From Nesterenkonia ebinurensis (GTDB taxonomy: Bacteria > Actinomycetota > Actinomycetes > Actinomycetales > Micrococcaceae), in contig NZ_VWNF01000032.1 of NCBI RefSeq assembly GCF_008711175.1, forward strand, positions 248,001 to 312,000: a DNA stretch of 64,000 nucleotides, in the 5' to 3' direction. Positions 1 through 64,000 of this stretch are shown piece by piece. The translations under genes and the position numbers were made by a program. The notes below the pieces were generated by a model. It had not been told where the DNA came from. It searched no databases and saw only the letters and a list, made by a program, of their open reading frames with translations. Numbering within the stretch: the first letter of the stretch is position 1; every line of letters starts with the position of its first letter.

Positions 1-459
1 GGTGGCGGCGTCGTTGTCCTCCACCAGTTCCCCCTCATACACCCCAGAGACTTGTTTGCGCGGCTCGCCCAAGGCGCGGCTGGCGCCGAGCTCATCACGG
101 GTGCGGTGAATGATGACCGAGACGTCATCGAACTCATAGGGCATGGGTGCCTGGGGCTTGTGCACGGTGATGGTCACCGCCTGGATGCGGTCGTCCAGCC
201 CCAGGATCCGCGCGGCACACTCGGCGGCGATCCGTTCGATCAGCCGGTAGGACTCGCCGGTGACCACCTGCTCGATGTCGAAGGCCACATCGGCGTAGGA
301 GATGGTGTCCTCCAGATTGTCGGTGCGGCCGGCCGCAGCCAGGTCCACCTGCACCTCAGCGTCGATCACAAATGGCTGGGCGGTGCTGCGCTCATCGGGG
401 AGCACACCATGGGTTCCTTCGAACCGCAGGCCGGTCAGCCGGATCAGATCGTAGCCCAT
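1..459 (-). CDS. folB: Dihydroneopterin aldolase FolB (3'-truncated by window; possible FolB-FolK fusion)
   Basis: The protein begins at ATG 459 and runs off the left edge; 153 residues are visible. FolB converts 7,8-dihydroneopterin to 6-hydroxymethyl-dihydropterin in folate synthesis. The conserved GTHGVLPDE stretch near residue 15 and the VHKP motif holding the family's lysine near residue 100 are both present. FolB is normally about 120 residues, but this frame continues past that point with an acidic linker. In many actinobacteria folK follows or is fused, so a fusion is likely but cannot be seen here. It is the last visible gene of the minus-strand folate cluster, separated from folP by an ABC ATPase gene. 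Confidence 0.9.
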   Translation of the reverse strand, partial: MGYDLIRLTGLRFEGTHGVLPDERSTAQPFVIDAEVQVDLAAAGRTDNLEDTISYADVAFDIEQVVTGESYRLIERIAAECAARILGLDDRIQAVTITVHKPQAPMPYEFDDVSVIIHRTRDELGASRALGEPRKQVSGVYEGELVEDNDAAT

Positions 460-488
460 GCTTTAAGGCTACAGTGCTTATGCGGTGG

Positions 489-1217
489 TCAGACCAGGCG
501 CGTCACCGTGTGTGCTGAGGCGATGACCTCGGGGTCGTGGCTGGCCACCAGGACCGCGGCCCCGGAGCTGGCGGCGGTGTGCATTGCCTCAATCACCGTA
601 TTGGCGGTATTGCGGTCCAGGCTGGCGGTGGGCTCGTCCAGGGCCAGGGCGGTGGGTTCCAGCAACAGGCCACGCACGATTGCCAGCCGCTGTCGCTCAC
701 CGCCGGAGAGGCTGCGCGCTTTTTGCCGCGTGGCGGCTGCCAGGCCGAAGCGTTCCAACAGCTCATTGGCGCGCTGGGTGATCTCTGCAGTGATGCCTTC
801 GGGCATGGCGGGGATGAGCACATTGTCCAGCACGGTGAGCTCCTCGATGACTGTGGCTCCTTGGTCCACATACCCCATGTGTTGACGCCGGGCTGCGGCC
901 AGCTGCTTGTGGTTCAGACCCACGATGGCGGACTCGGCCCAGCGCACTTCGCCTGAGGTGGGGGTCTGGGTGGCGGTGGCCACCCGCAGCAGGGAGGTCT
1001 TGCCGGAGCCGGATCGGCCGGCCAGGCAGTGCACCGCGCCCTGCGGGATGGTGAGGCTGAAATCCTGAACGATGACCCGCTCATTGCCGTCAGCCTCGGT
1101 GTAACGAATGGTCACGCCCTCCAACTCCACCGCTGGTGGACCGGTGGGCACCGGTCGTTGGACTTCGGCGCCCAGGATGTCGGCGGAGTGTTTGCGGCGT
1201 TTGAGCAATCCCCTCAT
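489..1217 (-). CDS. ABC transporter ATP-binding protein (orphan)
   Basis: A 242-residue ATPase of the LolD/MacB-like type. Walker A GRSGSGKT lies at residues 67-74, the Q-loop glutamine at 120 (YVDQG), the signature LSGGERQ at 171-177 and Walker B with catalytic glutamate in ALALDEPTASLD at about 191-202. The ATP-binding features are complete, so it should be active. No permease or binding protein is adjacent: it sits between folP and folB in the same orientation, an unusual place, because folP and folB are usually next to each other in actinobacteria. Substrate and partner cannot be told from the sequence. It may pair with a permease encoded elsewhere. Confidence 0.85.
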   Translation of the reverse strand: MRGLLKRRKHSADILGAEVQRPVPTGPPAVELEGVTIRYTEADGNERVIVQDFSLTIPQGAVHCLAGRSGSGKTSLLRVATATQTPTSGEVRWAESAIVGLNHKQLAAARRQHMGYVDQGATVIEELTVLDNVLIPAMPEGITAEITQRANELLERFGLAAATRQKARSLSGGERQRLAIVRGLLLEPTALALDEPTASLDRNTANTVIEAMHTAASSGAAVLVASHDPEVIASAHTVTRLV

Positions 1218-1259
1218 GGCTATCCACCTTACACAGTTCGCTCGGGGCGGGAATGGAAT

Positions 1260-2156
1260 TTACGACCCCTGATTGAGCCGAGTGGAGAACGGCACGGGCG
1301 CCGGGTCTTCCGAGATTGAGGAGCGTGCGCGAAGCGAGACCGCCTGCAGCACCTTGAGCGTGTCGACGTTGGGTTGAGGAGCATGCACCCTGACCGCCCA
1401 GCAGCCGACCTGTGCGGCAAGCATACTCAGTGCCGCAGTGGCGGTCTCCCGCTGTTCGGCTGGCCGAGCGGTGCCGTGCGGATCTGCGAGCAGGGTGCCA
1501 AGGAAGCCCTTGCGGGAGGCCCCGAAGAGCACCCGCTGGCCCAGCGCTGTGAACTGGTCAAGGTTGCAGATCAGCTCCCAGTTCTGCTGATGTGTCTTGG
1601 CGAAGCCAATACCGGGGTCCAGGATGATCCTCTCCGGCACCACCCCGGCGTCCACGTAGAGCTGGCGGATCTGGAGCAGTTCGGCGATCACCTCTGCAGT
1701 GACATCGGTGTACTGGGTCTTGGACTGCATGGTCTGGGGGTCGTCCCGATTATGGGTGATGACCACATCACAGCCGTAGTCTGCGATGACCTGCGGCATA
1801 TGCGGATCGGTGAGCAGCCCAGAGACATCATTGATGATCAGCTCCTGAGCACGTGAGCCCGCCAGCTCCAGCACAGCCCGGGCGGTCTGCGAATGCCGAG
1901 TGTCGATGGAGAGCTGAATCGGAAGCTCCAGCAGCTCTTTGAGCACAGGAATCACTCGGCGCTGCTCTTCGGCCGGGTCCACCGGCTCGGCACCCGGCCT
2001 GGTGGATTCCCCGCCGATGTCGATGAGCTGCGCACCGTGGGTAATCAACTGGTGGGCGTGCTGGACTGCGGCCGCGGCGTCGTCGTTGTACCGTCCACCG
2101 TCAGAGAAACTGTCCGGGGTGACGTTGAGGATCCCCATCACCAAAGTGCCGACCAA
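1260..2156 (-). CDS. folP: Dihydropteroate synthase FolP
   Basis: Joins 6-hydroxymethyl-dihydropterin pyrophosphate to p-aminobenzoate, the step blocked by sulfonamides. Family motifs are complete: GILNVTPDSFSDGG near the N-terminus, IDIGGESTRPG, and FGASRKGFLG with a later RVHAP. The open frame reaches GTG 2165, but the ribosome-binding sequence AAGAGG overlaps that codon. It lies exactly 8 nt before TTG 2156, so I place the start there (298 residues). The last ~25 residues (SSISEDPAPVPFSTRLNQ...) are encoded by copy A of the dispersed repeat at 1270-1341 and are not part of the TIM-barrel core. An inverted-repeat element lies directly upstream, between folE and folP. Confidence 0.92.
   Translation of the reverse strand: MVGTLVMGILNVTPDSFSDGGRYNDDAAAAVQHAHQLITHGAQLIDIGGESTRPGAEPVDPAEEQRRVIPVLKELLELPIQLSIDTRHSQTARAVLELAGSRAQELIINDVSGLLTDPHMPQVIADYGCDVVITHNRDDPQTMQSKTQYTDVTAEVIAELLQIRQLYVDAGVVPERIILDPGIGFAKTHQQNWELICNLDQFTALGQRVLFGASRKGFLGTLLADPHGTARPAEQRETATAALSMLAAQVGCWAVRVHAPQPNVDTLKVLQAVSLRARSSISEDPAPVPFSTRLNQGS
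1270..1341 (+). repeat. Dispersed coding repeat, copy A (inside folP 3' end)
   Basis: Shares the core GATTGAGCCGAG (1271-1282) and a later CCGAGATTGAGGAGCG-like part with copies at 15677-15761 (ccsB) and 19131-19210 (resA). It is translated on the minus strand as the FolP C-terminal tail. Confidence 0.7.
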
Positions 2157-2174
2157 TTCGCCCACCTCTTTCTC

Positions 2175-2240
2175 GAGTGCATGATTTGTGCACTATTTTC
2201 GTCCACATAAACGCCAAATTACTGCACAAATCACGCACTC
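2175..2240. repeat. Long inverted-repeat element, copy 1 (18-nt arms, 30-nt loop)
   Basis: Left arm GAGTGCATGATTTGTGCA (2175-2192) and right arm 2223-2240 are inverted repeats matching at 17 of 18 positions, separated by 30 nt. A second copy with the same arm sequence and the same loop length is at 25877-25942. Here it lies between the folE stop and the folP start, ending about 10 bp from the folP ribosome-binding site. It could affect folE-to-folP transcription or folP translation, or be a small non-autonomous mobile repeat. No transposase is linked. Confidence 0.8.
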
Positions 2241-2280
2241 AACGCTGGGGGAGGCTAAGGACAGGCGCAGCGGGCACCTG

Positions 2281-2844
2281 TCAGGAGTGCAGGATGAGGC
2301 TCATCGCCTCGGACCGGGTGGCCGCACTGCGCAGGGCACCGCGGACCGCGGAGGTCACGGTCTTAGCACCGGGCTTGGCGGCCCCGCGCATGGACATGCA
2401 CAGGTGCTCGGCCTCAATCACCACGATCACGCCTTGGGGCTGCAGATGTTCCATGAGCGAATCAGCTATCTGGGTGGTCAGCTGCTCCTGGACCTGGGGT
2501 CGCTTGGCGTAGATATCCACCAGCCGAGCCAGCTTGGACAGCCCGGTGACCTTGCCCTCCTCCGCGGGGATGTATCCCACATGAGCGTTGCCGTAGAAAG
2601 GCACCAGGTGGTGCTCGCACATCGAGTAGAAGGGCACATCGCGGACCAGCACCAGCTCCTGGTGGCCGATGTCGAAGGTGGTGCCGAGCAGCTCGGCCGG
2701 ATCCTGCCTCAGCCCGGCGAACGCCTCCGCATAGGCCTTGGCCACCCGGGTCGGGGTCTCGCGCAGCCCTTCCCGGGCGGGGTCCTCCCCCACTGCGAGC
2801 AGGATCTCCCGGATGGCTGCCTCAATCCTGGGAAGATCTACCAT
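2281..2844 (-). CDS. folE: GTP cyclohydrolase I FolE
   Basis: First enzyme of folate synthesis: opens GTP to dihydroneopterin triphosphate. The zinc-site motif [10 protein letters not shown] and the later EHLCMSMRG, which supplies the second cysteine ligand, are intact. I choose ATG 2844 (187 residues); the frame extends a few codons further to a TTG without a better ribosome-binding site. The start overlaps the end of ftsH by 23 nt, so the two are probably translationally coupled. It precedes folP with the inverted-repeat element in between. Confidence 0.94.
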
Positions 2845-4750
2845 TGACCGTTTCGCCTTCAATCACGATCGGACGGTTCTCGGAAGACTCCCAGACGTCC
2901 CGCTTTGGCCGCTTCTTCACGTCCTTGAAGATCTCGGCGACCTCCTTGGCGTTCAGTGTCTCCACGCGCAGCAGTTCCTCGGCCAGCCGGTCGAGCACGT
3001 CCCGGTTCTCGGTGAGCGCCCAGTAGGCCTCGTCATGGGCCTCATCGATGATGCTGCGCACCTCGGAGTCTACGATCGCGGCGAGTTCCTCGGAGTAGTC
3101 CTTGCCGGTGGTCATCTCCTTGCCCAGGAAGGGGTTGGTGTCCCCGGAGCCGAGCTTGACCGAGCCGACCTTCGCACTCATGCCGTACTCGGTGACCATC
3201 TTCCGGGCGGTCTCGGTGGCTTTCTGGATATCGTTGGCCGCTCCAGTGGAAGGGTCCTGGAAGATGATCTCCTCGGCCACCCGGCCGCCCATGGCGTAGG
3301 CGATGGTGTCCAGCAGCTCGTTGCGTGTGGTGGAGTATTTGTCATCCTCCGGGATCACCATGGTGTAGCCCAGGGCGCGGCCGCGGGGCAGGATGGTGAT
3401 CTTGGTGACCGGGGCGGAGTAATTCAGTGCTGCAGCCACCAGGGCGTGGCCGCCCTCGTGGTAGGCGGTGACCTTGCGCTCGTGGTCCTTCATCAGGCGG
3501 GTGCGCTTCTGCGGGCCGGCCATCACCCGGTCGATGGCCTCATCGATGGCACGGTCGTCGATGAGGTCGGCATTGGAACGGGCGGTCAGCAGTGCAGCCT
3601 CGTTGAGCACATTGGCCAGGTCCGCACCGGTGAACCCGGGAGTTTTGCGCGCTACCTGCTGCAAGTCCAGGTCATCCACCATCGGTTTGCCCTTGGAGTG
3701 GACCTTCAGGATCTGCCTGCGGCCGGCGAAGTCAGGGGCCTCCACCGGGATCTGCCGGTCGAACCGGCCGGGGCGCAGCAGTGCAGGGTCCAGCACATCG
3801 GGCCGGTTGGTAGCCGCGATGACGATGATATTGGCGTTGGCGTCGAAGCCGTCCATTTCCACCAGCAGCTGGTTCAGGGTCTGCTCACGCTCGTCGTTGC
3901 CGCCGCCCACGCCGGCGCCACGCTGGCGGCCCACGGCGTCAATCTCGTCCACAAAGAGGATGGCCGGGGAGTTCTCCTTAGCCTGTTTGAACAGGTCGCG
4001 GACCCGGGAGGCGCCCACGCCCACGAACATCTCCACGAAGTCGGAGCCGGAGATCGAGTAGAAGGAGCCACCAGCCTCACCGGCCACCGCTTTGGCCAGC
4101 AGGGTCTTACCGGTGCCGGGCGGCCCGTAGAGCAGCACACCCTTGGGGATCTTGGCACCCAGGCGCTGGAACTTCTCTGGCTCGGAGAGGAACTCCTTGA
4201 TCTCGTGCAGCTCCTCGACGGCCTCCTCGGCTCCGGCCACATCCTCGAAAGTCACCTGTGGCATGTCCTTGTCGAACATCTTGGCCTTGGACTTGCCGAA
4301 CTGCATCACCCGGTTTCCGCCACCGGACATCCGCAGGATCAGCCAGATGAAGATCGCGGCGATGATCAAGAACGGAATCATGAACCCGAGCATGGACAGC
4401 AGCCAGTTGGACTGCTCCGGCTCATCGGTATAACCGTCCAGGTCGGCACCAGCGATGGACTCAGCCACAGTCTCTGCCCGAGCCTGGGAGAAGTGGAAGT
4501 GGACGGCGTCGTCGTATGTTGTGCCGTCCAGCTCGAAGGACTCTGCCAGGGTGAGGTCCACCCGTGAGTCGCCGTCGTCGATCCTGGCCTCAGCGACCCG
4601 ACCCTCGTCCAGCAGCTCCATTCCCACATTAGTGTCCACGCGCTGGCCGGCGCCGGAGGAGCTGAACAGCATCGGGACGACCACAAGCAGGACCAGCACT
4701 GCCAGGAGAATCCAGAACAGCGGCCCGGTGAAGATCTTCTTGAAGTTCAT
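2822..4750 (-). CDS. ftsH: ATP-dependent zinc metalloprotease FtsH
   Basis: Membrane-anchored hexameric AAA+ protease of 642 residues. Two transmembrane helices (about 11-29 and 117-139) flank a short extracytoplasmic domain. Walker A GPPGTGKT is at 209-216, Walker B ILFVDEID at about 264-271, the second region of homology [18 protein letters not shown] follows, and the zinc-binding HEGGH is at 431-435. All catalytic elements are intact. It degrades misfolded membrane proteins and some short-lived cytosolic regulators. It lies downstream of hpt, from which it is separated by about 190 bp that should hold its promoter, and overlaps folE. Confidence 0.97.
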
Positions 4751-4940
4751 GCAGCTCCGTGACGCGCGGATGATGGGGTCAGCTGTACACGGTACTAGAG
4801 CACGACGCCGCCCGGTAAACCAAGATGCCCAAAGTTCGCCTCAGGCGGAGGATGGGCACCTGGTTTCCCGCCTGAAGGCGGTGATGAGCTTCAATTGCCT
4901 CGGCGCAGCTCGAGCAAGCTCGGCTGTGCGCTCAGCCCAA
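4751..4940. promoter_or_regulatory. hpt-ftsH intergenic region with hairpins
   Basis: Contains an imperfect stem-loop at 4903-4931 (GCGCAGC...GCTGTGCGC, with an inner GAGC-AA-GCTC) just after the hpt stop, a plausible hpt terminator, and a second GC-rich inverted repeat near 4828-4858. The ftsH promoter must lie here, but I cannot point to convincing -35/-10 boxes. Confidence 0.4.
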
Positions 4941-5492
4941 TCACTGGTAGACGTGGGGGGCGAGGATGCCGATGCAGTCGAGGTTGCGGTACTTCTCGGC
5001 GAAGTCCAGGCCGTAGCCGACCACGAACTTGTTCGGGATGTCGAAGCCGACGTACTTCACCTCGATCTGGACCTTGGCGGCCTCGGGCTTGCGCAGCAGG
5101 GTGCAGATCTCCACGCTGGCCGGGCCGCGGGACTCCAGGTTGGCCTTCAGCCAGCTGAGGGTCAGGCCGGAGTCGATGATGTCCTCCACGATCAGCACAT
5201 GTCGGTTCATCAGATCGGCGTCGAGATCCTTCAGAATCCGCACCACGCCGGAGGACTTGGTGCCGGAGCCGTAGGAGGACACGGCCATCCAGTCCATGGC
5301 GATATGCGAGGTCAGCGCCCGGGACAGATCGGCCATGACCATCACCGCGCCCTTGAGCACCCCCACAATGAGCACGTCCTTATCGGCGTAGTCGCGATCG
5401 ATATCGGCGGCGAGCTCATCGATCCGAGCCTGGATCTCATCAGCGGTGTAGAGAACTTCTTCGAGGTCGTCTTTGACGTCCTGGGAATCCAT
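4941..5492 (-). CDS. hpt: Hypoxanthine phosphoribosyltransferase
   Basis: Purine-salvage enzyme that converts hypoxanthine or guanine plus PRPP to IMP or GMP. The 183-residue length fits the family. The PRPP-binding loop [13 protein letters not shown] and the substrate-loop segment [11 protein letters not shown] are both visible, as is the C-terminal [17 protein letters not shown] 5492 is the start. It sits between tilS and ftsH, the order usual in actinobacteria and many firmicutes. Confidence 0.95.
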
Positions 5493-5546
5493 CGGTTCCG
5501 CAGTGCTCCTTGGTCTCAGCCGCGCCCGCCGATCAGCGGACGGTTC

Positions 5547-6629
5547 TCACCCCGATGGCGGAACAACCACCAGTTTTCCATAATCTGAGGTGCCGCGCGC
5601 ACCCCGGTGAACTGTGACATACCCTGCCAACTCCACGGGCCCGGCCGAACGGCTCCCGGTGACCAACTTCTCCACCGCCGAGAGCCGCTCGAAGCTGGGA
5701 TTGGCTCCGCCGGCAGCTGCCACGGCCAGGGCCAGCACGCGACGCCGGATTGCCGGGGGCTGTGCCCGCAGAGGCTTGAGCTTCAGCCGCAGTGCGCCGG
5801 CAGGATCGGGGTCCTCCAGCAGGGTGGGGAAGACCTCTTTGGCCTGGTTCTCTAGGTAGTCCGCGTCGGCGGCCGCGATCTGTGCGGTGCGGATAAGAGA
5901 CTCCCGGAACGATGTCGTCAGCTCCCGCTCCAGATACGGCAGCACCTGGGTACGGACTTTGGAGCGCAGGTACCGCGGGTCAGAGTTGGCCGGATCCTCC
6001 CACCAGTCCAGGTCATGATGGCGGCAGATCGCTTCGGTGTCGGCCCGGGTCAGGTGCAGCATCGGCCTGCGGAACGGCCCGCGTGCAGGTGGGATTCCGG
6101 CCAGGGAGCGGGTCCCGGAACCGCGGGCCAAACCCAGCAGCACCTGTTCGGCCTGGTCATCAGCGGTGTGGGCCAGCAGGATCCGGGTAGCGCCGAGCTC
6201 AGTCATCGCCTGTCGGAACGCCTGGTAGCGGCCGGTCCGAGCGGCTGCCTCCGGTCCCAGTGAAGACTCCGGGTCCACATCTGCGGAGTAGATCCGCACC
6301 GGGCCCAGCCCCAGAGACTTGAGCTGGCTGACTGTTCTGCCTGAGACCTCCACACTGTCCGGGTGAAGATGGTGATCAACGACGACGCCGCCCACTTTCG
6401 CATCTGCCAGCGGGCCGGTGGTGCGCCTGTGATGCCAGGCGGCCGCCGCAGCCAGCGCCAGCGAGTCCGCCCCGCCGGAGCAGGCCACCAGGGTGAGGCC
6501 TTGAGGGTTCAGTGCTTCTCCAACAGCTTTCCGAGCACGATGGAGCGACTGAGGTGCTTTAGCCACAGCGCTGTTCCCGGCCACGGAGGAACCCCGCTCG
6601 CCTCTCGGCAAGCTTTGGCTCGCCATCAC
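5547..6629 (-). CDS. tilS: tRNA(Ile)-lysidine synthetase TilS
   Basis: ATP-dependent enzyme that modifies C34 of the tRNA-Ile CAU anticodon with lysine so that it reads AUA instead of AUG; essential in most bacteria. The PP-loop signature SGGADSLALA lies near residue 55, followed by the family's HTADDQAEQVLLGLARGSG motif. About 360 residues from the GTG at 6629; an adjacent ATG at 6626 is equally possible, and the N-terminal ~40 residues look non-conserved, so a later start cannot be excluded. Lies directly downstream of the DUF2342 gene. Confidence 0.93.
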   Translation of the reverse strand: MMASQSLPRGERGSSVAGNSAVAKAPQSLHRARKAVGEALNPQGLTLVACSGGADSLALAAAAAWHHRRTTGPLADAKVGGVVVDHHLHPDSVEVSGRTVSQLKSLGLGPVRIYSADVDPESSLGPEAAARTGRYQAFRQAMTELGATRILLAHTADDQAEQVLLGLARGSGTRSLAGIPPARGPFRRPMLHLTRADTEAICRHHDLDWWEDPANSDPRYLRSKVRTQVLPYLERELTTSFRESLIRTAQIAAADADYLENQAKEVFPTLLEDPDPAGALRLKLKPLRAQPPAIRRRVLALAVAAAGGANPSFERLSAVEKLVTGSRSAGPVELAGYVTVHRGARGTSDYGKLVVVPPSG

Positions 6630-6644
6630 GCCTGAAGAGCGCCT

Positions 6645-7838
6645 TCATGGGCGCATGCCCATCCGTTCGATCCACAGGTCAGGGTCGTGCAGCTCCTTCT
6701 CGGTGGGCAGATGCTCCGGGGTTTCCCAGATGGTGTTGAACCGCTGCATGCCGATACGCTCCACAAGATGGCCCACGAACTTCTGGCCGTCGCGGTACTG
6801 AGCAGCTTTGACGTCCAGCTGCAGGAGCCTGCGGACCAGCTTCTCCAGCGGGGAGCGGTCCTTGCCGCGGTCCTCGAACCGGCGGCGGATGGTGCGCACC
6901 GTGGGCACGATGGAGGCGTCCACTGCGTCCATCACCACATTGGCGTGGCCCTCCAGCAGGCTCATCACTGCGGTGATCTGGGACATGGTCTCGCGGTCCT
7001 CGGGAGACTGGATGGCCTCCAGGAGACGGTTGCGAGGTGAAGGCTGCTCTTCGGCGGCCTTCTTCTCCTTGAGTTCGGCACGCAGGTTCTTGACCGCCTC
7101 GGCCAAGCGCTGCGGCAGCGAGTCGGCCTGACTCATGGTGGAGGTAGAGAGCGCGGTGATCTTCTCCTTCAGATACTCGGCCAGCCAAGGGGCGGCGGCG
7201 AACTGCACCCGGTGAGTCTGCTCGTGCAGGCAGACCCAGAGCCGGAAGTCGGACCGCCGCACGTTGAGCTCCCGGGCCACGTTGACAACGTTGGGGGCCA
7301 CCAGCAGCAGGCGGCCGTGGGGGGCGGCGGGTGAGGAGTGGAAGGGGTCGAATTGGCCCAGCACATTGGCCGAGAGGAAGGCCAGCACTCCGCCGAGCTC
7401 AGTCCCGGTGGCGGCGGAGCCGAAGACCTGAGCGGTGGACCCTTCCTTGAGCAGCTCGGGCTTCTTTTCCGCAGCGGCCTCCAGTGCCGGGGCCAACAGC
7501 TCCCGGAAGCTGGAGGTGTTGGCGGCCGACCAACCGGGCCGGTCCACCACCAGCACCGCTCGGTCGCTTTCCGCGCCGTCCTTCCGGCGCTCCGGCTGCC
7601 CTGCTGCCTCGACTTGGATGTCCTCACCCAGCCCTTTGGCGGCGTCCAGCCCGGTGATGTTGTAGACGTGGCCGACCGAATCAGCAGCGGCCTGGCGCAG
7701 ATCAGCAACCTCCTGGGCAGCTTCGGCGCGCTTGAGCTTGGGTCCGGGCGGCACCAGCCGTCCGGCAGTGGTCCGGGCGACTTCCCAGTTGATGATCAGT
7801 TCAGCGGCCGGGGTCTGTGCTTCAGGGGCGGCAGTCAT
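6645..7838 (-). CDS. DUF2342 family zinc-dependent metalloprotease-like protein
   Basis: A 397-residue protein from ATG 7838; the open frame goes further upstream but overlaps the neighbouring membrane gene and is not conserved-looking. It carries HEQTH at residues 205-209 inside WVCLHEQTHRVQF, the zinc-metallopeptidase motif of this actinobacterial family, which is often annotated as zinc-dependent metalloprotease or coenzyme F420-associated protein. The C-terminal half is rich in helix and charge (GHANVVMDAVDASIVPTVR). The family usually lies next to tilS, as here. The true substrate is unknown and no F420 gene is in view. Confidence 0.85.
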   Translation of the reverse strand: MTAAPEAQTPAAELIINWEVARTTAGRLVPPGPKLKRAEAAQEVADLRQAAADSVGHVYNITGLDAAKGLGEDIQVEAAGQPERRKDGAESDRAVLVVDRPGWSAANTSSFRELLAPALEAAAEKKPELLKEGSTAQVFGSAATGTELGGVLAFLSANVLGQFDPFHSSPAAPHGRLLLVAPNVVNVARELNVRRSDFRLWVCLHEQTHRVQFAAAPWLAEYLKEKITALSTSTMSQADSLPQRLAEAVKNLRAELKEKKAAEEQPSPRNRLLEAIQSPEDRETMSQITAVMSLLEGHANVVMDAVDASIVPTVRTIRRRFEDRGKDRSPLEKLVRRLLQLDVKAAQYRDGQKFVGHLVERIGMQRFNTIWETPEHLPTEKELHDPDLWIERMGMRP

Positions 7839-7864
7839 ACACCAATCACACCACAGGGGAACAC

Positions 7865-8287
7865 TCAGCGGGAGTCTGGGCGGTGCCGCAGCGAGATGAT
7901 TGTTCCGGTCATGAGCGCGCCCAGGGCAGGCAGGTAGAACATGCCTATGCTGAACAGCGCGAGCACCACAAAGCCGCCCAGCAGTACCAGACTGAGCAGA
8001 GGGAGTATCGCGCGGGCGGTTCCACGGGCCAGCAGCGGCAACAAGGTGATCACCACCGGGACGGCAAGCAGGATAAGAACCCATGGGCCATGTTCGGCCA
8101 GCAGCGTGACCGATTCAGTCACCCCCGGCTGACCATCCGTCTCGGTGCTGATACTGCCGGCGGGGATCAGCAGCAGAGCCAACGACGCCGCCAGGGCCAG
8201 TCCCGCGGCCAGCATGAGGAAGAAGCGGGCATGCCGGGCCGCACTGGTGGATATCCTCGGCTCGGGCCTGGTCTGGGTCTGCGTCAT
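7865..8287 (-). CDS. Small integral membrane protein, function unknown
   Basis: A 140-residue protein with a short basic N-terminus and three or four hydrophobic helices (about residues 22-42, 68-86, 91-111 and 113-130). No enzymatic motif is recognised. It is in the same orientation as the DUF2342 gene, 27 bp upstream of it, and may be cotranscribed. It is divergent from the methyltransferase gene at 8406. The hydrophobic pattern and GC-rich codon use support a real gene. Confidence 0.6.
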   Translation of the reverse strand: MTQTQTRPEPRISTSAARHARFFLMLAAGLALAASLALLLIPAGSISTETDGQPGVTESVTLLAEHGPWVLILLAVPVVITLLPLLARGTARAILPLLSLVLLGGFVVLALFSIGMFYLPALGALMTGTIISLRHRPDSR

Positions 8288-8405
8288 CTCATACCGCCTT
8301 TCTTAGAGGTCACACCGATAAGTCGTAACACAGGCACTCCGCAGTCTGTCTGCTCGCTGCAGCAGAGATTATTCGGCGTAACCTCTCTCCGATAGCGTAA
8401 ACCCC

Positions 8406-9218
8406 ATGCTCCGAAGAAGAGAAGAGCCCAGCGAGCCGGCGCCGCAGCCGCTCGACGGTCCGTGGACTGAGGATCCCGAGTTCGTGAAGCTCTATGACGT
8501 GGAGAACCAGAGGCTGTGGGATGTCGACTTCTACCTGGAACTGGTCGAGGAACTGGGCGCGAAGCGGGTGCTGGATATCGGTTGCGGAACCGGTGTGATG
8601 GCGCTGCGCCTTGCCCAGCACAGGCTGCAGGTCACCGGCGTTGATCCCGCCGACGCCATGATCGATATCGCCGAGCGACGGGTTCGGGAGGCCGGAGTGA
8701 GCAGCCGCGTGGAACTGATCCGGGGCACGACAGCCGAGACCCCGGCGTCGTCCTTCGACTTTGCGTTAATGATGGGGCACGTGGCCCAGTACTTCCTGAG
8801 CCGGGCAGAGTGGGACCAGGTGCTGGCCGACACCTACCGGGCGCTGGCGCCTGGCGGCTGGCTGGCCTTCGAATCGCGCAACCCGCAGGGCATGGCCGCC
8901 GACGCCTGGGACGAGGAGTCCACCCGGACGACCCAGCCCCACCCGGACGGCGGCGAGTTCGCCTCCTGGCTTGAGGTGGTCGGGATCGCGCACGACGATG
9001 CCGACGGACCGCTGATCACTGCACGGGGGCACAATATCTTCCCCGACGGACGGCACATCACTGCTGACGAGCCGCTGCGCTACCGTCCGCTGCCGGTGCT
9101 GCATAAGTCTCTGGAGCAGGCTGGCTTCGTGGTCGAGGAGGTCTGGGGAGACTGGGACCGCTCGCCGGTGGAACCGGACTCTCCCGAACTGATCATCCTT
9201 GCCTGCAGACCCCGCTGA
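8406..9218 (+). CDS. Class I SAM-dependent methyltransferase
   Basis: 270 residues. The SAM-binding motif I VLDIGCGTGVMALRLA lies near residues 56-71, followed by VTGVDPADAMIDIAERR (acidic end of strand 2) and FDFALMMGHVAQYF (motif of the Methyltransf_25/11 type). The substrate is not predictable; the C-terminal part resembles small-molecule methyltransferases of actinobacteria. ATG 8406 starts after a divergent intergenic region of about 120 bp. It appears to stand alone, with a membrane protein gene following in the same orientation. Confidence 0.85.
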   Translation: MLRRREEPSEPAPQPLDGPWTEDPEFVKLYDVENQRLWDVDFYLELVEELGAKRVLDIGCGTGVMALRLAQHRLQVTGVDPADAMIDIAERRVREAGVSSRVELIRGTTAETPASSFDFALMMGHVAQYFLSRAEWDQVLADTYRALAPGGWLAFESRNPQGMAADAWDEESTRTTQPHPDGGEFASWLEVVGIAHDDADGPLITARGHNIFPDGRHITADEPLRYRPLPVLHKSLEQAGFVVEEVWGDWDRSPVEPDSPELIILACRPR

Positions 9219-9291
9219 CCCCCCTTTTGGTTCAGTACTGTGCTTCGATAGAGTAGCTAGTGACAGATGTCGCAGTGCGGAGGTGTTTCAT

Positions 9292-9780
9292 ATGAGTGCT
9301 GAGACTGAAAACAAACAGCAGCGTCAGCTGCTCTCCGAGGCGGCCAAGGAGCCTCCGCCCAAGCCTCCGCTGGGCCCGCCGCATGATGCCTGGGCCACCG
9401 TCCTGCTGACCCTCACAGCGGCATCATTCCTCTTTTTCGCCGGCTACACCCGAGCCGAATGGAACACAGTCGGCTGGACCGGGTTCATCCTCTCGGCAGT
9501 TGCTTCGATCGGAACGGTCCAGTACTTCATCCGTGCCTATGGGTTCAAGTCCCGCCGCTGGCAGGAGGACGTGCCGACCGGGGGCTTCTTCGCTTTCTTC
9601 ATTGCCTTCGGCGCTACCACGATGTTCATCACCGAGGCGATCTACCGCCAGCTCGTCGAGGAGAGCCTCTTCGCTCTGGTGATCGGCTTCCTGGGCTTAG
9701 CCACCATGCTGGTCGTCCCGGTGCGCATGGCCTTGGGCCACGCACCCAAGCCGCCGACTGAGCGGATTGCCGAAGGCTGA
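9292..9780 (+). CDS. Four-helix membrane protein, function unknown
   Basis: 162 residues from ATG 9292, chosen because GGAGG at 9279-9283 is well placed before it. The N-terminal ~35 residues are hydrophilic and proline-rich, followed by four predicted membrane helices (about 41-60, 66-84, 100-120 and 125-145). No known motif. The short spacing to the methyltransferase gene upstream is compatible with cotranscription, but a role cannot be inferred. Confidence 0.65.
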   Translation: MSAETENKQQRQLLSEAAKEPPPKPPLGPPHDAWATVLLTLTAASFLFFAGYTRAEWNTVGWTGFILSAVASIGTVQYFIRAYGFKSRRWQEDVPTGGFFAFFIAFGATTMFITEAIYRQLVEESLFALVIGFLGLATMLVVPVRMALGHAPKPPTERIAEG

Positions 9781-9782
9781 TC

Positions 9783-9811
9783 CTCGTGCTCCTGCACGAG
9801 GGGGTGCTGCC
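9783..9811 (+). repeat. 29-bp direct repeat with hairpin, copy 1
   Basis: Begins with a perfect stem-loop CTCGTG-CTCCTG-CACGAG followed by GGGGTGCTGCC. Copy 2 at 9845-9873 matches at 25 of 29 positions. It lies directly after the stop at 9780, so it may work as a terminator, though there is no T-run. Confidence 0.6.
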
Positions 9812-9844
9812 GTTTATCCGGGTGATCGGCCTCACCGAGGGACG

Positions 9845-9873
9845 CTCACGCTCCTGCATGAGAGGGTGCTGCC
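9845..9873 (+). repeat. 29-bp direct repeat with hairpin, copy 2
   Basis: CTCACGCTCCTGCATGAG followed by AGGGTGCTGCC, a degenerate copy of 9783-9811 with one mismatch in its stem. It lies 27 bp before the next start codon, in the leader of the small coiled-coil gene. Confidence 0.6.
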
Positions 9874-9899
9874 TGCTGATAAGTTGCTAGGGTTGGGAC

Positions 9900-10214
9900 A
9901 TGCCAGGTTGGGCTATCGTCGCCATTGTTGCCATCATTCTGTTCAGCATCGTCCAGATCACCAGCATGGTCACCGGAAAGCAGATCCCCAGCGGCGGAGC
10001 CAGTGACGACGTCGAGGAGCTCGAGAAGCGCATCCGGGAACTCGAAGCCGGGCAGGAACGACCCGAGATCGAGCAGGAGCCGCATATTCCCAGTAAGGCT
10101 GAGGAGAATATGCACGCCGAAGACCGCTGGCGCCTGGACATGCTCGAGGCTCGGCTCGAGGAGCTTGAGAAGCAGCGTAAGCGCATGAACGACGACTCAG
10201 ATGAAGCGCCCTAA
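9900..10214 (+). CDS. Small membrane-anchored coiled-coil protein
   Basis: 104 residues: one N-terminal membrane helix (residues 4-24) and then a charged segment with heptad-like patterns (VEELEKRIRELEAG and LDMLEARLEELEKQRK). The layout resembles PspB-like or LapA-like small envelope proteins, but there is no sequence signature, so I leave the function open. It is followed 28 bp later by menB, with which it may be cotranscribed. Confidence 0.6.
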   Translation: MPGWAIVAIVAIILFSIVQITSMVTGKQIPSGGASDDVEELEKRIRELEAGQERPEIEQEPHIPSKAEENMHAEDRWRLDMLEARLEELEKQRKRMNDDSDEAP

Positions 10215-10241
10215 GTTGGACCGCCGGTAGACTCGTCTGCT

Positions 10242-11204
10242 GTGACTGGCACTGACACTTCTGCGCTTCCGGACAAGGTCTCCGACATCTTCGATCCGCG
10301 CCAATGGCGGAGGGTCGAGGGCTTTGACTTCACCGATATCACCTATCATCGCCGGGTTCAGCGGGATGCGCACAACACCGTAACCGCCGATCTGCCCGCG
10401 GTCCGGATCGCCTTCGACCGACCCGAGGTGCGCAACGCCTTCCGTCCGCACACCGTGGATGAGCTCTACCGGGCCCTGGACCACGCCCGGATGACACCGG
10501 ATGTGGGAGCGGTGCTGCTCACCGGCAACGGGCCCTCGCCCAAGGACGGCGGGCACTCCTTCTGCTCCGGCGGTGACCAGCGCATCCGCGGCCGCGACGG
10601 CTACCGGTATGCCTCGGGAGATTCTTCCGAGACGGTAGACCCGGCCAAGGCCGGGCGGCTGCACATCCTGGAGGTCCAGCGGCTGATTCGCACCATGCCA
10701 AAAGTGGTGATCGCAGTGGTCAACGGCTGGGCGGCCGGGGGCGGACATTCCCTGCATGTGGTCTGCGATCTGAGCCTCGCCTCTCGCCAGCACGGCAGGT
10801 TCAAGCAGACCGACGCTACGGTGGGCTCCTTCGACGCCGGCTACGGCTCCGCCCTGCTGGCCCGGCAGGTGGGCCAGAAGAAAGCCCGCGAGATTTTCTT
10901 CCTGGCCCGCGAACACTCTGCAGAAGACATGTCGGCCGCTGGTGCAGTGAATGAGGCGGTGGACCATGAGCACCTCGAAGAGGTCGCCCTGGAGTACGCC
11001 ACCGATGTCGCCGCCCAGTCCCCGCAGGCCATCCGGATGCTGAAGTTCGCCTTCAACGCCCCCGACGACGGTCTGGCCGGCCAGCAGGTCTTCGCCGGTG
11101 AGGCGACCCGCATGGGATACATGACTGATGAGGCGGTGGAGGGTCGCGACGCCTTCCTACAGAAGCGACCGCCGAATTGGGCCGGCTTTCCCTATTACTT
11201 CTAA
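10242..11204 (+). CDS. menB: 1,4-dihydroxy-2-naphthoyl-CoA synthase MenB
   Basis: Crotonase-fold enzyme that closes the naphthoquinone ring of menaquinone from o-succinylbenzoyl-CoA. 320 residues starting at GTG 10242. It shows the crotonase oxyanion region HSFCSGGDQR, the MenB-type insertion GPSPKDGGHSF, and DAGYGSALLARQVGQKKARE with the conserved glycine/tyrosine. It is the first of three menaquinone genes in a row (menB, menE, menA) on the plus strand, 22 bp before menE. Confidence 0.95.
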   Translation: MTGTDTSALPDKVSDIFDPRQWRRVEGFDFTDITYHRRVQRDAHNTVTADLPAVRIAFDRPEVRNAFRPHTVDELYRALDHARMTPDVGAVLLTGNGPSPKDGGHSFCSGGDQRIRGRDGYRYASGDSSETVDPAKAGRLHILEVQRLIRTMPKVVIAVVNGWAAGGGHSLHVVCDLSLASRQHGRFKQTDATVGSFDAGYGSALLARQVGQKKAREIFFLAREHSAEDMSAAGAVNEAVDHEHLEEVALEYATDVAAQSPQAIRMLKFAFNAPDDGLAGQQVFAGEATRMGYMTDEAVEGRDAFLQKRPPNWAGFPYYF

Positions 11205-11226
11205 AGGGCGGCGTCGTTCTCTGACT

Positions 11227-12522
11227 ATGACTGATTCGTGGATATTTGAAGCGCTCTCGGCGCTCGACGCCGCCCGCCGAGGTGACTGCCCACCGCTGGA
11301 GTTCCTGTCCGGTGGGCGCGGCGACCCTCCGCGTTGGATCGAGCGCCCCGATGTCAAGACAGTGTGTCAGAATCCCCCGAATAACGCCCAGGACACAGAC
11401 ATTCAGCGAACTTCAGCACACTATCCCGGGGAGCCAGGCCCCGAACGAGTGGTCGCGGTGGTGCAGACCTCTGGGTCCACCGGGACACCGAAACAGGCTC
11501 TGCTGGGCTGGGAGGCGTTGGAGGCGTCGGCGCAGATGACTGCTGAGGCCCTCGGCGGACACGGCCAGTGGCTGCTGGCGCTGCAGCCCAGCTATGTGGC
11601 CGGTCTGGCGGTCCTCACCCGCAGCCTGGTAGCCGGAACTGAGCCGGTAGGTCTGCTGGAGGGGACCACCGACCCGCGGCACTTCGCTGAGGCGGCCGAG
11701 CTGCTGACCCACGAGCGCCGTTACGTCTCTTTGGTCCCCACCCAGCTGCAGCGACTGTTGGAGCATCAGGGCTCGGAGGTGCTTCAGGCGCTGCGCCGGT
11801 TCGACGCGATCCTGCTGGGCGGTGGGCCCACCAGCACCGAGCTGTTCGGCCGGGCCCGGCAGCTGGGGCTCAACGTGATCCGCACCTACGGGATGGCCGA
11901 GACCTGCGGCGGCTGCGTCTACGACGGCTATCCGCTGCCCGGGGTGGCTATCAGCATCGGCACTCACGGCCGGGTGCTGCTCTCCGGGCCGATGGTCGCC
12001 CTCGGCTACCACGACGCCGCCCTCACCGCTGAACGGTTCGAGACCGACCCGGCCACCGGCCACCGGCGGTTCCGCACCGATGACCTGGGACAGCTGAGCA
12101 CCCAGCGCGCGGAGGATGTGGATACCATCGCGCAGGTCACCGGAGCAGGGCATGCGGCCCAGATTGTGCCTAAACTGACGGTCACCGGACGGGCCGATGA
12201 TGTGATCATCACCGGCGGGGTGAAGGTCTCCGCCGAGCAGGTCCGCCGCGCCGTGGAGTCCCATCCCAGCGTCAGGGAAGCTTTCGTAGCCGGGATCGAC
12301 GACGCCGAATGGGGCCAGAAAGTAGCCGCAGCCGTCGTCCTGGGGACCGCATCCCGGCAGGGCAACACATTTGAGGAGATCGACCGGCTTGTCCGAGACC
12401 GCCTGGGCGCCCCGGCTGTGCCCAAACACTATGAGCTATTGGGTGCCCTGCCGCTGCTGCCCAACAGCAAGCCCGATCGACAGGCTCTGCTGCGGCTGCT
12501 CACGTTCGGTGGTCACCTGTGA
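11227..12522 (+). CDS. menE: o-Succinylbenzoate-CoA ligase MenE
   Basis: Acyl-adenylate-forming enzyme that activates o-succinylbenzoate, the substrate of MenB. 431 residues from ATG 11227. The P-loop-like VQTSGSTGTPK (A3 motif), RTYGMAETCGG (A5) and FRTDDLGQL (A7) are present, and the C-terminal catalytic lysine is in LLPNSKPDRQ. It is somewhat shorter at the N-terminus than general acyl-CoA ligases, as MenE proteins of actinobacteria often are. It directly follows menB. Confidence 0.93.
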   Translation: MTDSWIFEALSALDAARRGDCPPLEFLSGGRGDPPRWIERPDVKTVCQNPPNNAQDTDIQRTSAHYPGEPGPERVVAVVQTSGSTGTPKQALLGWEALEASAQMTAEALGGHGQWLLALQPSYVAGLAVLTRSLVAGTEPVGLLEGTTDPRHFAEAAELLTHERRYVSLVPTQLQRLLEHQGSEVLQALRRFDAILLGGGPTSTELFGRARQLGLNVIRTYGMAETCGGCVYDGYPLPGVAISIGTHGRVLLSGPMVALGYHDAALTAERFETDPATGHRRFRTDDLGQLSTQRAEDVDTIAQVTGAGHAAQIVPKLTVTGRADDVIITGGVKVSAEQVRRAVESHPSVREAFVAGIDDAEWGQKVAAAVVLGTASRQGNTFEEIDRLVRDRLGAPAVPKHYELLGALPLLPNSKPDRQALLRLLTFGGHL

Positions 12523-12601
12523 CGACAAAAAGCGCCGAAAAGGGCTCAATATGTGGTCCTAAGGGACCACCGAATGAGCTCCGGCTCGGAAAGGGGAGCC
12601 G

Positions 12602-13597
12602 ATGGCATCGCTGAGTGAATGGGTGGCCGGTACCCGGCCACGGACTCTGCCGATGGCGGTCTGCCCGGTACTGATCGGAATGGCTGCTGCCCTGGGCCAC
12701 TCCTCGGGAAGCGGCGACTGGTACGCCTATGCTCCACTGGCTGATCTGACCTACAGCCCCGGCTCCAGCGGCGTAGTCCTGCCCCAGATCGGCGCTGCGA
12801 TGCTGGCCCTAGTAGTCGCACTGGCTCTGCAGATCGGCGTCAACTACGCCAACGACTATTCCGACGGGGTACGCGGCACAGACGATGTTCGGGTGGGCCC
12901 GATGAGGCTGACCGCCTCAGGTGCCGCCCAGCCCCATCAGGTCAAACGGGCCGCGTTCATCAGCTTCGGCATCGCCTGTCTGGCCGGGCTGGGCATCGTG
13001 GTGATGATCCAAGCATGGTGGCTGCTGCCGGTAGGGGTGGTCTGTGTGCTGGCCGCCTGGTGGTACACCGGCGGGAAGAATCCCTACGGATACCTGGGAC
13101 TGGGCGAAGTGATGGTATTCGTGTTCTTCGGCCTGGTAGCCACCCTTGGGACCGCCTTCGCCGTGGCTGCGGCCAGCGAGCTCCATGGCGGCGGCGGTCA
13201 CTTTCCCCTACTTACCGCCAGCATCGGTGCCATCTCACACGGGCTGATCGCCTCAGCCCTGCTGATGGCCAATAATGTGCGGGACATCCCCACCGACCGG
13301 GAGGCAGGGAAGATGACCCTGGCTGTCCGTCTTGGTCAGACCCGCGCACGGTGGGGATACGCGATCATGATCGGGGTGGCCATGGCCATTCCGCTGGCTC
13401 TGACCCTGCAGGGCCCGCAGAGCCCGTGGTTCCTGCTGGTGCTGCTGTCCTGGCCGCTGTGCATCAGGCCCATCACCACTATGGTCCGGAGACCGCAGCT
13501 GACTCGCGGTCCGGCACTGATCCCCGTGCTCCAGCAGACCGGAACCCTGGGCCTGGCTTTCGCAGTCAGTTACTCAGCGGCCCTGCTGTTGAGCTGA
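12602..13597 (+). CDS. menA: 1,4-dihydroxy-2-naphthoate polyprenyltransferase MenA
   Basis: Integral membrane UbiA-family enzyme that prenylates DHNA to demethylmenaquinone. 331 residues with about eight or nine helices. The first aspartate-rich motif is NYANDYSDGVRGTDD near residue 80, and the second is NNVRDIPTDREAGK near residue 225, both needed to bind prenyl diphosphate through Mg2+. Start ATG 12602 follows GGAAAGGGGAGCC. It completes the menB-menE-menA run; menaquinone is the likely respiratory quinone. Confidence 0.95.
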   Translation: MASLSEWVAGTRPRTLPMAVCPVLIGMAAALGHSSGSGDWYAYAPLADLTYSPGSSGVVLPQIGAAMLALVVALALQIGVNYANDYSDGVRGTDDVRVGPMRLTASGAAQPHQVKRAAFISFGIACLAGLGIVVMIQAWWLLPVGVVCVLAAWWYTGGKNPYGYLGLGEVMVFVFFGLVATLGTAFAVAAASELHGGGGHFPLLTASIGAISHGLIASALLMANNVRDIPTDREAGKMTLAVRLGQTRARWGYAIMIGVAMAIPLALTLQGPQSPWFLLVLLSWPLCIRPITTMVRRPQLTRGPALIPVLQQTGTLGLAFAVSYSAALLLS

Positions 13598-13968
13598 CTA
13601 GCGTATCTGATAAACCGACGCCGTAGCGAGCAGGTGCTGCACGATGTGTCTGGCAAGCTGAGCGAGGCAGGAAATGCCAGAGGCATTTTTGACCGAGTGA
13701 GGCGCAGTCCAGGTGCCCGTCCAGCACCGCGCAAGTTGAGAGAGCCGGGACCCGCTCCACCTAGTGGTGGTGCGGGAAGCGAACGAACGAGGTGAGAGGT
13801 TTGTCAGACACGCCTTAGTTCCCGCGGCGGGAACGGACTCCCCGACCTCATTGGTTCCGCGCGCACGGTCACAGGTGAGTGCGTTTGCTGGACCTCGGCC
13901 GGGCCAGGTCAGGGAACCCAGCTGGTTCTCTGGCGTGACCAGCTGCGCTGGCCATCACTACGACTCGC
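13598..13968. other. Gene-free 370-bp region rich in stem-loops
   Basis: No convincing gene. Structures seen: AAATGCC-AGA-GGCATTT followed by TT (13672-13690), a likely menA terminator; GTTCCCGC-G-GCGGGAAC (13818-13834), a perfect 17-nt palindrome; and CAGCTGGT...ACCAGCTG (13919-13945). The part GGAAGCGAACGAACGAGG near 13780 resembles the tail of the dispersed coding repeat. Short open frames here lack ribosome-binding sites and coding-like composition. Confidence 0.6.
13672..13690 (+). terminator. Putative Rho-independent terminator of menA
   Basis: 7-bp perfect stem AAATGCC/GGCATTT with a 3-nt loop and a short T-run, 75 bp after the menA stop. Confidence 0.55.
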
Positions 13969-14397
13969 TCAGGCGGCGGTGGGATCTTCCGGCGGTTCAG
14001 CGTCCCGGCCGGCCGCGGCGTCGTCGTCGTTCTTCTGTTTGCGGCGCTGCTCGGCTGCCCGCTTCTTGCGCTCCTCTTCGGCGCGTTTGCGAGCCTCCTC
14101 CTCACGGCGCTCAGCACGACGGCGCTCAAACTCAATAGTGCGCAGGAACTCGGGATCATCATCTGGGGCAACCGGGCCCTTGCGCGGGCGCCCATCGCCA
14201 CCATCGCCACCGCCGCGAGCCTTGCCGAAGCCCAGCCACAGCCCAGCACCCAGCAAAGGCAGCAGCAGGATGATGAAGAACCAGGCGATCTTCGGCAGCA
14301 CCCGGACCTTGTGCTTAGGCGTGATGATGCAGTCCACCGCACAGTAGATCAGCAGACCGAGGGCAATGACGCCCAGACCCATGAAAACCCGAACCAT
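13969..14397 (-). CDS. PLDc_N domain membrane protein
   Basis: 142 residues. Two N-terminal helices (about 4-22 and 38-56) contain the pattern YCAVDCIITPKHKVRVLPKIAWFF-like typical of the phospholipase D N-terminal domain (PLDc_N, PF13396), here without any phospholipase domain. The C-terminal half is extremely charged (Glu/Arg/Lys-rich, positions ~85-130), probably a long helix or coiled coil in the cytoplasm. Such stand-alone PLDc_N proteins are common in actinobacteria and have no known activity. Confidence 0.8.
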   Translation of the reverse strand: MVRVFMGLGVIALGLLIYCAVDCIITPKHKVRVLPKIAWFFIILLLPLLGAGLWLGFGKARGGGDGGDGRPRKGPVAPDDDPEFLRTIEFERRRAERREEEARKRAEEERKKRAAEQRRKQKNDDDAAAGRDAEPPEDPTAA

Positions 14398-14490
14398 GTC
14401 TCCAGGGTAGTGGACTTAGAGGGGATGGCGCCCACGGTTCCGCTCCGCGCTGAGCGGTCAGGACTCAACCCGCAGGCTCAGAGCACTGGC

Positions 14491-14823
14491 TCAACGCTCG
14501 TCACGGCGCAGCTCCTGCCGAATCGCCCGCTGCTGGGCGTCCACTTCCTCGTGGAAGGCCTCGGCCAGCTCATCCTCAGCGGCGTTGTCAGTAGTCTCAG
14601 CCGAGGAGCGACGACGCCGCCCGAACCACCCGGCCAGCTGCTCAGCAGCAGCCAGCCGCCAGGTGTTGAAGAACAGGTAGCCCACCGCCCCGGAGATGAT
14701 GAACCCTACCGCCAGGGCCACCAGCATCCGCGGCAGCAGATCAAAGGGAACTGCGGTATAGGCGGCGAAGAATCCCAGGGCGAAGATCCCCAGGCGCAGC
14801 ACGGTGTAGCGCAGGAATGCCAT
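14491..14823 (-). CDS. DUF4229-like small membrane protein
   Basis: 110 residues from ATG 14823. Two hydrophobic helices (about 8-27 and 32-52) carry the pattern of actinobacterial DUF4229 proteins (LRYTVLRLGIFALGFF and PRMLVALAVGFIISG), followed by a charged cytoplasmic tail. It lies 10 bp downstream of ccsB on the same strand and probably shares its transcript. Members of this family are regularly found near menaquinone or cytochrome c maturation genes; their role is unknown. Confidence 0.72.
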   Translation of the reverse strand: MAFLRYTVLRLGIFALGFFAAYTAVPFDLLPRMLVALAVGFIISGAVGYLFFNTWRLAAAEQLAGWFGRRRRSSAETTDNAAEDELAEAFHEEVDAQQRAIRQELRRDER

Positions 14824-14833
14824 CAGAGAACCT

Positions 14834-16021
14834 CTACTCAGGCAGTCCTGCGTAGGAGTGCATGCCGGGGAACCAGATGTTGACCACCGTGTAGTTGATG
14901 ATGATGCAGATGAAGCCGATGATGGACAGCCAGGCCGCCCGGTTTCCAGTCCAGCCTCGGGTGGCACGGGCGTGCAGATAGCCGGCGTAGACCACCCAGA
15001 TCACAAAGGTCCAGACCTCTTTGGGGTCCCAGCCCCAGTAGCGGCCCCAGGATTCGTTGGCCCAGATGGCGCCGGTGATCAGCGGGCCTAAGGTCCAGAA
15101 CACGAAGCCCACCGCGTTGATCCGGTAAACCCAGGACTCCAGAGAGAAGGCGCTGGGCACCAGCCGCATGAACTGGGCCTTGGCCAGTCCGCGTTCGAAC
15201 CCGCCCTTGGGCGCGGTAGCCAGGGCATGTTCGCGGCGGGATTGGACCAGCTGCAGGATGTTCATCGCAAACGTCAGGGTGAACAGGGCCATGGCCAGCA
15301 CCGCGAGGGTGACATGAATGGCGATCCAAGGGCTCTGCAGGGCCGGCTGCACGTGGCCGATAGGGGTGGGGAACCCGATGGTAGCGGCGACCATCATGGT
15401 CACCACCAGCCCGATCACAAAGATGCCAAGGAACCGCAGGTCGCGCCGGATGAGAACAGCTAGGTAGACCACTGCGACCACCAGGGCGGCGGCGGTGAGG
15501 AACTCAAACATATTCCCCATCGGCCAACGGGAGGCTGCGATCCCGCGGGAAACCACCGCGAAGGCGTGTGCTGCGGCAGCCACCGCGGTCAACGCTACGG
15601 CCACATTAGCCAGCGGCCGGCGAGTACCCACATAGGCCAGATCGTCATCGACCAGCTCCGAATCAGGAAGAGACGGCGCCCGATTGAGCCGAGAGGGGAC
15701 CGGAGCTTGCTCCGAGTCTTCCGAGGCGATTGAGGGTTCGAGCGCCGAAGGCGCGAACGCCACAGGGGCCTCTGCGTCGACAGCACCGCCGCCTGCCCCC
15801 ACCAGTTGGCGGGAGCGCTCTGCCTGCTGCTCGGCAGACAGTTCAGCCTCCACCCGTTTGATCGTTGCGGAGCTGCGGGCGGTGTCTACAGTGAACAGGA
15901 TGAACGCCAAAGTGTAGATGGACGCGCTGATCAGCATAAACAGCTCGGAGTACTCCGCCAGTTCCACGTTGATCGGTGGCAGCTGCGCGCTTGTGGGGGC
16001 TGGGGAGAGCAATGGGCTCAT
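14834..16021 (-). CDS. ccsB: Cytochrome c maturation protein CcsB (ResC)
   Basis: System II haem-handling membrane protein that, with ResB, brings haem across the membrane and attaches it to apocytochrome c. 395 residues, about eight helices. The tryptophan-rich haem motif is WGRYWGWDPKEVWTFVIW near residue 325. A ~100-residue hydrophilic loop separates helix 1 from the rest, and about 28 residues of it (IASEDSEQAPVPSRLNRA) are encoded by the dispersed repeat copy at 15677-15761. ATG 16021 overlaps the resB stop, indicating translational coupling. Confidence 0.94.
   Translation of the reverse strand: MSPLLSPAPTSAQLPPINVELAEYSELFMLISASIYTLAFILFTVDTARSSATIKRVEAELSAEQQAERSRQLVGAGGGAVDAEAPVAFAPSALEPSIASEDSEQAPVPSRLNRAPSLPDSELVDDDLAYVGTRRPLANVAVALTAVAAAAHAFAVVSRGIAASRWPMGNMFEFLTAAALVVAVVYLAVLIRRDLRFLGIFVIGLVVTMMVAATIGFPTPIGHVQPALQSPWIAIHVTLAVLAMALFTLTFAMNILQLVQSRREHALATAPKGGFERGLAKAQFMRLVPSAFSLESWVYRINAVGFVFWTLGPLITGAIWANESWGRYWGWDPKEVWTFVIWVVYAGYLHARATRGWTGNRAAWLSIIGFICIIINYTVVNIWFPGMHSYAGLPE
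15677..15761 (+). repeat. Dispersed coding repeat, copy B (inside ccsB)
   Basis: Core GATTGAGCCGAG at 15682-15693, internal hairpin GGAGC-TT-GCTCC at 15702-15713 and a second hairpin GCGCC-GAA-GGCGC near 15742-15754. It is translated in the ccsB loop in the same frame as copy A in folP. Confidence 0.75.
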
Positions 16022-17787
16022 CAGGGATTCTCCTCAGGGGGTCGGACCGGCCAGATCTTCTCAAACTGGGTGCGCAGGGCAATGTTCTCATCACGCAACC
16101 GGAAGTCCTCGCCGCGGGCCAGCAGCCCGTATTTCACCAGTGTACGCCCGTGCTCATTCTGCTCCACGGTCACCCAGGCGCGGCGGCGGCGTAGAAAGAG
16201 GCTGGCCATCAGCCCGGCGGTGGCGGTCAGCGCGAAGACCAGGATCCAGGTGGTGCCGGGGTTGTAGGTGATGTCCAGGGCGATATAGTCCTGTACTCCT
16301 TCGAACTCGATGGAGCCCAGGCCGTCGGGCAGCTCATGGGTTTCCCCCGGGGCCAGCACGATTCCGCCGTGCTCGGAGTCCCGTGAGTTCAGCTCGGTGA
16401 GGTTATCAGTGTCCAGCACGTAGACGTTCTGCGGGATGCCGTCGTCCAGGCCGAGATCCCCGTAGTAGGAGTTCAGGTGCAGTTCGGGATTATGCAGCTC
16501 CGGGTCCACGGAGACGGCCATACCGTCGCCGGTGTCATGGGCGGTGGGCAGGAACAGGCCCACGAAGCCCAGCTGCTCGGGGTGGGCGTCAGGCGCCTTG
16601 ATCACCATCATCGAGGTGTAGACCGAATCGTCGGGGCGGGTGATCACCGGCCCGGAGAAGGCCACTTCCCCCTCCCCGTCGCGCACGGTGACCACCGGGG
16701 CGTAGCCGTTGCCGGGCAGGTAGACATTGGCCCCGCCCAGATTCAGCGGGCTGTTGACCTTCAGCTCGGTCTGCTCCAGCTCGGCATCCGGGCCCTCCTG
16801 GACGGTGACATGGGCGGTGAAGTCCAGGGCCTGCCCATAGTGCGGGTTCGGCTCACCGTCGATGAGCTGCCGGTCGAAGGCACGCTCAAAGCTGTCCAGC
16901 TGGACGGAGAAGGGCTCCAGATCGTCCTCGCTGAACCAGGTGCCGGGGTAGAAGTTGTCATAGGCGACCAGGGCGTTGACGAAGCCTTCGTCCTCGACAA
17001 GCACCTTCTGCCCGCGATAGCTGAACATCTCACCTGCCGCCACGAAGACCAGCACGCCCACCAGAGAGACGTGGAAGAGGATATTTCCGATCTCCTTGAG
17101 GTAACCCTTCTCAGCACCGACCGACCCGGTTCGCTCACCTCCCGAAGAATCCCCCGAACTTTCCGGGTCCCCGTTCGCTCCCTTACCGGGGCGGATCTCT
17201 GTCCTATAGCGACGACGCCGCAGCACTTTCTCGGCATCGGCGAGTGCAGTTGCCGGGTCGGGTCCCTCAGCCTCCAGCTCCAGCGCGCCGTATTCGGGCA
17301 GCCGTTCCAGCCGCTGCGGGGTGCGCGGGGGCGCCGAGGTTATCTGCTGGTAGTGCTTGCGGGACCGGGGGATGATGCAGCCGATCAGCGAGATGAACAG
17401 CAGCAGGTAGATCGCGGAGAACCACACCGAGGAGTAGACGTCGAAGAACTGGAAGAAGTCCAGGATCGGCCCCAGGGTGGGGCGCTCCTCGATATAGGTG
17501 GAGACAGCGAAGGCGTCCTGGACCCGCTGTGGGAAGACCGAGCCGGGCACCGCCGCAACGGCCAGCAGCAGCAGAAGCATCAGCGCGGTGCGCATGGAGG
17601 TCAGCTGGGTCCAGGCCCAGCGCAGCATCCCGGTCAAGCCCAGTGCAGGTGCAGTGACATCCTGTTTCCGGATCCCGGCTGAGCCGCTGCTGACCATGCC
17701 TTCGTTGAGCGCATCCTCACGTGCATTATCCCGGTGCGCCGAGGGCTGCACAGGAACGGGGGCGGCGTCGTTGTTTCTGCGGCTCAT
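16021..17787 (-). CDS. resB: Cytochrome c biogenesis protein ResB
   Basis: Partner of CcsB in System II cytochrome c assembly. 588 residues from ATG 17787, which overlaps the ccdA stop in the ATGA arrangement; the frame continues upstream but into ccdA. Three N-terminal helices (about 50-75, 105-130 and 190-215 region), a large extracytoplasmic domain, and a final helix near the C-terminus (TWILVFALTATAGLMASLFL) match the family layout. The N-terminal 45 residues are hydrophilic and variable. Confidence 0.93.
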   Translation of the reverse strand: MSRRNNDAAPVPVQPSAHRDNAREDALNEGMVSSGSAGIRKQDVTAPALGLTGMLRWAWTQLTSMRTALMLLLLLAVAAVPGSVFPQRVQDAFAVSTYIEERPTLGPILDFFQFFDVYSSVWFSAIYLLLFISLIGCIIPRSRKHYQQITSAPPRTPQRLERLPEYGALELEAEGPDPATALADAEKVLRRRRYRTEIRPGKGANGDPESSGDSSGGERTGSVGAEKGYLKEIGNILFHVSLVGVLVFVAAGEMFSYRGQKVLVEDEGFVNALVAYDNFYPGTWFSEDDLEPFSVQLDSFERAFDRQLIDGEPNPHYGQALDFTAHVTVQEGPDAELEQTELKVNSPLNLGGANVYLPGNGYAPVVTVRDGEGEVAFSGPVITRPDDSVYTSMMVIKAPDAHPEQLGFVGLFLPTAHDTGDGMAVSVDPELHNPELHLNSYYGDLGLDDGIPQNVYVLDTDNLTELNSRDSEHGGIVLAPGETHELPDGLGSIEFEGVQDYIALDITYNPGTTWILVFALTATAGLMASLFLRRRRAWVTVEQNEHGRTLVKYGLLARGEDFRLRDENIALRTQFEKIWPVRPPEENP

Positions 17788-18545
17788 ATGGGCATCACGA
17801 TCTCGGATTGGAACCAGTCCTGCAGCGCCCACACCCAGGTGTTCCAGATACCAGTGACCATCAGCACCCCGATCAGGATGAGCATGGCACCGCCGGCGCG
17901 CATCACGGTGAGCTTGTGCCGCTTGAAGAAGTCCAGGGCCCGCATGCCGCGCTGCAGCCCGAGGCTGATCAGGATGAACGGCACCCCGAGTCCGAGGCAG
18001 TAGACGAATACCAGTAGGGCGCCGCGAGCGTGCTCGGCTCCGGAGGGATTGCCCAGCACCATGGCGAGCACTGCAGCCAGGGTGGGGCCCATGCAGGGCG
18101 CCCAGCCGATGCCGAAGGTGGCGCCCAGCAGCGGGGCACCCAGCAGACCGTCGGGCGGGCGGCGGTGGATTTTGGCCTCCTGCTGGAAGAAGCTGAAGGC
18201 GCCCATGAAGATCAGTCCCATCAGGATGACCACTCCGCCGAGTACCTGGGTGACCCAGCCGCCTTCGAAGCGCAGCCAGGCAGTGGCCTGGACGAACACC
18301 GCGCCGATGAGCAGGAACACCACGGAAAACCCGAGCACGAACAGGGTGGCGCCCAGCACCATGCGGGAGCGGGCGCGGTCGGCCAGCTCTGCCCCGGACA
18401 GCCCGGTCACGTAGCCGAGGTAGCCGGGCACCAGCGGAAGAACGCAGGGGGAAAGGAAGGAGACCAGTCCGGCCAGCAGGGCCACCGGTGCGGCCAGCAG
18501 CAGGGAGCCGTCGGCGGCAATCTCCGCGAAGGGGTTGTTCCCCAT
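17784..18545 (-). CDS. ccdA: CcdA-type cytochrome c biogenesis / thiol-disulfide membrane protein
   Basis: Carries reducing power from cytosolic thioredoxin across the membrane to ResA. 253 residues with six helices. The two redox cysteines of the family are in FLSPCVLPLVPGY (helix 1) and IGWAPCMGPTLAA (helix 4). The start ATG 18545 overlaps the resA stop and its own stop overlaps resB, so resA-ccdA-resB-ccsB form one tightly coupled operon. Confidence 0.95.
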   Translation of the reverse strand: MGNNPFAEIAADGSLLLAAPVALLAGLVSFLSPCVLPLVPGYLGYVTGLSGAELADRARSRMVLGATLFVLGFSVVFLLIGAVFVQATAWLRFEGGWVTQVLGGVVILMGLIFMGAFSFFQQEAKIHRRPPDGLLGAPLLGATFGIGWAPCMGPTLAAVLAMVLGNPSGAEHARGALLVFVYCLGLGVPFILISLGLQRGMRALDFFKRHKLTVMRAGGAMLILIGVLMVTGIWNTWVWALQDWFQSEIVMPI

Positions 18546-19240
18546 CAGGCCTCTTCGAGCGCGGTGCTGATCAGGGCGCGCAGCGTGCCCGGTTCCACGA
18601 TGCCGCTGATGCTTGCCGAGACCCGACCTTGGCGGTCCAGCACCAGGGTGGTGGGCACCGCGGAGGGGTGCACATAGCCGGTCATGGACATCAGCACGGT
18701 GCCGCTGCGGTCTTCCATGGAGGGGTAGGTGATGCCGAAGGTGCGCTCGAAGGCCTCCGCAGTGGCCTGGGTGTCGCGGGTGTTGACCCCGTAGAACTGC
18801 ACCCCGTCCGGCTCGAACTCCTCGTGGATGGCCTGCAGGTCGGGGGCCTCCACCCGGCAGGGGGCGCAGGCGGCGTACCAGAAGTTGATCACGGTGACCT
18901 CGCCCTGAAAGGTCTCCGGGGTGACCGACTCGCCCTGAAAGGTCTCAGACTCGAAAGCCACGGATTCGCCACGGCTGTCCGGGGCGAACTCTTGGACCGA
19001 ACCGTCACCGGCGACGTAGTTGGTGCCGTCATTGGAGGCGCGCTGGGCCAGATCGTCATTGCCGCTGGAGCCGCAGCCGGTCAGTGCCAGGGCAGAGATC
19101 AGCGCCGCCGCAGCTGCTGTACGCAGCGGGCGCCCGATTGAGCCGAGCGGAGACCAGCGCTTGCGCTGCGGCTCCTGAGGAGATTCAGGAGCGCTAACGG
19201 AGCGAGGACGACGTCGGGGCGGGTGAGCAGAACGCATCAC
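18545..19240 (-). CDS. resA: Thioredoxin-like lipoprotein ResA/TlpA
   Basis: Extracytoplasmic thiol-disulfide protein that keeps apocytochrome c cysteines reduced for haem attachment. 231 residues. A hydrophobic signal with lipobox ALTGC near residue 57 anchors it as a lipoprotein; the redox site is WYAACAPCR. The region before the signal peptide is unusually long (about 38 residues), and part of it (PLGSIGRPL) is read from the dispersed repeat at 19131-19210. A shorter start without it is conceivable but none has a clear ribosome-binding site. A palindromic operator lies at 19256-19276, just before the start. Confidence 0.9.
   Translation of the reverse strand: MMRSAHPPRRRPRSVSAPESPQEPQRKRWSPLGSIGRPLRTAAAAALISALALTGCGSSGNDDLAQRASNDGTNYVAGDGSVQEFAPDSRGESVAFESETFQGESVTPETFQGEVTVINFWYAACAPCRVEAPDLQAIHEEFEPDGVQFYGVNTRDTQATAEAFERTFGITYPSMEDRSGTVLMSMTGYVHPSAVPTTLVLDRQGRVSASISGIVEPGTLRALISTALEEA
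19131..19210 (+). repeat. Dispersed coding repeat, copy C (inside resA 5' end)
   Basis: Core GATTGAGCCGAG at 19136-19147 and hairpin CAGCGC-TT-GCGCTG at 19155-19168, at the same place as the different-sequence hairpin in copy B. It is read in a different frame from copies A and B and lies ahead of the ResA signal peptide. Confidence 0.72.
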
Positions 19241-19255
19241 CGCACAATTCTACAG

Positions 19256-19276
19256 TTTTCTACGACCGGTAGAAAA
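19256..19276. promoter_or_regulatory. Palindromic operator TTTTCTAC-N5-GTAGAAAA upstream of resA
   Basis: Perfect 8-bp arms (19256-19263 and 19269-19276) around GACCG, ending 16 bp before the resA start. The same palindrome, with 9-bp arms and a 5-nt spacer, is in the divergent doxX/flavoprotein promoter at 31519-31541. The CTAC/GTAG half-sites recall operators of the BlaI/CopY family, but the regulator is not known. Confidence 0.7.
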
Positions 19277-19287
19277 GCTGCGTGGGA

Positions 19288-19764
19288 TCAGCCGCCGATA
19301 CCGGGGATGGAGTCGAACATGTTCTGTTCGTATTCGTCGTAGCAGGCCTGGGTGGAACGCTCGGTGACCGCGCTGCGCAGGCACTGGTCAAACTGTACGC
19401 TGGCCTCCCAGAATACGGCTTGGAAGCTGGCGGAGAAGAGAAAGAACCCGAAGCAGACGATGAAGATCACTGAGGCTACGGTGGTGCTCATCACCAGCTT
19501 CTTGCGGATCGCATGCACCAGCAGCACCACCGCACCCGCCAGGCCGGCCAAGGAAGCGGCGATGGTCACCAGGCGCCAGGGCAGGGGCATCTGCAGACCC
19601 GCATAGCCGATGATCAGTGCCAGGATCAGCCATCCGATGAACCGGGAGTAGAACCGCCGGGTCTCATCATCGAACTTGGGACGGTCCTTGCGATCCTTTG
19701 CGGTCTTGTCCGGGCGCGGCACCGGCGGGGTGGTGGGCTGGCCCGGGGGCGGAGTGGCACTCAT
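19288..19764 (-). CDS. Three-helix membrane protein, function unknown
   Basis: 158 residues: a proline-rich, basic N-terminus (about 30 residues), three hydrophobic helices (about 45-60, 68-86 and 91-115) and a C-terminal extracytoplasmic segment with two cysteines (QCLRSAVTERSTQACYDEYE). No family recognised. The gene lies in the same orientation as resA, upstream of it, and is divergent from purN. The resA operator lies between the two. Confidence 0.65.
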   Translation of the reverse strand: MSATPPPGQPTTPPVPRPDKTAKDRKDRPKFDDETRRFYSRFIGWLILALIIGYAGLQMPLPWRLVTIAASLAGLAGAVVLLVHAIRKKLVMSTTVASVIFIVCFGFFLFSASFQAVFWEASVQFDQCLRSAVTERSTQACYDEYEQNMFDSIPGIGG

Positions 19765-19787
19765 GACGCCTACCAGCTTATAGGCTG

Positions 19788-20399
19788 ATGCTTATGCGAT
19801 TAGTGGTGCTGGTCTCCGGTTCGGGGACGAATCTTCAGGCGATCATCAATGCTGAGGCCGCCGGAGAGCTGGCCGGCGACGGCTGGAGCGTAGAGATCGC
19901 AGCGGTGGGCTCCAACGTACCGGACTGCGGCGGGATCCAGCGGGCACAGAAGGTGGGGATCCTGACCTTTGCGGTGCCGCTGGAACGCGGTGCGACGCCG
20001 AACCGGCGGGCCGCCTGGAACCTGCAGCTGGCTGCGGCGGCCCGCACGCATCGCCCTGACCTGCTGCTGATCTCTGGGTTCAACCGGATCCTCTCAGCGG
20101 AGTTCCTCACCGCGGTCGGTGTCCCGGTGATCAACCATCACCCCTCGCTGCTGCCCAGCTTCCCGGGAAATCATGGAGTGCGCGATGCTCTGGCCCACGG
20201 GGTCAAGGTCACCGGCTGCACGGTGCACCAGGTGGATCCGGGGGTGGATACCGGCCCGATCCTGGCCCAGGCGGCAGTGGAGGTCAGAGCCGACGACGAC
20301 GTCAGCTCACTTCACGAGCGCATCAAGGTTCAGGAGCGCCGACTGCTGGTGGAGACGCTGGCTGGCATCGGCGCCGGGACCGTGGCACTCAGCGGGTAG
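19788..20399 (+). CDS. purN: Phosphoribosylglycinamide formyltransferase PurN
   Basis: Transfers formyl from 10-formyl-THF to GAR, third step of purine synthesis. Motifs: VSGSGTNLQAI at the N-terminus (phosphate binding), INHHPSLLPSFPGNHG with the catalytic His region, and HQVDPGVDTGPIL. 203 residues; ATG 19794 is an equally good start. Unlike the usual actinobacterial arrangement, purH does not follow. The 3' end overlaps the convergent gene at 20389 by 11 bp. Confidence 0.94.
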   Translation: MLMRLVVLVSGSGTNLQAIINAEAAGELAGDGWSVEIAAVGSNVPDCGGIQRAQKVGILTFAVPLERGATPNRRAAWNLQLAAAARTHRPDLLLISGFNRILSAEFLTAVGVPVINHHPSLLPSFPGNHGVRDALAHGVKVTGCTVHQVDPGVDTGPILAQAAVEVRADDDVSSLHERIKVQERRLLVETLAGIGAGTVALSG

Positions 20400-21246
20400 G
20401 CGGCTGGGCGCCGGGGTGGCCGCCGCCGTAGTAGGCCGAGCGCCGGACTTCCTTCTCCCACCGGCGGTGCCGGATGTATTCCGATGAGGCTGGCAGCCAC
20501 ATCATCACCACAGCCGCTGCGCTGCAGGCGATGGTAGCGGCGATGATCCCGTAGCTGGCCCCGTTGTGGCCCAGCAGCAGGAACGCCGGGCTGAGCCCGC
20601 ACCAGATAGTGGCGATGATCCGCCCGGGGTTTCCGGCCATGGACCCCACGAAGGCCAGGGTGATGTAGACCGCGAACAGGAATGCTGCCCAGCCCAGAGC
20701 GAAGAGTCCGATGCCGAACAGCAGGGTCTCCTCCAACTGCTGGGAGGTGAGATCTTGCAGCTCCGGGTCCTCGGCGGCCTGACGCTCCAGCTCGTCCTGG
20801 AAGGTCTCTGCAAAAGCGCCCCCGCCGAAAGCCTCATTGACGGTCTGCATGGGCAGGGTGGCCAATACATAGATGCCCCAGGTCAGTGAGGTCACTGCGG
20901 CACCCAGCAGCAGGATGAGCGCTGCCCAGAGCGTGCCCGGCCGCTTGGGCCGCTCCGGCAGGGCCTGGTGGCCCTGGGGGGGCGAACCGTCGACGGAGTC
21001 AGCCTCAGAGCGTTGCCCGTGACCTTCCTTCGGTGGTTCACCATAGGGGTTCGACGAGGCCGCGGTGCCGCCCGGCTGCCCCCAGGTGGGCTCTCCATAG
21101 GGGTTGTAGGGAGCACCGGAGTCTGAGGCGCCAGGATTCTCATCGGCTGTCTGCTCAGACTTAGGGGCGTAGGCGCCGTAGCGCGGCTGTGGGCGCTCCT
21201 GCTGGTTTTCAGGTGAGGAGGCGCCGTCGTACGGGGAAGAACTCAT
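20389..21246 (-). CDS. Membrane protein with proline/glycine-rich cytoplasmic N-terminus
   Basis: 285 residues from ATG 21246. The first ~120 residues are hydrophilic and low-complexity (repeated NPYGEP segments at about 46-70), followed by four hydrophobic helices, two before and two after an acidic extracytoplasmic loop (ETFQDELERQAAEDPELQ). The layout resembles actinobacterial DUF4190/DUF4064-like membrane proteins, but I see no decisive motif. The open frame upstream of 21246 is antisense to the phosphatase gene and is not coding. Confidence 0.7.
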   Translation of the reverse strand: MSSSPYDGASSPENQQERPQPRYGAYAPKSEQTADENPGASDSGAPYNPYGEPTWGQPGGTAASSNPYGEPPKEGHGQRSEADSVDGSPPQGHQALPERPKRPGTLWAALILLLGAAVTSLTWGIYVLATLPMQTVNEAFGGGAFAETFQDELERQAAEDPELQDLTSQQLEETLLFGIGLFALGWAAFLFAVYITLAFVGSMAGNPGRIIATIWCGLSPAFLLLGHNGASYGIIAATIACSAAAVVMMWLPASSEYIRHRRWEKEVRRSAYYGGGHPGAQPPTR

Positions 21247-21336
21247 GACACCAACTGTACTGCGCTGTGTGGAGTCACCGCGTGCTGAATATCCGTCGTT
21301 CTGAAAACTTGTGCAGAAACTGCAAGACTTGTGCCC

Positions 21337-22008
21337 ATGGCTGATACAGCGACAGCGACAGTTCATCTGGTCCGGCACGGCGAGGTCCACAACCCGCACA
21401 AGGTGCTCTACGGGCGGCTGGCCGGCTACGGGCTCTCCGAGCTGGGCCGGAAAATGGCCCAGGGCATCGCCGACTACTTCGGCGACCGGGCTGAGGCCGG
21501 CCGACCGGTGCATATACTGGCCGCTTCCCCGCTGCAGCGGGCTCAGGAGACCATCGCCCCGCTGGCCGAGCGGCTGGGCCTGCCGGTGATCACCGAAGAC
21601 CGGGTGCTGGAGGCTGAAAACGCCTTTGAGGGGCTCTCCAACGTCAAACGGCATCTGCGTACCCCGAAGTACTGGCCACTGCTGGTCAATCCGTTCCGGC
21701 CCTCCTGGGGGGAACCGTATAAGCAGCAGGTGGAGCGCGTGCTGCAGGCGGTCAAAGACCTCTCCGACCAGGCACTGGCCGAATACGGCGCAGGTGCCGA
21801 GGTGGTGATCGTCTCCCACCAGCTGCCCATCTGGGTCACCCGGCTCTGGGCCGAGCAGCGCCCACTCTGGCATGATCCCCGGCAACGCGAATGCACCCTG
21901 ACCTCGGTGACCTCGCTGCACATCGGGTCCGCCGGGGTGGAGTCGGTCAGCTACATCGAGCCGAATAAGGAGCTGAGCAAACAGGCGCTCGCCCTGCCTG
22001 GGGCATAG
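21337..22008 (+). CDS. Histidine phosphatase (phosphoglycerate mutase-like) family protein
   Basis: 223 residues from ATG 21337. The catalytic VHLVRHGEVHNP (nucleophilic His in RHG) is at residues ~9-20, the second arginine motif AASPLQRAQET follows, and the second catalytic His is in VVIVSHQLPIWV. Family members act as phosphoglycerate mutases, acid phosphatases or as other small-molecule phosphatases; the substrate cannot be told. There is little room for a leader and no ribosome-binding site, so a leaderless message is possible. It converges on the DUF6350 gene. Confidence 0.85.
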   Translation: MADTATATVHLVRHGEVHNPHKVLYGRLAGYGLSELGRKMAQGIADYFGDRAEAGRPVHILAASPLQRAQETIAPLAERLGLPVITEDRVLEAENAFEGLSNVKRHLRTPKYWPLLVNPFRPSWGEPYKQQVERVLQAVKDLSDQALAEYGAGAEVVIVSHQLPIWVTRLWAEQRPLWHDPRQRECTLTSVTSLHIGSAGVESVSYIEPNKELSKQALALPGA

Positions 22009-22020
22009 GCAGGGGTGCGC

Positions 22021-23334
22021 TCACTGTTGGGCGGCGGAGAAGGACTCTTCCTCGGCGTCGTCGTCCTCCTGAGTGCGACGACGTGGAGTTGCCTGCTTTG
22101 CCGCGGCGGTGAGTGAGTAGCCAAGCACGGTGCCCAGTGCCACCCAGCCGCCCAGCAGCATGGCGGTGATGCCGGCATGTGGGCCGATATCGTTCATTGC
22201 GCCCACACCGAGCGAGATATGGGAGAGCCACAGCGGGCCGATCATCAGGGCGGCAGCTACTGTCCCGGTGAGCACACCGAGCGTCACGGTGGAGACGGTT
22301 ACTGAGACTGGCCTGAGCTTGAGCTTCAGCTGGCACCAGTCGTCAAAGTGGTTCTCGCCTTCGCGCATCAGCCACCAGCCAGCGATCACCCCGGCCAGTA
22401 CCGGCAGCGCTAGAGCCAGCAGTGAGTACTCGTAGACCTGGTCCGGCAGAGCGGCGAGCACCGGCACAGCAGGGACCGCGACCAGCTCGGTCTCCAACGG
22501 AGAGACTGGGGAGCCAGTGCCCATGCTGAAGCCGGCACCGGTGGAATAGGCCAGAGCCCACAGCAGCAGGTTCGGGGCCAGGCCAAGGTGCAATAGAGTC
22601 AGACCGGCCCCACCGGTGATCCCGGCATCAAGCTCCTGGTAGGAGTTGGCCACATCCATCCAGCGCCAGCCGAGCCATCCGACCATCAGCACTGCTGAGA
22701 GTCCCACTGCGGCCACAGCCGCCACAGCCCCGCCGCGCAGCACAGCCCACAAGTAGGCGAAGGCCCACTTCAGCCGTTCGGAGAGTCCCTCGACCGCTGC
22801 CTCCAGGTCCACTCCGATCATCCGGGTGGCGCTGCGGGCCTCGGCATAGCATCCGGCCAAAGAGCCAATACCCACCAACAGACCGGGTGCCACTCCGGCC
22901 CACACTAGGGTCCCGGGGTCCCCGATCCCGTAGCGGGCCACACCGACTCCGGCCGCGGCGTATCCGAGAGTGAAGGCCAGCAGGCCCTGCCAGAGTTGGG
23001 TGGGGTAGGCGCCTTGAGCCAGCCGCCGCCCAGCCCGCCAGGCCAGCAGGAACGGCACCAGGGTGAAGCCCAGAGGCACTAGGTGGAACCAGTTTGAGTC
23101 GCCGTTCTCAGCAAAATTCAGCGGGGCGGCATGCACCACCAGCCACACCTGAGAGGCGAACTCAGCTGAAGACTGCGGGTCGAAGTCCCGCCAGTTCCGG
23201 GCAAGGGAAGAACCCAGAACCGGCACCGCCACCAGCAGCGCTGTGGCCAGTACTGCTTGCACCGCCTCGAACAGGCCGAAAAGCCACAGCGGTGGGGTGG
23301 GAAGTCTGCGCATCGGTTCCATGGTGCCATCCAC
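22021..23334 (-). CDS. DUF6350-like integral membrane protein
   Basis: 437 residues, with about ten hydrophobic helices over nearly the whole length and a short charged C-terminus (RRRTQEDDDAEEESF). The pattern near the N-terminus (WLVVHAAPLNF...FHLVPLGFTLVPFLLAWRAGRRLA) matches actinobacterial DUF6350 proteins, which commonly neighbour purN/purH and sucCD. Both sets are nearby here but rearranged. Function unknown. Confidence 0.8.
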   Translation of the reverse strand: MDGTMEPMRRLPTPPLWLFGLFEAVQAVLATALLVAVPVLGSSLARNWRDFDPQSSAEFASQVWLVVHAAPLNFAENGDSNWFHLVPLGFTLVPFLLAWRAGRRLAQGAYPTQLWQGLLAFTLGYAAAGVGVARYGIGDPGTLVWAGVAPGLLVGIGSLAGCYAEARSATRMIGVDLEAAVEGLSERLKWAFAYLWAVLRGGAVAAVAAVGLSAVLMVGWLGWRWMDVANSYQELDAGITGGAGLTLLHLGLAPNLLLWALAYSTGAGFSMGTGSPVSPLETELVAVPAVPVLAALPDQVYEYSLLALALPVLAGVIAGWWLMREGENHFDDWCQLKLKLRPVSVTVSTVTLGVLTGTVAAALMIGPLWLSHISLGVGAMNDIGPHAGITAMLLGGWVALGTVLGYSLTAAAKQATPRRRTQEDDDAEEESFSAAQQ

Positions 23335-23484
23335 ATGGCTCTCGGCCAGGCAACGGCACAGAAGATATGGGACTCAGGTGCTGAGAGTGAGAGCCGAAAC
23401 TGACTATTACCGTAATGCCTCACGGTCAAGTCCCCGGGAAATGATTACTTTCCATGTGGGAAAACCACAGATAGACTTTCCGTC

Positions 23485-23934
23485 ATGGAAACTCATGGAA
23501 CTCAGGCGCAGGAGTCCCTGGAAGCAGTGGCCAAGATGCGAGAGCACAATCAACGCCGACTTATCCGCCCGCGGCGCTACTGGGTGATGCTCAGCGGAAT
23601 GATGGCACTCCTCAGTCTGCTTCCCTATATGGATGAGTGGCCCTTCTACCTCAGTGCTGCAGTGATCATCGCCGTAGCACTTGTGCTGGTCCTGGCTGCG
23701 TCCTGGAAGCAACCGAGCGCCTCCCGTAAGACACGGTTCAACTTCCGGGCCATCCCAGTGTTTCTAGTGCTGGTGCTGGGCATCGCGGTCTTGGTGATGG
23801 GCAGCCGCTACGCCTATACAGGCCTGGACTGGTGGTGGGCGCCGGCTCTCAGCGCGGTGCTGATCTTCGGGTTCGTGAACTGGGCCGGCCCCGTGATGGA
23901 CAGAGCGTGGGTGCGCGGAGCATCATCAGTATGA
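23485..23934 (+). CDS. Four-helix membrane protein paired with HTH regulator
   Basis: 149 residues. A short basic N-terminus (KMREHNQRRLIRPRRYW) is followed by four helices (about 32-48, 55-72, 89-107 and 114-135). The gene overlaps the following HTH regulator by ATGA, an arrangement common for a two-gene unit in actinobacteria in which a small membrane protein is co-expressed with a PadR/MarR-like repressor. Function unknown. Confidence 0.75.
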   Translation: METHGTQAQESLEAVAKMREHNQRRLIRPRRYWVMLSGMMALLSLLPYMDEWPFYLSAAVIIAVALVLVLAASWKQPSASRKTRFNFRAIPVFLVLVLGIAVLVMGSRYAYTGLDWWWAPALSAVLIFGFVNWAGPVMDRAWVRGASSV

Positions 23935-24263
23935 ACTCCGAGCAGCCACCTCTTCCGCCGCTGAATCCCGTGATCCATCCTGTGTCCCGGCTGCGCATCT
24001 GCGCACTTCTGGATCCGGTCACCGAGGAAGGGTTCGGTGAGCTCCGCGATCTGCTGGAGGTCTCAGACTCCGCATTGAGCAAACAGCTGGCGGCTTTGGC
24101 TGAGGCCGGGTATCTCGAACAGCGCCGGACCAAGCGCGGGGGCAGGAGCCGGGTGAGGGTGCGCCTGACGGATCAGGGCCGCCGAGCATACCGGACACAT
24201 GTCACAGCACTCCAGGCATTGACCGCACTTGCTCCTGAGGCCCGAACCACAACACCGCACTGA
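23931..24263 (+). CDS. Winged-helix transcriptional regulator (HTH_34/MarR-like)
   Basis: 110 residues from ATG 23931, overlapping the previous gene by 4 bp. The winged-helix is complete: RLRICALLDPVTEEGFGELRDLLEVSDSALSKQLAALAEAGYLEQRR... with recognition helix SDSALSKQLAALAEAGY and a basic wing (KRGGRSRVRVRLTDQGRRAY). This is the HTH_34 (PF13601) pattern of small actinobacterial regulators. It probably controls its own operon; no palindrome was obvious upstream of 23485. Confidence 0.85.
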   Translation: MNSEQPPLPPLNPVIHPVSRLRICALLDPVTEEGFGELRDLLEVSDSALSKQLAALAEAGYLEQRRTKRGGRSRVRVRLTDQGRRAYRTHVTALQALTALAPEARTTTPH

Positions 24264-24633
24264 GCACCCCTGTTGCGTGTCTGGGTGACACCGGGCACTG
24301 TGCGTGGCTGCTCACGCACCGCTGCGAGAAAGCAGATGAGCCTGCGCTGCCTGGTCCCGGCGGCTGGGAAACCCGCTCGGCTCTGGGCCGTGTGCGGTGG
24401 CCGCGGCCTTCGCGTCTAAAGACATAGAGGAGGGACGACGAGGCAGGGGGGGAGAGCCCTTCTCCGCCGCAGCCCAGTTGTGAGCGGAGCACCTCACCCA
24501 GGCTTTGCTCCAGCTCCAGCTCCAGCTCCAGCTCCAGCTCCGACCATCACATCCATAAACGTTCAGAAAGTGTTTACCCGACACGCACCTATTCGTGGGG
24601 GTCCGGATACTTGAATCGCCCACTGTAAGGGGC
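24264..24633. other. Intergenic region with GCTCCA microsatellite upstream of glycosyltransferase
   Basis: About 370 bp without a supported gene. It contains (GCTCCA) repeated 5.7 times at 24507-24541 and a less GC-rich stretch ATAAACGTTCAGAAAGTGTTTACCC at 24553-24578 which probably holds the promoter of the next gene. Short open frames across the microsatellite look non-coding. Confidence 0.6.
24507..24541 (+). repeat. Hexanucleotide tandem repeat (GCTCCA)5.7
   Basis: Five perfect GCTCCA units plus GCTCC, ending about 90 bp before the glycosyltransferase start. A slippage-prone tract in a promoter/leader position. Confidence 0.85.
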
Positions 24634-25848
24634 GTGAGGGTTGTAGTAGTTGCTGAGTCTTTCCTGCCGCATGTGAACGGAGTGACTAACTCCGTTCTGC
24701 AGGTGCTGTCCCATCTCCGCCGGCGCGGGGACCAGGTGACAGTCATCGCTCCCTCCGACTCTTTTCTCGACTCAAACCCCCTGGCTGAGCAGCTGCCCGA
24801 CCAGCCCGAGCTGTGCAGCGGCTTCCCGGTGATCCGGGTGCCCTCGCTGCCGCTTCCCGATTACCCCAAAGTGCGAGTGGCCGCCGGGTTCGTGATGCGA
24901 ATCCGGCACCTCTTTGAGCAGCTGCAGCCCGATGCGGTACACGTGGCCAGCCCCTTCGTACTGGGCTGGCGTGCCATCCAGGCCGCCGAGGCCCTGGGCC
25001 TGCCCACCGTCTCCATCTACCAGACCGAGGTCCCCACCTACGCGGCCCGCTATAGGCTGCCCTGGGCCGAGGAGCTGCTGTGGAACCACGTGCAGCGGAT
25101 GCACAACACCTCTACCCTGACCCTGGTGCCCAGCTCCTTCTGCAAGACCCAGCTGCGCGAGCGCGGCATCCAGCGGCTGAAGACCTGGCGGCGCGGCGTG
25201 GACCTGGAGCGGTTCACCCCGGCGAAGCGCTCCGGGGAGCTGCGCGCGACGATCGCGCCCAATGGTGAGAAGCTGATCGGTTTTGTGGGCCGGCTGGCCG
25301 CTGAGAAGCAGATCGAGGACCTGGCCGTACTGGACTCAATGCCCGGCACCCAGCTGGTGATCATCGGCACCGGACCGGAGGAGAAGCCGCTGCGGAAGAA
25401 GCTGCCTAACGCGTACTTCGCCGGATTCCAGTCCGGGGAGGACCTGGGGACCCATGTGGCAAGCCTGGATGTGTTCGTCCACCCCGGTGAGGCCGAGACC
25501 TTCTGTCAGACCATCCAGGAGGCTTTTGCCGCTGCGGTGCCGGTAGTGGCGGTGGCCCGCGGCGGGCCTCTGGACCTGGTAGACCCGGGCCGCACTGGGT
25601 GGCTCTACTCTCCCGGCGACCTGGAGGGGATGCGTGCGGCAGTAGAGCATTTGATCACCGACGACGCCGCCCGAGCGGACTTCTCCACCCAAGCTCACCA
25701 GGAAGTCCAAGGCCGCACCTGGGAGGCGATCTGCAACCAGCTGATCGGCCACTACGCCCGAGCCATTGATGTCAACGCGCGGCTGCAGTCCCGCCGCGCC
25801 AAGCAGTTCATCTCCTCCGGCTGGTTAGGGACCCTGCTCCCCCCGTAG
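24634..25848 (+). CDS. GT4-family glycosyltransferase (mannosyltransferase-like)
   Basis: 404 residues from GTG 24634; the frame extends to GTG 24595, so the start is uncertain. The N-terminal FLPHVNGVTNSVLQVLSHLRRRG and the C-terminal HPGEAETFCQTIQEAFAAAVPVVA (EX7E donor-site motif) mark a retaining GT-B enzyme of family 4. The sequence resembles GDP-mannose-dependent alpha-mannosyltransferases of actinobacteria (PimB/MgtA type) acting on membrane glycolipids. That specificity is inferred from family knowledge, not from residues alone. It converges on the App1-like gene with inverted-repeat copy 2 between them. Confidence 0.85.
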   Translation: MRVVVVAESFLPHVNGVTNSVLQVLSHLRRRGDQVTVIAPSDSFLDSNPLAEQLPDQPELCSGFPVIRVPSLPLPDYPKVRVAAGFVMRIRHLFEQLQPDAVHVASPFVLGWRAIQAAEALGLPTVSIYQTEVPTYAARYRLPWAEELLWNHVQRMHNTSTLTLVPSSFCKTQLRERGIQRLKTWRRGVDLERFTPAKRSGELRATIAPNGEKLIGFVGRLAAEKQIEDLAVLDSMPGTQLVIIGTGPEEKPLRKKLPNAYFAGFQSGEDLGTHVASLDVFVHPGEAETFCQTIQEAFAAAVPVVAVARGGPLDLVDPGRTGWLYSPGDLEGMRAAVEHLITDDAARADFSTQAHQEVQGRTWEAICNQLIGHYARAIDVNARLQSRRAKQFISSGWLGTLLPP

Positions 25849-25876
25849 AAAGCCGCCACCGGGCCGCCGTACCCTC

Positions 25877-25942
25877 GAGTGCATGATTTGTGCAGTTGTT
25901 TCGGCTGATTCTGCCCCAAAACGTTGCTCAAATCATGCACTC
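25877..25942. repeat. Long inverted-repeat element, copy 2 (18-nt arms, 30-nt loop)
   Basis: Left arm GAGTGCATGATTTGTGCA (25877-25894), identical to copy 1; right arm 25925-25942, pairing at 17 of 18 positions; loop of 30 nt. It lies between two convergent genes, where it could serve as a bidirectional terminator. The loops of the two copies differ but share TTTCG on the left and CCAAA on the right. Confidence 0.8.
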
Positions 25943-25978
25943 AGCGGAAGCGGGTGGGCCGCGGAAGGTGGGACAAGC

Positions 25979-27136
25979 TCAGAGCAGGTCATACTCGGTG
26001 AGGGTCTGGGAGATGTCCTTCCCGTCGGGCCCGTAGATCCATGGAATCCGGTACTGACCCACCTCCTGGATGCCGGGAGGGTGCTCCCCCGTCTCGGTGA
26101 CTTTCAGCAGTTCCTCGCCGTCGGGCTGCTCGGCACGACCACCGGCCAGCACCGCCTCCGAGTAGGTCAGCTCCCGGATGATCACGGCTTTGACTGAATC
26201 CGGGTGCTTTCGGGCAAAGTCGGCATAGATGCTGGGATCGTGCTGGCCGTCGTCGCCGATTAGGATCCATTTGATCTGCGGGAATTCCTCGGCCAGCCGG
26301 GCCAGCTGCTCCACCTTATGGCGCTGCCCGGAGCGGAACCAGCGGTCCTCGGTGGGCCCCCAGTCGGTCAGCAGCAGCGGGCCGAAGGGATAGAGGTTCC
26401 GGGTCAGGAACCGGGTCAGCGTCTGTGCCACATTCCAGGCTCCGGTGGACACGTAGATCACCGGAGAGCCGGGTGAGGCCTGGAGCAGTCGCTCCATCAT
26501 CACTGCCATCCCGGGGGTGGGGGTGCGGGCGTGCTCATCGAGTACAAAAGAGTTCCACGCCGCCAGGAAGGGGCGCGGCAGCTTGGTGACCACCACGGTG
26601 TCGTCAATATCGCAGACGATCCCGTCAGTCACCTCGTCGCTGATGATCTGCACTTCGGCGGCGGTGGGCTCCGCACCCGGGGCCTCCAGGATAATCTCCT
26701 GCCATCCGGGCTCCAGCTCAGCTCCGGCGGGCAGTTCGATGACCGCATCGACAATGCCCCCGCGGTCGGCAGCGATATTGAACTGGTGGCCTGCCACCTG
26801 CGCGGTGACCTCGGCGAAGGGCACCGGAGCGGAGACGAAGTTGCGCCAGCCGCGCACCCCGTCAGCAATCACTTTGGCCACCCTCCGGCCGCCTTCGAAC
26901 TGAGAGTCCGGGGCCATCACAATCCGGGAGAAGAGCCGCACCCAGCGTGGCGAGCCGTAACCGGCCAGGGAGAGCACGGTGACGTCCTGACCGCGTTTGC
27001 GCGCCAGGTTCAGCCGCAGCTGGTGCCAGCGATCCTCGATCTTCATGGCACGGTTGCGCGCGCGGTTGGAATAGTGCGTCCGCAGGGCGGCGAGATCTTG
27101 GGAGACCTCAGTGGACTGAGGCTGCTGGGTGCTCAT
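25979..27136 (-). CDS. App1-like phosphatase (DUF2183)
   Basis: 385 residues from ATG 27136. The C-terminal half carries the haloacid-dehalogenase-like motif IVCDIDDTVVVT (DxDxT) at about 193-204, STGAWN (motif II) and LIGDDGQHDPSIY (motif IV), which together define the App1/DUF2183 phosphatase domain. In yeast App1 is a phosphatidate phosphatase; bacterial homologues are uncharacterised. The N-terminal ~180 residues contain a beta-rich segment. It is downstream of, and in the same orientation as, the MFS gene. Confidence 0.85.
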   Translation of the reverse strand: MSTQQPQSTEVSQDLAALRTHYSNRARNRAMKIEDRWHQLRLNLARKRGQDVTVLSLAGYGSPRWVRLFSRIVMAPDSQFEGGRRVAKVIADGVRGWRNFVSAPVPFAEVTAQVAGHQFNIAADRGGIVDAVIELPAGAELEPGWQEIILEAPGAEPTAAEVQIISDEVTDGIVCDIDDTVVVTKLPRPFLAAWNSFVLDEHARTPTPGMAVMMERLLQASPGSPVIYVSTGAWNVAQTLTRFLTRNLYPFGPLLLTDWGPTEDRWFRSGQRHKVEQLARLAEEFPQIKWILIGDDGQHDPSIYADFARKHPDSVKAVIIRELTYSEAVLAGGRAEQPDGEELLKVTETGEHPPGIQEVGQYRIPWIYGPDGKDISQTLTEYDLL

Positions 27137-27176
27137 CACTGCCCATCCTAATGAAGATGCCACGGGGCAGAAGACG

Positions 27177-27194
27177 ACGACGCCGCGGCGTCGT
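27177..27194. other. 18-bp perfect palindrome between MFS and App1 genes
   Basis: ACGACGCCGCGGCGTCGT is self-complementary along all 18 positions. It lies in the 67-bp gap between the MFS stop (27204) and the App1 start (27136). It contains no loop and no T-run, so it is more like a protein-binding site than a terminator. Its half, GACGACGCC, recurs often in the window. Confidence 0.6.
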
Positions 27195-27203
27195 GATCTG
27201 TGC

Positions 27204-28724
27204 TCACACCGTGGTGCGCAGCGGGACTTCCTTGATGAGCAGATTGCAGAGCACAGCGATGGTGGTGATGACCGCGGCGATCAGGAACAGGGTGCCGGTG
27301 GCCTCGGCGTAGATCGGGTTGGTGCCGTTGGTTGGTGTGACAGAGGCGGTGCCCACGGCGACGGCCATCACCGAACCGAGGATGGCAGTGCCGGCGGCCC
27401 CGCCGAGGATGCGGCAGAAGGCGATGAGACTTGATGCCTGGCCGACCCGGGTCACCGGCACAGTGTTTTGCACCACCAGCATCAGGTTCTGCATCTGGGC
27501 GCCGAAGCCCAGGCCGGTGACCGCCAGGGCGGCGATGATCAGCCAGACCGGGGTGTCCGGACCGAGGATGAAGGCCAGGGTGAACATCGAGGCGCTCATC
27601 ACTAGCGAACCGGAGACAATATAGACTTTCCAGTAGCCGTATCGGGTGATCAGCCGCCCGGTGGTCAGCGCACCGAGCATATTGCCCAGCACCATGGGTA
27701 CCAACATCAGCCCCGCCTCAGTGGGTGAGAATCCACGGCCGATCTGGAAATACTGGGCCAGGAACAGCATGCAGGAGAACAGTGCCGGAGCGATGGCCGC
27801 CGATGAGATCGCAGCCAGTACGGTGGTCCGGTCGCGCAGCATGCCCAGCTGCACGATGGGATTGGCCATCCGACGCTCCACCAGCACGAATACGGTGATA
27901 GTCACCGCCGCACCGGTAAACAGCAGCACCGAAGGCCAGGAGACCCAGGCAAAGAACTCAGGTGTCCCGGCGAAGGAGAGCCAGATCAACAGAGCGCTGC
28001 AGCCGGTGACCAGCAGCAGCAGTCCGGGGATGTCGATCTTGCCGGGGGAGGCTATCTGGGGGACGCGAAGCTTCCAGTGCACCACCACCAGGGCCAGCAG
28101 ACACAGCGGGATGCCCACCCAGAAGCACCAGCGCCAGCCGAGGGTGTCCACGGTGAGTCCGCCGATCAGTGGCCCGGCGGCGGTGGCCACGGCCAGCACC
28201 GCCCCGATGTAGCCGGCGTACTTGCCGCGTTCGCGGGGCGCGACGATGGAGGCCATAATCGCCATGGCCAGGGAAATCAGCCCACCCATGCCGATGCCCT
28301 GGACCACCCGGGCAGCGATGAGGAAGTCCATAGTAGGGGCAAACCCCGCGGCCACGGAGGAGAGCAGGAAGATGCCGTTGGCCAGCTGGAAGAGCGTCTT
28401 CTTGGAGTACATGTCGGCGAGCTTGCCCCAGACCAGGGTGGAGGAAGCATTGGCCAGCAGCAGGCCGGTGAGCACCCATGCGTACTGGATCTGGGTGCCG
28501 CCGAGCTCGGAGACGATCACCGGCAGGGCAGTGATCACGATGTTCATCGAGAGCATCGCGGCGAAGAAGACCACCAGGATTCCGGTGATGGCCCAAGCCA
28601 GCTCCGCGCCGGTGGCTGAGGCCACCCGAGGGGACTCAGGCTGCGCAGTAGCTGCCGGAGCCGGGTTCAGGGAGGGCTCCGGCTCCGCGCTGGTGTCCTG
28701 AGAGCCCGAGGATTTTAGTTGCAT
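27204..28724 (-). CDS. MFS multidrug efflux transporter (DHA2/14-helix type)
   Basis: 506 residues with about 14 helices. The family motif A-like GKLADMYSKKTLF follows helix 2, and the motif C-like region GPLIGGLTVDTLGWRW, typical of drug:H+ antiporters of the EmrB/QacA class, is in helix 5. The first ~35 residues are a polar tail. Likely exports toxic compounds or metabolites; the substrate is unknown. An AACTAGTT palindrome at 28732-28739 lies just upstream of the start and may be an operator, but no regulator gene is adjacent. Confidence 0.88.
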   Translation of the reverse strand: MQLKSSGSQDTSAEPEPSLNPAPAATAQPESPRVASATGAELAWAITGILVVFFAAMLSMNIVITALPVIVSELGGTQIQYAWVLTGLLLANASSTLVWGKLADMYSKKTLFQLANGIFLLSSVAAGFAPTMDFLIAARVVQGIGMGGLISLAMAIMASIVAPRERGKYAGYIGAVLAVATAAGPLIGGLTVDTLGWRWCFWVGIPLCLLALVVVHWKLRVPQIASPGKIDIPGLLLLVTGCSALLIWLSFAGTPEFFAWVSWPSVLLFTGAAVTITVFVLVERRMANPIVQLGMLRDRTTVLAAISSAAIAPALFSCMLFLAQYFQIGRGFSPTEAGLMLVPMVLGNMLGALTTGRLITRYGYWKVYIVSGSLVMSASMFTLAFILGPDTPVWLIIAALAVTGLGFGAQMQNLMLVVQNTVPVTRVGQASSLIAFCRILGGAAGTAILGSVMAVAVGTASVTPTNGTNPIYAEATGTLFLIAAVITTIAVLCNLLIKEVPLRTTV

Positions 28725-28769
28725 TTGCGAACTAGTTTACGCCTCGGTCAGTAGAACCTCAACCTAAGC

Positions 28770-29885
28770 TCAGCCCACGGTGGCGCCCAGCAGGGAACCG
28801 AGTGCATAGGTGATGACTGCTGCGCCCAGGCCGATGGCCAGCTGGCGTAGTGCACGCTTCAGTGGTGAGGCGCCGGAGAGCAGGCCGACCACCGCGCCGG
28901 TACCCAGCAGCGCAATGCCCACCAGAGCTGTGGAGACTCCCACAGCCAGCCAGCCTGCCGCCCCGAACAGATAGGGCAGGATGGGGATGAGGGCGCCCAC
29001 CGCAAAGAAACAGAAGCTGGAGCCGGCGGCAGTCCAGGCCGAGCCCACCACCTCGTGATCGTCCCAGGGGTCCTCAATAGCCTGGTCTGCACCGGCGTGC
29101 GAGCGGGAGGGATTGCAGTCGCACTCGAACACGCCCAGCCGCTCTAAGGCCCGGTGCTCGGCATCTTCTTCGCTCAGCCCGCGGGCCCGGTAGACCAGCA
29201 CCAGCTCATTGTGGTCGAAGTCCAGATCCGGGGCTGCTTGGAGTGTGGCTTGGGTGGGCCGGGTGGCATCCAGCAGCTCCCGCTGGCTGCGCACTGAGAT
29301 GAACTCCCCGGCCGCCATGGACAGGGCCCCTGCCAGCAGCCCGGCGATCCCGGTCATCAGCACCACGGTGGCCCCCACCCCGGTGCCACCCATGCCCATG
29401 ATCAGAGCAAAGTTGGAGACCAGCCCGTCATTAGCTCCGAAAACTGCGGCGCGGAACCCGCCGGAGAGCTTCTCCCGGCCTCGGGCTGCCAGGGCGCGGA
29501 CCACCTCCTCATGGATCTCCTCATCAGCGGCCATCCCGCGGGTGGCGTCCAGGTCCTCGTCATAGGGGGATTCGCCCTCTGCCCGCTGAGCTAGGGCAAG
29601 CACAAAGACTGAGCCGAAGACTCGGGCCATCCAACCCAGCAGCACCCGGTGCACCGACGGGGCAGGCAGCTTCTCAGCATGCGGGCCCAGCAGCTGGCGC
29701 CAATGCTCCTGGTGACGCTTCTCCGCCTCCGCCAGGCCCAGCAGGATCTGTCGCTCCTCCCCTGATTTCTTCCGGGCCAGCTGCTCGTAGAGCTTCGCCT
29801 CAGCAATCTCATCGGCCAGGTACTTCCGCCAGCGCCGGATCTGCTTGGCCGAGGGTTCACGGGCAGGCGCTGGGGAGGTGCTCAC
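28770..29885 (-). CDS. Ferritin-like/VIT1 fusion membrane protein (MbfA/Er-VIT1 type)
   Basis: 371 residues from GTG 29885. The N-terminal domain (about 15-150) is ferritin/rubrerythrin-like, with iron-ligand-type motifs AEAEKRHQEHW and DEEIHEEVVRAL. The C-terminal half (about 160-370) is a five-helix VIT1/CCC1 iron-manganese transporter domain (GGFRAAVFGANDGLVSNFALIMGMGG). This arrangement is known as MbfA/Er-VIT1, an iron exporter in Agrobacterium and Bradyrhizobium. The role here in Fe2+/Mn2+ detoxification is inferred from that family. No Irr/Fur box was recognised upstream. Confidence 0.87.
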   Translation of the reverse strand: MSTSPAPAREPSAKQIRRWRKYLADEIAEAKLYEQLARKKSGEERQILLGLAEAEKRHQEHWRQLLGPHAEKLPAPSVHRVLLGWMARVFGSVFVLALAQRAEGESPYDEDLDATRGMAADEEIHEEVVRALAARGREKLSGGFRAAVFGANDGLVSNFALIMGMGGTGVGATVVLMTGIAGLLAGALSMAAGEFISVRSQRELLDATRPTQATLQAAPDLDFDHNELVLVYRARGLSEEDAEHRALERLGVFECDCNPSRSHAGADQAIEDPWDDHEVVGSAWTAAGSSFCFFAVGALIPILPYLFGAAGWLAVGVSTALVGIALLGTGAVVGLLSGASPLKRALRQLAIGLGAAVITYALGSLLGATVG

Positions 29886-29974
29886 TCTTCCTATAGTGCC
29901 CTGTCGAGTGGGCCGGCGTCGTCGTACTCTCTGGTGTGACGAATCTTCAGCACGCCTAAGCGTTTGGGCTCTCC

Positions 29975-30871
29975 TCAGGTGTGCAGAGCGAACTGAGTGA
30001 AGATCCGCTGGGCAGTGGGGGCGACGACGCCGGGGCCAAGTCCCACATAACCGGTGGTCAGGTGCAGATCTTCCGTTTCGGTGCCGTCCCAACTGCGCTC
30101 CCCTCGAGAGCCCAGGGGGAGGAACCGTCCACCAGCGCGGCGCAGGATCAGCTGCCCGGCGGCGATGTCCCAAGGATTGGTACGCCGGTTAGCCGCGATA
30201 TCGGCCCACCCCGCTGCCGCATAGCACAGTTCCAGAGCCCCGGAGACGATGCGCCGGACGGTGGCATAGGTAGTGACGAGTTGGCCGAAGGCGCGCAAGG
30301 CAGCATCACCGTGCGCAGCCACCGCACTCTCGCCGGGGAAATCGGTGAGCAGGTTCAGCTGGGGCTCGGCAACCCCTATCTTGGGGGTGGGTCTCAGTAC
30401 AGACTCCGGGGCAGTGCTGGTCTGCAGGTAGGCGGCGGCGTCATCTGCGGAGAAGGTCAGTTCGTTGATCGGGTCATAGACCACCCCGGCGATGACCACA
30501 TCATCGACCGCGGCACCCACCGAGATGGTGAACAGGTCGAAACCGTGGGCGAAGTTGGAGGTGCCGTCGATGGGGTCGATGATCCACTCCACCCGGCCGC
30601 TGCCCTGCTGGCCGCCCTCCTCCCCGGTGATCCGGGAGTCCGGAACCTCGGCGGTGAGCAACTCGATCAGGGTCTCCTCAGTCCGGCTATCCCAGATGGT
30701 GACCAGATCCGTGTTGGAGGTCTTCTCCTGGACCTCCATCTGGGAGCGGAAGGCGCCCTTCAGCGGCATCCCAGCGGCGTGGGCGGCGGTGAGGGCAACC
30801 TTCCGCAGTTCGGCGGGGGTCGGCAGTTCGGCGGCATCGGGCAGGGCTGGGTCTTCAGGAGAGTGACTCAT
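29975..30871 (-). CDS. Inositol monophosphatase family protein
   Basis: 298 residues. The three metal-binding motifs are visible: GEEGG (glutamate), WIIDPIDGTSNFAHG (DPxDGT) and, near the C-terminus, NPWDIAAGQLILRRAGG (WD). Substrates of the family include inositol phosphate, histidinol phosphate and fructose-1,6-bisphosphate. Without a his operon or inositol genes nearby I leave it open. It is upstream of the ferritin-VIT1 gene and downstream of doxX, all on the minus strand. Confidence 0.88.
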   Translation of the reverse strand: MSHSPEDPALPDAAELPTPAELRKVALTAAHAAGMPLKGAFRSQMEVQEKTSNTDLVTIWDSRTEETLIELLTAEVPDSRITGEEGGQQGSGRVEWIIDPIDGTSNFAHGFDLFTISVGAAVDDVVIAGVVYDPINELTFSADDAAAYLQTSTAPESVLRPTPKIGVAEPQLNLLTDFPGESAVAAHGDAALRAFGQLVTTYATVRRIVSGALELCYAAAGWADIAANRRTNPWDIAAGQLILRRAGGRFLPLGSRGERSWDGTETEDLHLTTGYVGLGPGVVAPTAQRIFTQFALHT

Positions 30872-30904
30872 GCCCTCTACCCTATTGCTGGAACGGTTGA
30901 GTAC

Positions 30905-31420
30905 TCAGTGCAGCCAGGGAGCCTTGGCGGTGAGCTTCTGCCAAGGCCCGGCCAGGGAGAGCTTCTGGTGGGCGAGCACCAGTGGGAAGACCAGCACGAT
31001 GACCGCCTGGATCAGGTTGTAGTTGACCACTGGGTTGGTGGCGATCGGGAAGGCTGCTGCCCACATCAGTATCAGCATCGCCATTGCTGCCAGAGAGGAT
31101 ATCCGCACTGCGATGCCGGCGATGAGCCCGATTCCCACCCCGAGCAGTCCCAGCATAAAGAGCACTTCGACAATCTTCAGGTCAGCAAGAGGCTCGAAGA
31201 CGCCGTCCAGGGCGCGTTCGGCACTCAGGTAGCCGTAGGTGGGTGAAACGCCGTGAATCCATCCCTGACCGGCGGGAGTGTTGAAGGTCAGCCCGAAAGT
31301 CTTGTCCAGGAAAGCCCACAGGAACTCGAATCCGATGAGGATTCTCACCACTGCCAGCACATACCAGACCGCGCTGCGGGATCGGACAGTATCTGGGGTA
31401 CGAACTGGTGCATCAGCCAT
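30905..31420 (-). CDS. DoxX-like membrane protein
   Basis: 171 residues with four hydrophobic helices. The N-terminal helix VRILIGFEFLWAFLDKTFGL, the following GWIHGVSPTYGYL loop and a glycine-rich helix (LLGVGIGLIAGIAVR) fit the DoxX/terminal quinol oxidase subunit family. Its promoter region is shared with the divergent flavin-binding protein gene and contains the same palindrome as the resA promoter, which suggests a redox or respiration link. Confidence 0.82.
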   Translation of the reverse strand: MADAPVRTPDTVRSRSAVWYVLAVVRILIGFEFLWAFLDKTFGLTFNTPAGQGWIHGVSPTYGYLSAERALDGVFEPLADLKIVEVLFMLGLLGVGIGLIAGIAVRISSLAAMAMLILMWAAAFPIATNPVVNYNLIQAVIVLVFPLVLAHQKLSLAGPWQKLTAKAPWLH

Positions 31421-31518
31421 AGCGGCTCTCCTGACCCCGGGGGCCTGCGACGTGAGAGGCGACGGTCAACGGCGGCCCCCGAATGTGGCTCCATCGCCGT
31501 CACGCTTAGTCTAGCAAG

Positions 31519-31541
31519 TTTTTCTACAAGTCGTAGAAAAA
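31519..31541. promoter_or_regulatory. Palindromic operator TTTTTCTAC-N5-GTAGAAAAA in doxX/flavoprotein divergent promoter
   Basis: Perfect 9-bp arms (31519-31527 and 31533-31541) around AAGTC. It lies 99 bp before doxX and 57 bp before the flavoprotein start. It is the second instance of the motif found before resA (19256-19276), so a common regulator is likely. Confidence 0.75.
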
Positions 31542-31597
31542 GTCAGTACAATGGGCATTACCAGGGGCAATGAGGTCCTTGATATGAGGTGGAGAGG

Positions 31598-32068
31598 ATG
31601 ATTTTCATGATGTTTGACCACCCGAATAATAACCCGATACTGGTGCTCACCGAGGACCAGTGCTGGAAGCTGCTAGAAGGAACCCAGCACGGAAGGCTGG
31701 TCGGCTCCGTAGGGGGCCGGATCGACATCTTTCCGGTGAATATCGTGGCCCAGGATCACAGCATCGTGTTCCGCACCGCTCCGGGCACCAAGCTTGCCCA
31801 GGTGGCAGTGAATGAAAATGTGCTGATCGAGGCCGACGGGATTCTCTCGGATCAGGCATGGTCAGTGGTGGTGCGTGGCACTGCGAAGCTGCTGGAGACT
31901 GCTGCGGAGATCGCCGAGGCTGAGACCCGGGGCCTGCAGCCCTGGGTTCCCGGCCCCAAGGAGCAGTTCGTACAAGTCACCCCTGCTGAGATCAGTGGCC
32001 GGCACTTCGCCTTCGGGCCTTACCGGGACCGCGAGCTCGGCGAGGGCTCAGAGGCTGGCGGCGACTGA
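31598..32068 (+). CDS. Pyridoxamine 5'-phosphate oxidase-fold flavin-binding protein
   Basis: 156 residues from ATG 31598; further ATGs at 31607 and 31610 are also possible given the purine-rich GAGGTGGAGAGG just upstream. The pattern LTEDQCWKLLEGTQHGRLVGSVGGRIDIFPVN is typical of small FMN- or F420-binding proteins of the split beta-barrel PNPOx fold in actinobacteria (PF12900-like). Biochemical role unknown, possibly nitro- or quinone reduction. It is controlled from the shared palindromic operator at 31519-31541. Confidence 0.82.
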   Translation: MIFMMFDHPNNNPILVLTEDQCWKLLEGTQHGRLVGSVGGRIDIFPVNIVAQDHSIVFRTAPGTKLAQVAVNENVLIEADGILSDQAWSVVVRGTAKLLETAAEIAEAETRGLQPWVPGPKEQFVQVTPAEISGRHFAFGPYRDRELGEGSEAGGD

Positions 32069-32085
32069 ACCGGGCCATGTACAGT

Positions 32086-32120
32086 GAAGCGCCGCCGTCC
32101 GATGAGGACGACGGCGCTTC
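32086..32120. terminator. Bidirectional terminator between flavoprotein gene and sucD
   Basis: Stem GAAGCGCCGCCGTCC / GGACGACGGCGCTTC, pairing at 14 of 15 positions, with a GATGA loop, between convergent stops at 32068 and 32156. Confidence 0.8.
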
Positions 32121-32155
32121 CTCACATCAGGTCATGTGAGCTAAGCCGCTGGGGC

Positions 32156-33184
32156 TTATTTCCTGAAGACGCCCCTGATCTTGTCCACTAGACCACCGGA
32201 CTTCTCCTTGGCAGTCTCAGCAGCATCGGCCACAGCCTCCTTGGCGGACTCCACCGGGGCTGGCTTCTCGCCTGCGGTGTAGATCTCGCGCAGCAGCTTG
32301 GCGGTCTCCGACGGTGTCTTGCCGACCTTCACGCCTGCGGCCTCCAGAGCCTCCTTCTTAGCCTCAGCCGTGCCGGAGGATCCGGAGACGATGGCGCCGG
32401 CGTGGCCCATAGTCTTGCCCTCTGGTGCGGTGAATCCGGCCACATAGCCGACCACCGGCTTGGTGACGTGCTCCTTGATGTATGCTGCGGCACGCTCCTC
32501 GGCGTCACCGCCGATCTCGCCGATCATCACGATCGCCTCGGTCTCCGGGTCAGCCTCGAAGGCCTCCAGGGCGTCGATGTGAGTAGTGCCGATCACCGGG
32601 TCACCGCCGATGCCGATGGAGGTGGAGAACCCGATGTCGCGCAGCTCGTACATCATCTGGTAGGTCAGAGTGCCGGACTTGGAGACCAGGCCGATCGGCC
32701 CCTTGCCGCTGATATTGGCCGGGGTGATACCGGCCAGGGCCTCACCGGGGGTGATGATTCCGGGACAGTTGGGACCGATGATCCGGGTGGTCGGCTGGCC
32801 GTTGGCCCCGGTCTTGGTCAGTGAGAGGTTGAAGAACTCGGCGGAGTCCTGCACCGGGATGCCTTCGGTGATGACCACCAGCAGGCCGATGCCCGCTTCG
32901 ATGGCCTCCACGGCAGCGTCCTTGGCGAACTTGGGCGGCACGAAGACCACTGAGACATCTGCCCCGGTCTTCTCCATGGCCTCGGAGACTGAGCCGAAGA
33001 CCGGCAGTTCGACATCGTTGCCGTCGAGATCCTTATGGGCCACGGTGGTGCCGGCCTTGCGGGCGTTGACCCCGCCCACAATGTTGGTGCCGGCCTTGAG
33101 CATCAGTGCGGTGTGCTTGGTTCCCTCGCCGCCGGTGATGCCTTGGACGATGACCTTGGAGTCCTTGTTCAGATAAATAGACAT
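32156..33184 (-). CDS. sucD: Succinyl-CoA synthetase alpha subunit SucD (with C-terminal extension)
   Basis: Couples succinyl-CoA cleavage to ATP/GTP formation in the TCA cycle. 342 residues, longer than the usual ~290-300. The CoA-binding Rossmann domain has [10 protein letters not shown] and [11 protein letters not shown], and the phosphorylated histidine is in [12 protein letters not shown]. The extra ~40 C-terminal residues are Ala/Lys/Glu-rich ([17 protein letters not shown]) and end in a basic segment; they look like an added helix of unknown use. sucC lies 16 bp upstream on the same strand. Confidence 0.95.
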
Positions 33185-33200
33185 ATGAAAGCCTCAGTCC

Positions 33201-34364
33201 TTACTTGTTAGCCAGCTCGGCGGCCTTATCGGCGCCGGAGTCCATCGTGTCAGCGGTGGTGACCAGCGGATGGTTGGCCTCTTCCAGGATCCGGCGGCCC
33301 TCCTCCACGTTGTTGCCGTCCAGGCGGACCACCAACGGCTTGGTCGCAGTGTCACCCAAGATCTCCAGAGCCTTGACGATGCCGTTGGCCACGGCGTCGC
33401 AGCTGGTGATGCCGCCGAAGACGTTGACGAACACGGACTTGACCTGGTCATCGCCTAAGATCACGTCCAAGCCGTTGGCCATGATCTCTGCGGAGGCACC
33501 GCCTCCGATGTCCAAGAAGTTGGCCGGCTTGACCCCATCGTGGTCCTCGCCTGCGTAAGCCACCACGTCCAGGGTGGACATGACCAGTCCGGCGCCATTG
33601 CCGATGATGCCCACCTGACCGTCGAGCTTGACGTAGTTGAGGTCGTTCTCCTTGGCCTTGGCCTCCAGCGGGTCCTCGGCGGACTCGTCCACCAGCTCAG
33701 CGTGGCCGGGCTGGCGGAAGTCTGCGTTCTCGTCCACGGTGACCTTGCCGTCCAGGGCGATGACCTCACCGCTGCCGGTCAGCACCAGCGGGTTGACCTC
33801 CACCAGGGTGGCGTCCTCCTTCGCGAAGGCGTCCCAGAGCTTCTGGAAGACCTCAGTCAGGGCCGGGACCTCCTCGGGGCTGAATCCGGCCTGGGTGGCA
33901 ATCTCTGCCGCAGCGGCGTCGTCGATCCCGGTGTTGGGGTCGAAATTGAACTTGACCAGCTTCTCCGGGGAGTCCACGGCCAGCTGCTCGATCTCCACGC
34001 CGCCCTCTTTGGAGCACATGGCCAGGTAATTGCGGTTGGCCCGGTCCAACAGGATGGAGAAGTAGTACTCCTCGGCGATGTCTGCGCCCTGGGCGATCAT
34101 CACCCGGTGCACGGTGTGCCCCTTGATGTCCATGCCCAGGATGGCGGAGGCGTGCTCATAGGCCTCATCAGGGGTTTTGGCAAGCTTGACGCCGCCGGCT
34201 TTGCCGCGGCCGCCGACCTTCACCTGAGCTTTGACGACCACAGTGCCGCCAATCTGCTCCGCTGCTGCCTTGGCTTCTTCGGGGGTGGTGGCCACGATTC
34301 CGGCGAGCACGGGTACTCCGTGTGCCTCGAACAGATCGCGCGCCTGGTATTCATACAGGTCCAC
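33201..34364 (-). CDS. sucC: Succinyl-CoA synthetase beta subunit SucC
   Basis: 387 residues, the standard length. It begins [19 protein letters not shown], the family's conserved N-terminus, followed by the ATP-grasp domain ([38 protein letters not shown]) and the C-terminal ligase domain ([28 protein letters not shown]). Forms the heterodimer with SucD encoded just downstream. pcrA ends 73 bp upstream on the same strand. Confidence 0.96.
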
Positions 34365-34436
34365 GGGTGGTGTCCTTCTGCGTCGAAGTCAACTTCTTTT
34401 GCGGTCAAAGTTCAGCTGAGGGCACGGCGAAGCGGC

Positions 34437-36893
34437 CTAGCTGACCTTCTCAACTGGAGCATATCGCAGGAGAAGTCGCTTCTCGGACCCGGCGAAACTG
34501 ACCTTGGCCACGGTTTTGTCCCCTGCACCCTCTACTGCCAGCACCTCGCCGCGGCCGAATTTGGCGTGTTGCACCTGGTCACCGGGATTCAGTGCCGGGA
34601 TCTCCCGGTCGGGGTTGACCTTGGTGCGCGCCGCGGGCTTCCCAGGCGGTGTAAATGTTACGCCGGAGGGGGCGCGAGAGCCTGCGGTCAGCCCAGGTTC
34701 GGAGCCCCAGTCCGATCCCGAAGCCCCGAATCTGCGGCTGTCGTAGCGCGGCGCGGCGGGGGAGGAGAACGACGACGCCGTCCCGCTCAGCTCCACCAGC
34801 TCCTCGGGGATGTCTGCCAGAAACTGGCTGGGCGGGTTGTACTGGGTCTGCCCCCAAAGGCTGCGGGACTCCGCCCGGGTGAGGTAGAGCCGCTGCTCGG
34901 CGCGGGTCAGCCCCACATAGGCCAGACGGCGCTCCTCAGCCAGCTGCTGCGCATCGCTCATGGAGCGCTGGTGGGGGAAGACTCCGTGCTCCATGCCTGT
35001 GAGGAACACCACGGGAAATTCCAGTCCCTTGGCGGTGTGCAGGGTCATCAGGGTGACCTGCCCCTGCTCGGCGGCCAGCCGCTGGGACTCATCGTCGCCG
35101 GCGTCGGGGATGGCATCGGCATCAGCGATCAGGCTGACCTGCTCCAGGAAGTCGGCCAAGCTAGGGGCTTCCTGCTTGGCCTCATACTCCTTGAGCACGG
35201 CCACCAGTTCGCCGAGGTTATCGGCACGGGATTCATCCTGTAGGTCCTTGGAGTCCCGCAGGGCGGCCATCATGCCCGATTGCTCCAGCGCCGCTTCCAG
35301 CACTATTGAGGGGTTCTCTGAGGTGGCCAGGGAGGCGACGTCGTCCATCATCCGTACGAAAGAGTCAATACACTTCACTGCCCGGGAGCCCAGTCCGGTC
35401 TCCTCAGCTCGTCGGAGAGCCTCGAAGAAGGTGGTACGGTCCCGGGCTGCCAGCTGGGCGATCGTGGACTCGGCCTTATCCCCGATGCCCCGCTTGGGCT
35501 CGTTGAGGATACGGCGGAGGTTGACGTCATCATCGGGATTGTTGATCACGTGCAGGTAGGCCAGGGCGTCTTTGATCTCTTTGCGGTCGTAGAACCTGGT
35601 ACCGCCGATGACCCGGTAGGGAATGCCTCGGTTGATCAGCCGCTCCTCCAGGGAGCGGGACTGAGCGTTGGTGCGGTAGAAGACTGCGATATCGGCGGGC
35701 CGGATGCCGTGTTCGTCGCTGAGCCGGTCGATGGTGCGGGCGATCCATTCGGCCTCGTCGGATTCCGAGTGCGCGGTGTGTACGGTGACCTTGGGACCGT
35801 CACCGTTGTCGGTCCAGAGCTCTTTCTTCTGCCGTGCCTCGTTTTGGCTGATCACCGCGTTGGCAGCCGAGAGGATGTTCTGGGTGGAGCGGTAGTTCTG
35901 CTCCAGCTTGATGATGGTGGCCTCGGGGTAGTCGCGTTCGAACTCGGTGATATTGCGGATATCGGCGCCGCGGAAGGAGTAGATGGACTGATCGGAATCC
36001 CCAACAACCGTGAGCGCCGCAGTCGGGGTTTCAACCTGCGCCTCGGGCCCGGTCAGCAGCCGGATCAGTCGGTACTGGGCATGGTTGGTGTCCTGATATT
36101 CGTCCACCAGCACATGACGGAACCGGCGGCGGTAGTTGTCCAGGATGGCGGGGAATGCCTCAAGCATATAGACGGTCTCGGTGAGCAGGTCGTCAAAGTC
36201 GTAGGCGTTGGCCGCTCGCAGCCGGGCGGTGTATTCGCGGAACACTGTGGCCACGGCCTCGCTGAAGGGCTCGTTGGGAGCTTTGGCGGTGAACTCCTCG
36301 GCGTCGACCAGCTCGTTCTTCTGCGCGGAGATCTTATTGCGGATAGCCCGGGGGTTGAACCGTTTGGGGTCAAGCTGGTGCTCTTTGGCGATCTGAGTGA
36401 CCAGGCGCAGGGAGTCGGCAGAGTCGTAGATGGTGAAGCTGGACTTCCGGCCGATGGTGGCTGCCTCGGCGCGCAGGATCCGCACGCAGGAGGAGTGGAA
36501 GGTGGAAATCCACATCCGCTCAGCGGTCGGCCCGATCAGCGCGGCGATGCGCTCTTTCATCTCCCGGGCGGCCTTATTGGTGAAGGTGATGGCCAGGATC
36601 TCGTGCGGACGGGCCTGTCCGGTGGTGATCAGGTGGGCGATCCGCTGGGTGAGCACGCGGGTCTTGCCGGAGCCGGCCCCGGCTACGATCAGCAGCGGGG
36701 ACCCGGTGTGCAGTACGGCTTTCTGCTGCTGAGGGTTCAGCCCCCCTGCGGGGTCAGTGGAGTTCACAACAGCAGACGACGACGCCCCACTCCCCTCCAG
36801 CACCGCAGCTGCCGTATCTGCCGGGGGCACCTGGGCTGCCTGCCGCGTCGTGGTACTGGCCCGTTCTGACGATGGTGTGAAGAGGAATTCCAT
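34437..36893 (-). CDS. pcrA: ATP-dependent DNA helicase PcrA/UvrD
   Basis: Superfamily 1A 3'-5' helicase for repair and replication restart, 818 residues. Visible motifs: NPQQQKAVLHTGSPLLIVAGAGSGKT region (Q motif and Walker A), FTNKAAREMKER (Ia), VDEYQDTNHAQY (II), VGDSDQSIYSFRGAD (III), LEQNYRST (IV), LMTLHTAKGLEFPVVFLTGM (V) and VGLTRAEQRLYLT (VI). The ~55-residue N-terminal extension is low-complexity. The C-terminal tail (HAKFGRGEVLAVEGAG) is the PcrA Tudor-like RNA-polymerase-binding domain. Co-oriented with sucCD. Confidence 0.96.
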   Translation of the reverse strand: MEFLFTPSSERASTTTRQAAQVPPADTAAAVLEGSGASSSAVVNSTDPAGGLNPQQQKAVLHTGSPLLIVAGAGSGKTRVLTQRIAHLITTGQARPHEILAITFTNKAAREMKERIAALIGPTAERMWISTFHSSCVRILRAEAATIGRKSSFTIYDSADSLRLVTQIAKEHQLDPKRFNPRAIRNKISAQKNELVDAEEFTAKAPNEPFSEAVATVFREYTARLRAANAYDFDDLLTETVYMLEAFPAILDNYRRRFRHVLVDEYQDTNHAQYRLIRLLTGPEAQVETPTAALTVVGDSDQSIYSFRGADIRNITEFERDYPEATIIKLEQNYRSTQNILSAANAVISQNEARQKKELWTDNGDGPKVTVHTAHSESDEAEWIARTIDRLSDEHGIRPADIAVFYRTNAQSRSLEERLINRGIPYRVIGGTRFYDRKEIKDALAYLHVINNPDDDVNLRRILNEPKRGIGDKAESTIAQLAARDRTTFFEALRRAEETGLGSRAVKCIDSFVRMMDDVASLATSENPSIVLEAALEQSGMMAALRDSKDLQDESRADNLGELVAVLKEYEAKQEAPSLADFLEQVSLIADADAIPDAGDDESQRLAAEQGQVTLMTLHTAKGLEFPVVFLTGMEHGVFPHQRSMSDAQQLAEERRLAYVGLTRAEQRLYLTRAESRSLWGQTQYNPPSQFLADIPEELVELSGTASSFSSPAAPRYDSRRFGASGSDWGSEPGLTAGSRAPSGVTFTPPGKPAARTKVNPDREIPALNPGDQVQHAKFGRGEVLAVEGAGDKTVAKVSFAGSEKRLLLRYAPVEKVS

Positions 36894-36992
36894 ATCCTCT
36901 CCAGTCTACGCGGCGGATAGGAGACCACGATCAGCCGGATTGATCAGAGCCAGTTGAGCTCAGGTCCAATTCGTACAGCTTCGCCTCGCCGT

Positions 36993-37913
36993 TTATACGG
37001 CTTCCGCCGCTTTCCCATCCTCAGTCAGTTGGTGTCCGATCGCCGCCAGACGGTCAGTCACTTCCCGGACCGCTAAGCGGGTGTACCGGTCCGGGCGGCT
37101 CAGCGCAACAATGGCGCGTTCGGCGCGAACACCGGTCAGCGGACGCAGCACCACACCTGGACGGGGGCGGGTGGTGAAGCGCGGAAGCAGCGCAATTCCC
37201 TGCCCTTCGGCCACAAGCGCCTCCACCAGGCGATTGTCCCGTAACCGGACAGCCCGGTTGATGCTGCGTCCGGTCAGCTGCTCGACGGCTACCGGGATGG
37301 AGTCGAAAGGGTACCGCTGCGGGACCCCGAGCCAGGTAAACCGGCTGACGTCTTCGGGGCTCAGACTGGACCGTTCTGCCAATGGGTGCTGCTCGGGCAG
37401 GGCAATATCCAAGGGCTCTCGAACCAGCAGAGTGCTCACTAGCTCGGAGGCGCCGGCAGGAACGTCGTCGGTCAAACTGTGGCCGATCACGATATCAGCG
37501 TCTAAGGTTTGTGCGGCAAAGTCCTCCTCAGCCAGATCGAAGTCATCGAGGTCCAGCTCGATGGCGGTGCCGGCCAATTCTCGGAACAGCGGCGGAAGCA
37601 GCGCCTCGCCCGCACTGGGCAGCGTGCCGATCCTGACCTGCCCGCGTGGGGAACCTGCCGATTCCTCCAATCGGGCCTGCAGCTCGGCAATACGCTGAAG
37701 GATATCCTCCGCTCCCTCAGCAAGAAGCTGTCCAGCAGCAGTGAGGCGGATGCCTCGTGAAACCGGTTCCACCAGCTTGACGCCTAACTCTCGCTCGGCA
37801 GTGCGCAGCTGTTGTGAGAGCGCAGAGGGAGTGCGGTGCGCGGCAGCGGCCACCGCTACCAGACTGCCTCGTCGGGCAATCTCCCTCAGCAGGTCGAGAT
37901 GACGCACTTCCAT
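36993..37913 (-). CDS. LysR-family transcriptional regulator
   Basis: 306 residues. The N-terminal winged helix (MEVRHLDLLREIARRGSL..AAAAHRTPSALSQQLRTAERELG) is followed by a substrate-binding domain with LVGTLPSAG-like strands (RIGTLPSAGEALLPPLFREL). Divergent from the EamA exporter at 37985, the classical layout in which the LysR protein activates its neighbour. Palindromes ATGTAGG-AAG-CCTACAT and CAGTAG-AC-CTACTG lie between the starts. Confidence 0.9.
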   Translation of the reverse strand: MEVRHLDLLREIARRGSLVAVAAAAHRTPSALSQQLRTAERELGVKLVEPVSRGIRLTAAGQLLAEGAEDILQRIAELQARLEESAGSPRGQVRIGTLPSAGEALLPPLFRELAGTAIELDLDDFDLAEEDFAAQTLDADIVIGHSLTDDVPAGASELVSTLLVREPLDIALPEQHPLAERSSLSPEDVSRFTWLGVPQRYPFDSIPVAVEQLTGRSINRAVRLRDNRLVEALVAEGQGIALLPRFTTRPRPGVVLRPLTGVRAERAIVALSRPDRYTRLAVREVTDRLAAIGHQLTEDGKAAEAV

Positions 37914-37960
37914 GTAGGAAGCCTACATATAATATTCATAAATATTCAGTAGACCTACTG
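37912..37960. promoter_or_regulatory. Divergent LysR/EamA promoter with two palindromes
   Basis: ATGTAGG-AAG-CCTACAT (37912-37928) overlaps the LysR start codon; CAGTAG-AC-CTACTG (37947-37960) lies 25 bp before the EamA start. Both share GTAG/CTAC half-sites. The AT-rich stretch ATAATATTCATAAATATT between them is suited to a promoter. Confidence 0.6.
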
Positions 37961-37984
37961 AGTTATCTCGGTGATGATTCTGAT

Positions 37985-38926
37985 GTGCCAACTCGTCATA
38001 TTCTTCTCGCCCTGAGCGTGGTCACTCTGTGGGGCCTGAACTTCATCGCCATCCACTTCTCTCTGGAACATTTCCCGCCGCTTTTCCTGGCAGGGCTGCG
38101 CTTTGCCATCCTGGCGATCCCCGCCTTGCTGTTCGTTCCCTGGCCTGGGGTCAAGGTGAAGTACCTGCTGGGCTACGGCTTAGGCTTCGGCACCGTGCAG
38201 TTCTTTGGGCTGTACCTGGGGATGGCGGCAGGGTTTCCCGCCGGACTGGCCTCACTGGTGCTTCAGGCATCGGCTCCGTTCACCGTGCTGCTGGGCGCTC
38301 TGCTGCTGAGCGAAAGGATCAGCGGACGCCGGGCGGTGGGCATCGCAGTGGCCGTGGCTGGGTTGGTCACCGTGGGGCTCTCCCGAGGCAGCATCGACGG
38401 GTGGGCGCCGTTCCTGCTCGTGGTGCTCGGCGCTATGGGCTGGGCGCTGGGGAATCTGGCCTCCCGGCAGGCACAGACTGACCGACCGCTGGCTCTGGTG
38501 ATGTGGATGACCGTGGTGCCCCCGCTGCCTCTGCTTGCAGTATCGCTGGTCGTTGAGGGACCGGGGCAGATCTCCTCGGCTGTGACCTCGTCGTTCAGTC
38601 TCCAGGCGTTGCCGGCTTGGGGCGGGCTGGTCTACACCATGGTGTTCGGCACGGTGGTCGGCTCTGGTATCTGGGTGTGGCTGATGCGCAGACACCCTGC
38701 AGGAGTGGTAGCACCATTTTCCATGCTCGTCCCAGTAGTGGGCATCCTTGCCGCCTGGTCCATACTCGGGCAGATACCCACCTGGTGGGAGCTGCTCGGC
38801 GGTGTTCTGGTGCTGAGCGGTGTCCTCTGGTCCTCTACCCAGGCCCGAACTGGTCTGTTGCCCAAGCACCAAGAGGCGCTGCCGGAAAGGGCCCCTGCAC
38901 GCTCATCTCCCGGCCAGGACCAGTGA
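37985..38926 (+). CDS. EamA/DMT-family exporter (YdcZ/RhaT-like ten-helix)
   Basis: 313 residues from GTG 37985; an earlier start would overlap the LysR gene. Ten helices in two EamA repeats (WGLNFIAIHFSLEHFPPLFLAGLRFAIL in the first; WGGLVYTMVFGTVVGSGIWVW in the second) as in amino-acid/metabolite exporters. The C-terminal 35 residues are polar and probably disordered. Likely regulated by the divergent LysR gene. Substrate unknown. Confidence 0.87.
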   Translation: MPTRHILLALSVVTLWGLNFIAIHFSLEHFPPLFLAGLRFAILAIPALLFVPWPGVKVKYLLGYGLGFGTVQFFGLYLGMAAGFPAGLASLVLQASAPFTVLLGALLLSERISGRRAVGIAVAVAGLVTVGLSRGSIDGWAPFLLVVLGAMGWALGNLASRQAQTDRPLALVMWMTVVPPLPLLAVSLVVEGPGQISSAVTSSFSLQALPAWGGLVYTMVFGTVVGSGIWVWLMRRHPAGVVAPFSMLVPVVGILAAWSILGQIPTWWELLGGVLVLSGVLWSSTQARTGLLPKHQEALPERAPARSSPGQDQ

Positions 38927-38945
38927 TCACGCTGGGGAGTGCAGC

Positions 38946-39170
38946 TCACCCGACCTTGCGGTACTTGCGGTGGATGGTCTGTTTGGTGACGCCGAGCAGA
39001 AACCCAATCTCGCCCCATTTGAGTCCGGAGTGGCGGGCTTTGCGCACGGCAATCTCCTCCCGGCGAGCAAGCTCCTTCTTAGCTTCAGCCACGGCTATGA
39101 GTTCCTGCAGCACGTTGTCACCATCTTCAGTCCCTACTGCGGTCTTCATGTCGTCAGCATATGCTGACAT
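38946..39170 (-). CDS. Small helix-turn-helix protein
   Basis: 74 residues. A helical N-terminal half (NVLQELIAVAEAKKELARREEIAVRKAR) is followed by a helix-turn-helix, SGLKWGEIGFLLGVTKQTIHRKYRKVG, like that of small actinobacterial proteins related to the sigma-70 region 4 or ClpX-associated HTH proteins. It lies immediately after the convergent EamA stop and is divergent from the membrane protein gene at 39259. DNA-binding role is likely; targets unknown. Confidence 0.72.
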   Translation of the reverse strand: MSAYADDMKTAVGTEDGDNVLQELIAVAEAKKELARREEIAVRKARHSGLKWGEIGFLLGVTKQTIHRKYRKVG

Positions 39171-39258
39171 TGCCGCCCCCGCCAGAGTCGTCCACTCTCA
39201 GCGGAACCAGGCGCCAGCAGCCACCCGATCCGAAGGAAACGTCTGGGAGGATGGAGGC

Positions 39259-39873
39259 ATGTCCAAGCGGCGGAAGAAGACGCGCGGGAATCCGCAGCGG
39301 AGGGATGACAGCACGCCCAAGAAGCGCATAGCCAAGCCGACACCGGAGGATCAGGGCTCGCCGCGAATTCTGGTATACGCACTCCTGGGCATCACGCTAT
39401 TCATGGGGCTCTACTTGCACGCCTACGCAATGCCGCAGCTCACCTACTTCGCCGACGGGCTCTCCATGCCTGGGACCCGGATTGCCGGGTACGACGCCGC
39501 CGACATCCTGGCACTCCAGAACGCCTTTGAGGATGACGCCGCAGGACAGCTGAATTTTCTGCACAAGACCGCCGGGATCATCTTCCCGGTGGTGTTCTTC
39601 CTGGCGACCTGGGCGACCCTGGGCCTGTTGGCCAAGGGATCCTGGCGTTGGATTGTGGTGGCCGGGGCGGCCGGCTTCGCCGCGGTGGACATCACCGAGA
39701 ACTTCCTGATCGACGCTGTGCTGGGTCAGAGGCCACCGGATGAGCAACTGGTGACCCTAGCCTCAGTCTTCACTCAGGTGAGCTGGGGTCTACTGATTGT
39801 TCTGGCAGCGACGGTAGTGGGCGTCGTCGTCCGTGATTTCGTCCTGAGCGGCCGAACACCACCAGCCCGTTGA
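39259..39873 (+). CDS. Four-helix membrane protein with basic N-terminus, function unknown
   Basis: 204 residues from ATG 39259, supported by GGAGG at 39253-39257. A strongly basic N-terminus (MSKRRKKTRGNPQRR) precedes four hydrophobic helices (about 37-53, 103-120, 130-145 and 171-190). A long extracytoplasmic loop follows helix 1. No motif recognised. It ends about 115 bp before tRNA-Arg. Confidence 0.65.
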   Translation: MSKRRKKTRGNPQRRDDSTPKKRIAKPTPEDQGSPRILVYALLGITLFMGLYLHAYAMPQLTYFADGLSMPGTRIAGYDAADILALQNAFEDDAAGQLNFLHKTAGIIFPVVFFLATWATLGLLAKGSWRWIVVAGAAGFAAVDITENFLIDAVLGQRPPDEQLVTLASVFTQVSWGLLIVLAATVVGVVVRDFVLSGRTPPAR

Positions 39874-39923
39874 GTGGGTGATTTTACGGAGTACTTTGCT
39901 CCGAATTCCGGCGCAATTTCCCG

Positions 39924-39929
39924 TACAAT
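39924..39929 (+). promoter_or_regulatory. Candidate -10 box of tRNA-Arg
   Basis: TACAAT, about 60 bp before the tRNA. There is no good -35 at the standard distance (TTGCTC at 39896 is too far), so this is tentative. Confidence 0.3.
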
Positions 39930-39987
39930 CATGCATCGGCGCAGCCAGGCACCCGGTACCATGGACTGGTGCTGTTCCCAGCACCCC

Positions 39988-40060
39988 GCCTCAGTAGCTC
40001 AGGGGATAGAGCAACCCTCTCCTAAAGGGTAGGTCGCGCGTTCGATTCGCGCCTGGGGCA
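39988..40060 (+). tRNA. tRNA-Arg (anticodon CCU)
   Basis: 73 nt. The acceptor stem GCCTCAG (39988-39994) pairs with CTGGGGC (40053-40059), including one G-U pair. The D-arm AGCTCAGGGGATAGAGCA, the anticodon loop CTCCTAA with anticodon CCT, and the T-arm CGCGTTCGATTCGCG are all present. The 3' CCA is not encoded. It is a frequent integration site in actinobacteria, and the atypical region at 40.5-46.9 kb begins just after it. Confidence 0.93.
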
Positions 40061-40489
40061 CTTTCCCGCCCCCTCCTCTGTGCGCGATGAGGAGGAAAAT
40101 GGCCAGCTCTCTTCAAACGTCAGTGCCACAGCAACCACCTGGACCTCGTCCTGATAGACAATGCGCCCAGGTGAAGCAGTGCGCAGCTCCACCCATGGCA
40201 CATCGTGTTCGTCCAGCAGTTCCAAATAGTCTGCGGTACGTTCGAGAAGTTCAGTCGCTTCAGCTCGGAACCAAGATCGAGCTCCACGATTCACCGAGGG
40301 ATCAAAACAGTCAGGGACGACGTTGGTTGGGTCAGCGTAGGCTTCATTGAAGTAGTCGTTGGTTTGTCGCACCAATGCCGCTATATCACCGCCGAGGCGC
40401 CCCTCGTGAAGTAAGCCATTGACTAGTGCAAAGACACCAGGAAATTGCCCGTGATGATTAGGAATCATGCTCTGAAACCGGATGAACAC
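40022..40489 (-). CDS. Conserved hypothetical protein running antisense into tRNA-Arg
   Basis: 155 residues. The N-terminal MFIRFQSMIPNHHGQFPGVF, the FNEAYADPTNVVPDCFDPSVNRGARSWFR segment and the alternating EATELLERTADYLELLDEHDVPW resemble a conserved actinobacterial family of unknown function. The C-terminus is unusual: its last 13 codons are the antisense of tRNA-Arg and read GKCPRRESNARPTL. The normal end has probably been lost and replaced by tRNA sequence, so the gene may be truncated or end by chance. Confidence 0.6.
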   Translation of the reverse strand: MFIRFQSMIPNHHGQFPGVFALVNGLLHEGRLGGDIAALVRQTNDYFNEAYADPTNVVPDCFDPSVNRGARSWFRAEATELLERTADYLELLDEHDVPWVELRTASPGRIVYQDEVQVVAVALTFEESWPFSSSSRTEEGAGKCPRRESNARPTL

Positions 40490-40797
40490 CCCCTCAGCTT
40501 ACGCGCGGCCCGCACCCAAAGGTCCACGAATCACCAGTGCGCCAGGGGATCGTTTGAACGCGCAGTCTCGCCAGACTGCGGATCGTCCGCTGGATTGAAC
40601 GCACCTATCACCGAAGGAGAAAACAGAAGGAACTTGGCCGTTTGCCCCCAGTCGCGTTCGAGGAGAAACTACTGACCCAGGCCCTGTCACTAACGGCCTG
40701 AATAAGAAACCCAACCTCACCTATTCCTGTACCAGCCCCAACTGTCCTGATGCTGTAAATAAGACCCGGGAAACGGCGACCGTGGTCCCCATTTTGT
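40490..40797. other. Gene-free spacer after the tRNA-linked gene
   Basis: About 310 bp with no supported gene. A minus frame at 40499-40720 has no recognisable protein or ribosome-binding site. A GCGCAGTCT-CGCC-AGACTGCG inverted repeat at 40560-40580 is the only structure I see. The base composition is less GC-rich than in the flanks. Confidence 0.5.
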
Positions 40798-42141
40798 TTA
40801 CTCGCCTCGCGTAGGTGCGTTGAGTACCCGTGCCAGTACCGGGTTGGTTGAGGTGACCCCGAGTTGTATCAGCAACAGCCCCACGGTGAGCACTATGATG
40901 ATTGCGAGGACGAACAACGGTGCGGTGGCCAGTGCCATGAACACCATCCAGAATGCGAGTACTGCAGCTGCGATGGCTGAACCAATGACTGCGATGTTGG
41001 CAGTCATTGTGACGCGAAGCCGACGAGACCTGTTGAGGTCTTTTGCGGGCATGCCGATACGGTCGAGCGCGATGTAGAGTTCGCGGCGCTCGATGACTGC
41101 TGCGGTCTGGGTGATCGCGATCTGGCAGGCCACCACGAGGAACGAGACCGTGACCAGCGCAATCACCATGGTGCGGGCATCGGCGAACATCAACAGTTGG
41201 TCGGTGGTCATGATCTCTCTGCTGGCGCTGTTCTGAATGGTGTCGAGGTAGCCGAGCATGCTGCCTGCCGGGATGAGCACGAATGTGGTCAGAGCGAGGG
41301 CTGAGGCCTCCTGCCATGCGGTACGCGGGTTATCGATGATGCTACGGGAAGCGATCAATCGAGTTGGATCAGCTGTTTTTCTCGCTCGTGAGTGTGCTAG
41401 GCGTGAGACTATGAATGGGCCGACCAGGCCGAGGACGCCCATGACCGCAAGCACTGCGACGGCCAGAACGATAATGAGCACGACTGCGCCCCACCCGTCG
41501 GAGGCGGTTTGCATAATGAGCACCGCAATGCCGAGCACGGCGACTGCGGCGAGCAGGCGTAGCCAGCTCAGTCGCGGTACGTCTTGTCTGGTGCGTACTC
41601 CTAGGGGGGAGAGCATGACCTGACGCAGGCCGAGCATTCCGCTGATTCCAGCCAGAGCGACCAAGGCGGGAGGAATCGCAACGGTGAGCCACCAGGGCAG
41701 CCAGAGTTCGGCTGCCTGGAGTGGTTCTCCGTAGACAGTGAGCAGACCCAGAACGAAGGGCAACGCTGCCGAGAAAACTGTGCCGATGAGCACACCCATC
41801 GCCGCGATGACGGTCACCTCTGTGACGGCGATACGTCGCACCCGTGCTGAGGTCGCACCGAGTAAGCGGAGCGTGGCCAGGCGGTCGTCTCGGCTTCGGG
41901 CGGCAAGCCTAGCTGTGGCGGAACCGAGAGTGATCAGTGGCACGATCAGCAGCCCGACCAGGGATACGGCCAGCACCGTGTAGCCGACTTCATTGGTGGG
42001 GGTGTTCCAGAAGGCGATCGCGAGCATGATGACTGCAAACGTCAGCAGGGTGGTGACACCGGATGCGAGCAGTTGTAAGCGAGTGAGCGTTGCCGAAGTC
42101 CCGCTGGGGCGAATCAGGAGCAGGGCTGCTGAGGTGCTCAT
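40798..42141 (-). CDS. FtsX-like ABC transporter permease
   Basis: 447 residues. About eight hydrophobic helices in two blocks separated by extracytoplasmic loops, with LRLLGATSARVRRIAVTEVTVIAAMGVLIG, the typical FtsX/MacB permease signature. Its start overlaps the stop of the ATPase gene by ATGA, so they form one exporter. Adjacent divergent kinase and response regulator suggest a Bce/antibiotic-sensing module or lantibiotic-resistance-like efflux, though that is inference. Confidence 0.85.
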   Translation of the reverse strand: MSTSAALLLIRPSGTSATLTRLQLLASGVTTLLTFAVIMLAIAFWNTPTNEVGYTVLAVSLVGLLIVPLITLGSATARLAARSRDDRLATLRLLGATSARVRRIAVTEVTVIAAMGVLIGTVFSAALPFVLGLLTVYGEPLQAAELWLPWWLTVAIPPALVALAGISGMLGLRQVMLSPLGVRTRQDVPRLSWLRLLAAVAVLGIAVLIMQTASDGWGAVVLIIVLAVAVLAVMGVLGLVGPFIVSRLAHSRARKTADPTRLIASRSIIDNPRTAWQEASALALTTFVLIPAGSMLGYLDTIQNSASREIMTTDQLLMFADARTMVIALVTVSFLVVACQIAITQTAAVIERRELYIALDRIGMPAKDLNRSRRLRVTMTANIAVIGSAIAAAVLAFWMVFMALATAPLFVLAIIIVLTVGLLLIQLGVTSTNPVLARVLNAPTRGE

Positions 42142-42872
42142 CGTGTGGCCTCGATTCGTCCATCGAGCATGCGCACGGTGCGGTCGCAGCGTGCCGCAAC
42201 CTGTTCGTCGTGGGTGACGATGACAAGAGCCCGGTCTGCGCCGTCGTTGGTGGCCAGCAGTGCGTCGAGCACCTCTTCGGCGGTGCGGGAGTCCAGCGAG
42301 CCGGTCGGCTCATCGGCGAATATGATTGTTGGGTCGGTGACCAGGGCTCTAGCGATCGCGACACGTTGTGCCTGACCACCGGAGAGTTGTCCAATACGTC
42401 GCTCACCGAGACCTGCAAGCCCGAGCCGTTCCAGCCCGCTGTTTGCCTGTTGTACTGCCTCCGTCCGACCGCTTCCCAATAACAGCAAGGGCAGGGCGAT
42501 GTTTTCCTCAGCAGTGAGTTCGGGGATCAGCATGCCCTGCTGGAAGACGAACCCGAATCGGTGCAGCCGGAAGGCTGATCGCTTTGCTTCCGAGAGCGTG
42601 GTGATGTCGTCGAGACCTTCATCGTCTGGTCGGCGCAGAATCACTTTCCCCTCATCGGCGGAGATGATGCCAGCAATAGCGTGCAGCAGGGTGGATTTGC
42701 CTGATCCGCTGGGACCCATGATCGCGACTGCCTCACCGGGGTAGAGGTCGAGGCAAGCTTTGGACAAGGCTTGGGTCTGACCGAATGCCTTGCTGAGGTT
42801 CTCTGCCCGAAGCAACCAGTCAAGAGTCTGAGCGCCTGCTCGGCTGTGTTGGGAGTCGGTGGTTGCGCTCAT
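42138..42872 (-). CDS. ABC transporter ATP-binding protein (MacB/LolD type)
   Basis: 244 residues. Walker A MGPSGSGKST, Q-loop FVFQQGMLIPELT, signature LSGGQAQR and Walker B IIFADEPTGSLD are intact; the D- and H-loops (VTHDEQVAARC) follow. Of the MacB/LolD kind that works with FtsX-like permeases, encoded immediately downstream with ATGA overlap. It is transcribed away from the two-component genes, with a 19-bp inverted repeat in the shared promoter region. Confidence 0.92.
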   Translation of the reverse strand: MSATTDSQHSRAGAQTLDWLLRAENLSKAFGQTQALSKACLDLYPGEAVAIMGPSGSGKSTLLHAIAGIISADEGKVILRRPDDEGLDDITTLSEAKRSAFRLHRFGFVFQQGMLIPELTAEENIALPLLLLGSGRTEAVQQANSGLERLGLAGLGERRIGQLSGGQAQRVAIARALVTDPTIIFADEPTGSLDSRTAEEVLDALLATNDGADRALVIVTHDEQVAARCDRTVRMLDGRIEATR

Positions 42873-42939
42873 GATCCTGCCCTTCCGTAGCTGGTTTCGT
42901 GCACGTCTTCCACGCTAGAAATCAGACCCAGGACCTTGA

Positions 42940-42988
42940 CACCACCCGTGGGTGGAAAATCGAGGAGCCTTTCCACCCACGGGTGGTG
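42940..42988. promoter_or_regulatory. 19-bp inverted repeat in divergent ABC/two-component promoter
   Basis: Arms CACCACCCGTGGGTGGAAA (42940-42958) and its exact complement (42970-42988), spaced by 11 nt. Each arm itself holds a near-palindrome, CCACCCGTGGGTGG. It lies 68 bp before the ABC ATPase start and 66 bp before the kinase start, so it is a prime candidate for binding by the adjacent response regulator. Confidence 0.75.
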
Positions 42989-43053
42989 GTCTCGGACTCT
43001 GCTCGCTCATACCGTCGATAATGGGATAAGAGTCGATCACGAGCACGGAAAGG

Positions 43054-44277
43054 GTGACGGGAGCTTTGCGCGCTGATATAGCAGTGAATGTGACCGTGGT
43101 GCAGCGACCTGCGCTGGTGCGCTGGCTCGCGGCCCGACCACGCATCTTTGATGTCCTCATCATCCTGGTCTGCACTGCTCCCATGGTCACTGCACTGGTG
43201 ATCGTCTCACCCGCGCACGCCTGGCTCGGCTATCTATGTGCGGTAGGGGTCGGTGCTGCTTTCTGGTGGCGACGCTCCTACCCGCTGCCTGTGCTGCTGA
43301 TCGCTGTAGGACTCGCAGCGCTGAACCCTATCGGCGCAGCAGGCACCACAGTCGCGGCATTCGAGAGTTTCTTCGGTGTCTACACGCTCGCGTCTTTGAC
43401 GAGGCTGCGTACTGCGATCCTGGGATATCTGGTCAGCGAGGTTGTGATCTTCGCCGTATCCGGAATCACGATAATCCTGGGGTTCCGCGACGAGTTCCCG
43501 GCGGTGCTGCTGCAGCCGATCGCGTTGACTGCACTTGCCATTGGAATTGCTGTGCGCGCGAGCCGCGCCCGCCACACCGCTCTGGCAGACATGGTCACCA
43601 TGCGCGAAGAACGAGCAGCGGCAGCCGAACGTGCCCGGATCACCGCAGAGATGCATGATGTAGTCGCTCACTCGGTCACCGTGATGGTTGCCCTAGCCGG
43701 TGGCGCGCGTGCAGGTTGGCAGAAGCACCCCGAGCGAGCCCGGAAATCACTCGAACAGCTTGGCGATGTCGGTGAGTCAGCGCTTGAAGAAATGCAGCGC
43801 ATCCTCCGGCTGCTCCGAGACAACGATGACGCTCTCGATGCTGACCTGGAGCTTTCTGGTCACAACGTCCCGTCTATCGAGGAGCAGGTCGAGGTATTCC
43901 GCACCGCTGGCCTTCCCGTCACCCTGGTCGGCACGGACACCATGTACACCCACGAACCGGCGCTGCGCACCACCGTCCACCGCATCGTGCAGGAAGGTCT
44001 CACCAACGCGCTCCGGTACGCTCAGGAGGCAAGCTACGTTGAAGTCGCCATCCATCAGGGCAAGGATCGTCTCACCGTGTCTATCACCGACAACAGCAAG
44101 CCCGGCCCGGCTACCACCAGGCTCGGGGCAGGGGTCGGCTTGCGAGCCATGCGCGAAAGAGCAGAGGTATTCGGCGGCACACTCGAATCCGGACCACTGG
44201 CCAGCACTGACGCTGCGCCGGGCACCGGCTGGCGCACCCGCGTAAGCATCCCGTTGAAAAGTGCTGAACCCACATGA
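43054..44277 (+). CDS. NarL-type sensor histidine kinase
   Basis: 407 residues from GTG 43054; another GTG slightly downstream cannot be excluded. Five or six N-terminal helices without a large extracellular domain, then the HisKA_3 dimerisation box ARITAEMHDVVAHSVTVMV with the phospho-acceptor His near residue 203, and an HATPase domain (QEGLTNALRYAQEA, GAGVGLRAMRERAE). This intramembrane-sensing layout is common in kinases paired with ABC exporters. It overlaps the response-regulator gene by ATGA. Confidence 0.9.
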   Translation: MTGALRADIAVNVTVVQRPALVRWLAARPRIFDVLIILVCTAPMVTALVIVSPAHAWLGYLCAVGVGAAFWWRRSYPLPVLLIAVGLAALNPIGAAGTTVAAFESFFGVYTLASLTRLRTAILGYLVSEVVIFAVSGITIILGFRDEFPAVLLQPIALTALAIGIAVRASRARHTALADMVTMREERAAAAERARITAEMHDVVAHSVTVMVALAGGARAGWQKHPERARKSLEQLGDVGESALEEMQRILRLLRDNDDALDADLELSGHNVPSIEEQVEVFRTAGLPVTLVGTDTMYTHEPALRTTVHRIVQEGLTNALRYAQEASYVEVAIHQGKDRLTVSITDNSKPGPATTRLGAGVGLRAMRERAEVFGGTLESGPLASTDAAPGTGWRTRVSIPLKSAEPT

Positions 44278-44969
44278 ACACGTCAGAGCCAGACACTCTG
44301 CGAATCGTCGTAGTCGACGATCAGCCCCTCGAACGCGCCGGAAACGCACTCATTCTCGACTCCGGCGACCACCTCGAAGTCATCGGCGAAGCCGACAGCG
44401 GCGAAACCGCAATCACCCTCATCAGCCAGGACATTCCTGATGTCGTACTCATGGACGTGCGTATGCCAGGCATGGATGGTATCGAAGCCACACGCATCAT
44501 CACCAGTGTTCATCCCTCCGTTAAAGTGATCGTGCTGACCACCTTCGACCTCGACGCCTACGCCTTCGGCAGCCTCCAAGCAGGAGCAAGCGCATTTCTT
44601 CTCAAAACCACCAGGCCCGAAGCATTGGTCGAAGCAGTAAAGACCGTTGCATCAGGAGAGGCAGTCGTCGCGCCCCGCATCACCACTCGGCTCATTGAGC
44701 ACTACCTCGACTCACCAACAGACATCGCGCAGGAAAACCGGCCTGCTTCCCTTCCATCGGCGCAACTGGAAATACTGAGTTCACGCGAAAAAGATATCTT
44801 CACCGCCATCGTGCGCGGACTGAACAACGCCGAAATCAGCGCAGAGCTTCACCTTGCTCAGTCCACAGTCAAATCACACATCAACTCAATCTTCGCCAAA
44901 CTACACATCCGCGACCGAGTGCATGCGGTCATCCTCGGCTACGAACTTCAACGTGCCAGAAACGAATAA
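44274..44969 (+). CDS. LuxR/NarL-family response regulator
   Basis: 231 residues. Receiver domain with acidic pair VVVDDQ and phospho-acceptor Asp in VVLMDVRMPGMDGIEATR; lysine in FLLKTTRPE. The C-terminal LuxR helix-turn-helix is LSSREKDIFTAIVRGLNNAEISAELHLAQSTVKSHINSIFAKL. Codon use (many GAA/AAC/ATC and fewer G/C third positions) differs from the surrounding core genes, consistent with transfer. Partner of the kinase at 43054. Confidence 0.92.
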   Translation: MNTSEPDTLRIVVVDDQPLERAGNALILDSGDHLEVIGEADSGETAITLISQDIPDVVLMDVRMPGMDGIEATRIITSVHPSVKVIVLTTFDLDAYAFGSLQAGASAFLLKTTRPEALVEAVKTVASGEAVVAPRITTRLIEHYLDSPTDIAQENRPASLPSAQLEILSSREKDIFTAIVRGLNNAEISAELHLAQSTVKSHINSIFAKLHIRDRVHAVILGYELQRARNE

Positions 44970-45264
44970 ACAACCTCAATTATCATCTAAACGCAACATC
45001 GACATCTAACCGCATTATAAACATATCAAATGACGCGTTACTACACAGAGCTAAGAACCCGTGCAGTCGTGAAAGTAGTTGCATCTACGTTTGGATCGTC
45101 ACTTCAGCCGGTCACGACTCTCTGCCGTGTATGTCTCGTTTAGGAGCCGCGTGAACGTCGAATCCTGAGCCATCGACTGGTCGCCAATGTGCGACACCGA
45201 TATTCCCGGCGTCCATGAGTTCATCACGACTGCCGAGGCCGACATACCGGCGCTTATGCGGAAT
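44970..45264. other. AT-richer gene-free stretch after the response regulator
   Basis: About 300 bp, noticeably more A+T-rich at 44970-45065 than any other part of the window. No supported gene. A minus frame that reads SVSHIGDQSMAQDSTFTRLLNETYTAESRD crosses 45099-45240 and may be the tail of the transposase relic or another remnant; it is not recognisable. Confidence 0.45.
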
Positions 45265-45451
45265 TTCACATAAGCGATGTAGTTGGTGAGGTTGCGGAAG
45301 CCCAGGGCGGAGCTGCGGAGGTGCTCGACAGCCCGGCAGACGAGCACCGCTCGGGATCGGATTCAAGGCGCTGCCCGACGGCTTGCAGGCCGAGCTGGTC
45401 GAGGCGGCAGAACATGGTCAGGTCAGGGGGCGCGAAGGTAGCGTCAAGCAC
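45265..45451 (-). pseudogene. Relic of an ISL3-family transposase
   Basis: One frame reads FAPPDLTMFCRLDQLGLQAVGQRLE, the typical N-terminus of actinobacterial ISL3 transposases. A shift into the next frame continues RAVLVCRAVEH and then SALGFRNLTNYIA, which belongs to the C-terminus of the same proteins. So the middle of the gene is deleted and the frame is broken. No terminal inverted repeats were recognised. Confidence 0.6.
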
Positions 45452-45582
45452 GTCGAGGTCTTCCGGATGGGTGGCGTAGGAACCTCCATCCTTGGAAGAC
45501 CTCGATCTCTACCCGGGTACCGACGCTCCGACCGCTACACCCTAAACTGCGAAGAGCCAGCTTCGGACGTTACGATTCAGAA

Positions 45583-46062
45583 GTGCTTGTCGTACTGCGA
45601 GGCAATTCCGGCTCTGGAAAGAGCACTGTCGCCGCCGCCCTGCAACGCGCGTTGGCGCCACCGGTAGCCATACTTGAACAGGACTACTTCCGGCGGATTA
45701 TCTACGACGAACGTGAGCAGGAGAGCATGGCCCACGCGAAACTACTTGAAGTTGCGGCAAACCATTGCCTCTCGTCGGGCCATCACGTCGTCCTCGAGGG
45801 CATCCTCAACGCTACGCGGTATAGCACCATGCTCGAACGTGTAGCTGAGACGGCTGGCGACACCCGGTTCTACGCGTTCGATCTGTCCTTCGAAGAAACT
45901 GTGCGGCGTCACGCGGGCAGAAGGCAAGCAAGTGAGTTTGGCGAAGACCAGATGCGTTCCTGGTATCACGGCTGGCAGCCACTTTCCTTCGTTCAAGAGA
46001 GGCGGATAGGGCCGTCGGAAACCTGCGACCAGGTGGTCCAACGAATTGTGGCTGACACCTGA
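45583..46062 (+). CDS. P-loop kinase (AAA_33/zeta-toxin-like)
   Basis: 159 residues from GTG 45583. The N-terminal LVVLRGNSGSGKSTVAAALQ is a Walker A motif followed by DYFRRIIYDE and HHVVLEGILNATRY, where VLEG is the Walker B-like strand, and the lid arginines are in ETVRRHAGRRQ. This is the pattern of small nucleoside or aminoglycoside-type kinases and zeta-like toxins. No antitoxin gene precedes it. Part of the candidate island. Confidence 0.78.
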   Translation: MLVVLRGNSGSGKSTVAAALQRALAPPVAILEQDYFRRIIYDEREQESMAHAKLLEVAANHCLSSGHHVVLEGILNATRYSTMLERVAETAGDTRFYAFDLSFEETVRRHAGRRQASEFGEDQMRSWYHGWQPLSFVQERRIGPSETCDQVVQRIVADT

Positions 46063-46092
46063 TGCTGAAGAACCTTAAGCCGATCGTTCAAT

Positions 46093-46189
46093 GAAGCAGC
46101 GCGACCATTTGCCGCACCCAGGAGAAGGTCCAAGGGCCGACAGATCGCAACACGATTCTGTCCGTGCTCTATGAGGGCCGTGGCGAATG
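46093..46189 (+). pseudogene. Remnant of VapB-like antitoxin
   Basis: A frame ending in TGA at 46187-46189 reads SATICRTQEKVQGPTDRNTILSVLYEGRGE, where the first part resembles the ribbon-helix-helix start of VapB proteins (ATIRVTQE). There is an in-frame stop just upstream and no start codon, so it is truncated. Its stop overlaps the toxin start by ATGA, as in intact vapBC operons. Confidence 0.5.
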
Positions 46190-46565
46190 AGAGTCCTGGA
46201 CCCTGGCGTGGTCGTCGAACTGCTTGCCGGCGACCTTGATCCTGACTTTCTGGGCGAAGAAGAGCTCGCGGCGCCCCATCTGATCGGCACTGAGGTCGCC
46301 CATGTGTTGCGAGGTCTTCTTCACTGCCACGTGCTCACCAAAGAGCAGGGCAACTTCGCGATGGAGGGCTTCAGCAGTCTGACGATCACAAGATTTCCCG
46401 CCGACTGGCTTCGGCCGCGGATATGGGCCCTGCGGAATAATCTGAGCGGCTACGACGCCACTTACGTCGCCCTTGCGGAGAAGACCAACGCAACTGCCCT
46501 TATGACCCACCGATGCCCGCTTGGCCCGCGCACCTGGCATCGAGTGCAGGATCCAGCTGTTGTAG
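46187..46565 (+). pseudogene. PIN-domain toxin (VapC-like), frameshifted
   Basis: Begins MRVLDPGVVVELLAGD with the PIN-type N-terminal Asp and continues to GYDATYVALAEKTNATALMT. There the frame breaks: reading CCC at 46505-46507 as two bases restores TTDARLARAPGIECRIQLL followed by TAG 46563-46565, the normal PIN C-terminus with the last acidic residue. So one inserted base has probably inactivated it. VapC proteins are RNases that cut tRNA or rRNA. Confidence 0.7.
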
Positions 46566-46917
46566 GCGATCGTTCAGCGGGCAGGCATGGACTGCCCCGT
46601 AAGCGGATCGCTCTACGGAACGCTTGGTGGCGGCCCCGCTCACGCGGGCGAAGGCCGCCACCGAGTGTCAGAAGAACCCCGTCATTTAAACGTGGAAGTC
46701 ACACACGGGTGCATCAGGTGCTGTGAGAGCGACCGAAAACCTGACAAAACCCCTCAAAATAGAGGTCAAGCCCACTCCAGCGTAAAACTGGACGGGTGGA
46801 TGAGTCGAATCTGCTGTATCTGCGGGCGAGGCAGACGTCTCGCCGACCCCTTGAGAACACTGCGGATCAGCGTTTTCACCGGCTTCCGGCGGTTTGAGAA
46901 GATCCACGAAGGTGCAC
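46566..46917. other. Gene-free region at the possible right end of the island
   Basis: About 350 bp without a supported gene. A long hairpin with outer arms GGTGGCGGCC/GGCCGCCACC lies at 46626-46662. A minus frame (46686-46907) has no recognisable product. No copy of the tRNA-Arg 3' end was found here. Confidence 0.5.
46626..46662. terminator. Long GC-rich stem-loop, possible terminator
   Basis: 10-bp perfect outer stem GGTGGCGGCC/GGCCGCCACC enclosing CCCGC-TCA-CGCGGG. No T-run, so it may instead be part of a mobile-element end. Confidence 0.4.
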
Positions 46918-47892
46918 TCATTCTTCGTCCTCTCCCCCGCCGGGTGGGGTGCTGAGGGTGTCCTCCAACCACTCCTGGAACTCCTGATCAGCCTGGTGGA
47001 TCAAGCCCGGCAAGTTGCCCTGCTGGTGCATCATGAACAGGACACTGGTCAGCAGCTGATCATGCTCGCCGCGCTCAGGGAAGCTCACGTAAACCCGGGC
47101 AAGTTCGCTGTGCGGGTCCGCCTCCGGCTCAATCAGATCATCACCGTACTCCCGGTCGGTATAGGGATTACGCCCCGACTCAATCTCTTCAACTATCTCC
47201 GCAGAGAGCGACTCCGGGTCACCTGCCGCACAGATGACACCGCGCGGCAAGTCCTCATCATCCGGGGCCACCCCCACTGCAACGCCCTGGATGATCTGCC
47301 CCGCCACCACCTCACCTAAGCAGTCCAGGTAAGGGGCGAACCGCTCGTCCTCAGCCGCACTGGAGCCCTCTTCCAGGTCCACGCCGTGCCTGGCGTACAC
47401 CAGGGCCTTATCATCAATGACAACTTGCGGGAAGAAGACCACCAAGTGGCTCAGCTCCACATCATCTGTCACACGCAGCACATCTTCGCCCTCCCAACCA
47501 CGCTCGGTAAGCTCGGCGTGCAGAGCATCGGCGTCCAGATCCCCGATGAGTGCACCGCTTGCCTCTGCCGAGAACCCTACTCGCAGCGCCTGATCGAGCG
47601 CATAGAGGTCCAGCGGCAGCCCGTCCAGCCGGCCCTGCATCAGGTACGGACCGAGATCATCGAAGCCCACGGCCAGATCCGCAGTGCTCCACCGGTAGTC
47701 TCGCTCCCGCGCTTCGAGGTCCTCCTCGCTGAGCTCTCGGAACCACTCCATATCAGTGAAAGCCACATAGGGCTCCTCTGGCGCAGGCACCTGATCCATC
47801 GCCTCGGTCATATTGGTGCCGCCTCCGGCACAGGCAGAGAGCACGACGGCGCCCGCAGCACCACCCAGCAAACTCATCAGCTTCCGTTTCAT
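46918..47892 (-). CDS. Putative lipoprotein, function unknown
   Basis: 324 residues. Signal peptide MKRKLMSLLGGAAGAVVLSAC with lipobox LSAC at residues 18-21. The mature protein is acidic throughout and has no recognised domain; short charged segments (EELSEEDLEARERD) and a C-terminus of Gly/Glu (GGGEDEE) are visible. Two further cysteines (LDCLG and VICAAG) may form a disulfide. Divergent from the RpiR regulator at 47962. Confidence 0.75.
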   Translation of the reverse strand: MKRKLMSLLGGAAGAVVLSACAGGGTNMTEAMDQVPAPEEPYVAFTDMEWFRELSEEDLEARERDYRWSTADLAVGFDDLGPYLMQGRLDGLPLDLYALDQALRVGFSAEASGALIGDLDADALHAELTERGWEGEDVLRVTDDVELSHLVVFFPQVVIDDKALVYARHGVDLEEGSSAAEDERFAPYLDCLGEVVAGQIIQGVAVGVAPDDEDLPRGVICAAGDPESLSAEIVEEIESGRNPYTDREYGDDLIEPEADPHSELARVYVSFPERGEHDQLLTSVLFMMHQQGNLPGLIHQADQEFQEWLEDTLSTPPGGGEDEE

Positions 47893-47946
47893 ACCTCTCT
47901 CATATCACGCCTGGAGCCTGAGAGGCACCTAGTTGTAACGTTATTT

Positions 47947-47957
47947 CATTAGTAATG
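47947..47957. promoter_or_regulatory. CATTAGTAATG palindrome before RpiR regulator
   Basis: An 11-nt perfect palindrome 4 bp before the ATG at 47962, in an AT-rich stretch. Suited to an autoregulatory operator; tentative. Confidence 0.4.
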
Positions 47958-47961
47958 TATT

Positions 47962-48798
47962 ATGCGCAATATGGTTTCAGCTTTTGAGGGTCTCACAGCG
48001 CTGCAGGGTCGGCTGCGTTCCCTGCTGCCCAGCCTCAAACCCGGACATGCCGCCGTGGTGGAGTTGATGATCCAGGAACCACTGTTTGTACTTGACGCCA
48101 CCGCACAGCAGATCGCCCACCGGGCCCAGGTTTCGGCCGCCACTGTGGTCCGGGCTGTGCGATCAGCCGGATACTCCGGTCTGCCGGAGCTGAAGAAGCA
48201 TCTTGCCCGAGCCACCCACGGCCAGGACAGCAGTTCAGCAGCCCGGAGCCTGAGCCAATCCACCACCTCAGCAGAGCTGACAGAGGTCATCGTGGCCAGT
48301 CACGCCGAGAGCCTGCGTGCAGTACACGGCACTCTGAACCAGCACAACCTGGCACGGGCCATCAGCACTCTGCGCACCGCCCGCCGAGTCCAAGCCACCG
48401 CCGCTGGAACCTCCCTGCCAGTTGCCGCCGACGCCGCATTCAGGTTGACATTTGCCGGACTGGCCGTCCAACACACCGAAGACTCCTACTCAGCGGTGTT
48501 GGCCGCCGGGCTGCTCACCGATCAGGACACGCTGATCGCGGTCAGTCACTCCGGCGAGACCCCACAGACCATGGAGGTGGTCAGGGAAGCCGCCTCCAGC
48601 GGTGCCACCGTCATCGCCATCACCAGCTACTCCGAATCCACCCTGGCGCGCGCTGCAGAGATCGCTCTGGTGGCCCTGGGCTCCGGCCACGCTGAGCTGC
48701 TCACCGAGTCCTCCAGCAGGATCGCCCATCTGGCCGTGGTGGATGTGCTGCACGCAGCTCTGACCATGGACCTGCCGGCCGAAACTCCCCACCCATGA
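47962..48798 (+). CDS. MurR/RpiR-family transcriptional regulator
   Basis: 278 residues. N-terminal HTH_6 domain with ATAQQIAHRAQVSAATVVRAVRSAGYSG, and a C-terminal SIS domain (about 120-260) with TAAGTSLPVAADAAFRLTFAG and IAVSHSGETPQTMEVVREA, which binds phosphosugars in this family. The stop overlaps the start of the EamA exporter by 4 bp, so the regulator probably controls the exporter. Confidence 0.9.
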   Translation: MRNMVSAFEGLTALQGRLRSLLPSLKPGHAAVVELMIQEPLFVLDATAQQIAHRAQVSAATVVRAVRSAGYSGLPELKKHLARATHGQDSSSAARSLSQSTTSAELTEVIVASHAESLRAVHGTLNQHNLARAISTLRTARRVQATAAGTSLPVAADAAFRLTFAGLAVQHTEDSYSAVLAAGLLTDQDTLIAVSHSGETPQTMEVVREAASSGATVIAITSYSESTLARAAEIALVALGSGHAELLTESSSRIAHLAVVDVLHAALTMDLPAETPHP

Positions 48799-49658
48799 GC
48801 GCGGCAGCTTTGGCTATGGTGCTGGCCGCCGCCGTCTTTCATGCGGTCTGGAACCTGGCCGCCAAAACGGCTCAGGGCGATACCACTGTGTTCGTATGGC
48901 TCTACTACTCGCTGGGCTGCGCCATCACCCTGCCGGTGGGCATCGTCTACGCGGTGACCACCGGGGCCAGCTACGGCTGGGAGCTGCCGCTGGCCTCCTT
49001 AGTCACTGCACTGCTGCATATCGGATACGCCATGCTGCTGCAGACCGGGTACCGCAATGCCGATCTGGGCGTGGTCTACCCGGTGGCACGCGGCGTCGGC
49101 CCAGTGCTGACCATTATTGTGGCCGTCTGCTTCCTGGGTGAGCGCCCGGAGGCCTTGGCCCTGTTCGGCGGTCTGATCGTGATCGGCGGGATTCTGACCG
49201 TCACCGGCCGGAAGCTGTTCCAACGCTCCTCCGGGCTGACCACCGGCCTGCTCTACGGTTCGGCCACCGGGGCCGCAATCGCCACCTACACCCTGTGGGA
49301 CAACTTCACCGTCAACACCTTAGCCGTGGACCCGATCATCTACTTCGGCCTTGGCGGACTCATCCAGTCCGCCCTGATGCTGCCCTGGTTGCTGACCAGG
49401 CGTGAACACATCCGCCCCACCCTGCGCACTGACCTGCGCCCGGCAATCGTCATCGCTGCACTGTCACCGCTGGCCTACATCCTGGTGCTCTATGCGATGA
49501 CCTTCACCTCAGTGGCTCTGGTGGCTCCGGTGCGAGAATCCTCAATCATCATCGGGTCCCTGCTGGCCTGGTGGTTCTTCAAAGAGCAGGATCCGCTGCG
49601 CAGAATTCTGGGCGCGGGCATCGTGGTCATCGGCATCTCACTGATCGCCCTCAGCTGA
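48795..49658 (+). CDS. EamA/DMT-family transporter
   Basis: 287 residues, ten helices in two repeats (FHAVWNLAAKTAQGDTTVFVWLYY; PLAYILVLYAMTFTSVALVAPVRESSIIIGSLLAWWFFKE). The second repeat's signature VAPVRESSIIIG is typical of DMT exporters. Cotranscribed with the RpiR-type regulator through ATGA overlap, which hints at a phosphosugar or amino-sugar link, unproven. Confidence 0.88.
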   Translation: MSAAALAMVLAAAVFHAVWNLAAKTAQGDTTVFVWLYYSLGCAITLPVGIVYAVTTGASYGWELPLASLVTALLHIGYAMLLQTGYRNADLGVVYPVARGVGPVLTIIVAVCFLGERPEALALFGGLIVIGGILTVTGRKLFQRSSGLTTGLLYGSATGAAIATYTLWDNFTVNTLAVDPIIYFGLGGLIQSALMLPWLLTRREHIRPTLRTDLRPAIVIAALSPLAYILVLYAMTFTSVALVAPVRESSIIIGSLLAWWFFKEQDPLRRILGAGIVVIGISLIALS

Positions 49659-49680
49659 GAACAGCTGAGTACGACGACGC

Positions 49681-50484
49681 CTACTGATCCTGGCCGCGGA
49701 TCCAGTCCGGCAGTCCACCACCGTCGCCGGGGTTCTGCCCACCAGGGCCGTGCTGATGACCCGCAGCCCCATGCCCAGGCGACTGACGAGGCGGATAGCC
49801 GCCCGGCCCAGGCGGCCCGTAGCTGGGAAACTGCTGATAGCTGTGCCCAGGAGCCTGCCCCAGTGGCCCACCCCACTGCTGGGGAGAGCCACTCGCACCT
49901 CCTGGCGGGAGGTCGTATCCGATCGGTGCACCGATGCCAGTGCGCTCCAGCGGCACGCCGAGGAACAGGGCGATCTCCCCGGCCTGCTCCAGCAGGGGTT
50001 GCTGACCGCCAAGCCCACTGCGGCGCTGCTTGCCGATGAGCACCTCGGAACCGTCACGCATCACCACTGCCAGATGGGAGACCCGGTAACGGGAGGTGCC
50101 GTTCTTATTCCGGGTGATCCGTTCCTCAGTATGCAGGTGCAGGTGGTGGGCTGCGGCGGCGTCGAAGGTTTGCTCCTCTTTCTGCAGGCCGAACCACTTG
50201 CTCAGTGTGCTGTGGCTCTGCCCGTAGCGGGCCAGGTGGGCGTGGTTGCGCTGGTTGCCACCCGTTGAGAGGATGCCGAAGCCTAAGAAGAACAGCGGCA
50301 TGGCCAAGATCCACCAGGGGGTGGGCATCCGCTCGGACTGGTAGTGGGCCCAGAAGATGGACCCGCCCACAAAACAGGCGAAGACGAACCCGAAGAGTCC
50401 GATGCCTAAGCCGAGGCAGGACTGGGCGCCGCCACCGCTGCGCAGTTCAAGGGAGTTGTTGTCCTCGCTGTACTGTATCCGCAT
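49681..50484 (-). CDS. Membrane protein with glycine/proline-rich tail, function unknown
   Basis: 267 residues. Two N-terminal helices (about 23-47 and 56-74) are followed by a soluble segment with HTEERITRNKNGTSRYRVSHLAVVMRDGSEV, a beta-rich pattern, and then by ~80 residues of Gly/Pro/Gln low complexity. No family recognised. Convergent with the EamA gene; upstream of DUF1275 only by distance, as that gene ends at 50522 on the same strand. Confidence 0.7.
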   Translation of the reverse strand: MRIQYSEDNNSLELRSGGGAQSCLGLGIGLFGFVFACFVGGSIFWAHYQSERMPTPWWILAMPLFFLGFGILSTGGNQRNHAHLARYGQSHSTLSKWFGLQKEEQTFDAAAAHHLHLHTEERITRNKNGTSRYRVSHLAVVMRDGSEVLIGKQRRSGLGGQQPLLEQAGEIALFLGVPLERTGIGAPIGYDLPPGGASGSPQQWGGPLGQAPGHSYQQFPSYGPPGPGGYPPRQSPGHGAAGHQHGPGGQNPGDGGGLPDWIRGQDQ

Positions 50485-50521
50485 GCTGGTTCTCGCTCCG
50501 TTCCGCTCGCGTCCTTTTAGC

Positions 50522-51244
50522 CTACCCGTGCTTCAGGCCGTGAAGGCGGGGAGCAGCACTGCGACGACGCCACCACACCAATCCTGCGCAGCAAGCCAGC
50601 AGGGCGACCGCAGCCCACAGGATGACCAGCCCAGCTGCCAGGTAACTGATGGCACCTGCGGCGGAGCCGGCCGCAATAGCCAGCCAAAGTGCCGCGTAGC
50701 GCAGCCATCTGGTCTCAGGCACCCCGCGGAGCCTGGCGGCGAAGAGCTGGCCCGCCTTGACCAGTGCACCTGTCATATAGGTCAGTCCCACCGAGACCTC
50801 TCCGCCACGGGTGAAGGTGGAGTTGACCGCTCCCATGGCGGCAGCGATCAGCGGAGCCACGGCAAGCTCGGCAGTATCCAGCCCGGCAGCAGGCACGGTG
50901 CCGCAGACGGCGGCGAGCATCAGGATTCCCACCGAGAGCCAGATGGCGCGCAACTGCGGGGTGAGCGGAGAGGACCCTTGAACGGGCGTGGTCGTACTGT
51001 TCTTGGTAGTGACCAGGGAAGCGAGGATGACTCCGCAGACGAACGCGGCGACCAGGCCCAGCGCCTTGCCCCAGCCGAGCAGATCACCCTCGGCCAGATC
51101 AGCCCCTGCCCGAGTGGAGTTACCAGACATGAAGCTGACGAAGTACCCGCCGAGGTGGATGAACCCCACCCCGTCCACAAAACCGGCTGATGCAGTGATT
51201 CCGCAGGCCAGGTAGAGCTGCCTGCGCGTGAGTTCAGTAGCCAA
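50522..51244 (-). CDS. DUF1275 (YoaK-like) membrane protein
   Basis: 240 residues, six helices. The N-terminal LYLACGITASAGFVDGVGFIHLGGYFVSFMSGNSTR is the defining signature of DUF1275/YoaK proteins, and the later NSTFTRGGEVSVGLTYMTGALVKAGQ is also characteristic. Function not established; some members are linked to small-molecule export. ATG 51244. Confidence 0.88.
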   Translation of the reverse strand: MATELTRRQLYLACGITASAGFVDGVGFIHLGGYFVSFMSGNSTRAGADLAEGDLLGWGKALGLVAAFVCGVILASLVTTKNSTTTPVQGSSPLTPQLRAIWLSVGILMLAAVCGTVPAAGLDTAELAVAPLIAAAMGAVNSTFTRGGEVSVGLTYMTGALVKAGQLFAARLRGVPETRWLRYAALWLAIAAGSAAGAISYLAAGLVILWAAVALLACCAGLVWWRRRSAAPRLHGLKHG

Positions 51245-51316
51245 TACGTCCTCCCGCCGAGCTACTCTACGCCGGGGCCGGGTCCCACTCCACTTTCTGC
51301 CAGCTGAAGGTTAAAG

Positions 51317-51362
51317 GCAACGGCCCCCGGTCCCGCCGTGGTGGCGGGCCGGGGGCCGTTGC
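51317..51362. terminator. Strong terminator downstream of cold-shock gene
   Basis: GC-rich hairpin with arms GCAACGGCCCCCGG...CCGGGGGCCGTTGC and an inner CCCGCC/GGCGGG stem, 16 bp after the cold-shock stop (minus direction). Confidence 0.85.
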
Positions 51363-51377
51363 GCAGAAAGTCTTGGG

Positions 51378-51587
51378 TCAGAGAGCGCTGACGTTCTCTG
51401 CCTGCAGGCCCTTAGGACCGGAGGCAGTCTCGAACTGAACCTGCTGGTTCTCTTCGAGAGTCTTGAACCCGCCGTTGCCGGGGTCAATTGCGCTGTAGTG
51501 GACGAAGACGTCGTCCGTGCCATCGGAGGGGGCAATGAAGCCGTAACCCTTTTCGGCGTTGAACCATTTGACGGTGCCAGTGGCCAT
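51378..51587 (-). CDS. Cold-shock protein (CspA family)
   Basis: 69 residues from ATG 51587, preceded by AGGAAACATC. The nucleic-acid-binding motifs RNP1 KGYGFIAP and RNP2 VFVHYSAI are present, as is the usual [13 protein letters not shown] chaperone for cold or growth-related translation. The ~175-bp leader contains a hairpin at 51614-51638. Confidence 0.96.
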
Positions 51588-51613
51588 GATGTTTCCTAAC
51601 TGTGTTTCTTCAG

Positions 51614-51638
51614 ATGCGCCGATACGTTCACGGCGCAT
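51614..51638. promoter_or_regulatory. Hairpin in cold-shock mRNA leader
   Basis: ATGCGCCG...CGGCGCAT, an 8-bp perfect stem with a 9-nt loop, about 27 nt before the cold-shock start codon. Cold-shock mRNAs often carry structured leaders that control translation; role here is inferred. Confidence 0.5.
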
Positions 51639-51761
51639 TTTCTGCAGCAGCCGGCCAGGCCGTTGCAGAGGTGTTGAGGCCACTGGGGTAAAGCAATGAC
51701 GTTCAATAACCCTCAGCCTACGCTACTGACCGCTCACCGCCAATACATGGCCTCGTATTAC

Positions 51762-52286
51762 TTACGCCGCTGCAGCAGAAGTGACCTGCTGCCCTGTGCT
51801 CTGCCCCAGGAAGGGCATCCAGGCATCGCACGGCGCATCCAGCTCGGCAGGCAACCACATATGGTGCGGGGGTGCTTTGGGGGTGATCAGCAGCTTCCAA
51901 CCCAGTTGTTCCAGGGTTTTATCCCCTTTGCGAACATTGCAGGGGCCGCAGCATGCCACTAGGTTCCCCCAGCTGGAGTCCCCGCCCCTGGACTTAGGAA
52001 TCACATGATCCACTGTGGCGGCCTGCTTGCCGCAGTAGCCGCACTGACGCTGGTCCCGGCGAAGGATGCCACGGCGTGAAGGTGCCGAGGGCCGGCGGCG
52101 CACCACACGCACATACTGGTGGAGCAGGATCACTGCCGGGCGGGGAATCAGTGCCGAAGGAGACACGATGGGATTGCCGTCCTCTGCCAGGACACTGGCT
52201 TTTCCGCGCATCACAAGGACGGCTGCGCGGCGGGAGGTCACCACGCTCAGCGGCTCGTAGCCTGCGTTGAGCACCAGGGCGCGCAT
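51762..52286 (-). CDS. HNH endonuclease
   Basis: 174 residues from ATG 52286; the frame extends further but the family begins MRALVLNAGYEPLSVV. The zinc-binding CGYCG...CCGPCN cysteines frame VDHVIPKSRGGDSSWGNLVACC, which is the HNH motif with the catalytic His. This protein is widespread in actinobacteria as a stand-alone gene, with an unknown DNA-processing role. It lies between two cell-surface or stress genes with no mobile element next to it. Confidence 0.9.
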   Translation of the reverse strand: MRALVLNAGYEPLSVVTSRRAAVLVMRGKASVLAEDGNPIVSPSALIPRPAVILLHQYVRVVRRRPSAPSRRGILRRDQRQCGYCGKQAATVDHVIPKSRGGDSSWGNLVACCGPCNVRKGDKTLEQLGWKLLITPKAPPHHMWLPAELDAPCDAWMPFLGQSTGQQVTSAAAA

Positions 52287-52398
52287 ATCTGTTCCTAGAG
52301 TCTTCTCACCGTGTGTTGTTCTCTGTGCAGTGGCTGCTTCCCGATTCACTATAAACCCTAACCGGTCTGATCAGCCCACTAAGTGGAGTGGATACAGC

Positions 52399-52433
52399 TG
52401 TGGGGTGCTGTTCTCGACGAACTGCACCCCACA
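52399..52433. terminator. Terminator of NlpC/P60 gene 1
   Basis: TGTGGGGTGC (52399-52408) pairs perfectly with GCACCCCACA (52424-52433); 36 bp downstream of the stop in the minus direction. Confidence 0.75.
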
Positions 52434-52468
52434 CACTGGAGACCTGTTTTTCTGCCGTGGGCTGTAGA

Positions 52469-53251
52469 TCAGCCTCCCGGCCGGAGGATGGCAACTACGT
52501 TGTGCCATCCTTCGTGGTAACCGTGAGTGGTCACGCCCTGGCCTGAGAGCGAGCCGACCATCTGGCCGTTGCCAACGTAGATGCCGGCGTGATAAGCACT
52601 GCGGATACCAGTGGAGATCACGATGTCACCAGGCTGCGGAGTGGAAACTCGGGGCAGTGCGGCCAGCATGCCATGGGTGCTGCGCGGCAGGTTGATACCG
52701 TGTTGGCGGTACACCCAGTTGATGAAGCCTGAGCAGTCCATGCCCGAGAGACTGGAGCCAGCCCACACATAAGGGACACCGATCGCGCTGTAGGCCGTGT
52801 TGATCACTCCCCCGTTGGCCGGTGCTGACTGAGTCTGGGTGCTGGCGGCAGCCTGAGTGGTGCCAGATTGGGTGGAGCTGGACTGGGAGGTGTCAGATTG
52901 GCTGGAGCTGGTGGAGGTAGTGGGCTCAGGCGCAGCCTCAGTGCTTACTGCTGGACGGTCGAAGGCCAGTTCAATCTCTTCTGAGGCAGTCACAGCTGCA
53001 GGCTCAGTCACACTGGCTGGCTCGAGGCCGGAAGCATCGATAGCTACCGTGGCCTGGGCGCGACCCTCTTCCTGGGAGGTCTCATCGGCCATCGCTGCCA
53101 CTGTGGTGGAGAGCAGTAGGCCGGAGGTGCCCAGCACCACTCCGACGTTGCGGCCGGTCTTGGCGGCACGTGCTTTTGCGCTTCGGCGGGCGGCGGCCTC
53201 GGAGGCCATGCGCCGCTCGCGCCGGGACTGAATGGTGGTCTCTGTGGTCAT
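52469..53251 (-). CDS. NlpC/P60 peptidoglycan endopeptidase 1
   Basis: 260 residues from ATG 53251; GTG 53254 immediately before it could be the true, leaderless start. A basic N-terminus and a signal-like hydrophobic segment (VGVVLGTSGLLLSTTVAAMA, about 39-58) precede a low-complexity Ser/Thr/Gln-rich linker (about 110-150). The catalytic NlpC/P60 domain has the active-site Cys in AGSSLSGMDCSGFINWVY, His in AYHAGIYVGNG and the third polar residue in the C-terminal HEGWHNVVAILRPG. It cleaves cell-wall stem peptides. Its promoter is homologous to that of the next gene. Confidence 0.92.
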   Translation of the reverse strand: MTTETTIQSRRERRMASEAAARRSAKARAAKTGRNVGVVLGTSGLLLSTTVAAMADETSQEEGRAQATVAIDASGLEPASVTEPAAVTASEEIELAFDRPAVSTEAAPEPTTSTSSSQSDTSQSSSTQSGTTQAAASTQTQSAPANGGVINTAYSAIGVPYVWAGSSLSGMDCSGFINWVYRQHGINLPRSTHGMLAALPRVSTPQPGDIVISTGIRSAYHAGIYVGNGQMVGSLSGQGVTTHGYHEGWHNVVAILRPGG

Positions 53252-53260
53252 CACGGAGAT

Positions 53261-53301
53261 GACTTTATAACAGAACGATCTCAATGTCACATTTAGGTCA
53301 C
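53261..53301 (-). promoter_or_regulatory. MtrA-box-like promoter of NlpC/P60 gene 1
   Basis: Minus strand: GTGAC-CTAAAT-GTGAC (53301-53286), then 15 nt, then TTATAAAGTC holding the -10. The direct repeat GTNAC-N6-GTNAC is the binding pattern reported for MtrA in actinobacteria. The -10 lies only about 9 nt from the GTG/ATG start, implying a leaderless message. Confidence 0.65.
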
Positions 53302-53384
53302 GGAGCCCGCAACTTTCGCCCAACCGCAGCTTACTGTCAGCTGCAAGCCTGTGCGCTTTCTGGACATTTGCTGAGCGCATTAAA

Positions 53385-53426
53385 AGCGGGTGGGGCGCGG
53401 CTCCGAAGAGCTGCGCCCCACCCGCT
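53385..53426. terminator. Rho-independent terminator of NlpC/P60 gene 2
   Basis: AGCGGGTGGGGCGC (53385-53398) pairs perfectly with GCGCCCCACCCGCT (53413-53426); followed on the minus strand by TTTAAT. It lies 24 bp after the gene-2 stop and before the gene-1 promoter. Confidence 0.85.
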
Positions 53427-53449
53427 GGAAGATTCCGGGATGCTGCGGA

Positions 53450-54322
53450 TCAGCCGCCGGGGCGGACGATCGCGTTGACCCGGTGCCAGCCGGCGTTCAG
53501 AGCATGCACACGCACGCCGCCGGAGACGGTGGCGCTGATGACCTGGCCGTTGCCCACGTAGATCCCGGCATGAGCATTGCCGTTAGCCAGCACGATGTCA
53601 CCTGGTGCCGGGGTGGACACCTGAGTGTAGGAGGCTGCCATCTGGTGGGTGGTCCGCGCGTTCAGCGGGGAGCCAGCCTGGGCGTAGGCCCAGTTGACGA
53701 ATCCAGAGCAGTCAAAGCCGGACGTAGTGGTTCCGCCATAGCTGTAGGGGGAGCCGACTCCGGCGTAGGCAGCGCTGACCACGGAACCGTGGCCGCCGCT
53801 GGAGCTCTCAGTCGGTGCGGGCTGCTCCGAGGAGGAGCTGGACTCGCTGGAGCTCGAGGAAGAGGAGCTGGAGCTTGAAGAGGAGCTGGAAGTCGAAGAG
53901 CTGCTGCTCTGGTCGGAGCTGGTCGAGCTCTCTGACGGCTGCTGAGCGGGCTGGCTCTCCTGTGAGGTCTGCTGCTGGGCAGCGGGCTCTTCCTGCGGTT
54001 CTGGCTCAGGCTCAGGCTGGGGAGCGCCCTCAGAGGACACAGCCACACGTTCAGTGCTGAAGACGACCTCGGCCGGGGCACTCACAGTAGCGGGGGCCTC
54101 AACGTTTGCGGCGCGCTCCACGGTCAGCGAGGCGGCGGACACCGGAGCGGTGGTGGCGGCACGGCCCTCAGCGGCGGTGCTGTTATCGGCATTGGCTGCT
54201 ACGCCAGTGCCGATCAGCAGACCTGCGGAGGCCAGAACAGCGGCAGCAGTGCGGCCTGCGGAGGCTCTGGTCTTCTGAGCGCGCCGGGCACGGCGCGAGT
54301 CGAAGCTGGTGTTGTCTGTCAC
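53450..54322 (-). CDS. NlpC/P60 peptidoglycan endopeptidase 2 with poly-serine linker
   Basis: 290 residues. Signal-like region AAAVLASAGLLIGTGVAANA near residues 27-46, then a linker of which about 45 residues (about 130-180) are nearly all Ser with few Thr/Glu/Gln, and a C-terminal NlpC/P60 domain with Cys in TTTSGFDCSGFVNWAY, His in NAHAGIYVGNG and the third residue in NAGWHRVNAIVRPGG. The domain is closely similar to gene 1, so the two are probably a tandem duplication. Unlike gene 1 it has a leader of ~140 nt. Confidence 0.92.
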   Translation of the reverse strand: MTDNTSFDSRRARRAQKTRASAGRTAAAVLASAGLLIGTGVAANADNSTAAEGRAATTAPVSAASLTVERAANVEAPATVSAPAEVVFSTERVAVSSEGAPQPEPEPEPQEEPAAQQQTSQESQPAQQPSESSTSSDQSSSSSTSSSSSSSSSSSSSSSESSSSSEQPAPTESSSGGHGSVVSAAYAGVGSPYSYGGTTTSGFDCSGFVNWAYAQAGSPLNARTTHQMAASYTQVSTPAPGDIVLANGNAHAGIYVGNGQVISATVSGGVRVHALNAGWHRVNAIVRPGG

Positions 54323-54443
54323 GAGTTGTTGAAACCTTTCCCTGCACAGTTGCGTCAGTTTGCGAACTCACTCCCACCGGCTTGCAGGGTTGGTGCCAGT
54401 GGAAGGAATTCGGAGCAGATCGGACTTCTGCCCCGAGCACGAG

Positions 54444-54487
54444 GACGACTTTATAACAGATTGATATAGATGTCACGTTTAGATCAC
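54444..54487 (-). promoter_or_regulatory. MtrA-box-like promoter of NlpC/P60 gene 2
   Basis: Minus strand: GTGAT-CTAAAC-GTGAC (54487-54472), 15 nt, then TTATAAAGTC, identical in architecture to the promoter at 53261-53301. The first half-site differs by one base. Confidence 0.65.
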
Positions 54488-54574
54488 GGCGCGCGTGGCC
54501 CGGCGCAACACTTTGTCACAGAAACGTCACAACAGCCAAGCTCAGAACCCCAGATGTGGGGGAGCTCTCAGCGG

Positions 54575-56442
<1,868 letters not shown>

Positions 56443-56465
56443 AACGGGTCTCCGCGCCGGCAGAA

Positions 56466-56493
56466 GCCCCCGGTGCTGTGCAGGACTGGGGGC
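56466..56493 (+). terminator. Putative terminator of serC
   Basis: GCCCCCGGT pairs with ACTGGGGGC at 8 of 9 positions, about 25 bp after the serC stop; no clear T-run. Confidence 0.5.
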
Positions 56494-56527
56494 CGGCATG
56501 GGGTGTGCTGGAACGGGGATAGGAGCT

Positions 56528-56845
56528 CTACTCTTTATCGTCCTCGGTCACCCGCTCGGACCAGGGCACCCATTCTGGGGCGAGCAGGGCGTCCTCGCCG
56601 GGGAGCATGCCAAGCTCACAGACGGTGGCGTTCTTCGAGCGTGGGGCCCGGGCCAGGGTCACGTACCATTCCCAGCCGCGATAGCCCGGCCGGTGGGCGG
56701 CGAACCGGTGGGTGAGCAGTCGGTCACCGTCGGCCTTGGTACTCAGGTGCTCCCCGATCTGCTCTGCCGGAGCGAACTCGTCCAGGCCAGTCCGGGCGGC
56801 GTCGACCGCCTCGGCCAGCACGGCGTCTTTCTTGTGGCTGGGCAT
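56528..56845 (-). CDS. DUF3027 protein, short form
   Basis: 105 residues. The pattern RTGLDEFAPAEQIGEHL...RLLTHRFAAHRPGYRGWEWYVTLARAPRSKNATVCELGMLPGEDALLAPEWVPWSERV is the N-terminal part of actinobacterial DUF3027 proteins. Those are normally over 200 residues and continue with further conserved segments; this one stops shortly after VPWSERV with an acidic end. It overlaps closely (2 bp gap) with the cold-shock-like gene upstream, the usual pairing. Confidence 0.8.
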   Translation of the reverse strand: MPSHKKDAVLAEAVDAARTGLDEFAPAEQIGEHLSTKADGDRLLTHRFAAHRPGYRGWEWYVTLARAPRSKNATVCELGMLPGEDALLAPEWVPWSERVTEDDKE

Positions 56846-56847
56846 GA

Positions 56848-57231
56848 TCAGGCGTCGAAGTTCTCTGCCACCCGGCGCAGCATGGCAGCGATCTTCCGGG
56901 ACTGTTCGGGCTTGGGATAGTGACCTTTGCGCAGCTGGCCTGTGGTGTTGTCGAGCATGTTGACCAGATCCTGGACCAGCTCGCCCATCTCCTCGGCGGG
57001 CTTGCGGGTGGCCCGCAGGACTGAAGGGGCCTCACCGAGTACCCGAACGCTGAGCGCCTGCTTGCCGCGGCGGCCGTCGGCGATGCCGTACTCCAAGCGG
57101 GTGCCGGCCTTGACCGTGCCGACTCCGGAGGGCAGCACGGAGGAGTGCAGGTAGGCCTCCTGGCCGTCGTCACCGGTAACGAATCCGAAACCTTTGTCGG
57201 CGTCGAACCACTTTACTTTTCCCGTAGGCAC
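56848..57231 (-). CDS. Cold-shock-domain protein with C-terminal extension
   Basis: 127 residues. The first ~65 form a cold-shock domain (VKWFDADKGFGFVTGDDG, EAYLHSSVLPSG). The remaining ~60 residues (MGELVQDLVNMLDNTTGQLRKGHYPKPEQSRKIAAMLRRVAENFDA) are helical and typical of the actinobacterial group encoded next to DUF3027. RNA-binding role expected. Start ATG 57231. Confidence 0.93.
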   Translation of the reverse strand: MPTGKVKWFDADKGFGFVTGDDGQEAYLHSSVLPSGVGTVKAGTRLEYGIADGRRGKQALSVRVLGEAPSVLRATRKPAEEMGELVQDLVNMLDNTTGQLRKGHYPKPEQSRKIAAMLRRVAENFDA

Positions 57232-57291
57232 GTCAAGTCCTTCCTCGAAATTGAGCGAATACCAGAGTACCGCTTAAATAGGCCCATCAGC

Positions 57292-58884
57292 TCATTCTCT
57301 GGCGCCGAGGGCGGCTGAGCGCAGTTGCTCCAGCTCCTCCTCGGTGAGATCGACTTCATGATCCTCCTCTGCGGAGACTGCTTCTTGGTCCAGAGGCAGG
57401 CGCAGGGTCATGGTGGCTCCGCCGCCGGGTGTCTCTGAGTGGCGCACGCTGCCACCGTGCTGTGCGGCGATCGCCGCACAGATGGCCAGGCCCAGACCGG
57501 TTCCGCCGGTCTCGCGCTGCCGGGAGTTGTCCGCTCGGTAGAACCTTTCGAAGATTTTCTGCGCGTCCTCCGGCTCGATGCCTTCTCCGTGGTCGCGAAC
57601 CTCCAGCACTGCCTCCGGCTTGCCCTCGATGAGGCTGTCGGTGCCTACTGCCAGTTCCATAGGGGTGCCTTCTGGGGTGTAGCGCAGGGCGTTGGTGACT
57701 AGGTTGGTCACAATCTGGCGGATGCGTCCCTCGTCCCCGATGACCGGCGCCGGTGCCGGAAATCCGCCATCGAGCCCGATGACTTTGACCTCTCGGTCCG
57801 GGGCGTTGACGGTCATGTCCATCACTGACTCATGGGCGATGATGTTCAGGTCCAAGGGTTTGCGCTCCAGGGCACGATGTTCATCCAGCCGGGCCAGTGT
57901 GAGCATGTCTTCGACAAGCTGCCCCAGCCGGGTGGCTTCGGATTCGATGCGCCCCATCGCGGTTCCCACTACCTCTGGGTTGTCTCCCAGTCCGCCTTGC
58001 CGGTAGAGCTCGGAGAACCCGCGGATGGTCACCAGCGGGGTGCGCAGCTCGTGGGAGGCGTCCTGGATGAATCGGCGCATCTTCTCCTCGGAGGCCTCTT
58101 TCTCTGCGAAGGCCTGCTCGATGTGCTCCAGCATGGTGTTCAGCGCTGCGGCCAGCCGACCGATCTCCGTCTCCGGCGGCGAGCTGGTGCGCACCCGCTG
58201 GCTGAAGTCTCCCTCGGCGATGGCGGCGGCGGTCTTCTCCACCTGCAGCAGTGGCCTGAAAGCTCGAGTGGCCAGTGAATAGGCCATTACTGAGGCGCCC
58301 AGGGTGGCCAGCAGTCCGATGGTGGAGACTAGGAAGCTGGCTCGCTCCACGGAGGTCTCCAGATTCTCCAGGGGCAGTGCGATGACCACGGTCTCCTCCT
58401 GGTGCTGCAGGTCCACTGCCATCATCCGGAAACCCCGGGAGTTGGGCTGGGTCCCGGGCACCTCGAAGGCCTGGTACCGGATCTGGCTGGCCTCCTCGGG
58501 GGTGAGCTGGGGGATCTGCGGAACATCAGCGGTCTCGGAGTTCGCGGTGCGCAGGTTCAGGTTGGGGATCGGCTGACCCTCCTCATCCAGCAGCCAGCCG
58601 TAGAACCGGGAAATGGCCTGCAGGTCTGCGTAGGTGGGTCCGCTGTCCTCCTCGCCCTCGGAGGGAAGATCATCGCGCAGGGCGTAGAAGTAGTTGGCCA
58701 GGGTCTGGGCATTGGAACTGAGCTCGGAGTCCATATTCCGCTCCAGCTCCTGCCGGAACAGGCTGGCGGAGACGAAGGTGGTGACCACCAGGGTAAGCAG
58801 CAGCAGTCCTGAGGTAATGGTGACCAGTTGGGTCCGCAGGGAGGTTCTGCGCCACGCGCGGGCAACTGATTTCAGGACGGCCAT
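57292..58884 (-). CDS. Sensor histidine kinase (PhoR-like)
   Basis: 530 residues. Two membrane helices (about 15-38 and 190-210) flank an extracytoplasmic sensor domain; a HAMP domain follows (RAFRPLLQVEKTAAAIAEGDFSQRV). The H-box FIQDASHELRTPLVTIRGFSELY contains the phospho-acceptor His, and the ATPase has NLVTNALRYTPEG, RDHGEGIEPEDA and GGTGLGLAICAA. Upstream on the same strand lies its response regulator, separated by ~115 bp. Overall layout is that of mycobacterial PhoR/TrcS kinases. Confidence 0.9.
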   Translation of the reverse strand: MAVLKSVARAWRRTSLRTQLVTITSGLLLLTLVVTTFVSASLFRQELERNMDSELSSNAQTLANYFYALRDDLPSEGEEDSGPTYADLQAISRFYGWLLDEEGQPIPNLNLRTANSETADVPQIPQLTPEEASQIRYQAFEVPGTQPNSRGFRMMAVDLQHQEETVVIALPLENLETSVERASFLVSTIGLLATLGASVMAYSLATRAFRPLLQVEKTAAAIAEGDFSQRVRTSSPPETEIGRLAAALNTMLEHIEQAFAEKEASEEKMRRFIQDASHELRTPLVTIRGFSELYRQGGLGDNPEVVGTAMGRIESEATRLGQLVEDMLTLARLDEHRALERKPLDLNIIAHESVMDMTVNAPDREVKVIGLDGGFPAPAPVIGDEGRIRQIVTNLVTNALRYTPEGTPMELAVGTDSLIEGKPEAVLEVRDHGEGIEPEDAQKIFERFYRADNSRQRETGGTGLGLAICAAIAAQHGGSVRHSETPGGGATMTLRLPLDQEAVSAEEDHEVDLTEEELEQLRSAALGARE

Positions 58885-59000
58885 ACATTAAAGATTACGC
58901 GTGATTGAGCTGAGCCTGCTCAGGCTATTCCGAGCCGGTTGAGCAGTGTGATCGCTTCAGCGCCAACGATGACGCCACAACTCGGCTGCCCTGCCCATAA

Positions 59001-59741
59001 TCAGGCAGAGGCGGTTGCCCCCTGAGCACGCTGACGGCGCTCCCAGGTCTGCAGCACATAGCCGACCCCGCGCTTGGTCTGGATGGCGGGAGCGCCTTCG
59101 GCTCCGGAGTCGATCTTGCGCCGCAGGTAGGAGATGTAGGACTCCACAATGGAGGCATCCCCATTGAAGTTGTACTCCCACACGTGGTCGAGGATCTGCT
59201 GCTTGGAGAGCACCCGGTTGGGGTTCATCATCAGGTAGCGCAGCAGCTTGAACTCAGTGGGGGAGAGCTCGATGATCTCTCCGGCACGGCGGACTTCATG
59301 GGCGTCGTCGTCGAGCTCGAGAGTGTCGATGGTGATGACTGCATCCTCGTCCTCGTAGGGAGCGGTGCGCCTCAGCACTGCTTTGATGCGGGCGACCACC
59401 TCGTCCAGCGAGAAGGGCTTGGTGACGTAGTCGTCGCCGCCTACGGTGAGTCCGGTGATCTTGTCATCGGTGTCATCGCGAGCAGTGAGGAACAGCACCG
59501 GGAAGTGTTTGCCGGAAGCCCGCAGCCGGCGGGTGACGGTGAAGCCGTCCATATCGGGCAGCATCACATCGAGCACAGCCAGGTCAGGCTGGAAGGCCTC
59601 GGCAGTGTCCAGGGCCTCGCGCCCGTTGGAGGCTGCGGCCACATCGAAGCCGGCAAAGCGCAGGCTGGTGGCGAGCAGTTCACGGATGTTCGGTTCGTCA
59701 TCGACGACGAGCAGTTTGGCTTCCGGAGTTTTCTCAGTCAC
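59001..59741 (-). CDS. OmpR/PhoP-family response regulator
   Basis: 246 residues from GTG 59741; the frame reaches another GTG 15 nt upstream. Receiver domain with LLVVDDEPNIRELL, phospho-acceptor Asp in LAVLDVMLPDMDGF and Lys in GDDYVTKPFSLDEVV; C-terminal winged helix (ELSPTEFKLLRYLMMNPNRVLSKQQILDHVWEYNF..VVESYISYLRRKID). The sequence is strikingly like mycobacterial PhoP. Controls unknown genes here; in mycobacteria PhoP governs cell-envelope lipids and stress. Confidence 0.92.
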   Translation of the reverse strand: MTEKTPEAKLLVVDDEPNIRELLATSLRFAGFDVAAASNGREALDTAEAFQPDLAVLDVMLPDMDGFTVTRRLRASGKHFPVLFLTARDDTDDKITGLTVGGDDYVTKPFSLDEVVARIKAVLRRTAPYEDEDAVITIDTLELDDDAHEVRRAGEIIELSPTEFKLLRYLMMNPNRVLSKQQILDHVWEYNFNGDASIVESYISYLRRKIDSGAEGAPAIQTKRGVGYVLQTWERRQRAQGATASA

Positions 59742-59818
59742 GCATGCCAGTTTCACGCCTATTCCTGTGAGCTAGCTGTAAGAGCGCTGGAAGCTGAGTT
59801 GAGACGTGGGGTGTTTTC

Positions 59819-60055
59819 TCAGGCAGAGCCGGCCAGGCGGCGTCGTGCTTTGAGGTTGGCCACCAAGTAGAGACACATCAGGGCAAAGCCGACCGGGAAA
59901 CCCCAGAGTGCGGCCCAGTAGAGACCGGGATGGGGAATGGCTTCTGCAAAGTAGAGCCCCAGAATGATGAGCAGGGCGGCAAAACTGGCTGCGGTGATGC
60001 TCACCCCGAGCAGCAGGCTGGTGCGCGCCACGGGGCCGGTGAGGAAAGCTGGCAT
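59819..60055 (-). CDS. Small two-helix membrane protein
   Basis: 78 residues with two helices (about 13-34 and 45-64) and a short basic end (NLKARRRLAGSA). Small actinobacterial membrane proteins of this size are frequent next to two-component genes, but no family could be named. It lies 78 bp upstream of the response regulator on the same strand. Confidence 0.6.
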   Translation of the reverse strand: MPAFLTGPVARTSLLLGVSITAASFAALLIILGLYFAEAIPHPGLYWAALWGFPVGFALMCLYLVANLKARRRLAGSA

Positions 60056-60239
60056 GGCTCAAGTCTAGCCCGGTCCAGAGTTTTCCCCAGGGGCGCTTAG
60101 TGTCAGTTGAACACGCCGGTGCCTCCACAGCCGGGAATTTGTCTGCCCCATCATCCGGGCCGCACTCCTAGCGTGGATCTCAGAAGGGGCGTCGGGCCTT
60201 CTTCATACACCAGTCCAGATCTCAGAAAGGATCTCTGTC

Positions 60240-60530
60240 ATGGCAGTTTTTCAGATCGACACAGCCGACCTGATGGCAAAATCCGGCACTGTGGAAGCTA
60301 CGCTGAGCCGCATTCAGTCGGATGTGAACTCGATGGAGGGGCAGCTGCGCCAGCTGCAGGAGACTTGGAAGGGCTCCGCTGCCGTCGCATTCCAGGATGT
60401 GCTTACCCAGTGGCGGGCCACCCAGGCCCAGGTGGAGCAGTCACTGCAGAGCGTGCGGCAGGCGATGGCCGCCGCCTCCAGCCACTACGAGAACGTCGAG
60501 AATGCAAACACACAGATCTTCGCCAGGTAG
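60240..60530 (+). CDS. WXG100-family protein (EsxA/CFP-10-like)
   Basis: 96 residues; all-helical, with the central turn WKG (WXG motif) in LQETWKGSAAVAFQDVL. Length and hydropathy are those of ESX/type VII secretion substrates. AAAGGA 8 nt before ATG 60240 is a good ribosome-binding site. No second WXG100 gene or ESX machinery is adjacent, so it is an orphan here. A strong terminator follows at 60544-60577. Confidence 0.92.
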   Translation: MAVFQIDTADLMAKSGTVEATLSRIQSDVNSMEGQLRQLQETWKGSAAVAFQDVLTQWRATQAQVEQSLQSVRQAMAAASSHYENVENANTQIFAR

Positions 60531-60543
60531 CGGCAAGTACGCT

Positions 60544-60577
60544 GAAGGGCCCGCCGGAGAGTTCCGGCGGGCCCTTC
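60544..60577 (+). terminator. Terminator of WXG100 gene
   Basis: GAAGGGCCCGCCGG pairs perfectly with CCGGCGGGCCCTTC around AGAGTT, 13 bp after the stop. It sits between the WXG100 and groEL 3' ends, so it may act in both directions. Confidence 0.9.
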
Positions 60578-60617
60578 ACAGGCAAGCGCGAGAGCACTAG
60601 AGAAGTGCGGTGACGCA

Positions 60618-62294
<1,677 letters not shown>

Positions 62295-62405
62295 TCAATA
62301 AGTCGAACCTGGCTCAGATGCCCGCGACGGACGGCCGCGCCCGGGCGTCACCCCAGGCACATCAGTGGCCTCACCTGAATGGTTCGGTTAGCAGTCTCGA
62401 CACGA

Positions 62406-62449
62406 GAGTGCTAAGACAATTTTTAGCACTCTACGGCCTAGAGTGCAAG
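62406..62449. promoter_or_regulatory. CIRCE element (HrcA operator) with extra half-site, upstream of groEL
   Basis: TTAGCACTC (62423-62431), nine-base spacer, GAGTGCAAG (62441-62449) match the CIRCE consensus TTAGCACTC-N9-GAGTGCTAA at 16 of 18 positions. An additional perfect half-site GAGTGCTAA lies at 62406-62414, pairing in the other direction. Position is 150-195 bp before the groEL start; HrcA repression is expected. Confidence 0.9.
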
Positions 62450-62470
62450 ATTCTGGAGACTGCCCAGTCC

Positions 62471-63097
62471 CTACTCGGCGGGGTCCGGATCGTACTCGCT
62501 GCCGACCACCACCACCATGGTCATCCAGTCAGCGGATTCGGTGACGGTCTCGATCTCCAACACTTCGGCGATGGCCTGCGCCTGCGCCTGTTGGTCCTCA
62601 GAGGGGTAGTAGATCATGGGCGTGGCCGGAGGGTTCCCCCAGTTGCCGAAGTCCCAGTCCATGGCGTCGCCGACCTCAAGCCCCAACTCCTGGAGCTCAC
62701 TGGTCAGAGCACCAGCTGAGCCGGCGGGGGCGCCGGCGTTGACCGCACGCACCGTATGCCCGTCGCCCAGCGCCTCGGGCAGACCGCCCTGTTCGCCGTT
62801 CCCCTCTTCCTCATCCTCCTGCCCGTTCCCCTCTTCCTCATCCTCACCGGTCTCCTCCGGAGTCTGCTCCTGCTGCTCATCTTCGGCGGCGGTGTCCTCC
62901 TCCCCGTCGCGGGTGAAGAACCAGCTGGCGCCGACGATCAGCAGCACAGCCACAGCGGCCAGGGCGATCCATTTGCCCAATCCAGCCGGGCCGGCGGCCC
63001 CGCCTGAGGGTTTGGCACCGAGGGCACGGTGCTTGCCGACTTCATCGGGCCGGTAGGGCTGGACGTCGTCGAACACGTCATGGGGGAACTGGGTCAT
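62471..63097 (-). CDS. LytR C-terminal domain protein
   Basis: 208 residues. A cytoplasmic start, one membrane helix (about 43-61: WIALAAVAVLLIVGASWFF), an extremely acidic Glu-rich linker with a tandem repeat EEEGNG/EDEEEGNGE, and a C-terminal LytR_C domain (TVRAVNAGAPAGSAGALTSELQELGLEV..YYPSEDQQAQAQAIAEVL). Such proteins without the catalytic LCP domain are common in actinobacteria; cell-wall role unproven. Divergent from ung. Confidence 0.85.
   Translation of the reverse strand: MTQFPHDVFDDVQPYRPDEVGKHRALGAKPSGGAAGPAGLGKWIALAAVAVLLIVGASWFFTRDGEEDTAAEDEQQEQTPEETGEDEEEGNGQEDEEEGNGEQGGLPEALGDGHTVRAVNAGAPAGSAGALTSELQELGLEVGDAMDWDFGNWGNPPATPMIYYPSEDQQAQAQAIAEVLEIETVTESADWMTMVVVVGSEYDPDPAE
62796..62845 (+). 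repeat. Tandem repeat in LytR_C linker
   Basis: A 23-nt block beginning CCGTTCCCCTCTTCCTCATC is found at 62796-62818 and exactly repeated at 62823-62845 (27-nt period); it encodes the acidic linker repeat. Confidence 0.85.
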
Positions 63098-63180
63098 GCC
63101 CCCATCCTACGGCTGTGCGGCGGCACGGAGCCGGATTTCCGCCTGATATGACACTCTTCCGGTGCTTTAGGCTGGACGGT

Positions 63181-63876
63181 GTGAGCGTCTTTGAGCAGCT
63201 GATAGATCCCTTGGACCCGGGCTGGGAGCGTGCGCTGGCTCCTGCTGAGGCAGATTTCGCCGCCGTTGCCGAACAGCTGAAGGAACGACGACGACGCGGC
63301 GAGCGCATTCTGCCCGAGCCTGCCAATATTCTGCGCGCCTTCCGGCAGCCCTTTGATGAGGTCAAGGTTCTGGTGCTCGGCCAGGATCCTTACCCCACCC
63401 CTGGACATCCCATCGGGATGTCCTTCGCAGTGGCGGCAGATGTGCGGCCGCTGCCGAAATCCCTGGTCAATATCTTCAAAGAGCTGGAGGATGATCTGGG
63501 CATCCCACCGAGTCCGCACGGAGATCTCACGGCCTGGGCTCAGCAAGGGGTGCTGATGCTCAACCGTGCGCTGACTGTGGCGGCCGGCTCGCCAATGAGC
63601 CACCGCGGAATCGGCTGGGAGGCAGTGACCCAGTGGGCGGTTCAGGCACTGGTGCAGCGCGGCACGCCGCTGGTCTCGATCCTCTGGGGCGGGCAGGCCC
63701 GGCAGCTGCAGCCGATGCTGGACACCGGCGGGCACACTGCGGTGATTGCCTCCGCACACCCTTCACCGCTGTCGGCGCATAAGGGATTCTTCGGCTCTCG
63801 CCCCTTCTCCCGCACCGATGAGGCTTTGACCAAACTCGGTGCTGACCCGATCGATTGGCGACTGCCACCACGATGA
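63181..63876 (+). CDS. ung: Uracil-DNA glycosylase Ung
   Basis: Family 1 UDG of base-excision repair, 231 residues from GTG 63181 (an ATG at 63148 would add 11 residues). The active-site VLVLGQDPYPTPGHPIGMSFAV with catalytic Asp, and the HPSPLSAHKGFFG DNA-intercalation loop with His, are both intact. Divergent from the LytR_C gene; convergent with nothing in the remaining 120 bases, in which I see no gene. Confidence 0.95.
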   Translation: MSVFEQLIDPLDPGWERALAPAEADFAAVAEQLKERRRRGERILPEPANILRAFRQPFDEVKVLVLGQDPYPTPGHPIGMSFAVAADVRPLPKSLVNIFKELEDDLGIPPSPHGDLTAWAQQGVLMLNRALTVAAGSPMSHRGIGWEAVTQWAVQALVQRGTPLVSILWGGQARQLQPMLDTGGHTAVIASAHPSPLSAHKGFFGSRPFSRTDEALTKLGADPIDWRLPPR

Positions 63877-64000
63877 GCACGCGAACGGGAGATCCGGCTG
63901 AGCCGAGTGGCATGCGGACAGTCGATTGCGGTTGGAGCACCGCCAGGTGCGACACTTTCACTCATCGTCTACGCCCACGGCTGCGTTCGTTGGACTGCAA

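Follow-up and report, generated by a model that had tools for sequence, protein, structure and literature searches.

Two palindromes in promoter position

The window, meaning the whole 64,000-nucleotide stretch of DNA analysed here, contains two palindromes with a TTCTAC-N5-GTAGAA core, and we confirmed the shared arms and spacing that a preliminary description had attributed to them. Operator 1 (TTTTCTACGACCGGTAGAAAA, positions 19256–19276, core 19258–19274; no strand is assigned to either operator) lies in the 47-bp gap before a gene for a resA-like thiol-disulfide oxidoreductase of the AhpC-TSA/ResA type (18545–19240, minus strand), whose best NCBIfam match is ResA at a score under the curated cut-off. 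The same strand carries genes for a ccdA-like (DsbD_TM) cytochrome c biogenesis protein (17784–18545, PF02683), ResB (16021–17832, PF05140, E 6.5e-137) and a resC/ccsA-type cytochrome c assembly protein (14834–16021, PF01578). The -10-like hexamer TAGAAT (19247–19252, minus strand) may mark the resA promoter; at a spacing of 17 bp, its -35 element would fall at 19270–19275, inside operator 1. Because the resA start codons (GTG at 19240 and ATG at 19237) come directly after this hexamer, the transcript may be leaderless.

Operator 2 (31519–31541, with the 21-mer TTTTCTACAAGTCGTAGAAAA at 31520–31540 and the core at 31522–31538) is located between two divergent genes. One encodes a putative flavoprotein of the PNPOx fold (Pyridox_ox_2; 31589–32068, plus strand), an early assignment that its match to PF12900 upholds. 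The other encodes a small membrane protein of 171 aa (30905–31420, minus strand) that had been called doxX; it matched nothing in Pfam at E 0.001 or in NCBIfam at E 0.1, and that name is therefore tentative. A promoter scan identified a putative PNPOx promoter (TCTACA-18-TACAAT) with its -10-like hexamer at 31547–31552 on the plus strand and its -35 position inside operator 2. A putative promoter of the 171-aa gene, with the -10-like hexamer TAGACT (31508–31513, minus strand), would also have its -35 position inside operator 2, and was not reported by the consensus promoter scan.

Distribution of the operator in the genome

At up to three mismatches, the window holds only these two palindromes against 0.02 expected, and none of 100 shuffles reached two, in agreement with the earlier judgement that a chance origin is very unlikely. 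Across the whole 3.74-Mb genome, we found the 21-mer at 18 sites with up to three mismatches (1 in the reversed control) and the exact core at 15 sites (control, 0). When the spacer was scanned from N2 to N9, 15 of the 16 matches had N5, against one match in the control. The outer T/A letters of the palindrome are conserved in part only. With up to two mismatches in the 12 arm bases, sites were no commoner than in the control (101 versus 120), so the two-mismatch class is uninformative. Control counts refer to the exact class and to the class with up to two mismatches; the one-mismatch sites at ctaE, ctaC, atpB, copC, ctaG and lysS are candidates only. The 15 exact sites stand before genes and are not scattered inside them; three (L018, L028 and L029) fall inside long ORFs of the mechanical gene calling. 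In relatives the genes begin downstream of the site, and we therefore attribute the three cases to wrongly called starts or a spurious ORF. That the palindromes are functionless products of chance or low complexity, as the count at two mismatches might suggest, has a negligible probability given the excess of exact sites and given that congeners keep them in the promoter region of the same genes. For the exact sites taken together it is refuted, though not for each single site.

Targets were assigned by the Pfam/NCBIfam matches of the downstream genes. Exact core copies precede resA, ctaB, ABC-ctaA, two SURF1 genes, hemQ-hemH, sdhC and a blaI-family gene, whereas one-mismatch copies precede ctaC-ctaD, ctaE-qcrC, ctaG/copD, copC and atpB, the last at a distance of 138 bp from the gene. 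The genome scan placed sites before respiratory genes and before a BlaI-like gene, and the redox, haem or metal regulon proposed from the window alone gains copies at genes for haem A, oxidase, cytochrome c maturation, sdh, copper delivery and ATP synthase. Other site-bearing genes lie outside a purely respiratory regulon (usp, carD, lysS, fabG, small membrane proteins and acetyl-CoA hydrolase/Ca-ATPase), and we found no cytochrome bd gene (cydA) in this genome. The target list leaves out two C3 sites near small unassigned genes and the one-mismatch sites C18:11439 and C42:322857.

Conservation of the operator

An operator with at most one mismatch was present upstream of resA in 27 of the 30 genomes of the genus, counting our own, and the reversed control in none of the 30. 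The corresponding count before the PNPOx gene was 15 of the 25 genomes having this gene, again with our own (control, 0); the site was absent in the other 10 and before all five further copies covered. The motif is therefore retained before the same genes in close relatives as far as resA is concerned, and less generally for PNPOx. Both counts take the best-scoring gene copy per genome. In the resA count, the copy of G014 contains two stops. Further resA copies of G005, G007, G011, G015, G018 and G022 were left out, as were two more PNPOx copies.

In five congeners with 71 exact sites (the place C65:105 of G009 left out), 39 of 67 site loci lie ahead of respiratory, haem or copper-assembly genes and two ahead of blaI, according to target categories counted by hand. 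Tandem exact sites stand before cydA in two of these five. Sites precede cydA in other families too, from which 20 distant blaI loci were hand-picked; in families f17, f30 and f36, cydA is divergent from blaI with CTAC-N5-GTAG between the two genes. Other Micrococcaceae genera gave 47 distinct site loci, of which 20 had no assigned target with the chosen set of query proteins.

The presence of the operator follows that of blaI. Thirteen of 120 Micrococcaceae genomes had no blaI match, and all 13 also lacked blaR; their mean was 0.15 sites versus 1.69 in the control. As they come from three genera only, they represent few independent events. The 97 genomes of other genera with a closer blaI had a mean of 6.12 sites versus 2.04, with sites above control in 90. 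Four genomes with a distant BlaI only, which we kept apart from both groups, had 1.00 versus 0.25. The exact 17-mer was also considered as a constant of the order and rejected, being found in none of 14 genomes from the order's other families.

The blaI gene and its BlaR partner

Our search of the genome yielded a single PF03965 gene, which lies outside the window (G000:C42:145392–145727) and encodes a winged-helix protein of the BlaI family (85.3 bits versus a cut-off of 22.6, E 1.2e-23). A palindrome is located about 60 bp upstream of this gene. CTAC-N5-GTAG occurs within 140 bp of blaI in all 21 Nesterenkonia-group loci. In other Micrococcaceae genera, 19 of 24 loci have it no farther than 300 bp away, and the five that lack it all belong to one genus. 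The BlaI protein has 112 residues; the stretch TTVLTVLxRLEKK, presumed to form the recognition helix, hardly varies among 21 aligned BlaI sequences. Its best PDB sequence match is 2g9w (E 1.3e-14), which we take to be Rv1846c. PF03965 is common to BlaI and the CopY/TcrY repressors, and CopY_TcrY is the best NCBIfam match of our protein, but at 34.8 bits it scores far under the cut-off of 121.95. The protein has one cysteine and thus no CxC copper site, the motif of the C-terminal cysteine cluster of CopY. A copper repressor of the CopY type was rejected on these grounds. Of the BlaI/CopY-type regulator suggested earlier, the BlaI side is supported, represented by a PF03965 gene with the operator, while the CopY side and copper binding by the repressor find no support.

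A gene for a BlaR-type membrane protease follows blaI, and a BlaR-like match with HExxH was found in 97 of 99 blaI loci, some genomes being counted twice. HExxH and E231 are invariant in 40 of 40 aligned sequences, hand-picked from 98 available (the 97 matches and our own protein). The protein (325–326 aa) reaches the M48 cut-off (41.5 bits versus 20.3) and not the curated Pfam cut-off of M56 (19.6 versus 31). We found no further Pfam domain at E 0.001 that could correspond to an extracellular penicillin-binding sensor. In a structure model (pLDDT 89.3), the top match was S. aureus BlaR1 (Z 11.1, rmsd 5.1, 218 aligned), which covers residues 4–287; the remainder is one helix. The fold computed for BlaR is thus BlaR1-like, although BepA, ZMPSTE24 and another peptidase also match at Z 9–10, the first two within Z 1.5 of BlaR1, and by the tool's own caution a Z under about 13 may reflect a common arrangement in helical models. 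Foldseek used by itself gave no BlaR match at E ≤ 0.001.

Promoter architecture

Of 113 windows around sites, 32 have a TAnnnT hexamer starting 4–11 nt behind the operator, versus 7 when the mirror side is read; for TAGA[CA]T the counts were 20 versus 1. At 15–24 nt there was no clear excess of -10-like hexamers (16 versus 11); the nearest -10 candidates that we located by eye for sdhC, blaI and hemQ are 18–22 nt away. What looked like a second half-site beside some operators was rejected as a part of the operator, as it corresponds to a -10-like hexamer on the other strand.

A proposed respiratory regulon of BlaI

Haem A, haem c and copper must reach actinobacterial oxidases together, and to our knowledge little has been described, except in a few models, of how these supplies are coordinated. 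We consider it likely, judging from sequence, that TTCTAC-N5-GTAGAA is the site through which BlaI, itself autoregulated, represses respiration and oxidase assembly, and that a BlaR without a beta-lactam sensor relieves this repression. The sites, their promoter position, their conservation, their autoregulatory placement and their joint absence with blaI and blaR are all established by computation; from these we infer physical binding, repression, proteolysis and a signal to the BlaI system. The winged-helix repressor would hold down its own gene and probably blaR, together with genes for haem A synthesis (ctaA, ctaB), haem assembly (hemQ-hemH) and cytochrome c maturation (the resA operon). 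Its targets would further include oxidase and bc complex subunits (ctaC-ctaD, ctaE-qcrC), sdhCDA and ATP synthase, the assembly and copper factors (two SURF1 proteins, the CtaG/CopD fusion and CopC) and some genes of less evident role, namely PNPOx, the 171-aa membrane protein, usp, carD and lysS. At promoters with a close -10 hexamer, the bound dimer is expected to cover the -35 region and shut out RNA polymerase. Failure of the respiratory chain, or of its supply of metal or haem, would lead BlaR to remove BlaI, and the whole set would come on together. If so, one repressor from a family named after penicillin resistance coordinates much of the oxidase supply pathway, the unnamed membrane proteins sharing the operator may, going by the target list, have a role in respiration or with copper, and the signal perceived by the sensor-less BlaR becomes testable in harmless bacteria.

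Such a regulon would extend a known kind of system, since PMC5473688, citing Sala 2009, reports M. tuberculosis BlaI at the promoters of cytochrome bd and ATP synthase, and PMC12565901 reports its binding to the Rv1303-atp promoter by EMSA. The M. tuberculosis pair resembles ours in its PF03965 repressor (Rv1846c) and in a BlaR (Rv1845c) reported to lack an extracellular sensor (PMC5473688). In comparison, the sites described here reach haem A synthesis, cytochrome c maturation, oxidase and bc subunits, SURF1, CtaG, hemQ-hemH and sdh, and we saw no beta-lactamase target. Among the matches listed from open-licence literature, no title or abstract opening described BlaI as regulating genes for haem A, cytochrome c maturation or SURF1. 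The staphylococcal BlaI/BlaR1 and MecI/MecR1 systems likewise pair a repressor with a membrane metalloprotease, and our BlaR model aligns with the membrane and protease parts of BlaR1; our pair differs in having no penicillin-binding sensor domain, in its respiratory neighbouring targets and in a repressor that scores far under the curated BlaI/MecI cut-offs.

A narrower possibility, which we regard as rather doubtful, is that the regulon answers to copper. The CtaG/CopD fusion, CopC, SURF1 and ctaA/ctaB targets match oxidase-assembly proteins of C. glutamicum, where the copper-deprivation stimulon and bc1-aa3 biogenesis set includes CtiP (a CopD-CtaG fusion), CopC, Surf1, CtaA, CtaB and ResA-type genes; the accessible part of that report mentions no link to a BlaI operator (PMC9145763). 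A SodC-like gene also adjoins a site in one congener. However, sites occur in our own or related genomes at cydA, which encodes a copper-free oxidase, and at flavohaemoglobin, hemQ-hemH, sdhC and ATP synthase, so a general signal of respiratory failure fits at least equally, and the repressor has no CopY-type cysteine cluster. It is very improbable that a regulator of an unrelated family binds the palindrome and that blaI is merely one target: BlaI binding is a prediction and CTAC/GTAG arms alone identify no protein, but genomes without a blaI match show no site enrichment, operators precede blaI across genera and the presumed recognition helix hardly varies. We also find very improbable a classical beta-lactam response, with beta-lactamase and cell-wall genes under BlaI control and the sites at respiratory genes secondary. 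The name and family of the repressor speak for it, as does a description of the M. tuberculosis homologue as the major blaC repressor (PMC8265638); against it, no recognised beta-lactamase gene was found among the examined site neighbours, and BlaR has no further Pfam domain, with one helix outside its BlaR1 match.

Returning to the respiratory BlaI regulon, we tentatively extend it to Actinomycetia at large, where the sensor-less BlaI-BlaR pair might be a proteolytic switch that senses the state of the respiratory chain, possibly through an invariant Cys158 beside the BlaR protease site, and governs terminal oxidases and their assembly, with control of beta-lactamase as a side branch. The operator itself may differ between families. 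In family f19, which we guess to be mycobacteria-like, none of seven loci had CTAC-N5-GTAG upstream of blaI, in contrast to the TTCTAC-N5-GTAGAA operator described here, and several carried TACGAC-N5-GTAGTAA-like sequences instead.

Recurrence of the operator and the genes beside it

The two palindromes described before resA (operator 1, 19256–19276) and between the divergent genes of a 171-aa small membrane protein and a putative flavin-fold protein (PNPOx, PF12900; operator 2, 31519–31541) were confirmed; a search of the window allowing up to three mismatches gave just these two, against 0.02 expected. Across the genome (3.74 Mb in 50 contigs, 98.65% complete), the core TTCTAC-N5-GTAGAA occurs in 15 exact copies versus none of the reversed motif, which served as control in the same scan. 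Varying the spacer from N2 to N9 gave 16 matches versus one for the control; 15 of these have N5, and the remaining one overlaps the site of ctaC. Ten sites carry one mismatch, and no excess over the control was seen genome-wide for sites with up to two.

Exact sites precede the resA operon, ABC-ABC-ctaA, ctaB, hemQ-hemH, blaI-blaR, usp, carD and three genes of small membrane proteins that match no family. The others have genes on either side: the 171-aa protein and PNPOx, SURF1 and a glyoxalase-like gene, DUF3099-SURF1 and a fabG-like gene, sdhC-sdhD-sdhA and a manC-like gene, and acetyl-CoA hydrolase and a cation ATPase (the glyoxalase-like and manC-like names being sequence readings). The preliminary description had proposed a shared operator of a redox, haem or metal regulon, and this stands up well: the motif scan led to respiratory or haem genes at 7 of the 15 exact sites, and, at one, to the single detected BlaI-family regulator gene. 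Six one-mismatch sites stand before assigned genes, namely a CopD-CtaG fusion gene, atpB, an uncharacterised membrane protein followed by copC, ctaE-qcrC, ctaC-ctaD and a class II tRNA synthetase read as lysS; four of these are also among the 18 near-matches of the 21-mer (control, 1), and the other four one-mismatch sites were left out of the target count. Mechanical gene calling placed three exact sites inside long ORFs (loci L018, L028 and L029), for which comparison with relatives suggests wrong starts or a spurious ORF. The gene of cytochrome bd subunit I (PF01654) was not found in a search of the whole genome.

Within this genome, the operator was observed beside family-less membrane proteins (L020:3550–3948, L034:3625–3990, L031:3298–3981 and L028 near 4001), whose relatives in congeners likewise have it; these proteins are candidates for respiratory or copper-handling functions.

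Promoter anatomy

Among 113 unique oriented sequence windows, TAnnnT starts 4–11 nt behind the operator in 32 versus 7 on the mirror side, and TAGA[CA]T in 20 versus 1; at 15–24 nt, no clear excess was seen (16 versus 11). A −10-like hexamer was seen by eye for resA, ctaB, ABC-ctaA, lysS, DUF3099, usp, PNPOx and the 171-aa gene. At the usual spacing, the −35 element would fall within the operator, a predicted position that suits a repressor, and operator 2 would serve two divergent promoters.

Conservation in Nesterenkonia and other Micrococcaceae

The exact core is present in 4 to 23 copies per genome in 24 congeners, versus 0 or 1 for the control. Upstream of resA, an exact site was found in 20 of 30 genomes (own included) and a site with at most one mismatch in 27, with 0/30 for the control in both cases; the expected conservation in relatives thus holds for resA. 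For PNPOx it holds in part: such a site precedes the gene in 15 of the 25 genomes having it, is missing from the remaining 10 and from all five further copies, and the gene itself is absent from 5 of the 30. The doxX-like and PNPOx genes are at separate loci in congener G004, and both have a site of their own (L132, L150).

From five congeners, 70 of 71 exact sites were fetched, corresponding to 67 loci; by our own gene categories, 39 precede respiratory, haem or copper-assembly genes (two being cydA with tandem sites, in two of the five congeners), 2 blaI and 23 other genes, and 3 were left without assignment. At one locus (L144, congener G020), a SodC-type gene (PF00080) precedes the operator and another lipoprotein-like gene follows it.

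A blaI match is present in 107 of 120 Micrococcaceae genomes. Mean site numbers were 15.3 versus 2.2 for the control in the six Nesterenkonia genomes of this set, 6.12 versus 2.04 in 97 genomes of other genera (sites exceeding control in 90), 1.00 versus 0.25 in four with only a distant BlaI, and 0.15 versus 1.69 in the 13 without a blaI match. These 13, all of which also lack blaR, stem from three genera and therefore represent few independent losses. From other genera, 50 site loci were taken, of which 47 were distinct; 27 precede cydA|blaI (divergent genes), hemQ, ABC-ctaA, ctaB, the resA operon, qcrC, copC-type genes or PNPOx, and 20 could not be assigned a target with the chosen query set. 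Two of these 20, from two genomes, have an Rrf2-type regulator gene on one side of the operator and a flavohaemoglobin-type gene on the other (L215, 1518; L229, 1462), the latter confirmed by Pfam at L215 only.

The probable regulator BlaI

The genome has one detected PF03965 gene, blaI. The palindrome stands ~60 bp ahead of it, and downstream lies blaR, which encodes a membrane zinc protease of 326 aa (BlaR). BlaI shares 95% identity with its Nesterenkonia alkaliphila counterpart, and its best PDB relative is 2g9w, which we take to be M. tuberculosis BlaI. The inner core CTAC-N5-GTAG lies within 140 bp of blaI in 21/21 loci of the Nesterenkonia group, and other Micrococcaceae genera have one to three copies within 300 bp in 19 of 24 loci, the five exceptions all belonging to one genus.

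At the level of the class, BlaI matches were obtained for 133 of 197 genomes. The best 29 blaI loci besides our own show an upstream divergent cydA-like gene in 22, the inner core within 350 bp of blaI in 21 and blaR in all 29; the corresponding counts in 20 more distant, hand-chosen loci were 6, 7 and 19. The cydA-like gene of the family f30 loci is only 29–33% identical, and in families f6, f32, f38 and f47 cydA is divergent from blaI without an exact inner core.

The palindrome is most likely the BlaI operator and its genes a predicted BlaI regulon. In its account of M. tuberculosis, PMC5473688, citing Sala 2009, reports that BlaI binds the cytochrome bd and ATP synthase promoters and that mycobacterial BlaR is missing the extracellular sensor; PMC12565901 describes binding at Rv1303-atp by EMSA. 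CtiP, CopC and Surf1 form an oxidase-assembly set in C. glutamicum, as outlined in the review PMC9145763. Among the matches listed from open-licence literature, we saw no paper on a BlaI regulon of haem A, cytochrome c maturation or SURF1 genes. The regulon predicted from sequence would most likely go beyond the mycobacterial precedent and take in a large part of aerobic respiration together with its assembly factors.

The protease BlaR

BlaR scores above the M48 profile cut-off and below that of M56. A Foldseek search with its AlphaFold model, built from 40 sequences (pLDDT 89.3), found nothing at E ≤ 0.001; in a second structure comparison the top-ranked entry was S. aureus BlaR1, aligned over 218 residues (Z 11.1, rmsd 5.1; residues 4–287 of the model), closely followed by BepA and ZMPSTE24. 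No sensor domain was found in BlaR, and the signal that it would perceive is the interesting part of the system. Cys158 in AYCLPG, shortly ahead of HExxH, is invariant in 40/40 aligned BlaR sequences (own BlaR, L022:6284–7264, − strand) and may be a redox or metal sensing residue.

A BlaR-like gene accompanies 97 of 99 blaI loci, with some genomes counted twice. One of the two misses is congener G015 (taken as N. alkaliphila; L066, G015:C102), where blaR lies ~7 kb from blaI on one contig, unlike nearly all other loci examined, in which the two genes lie near each other.
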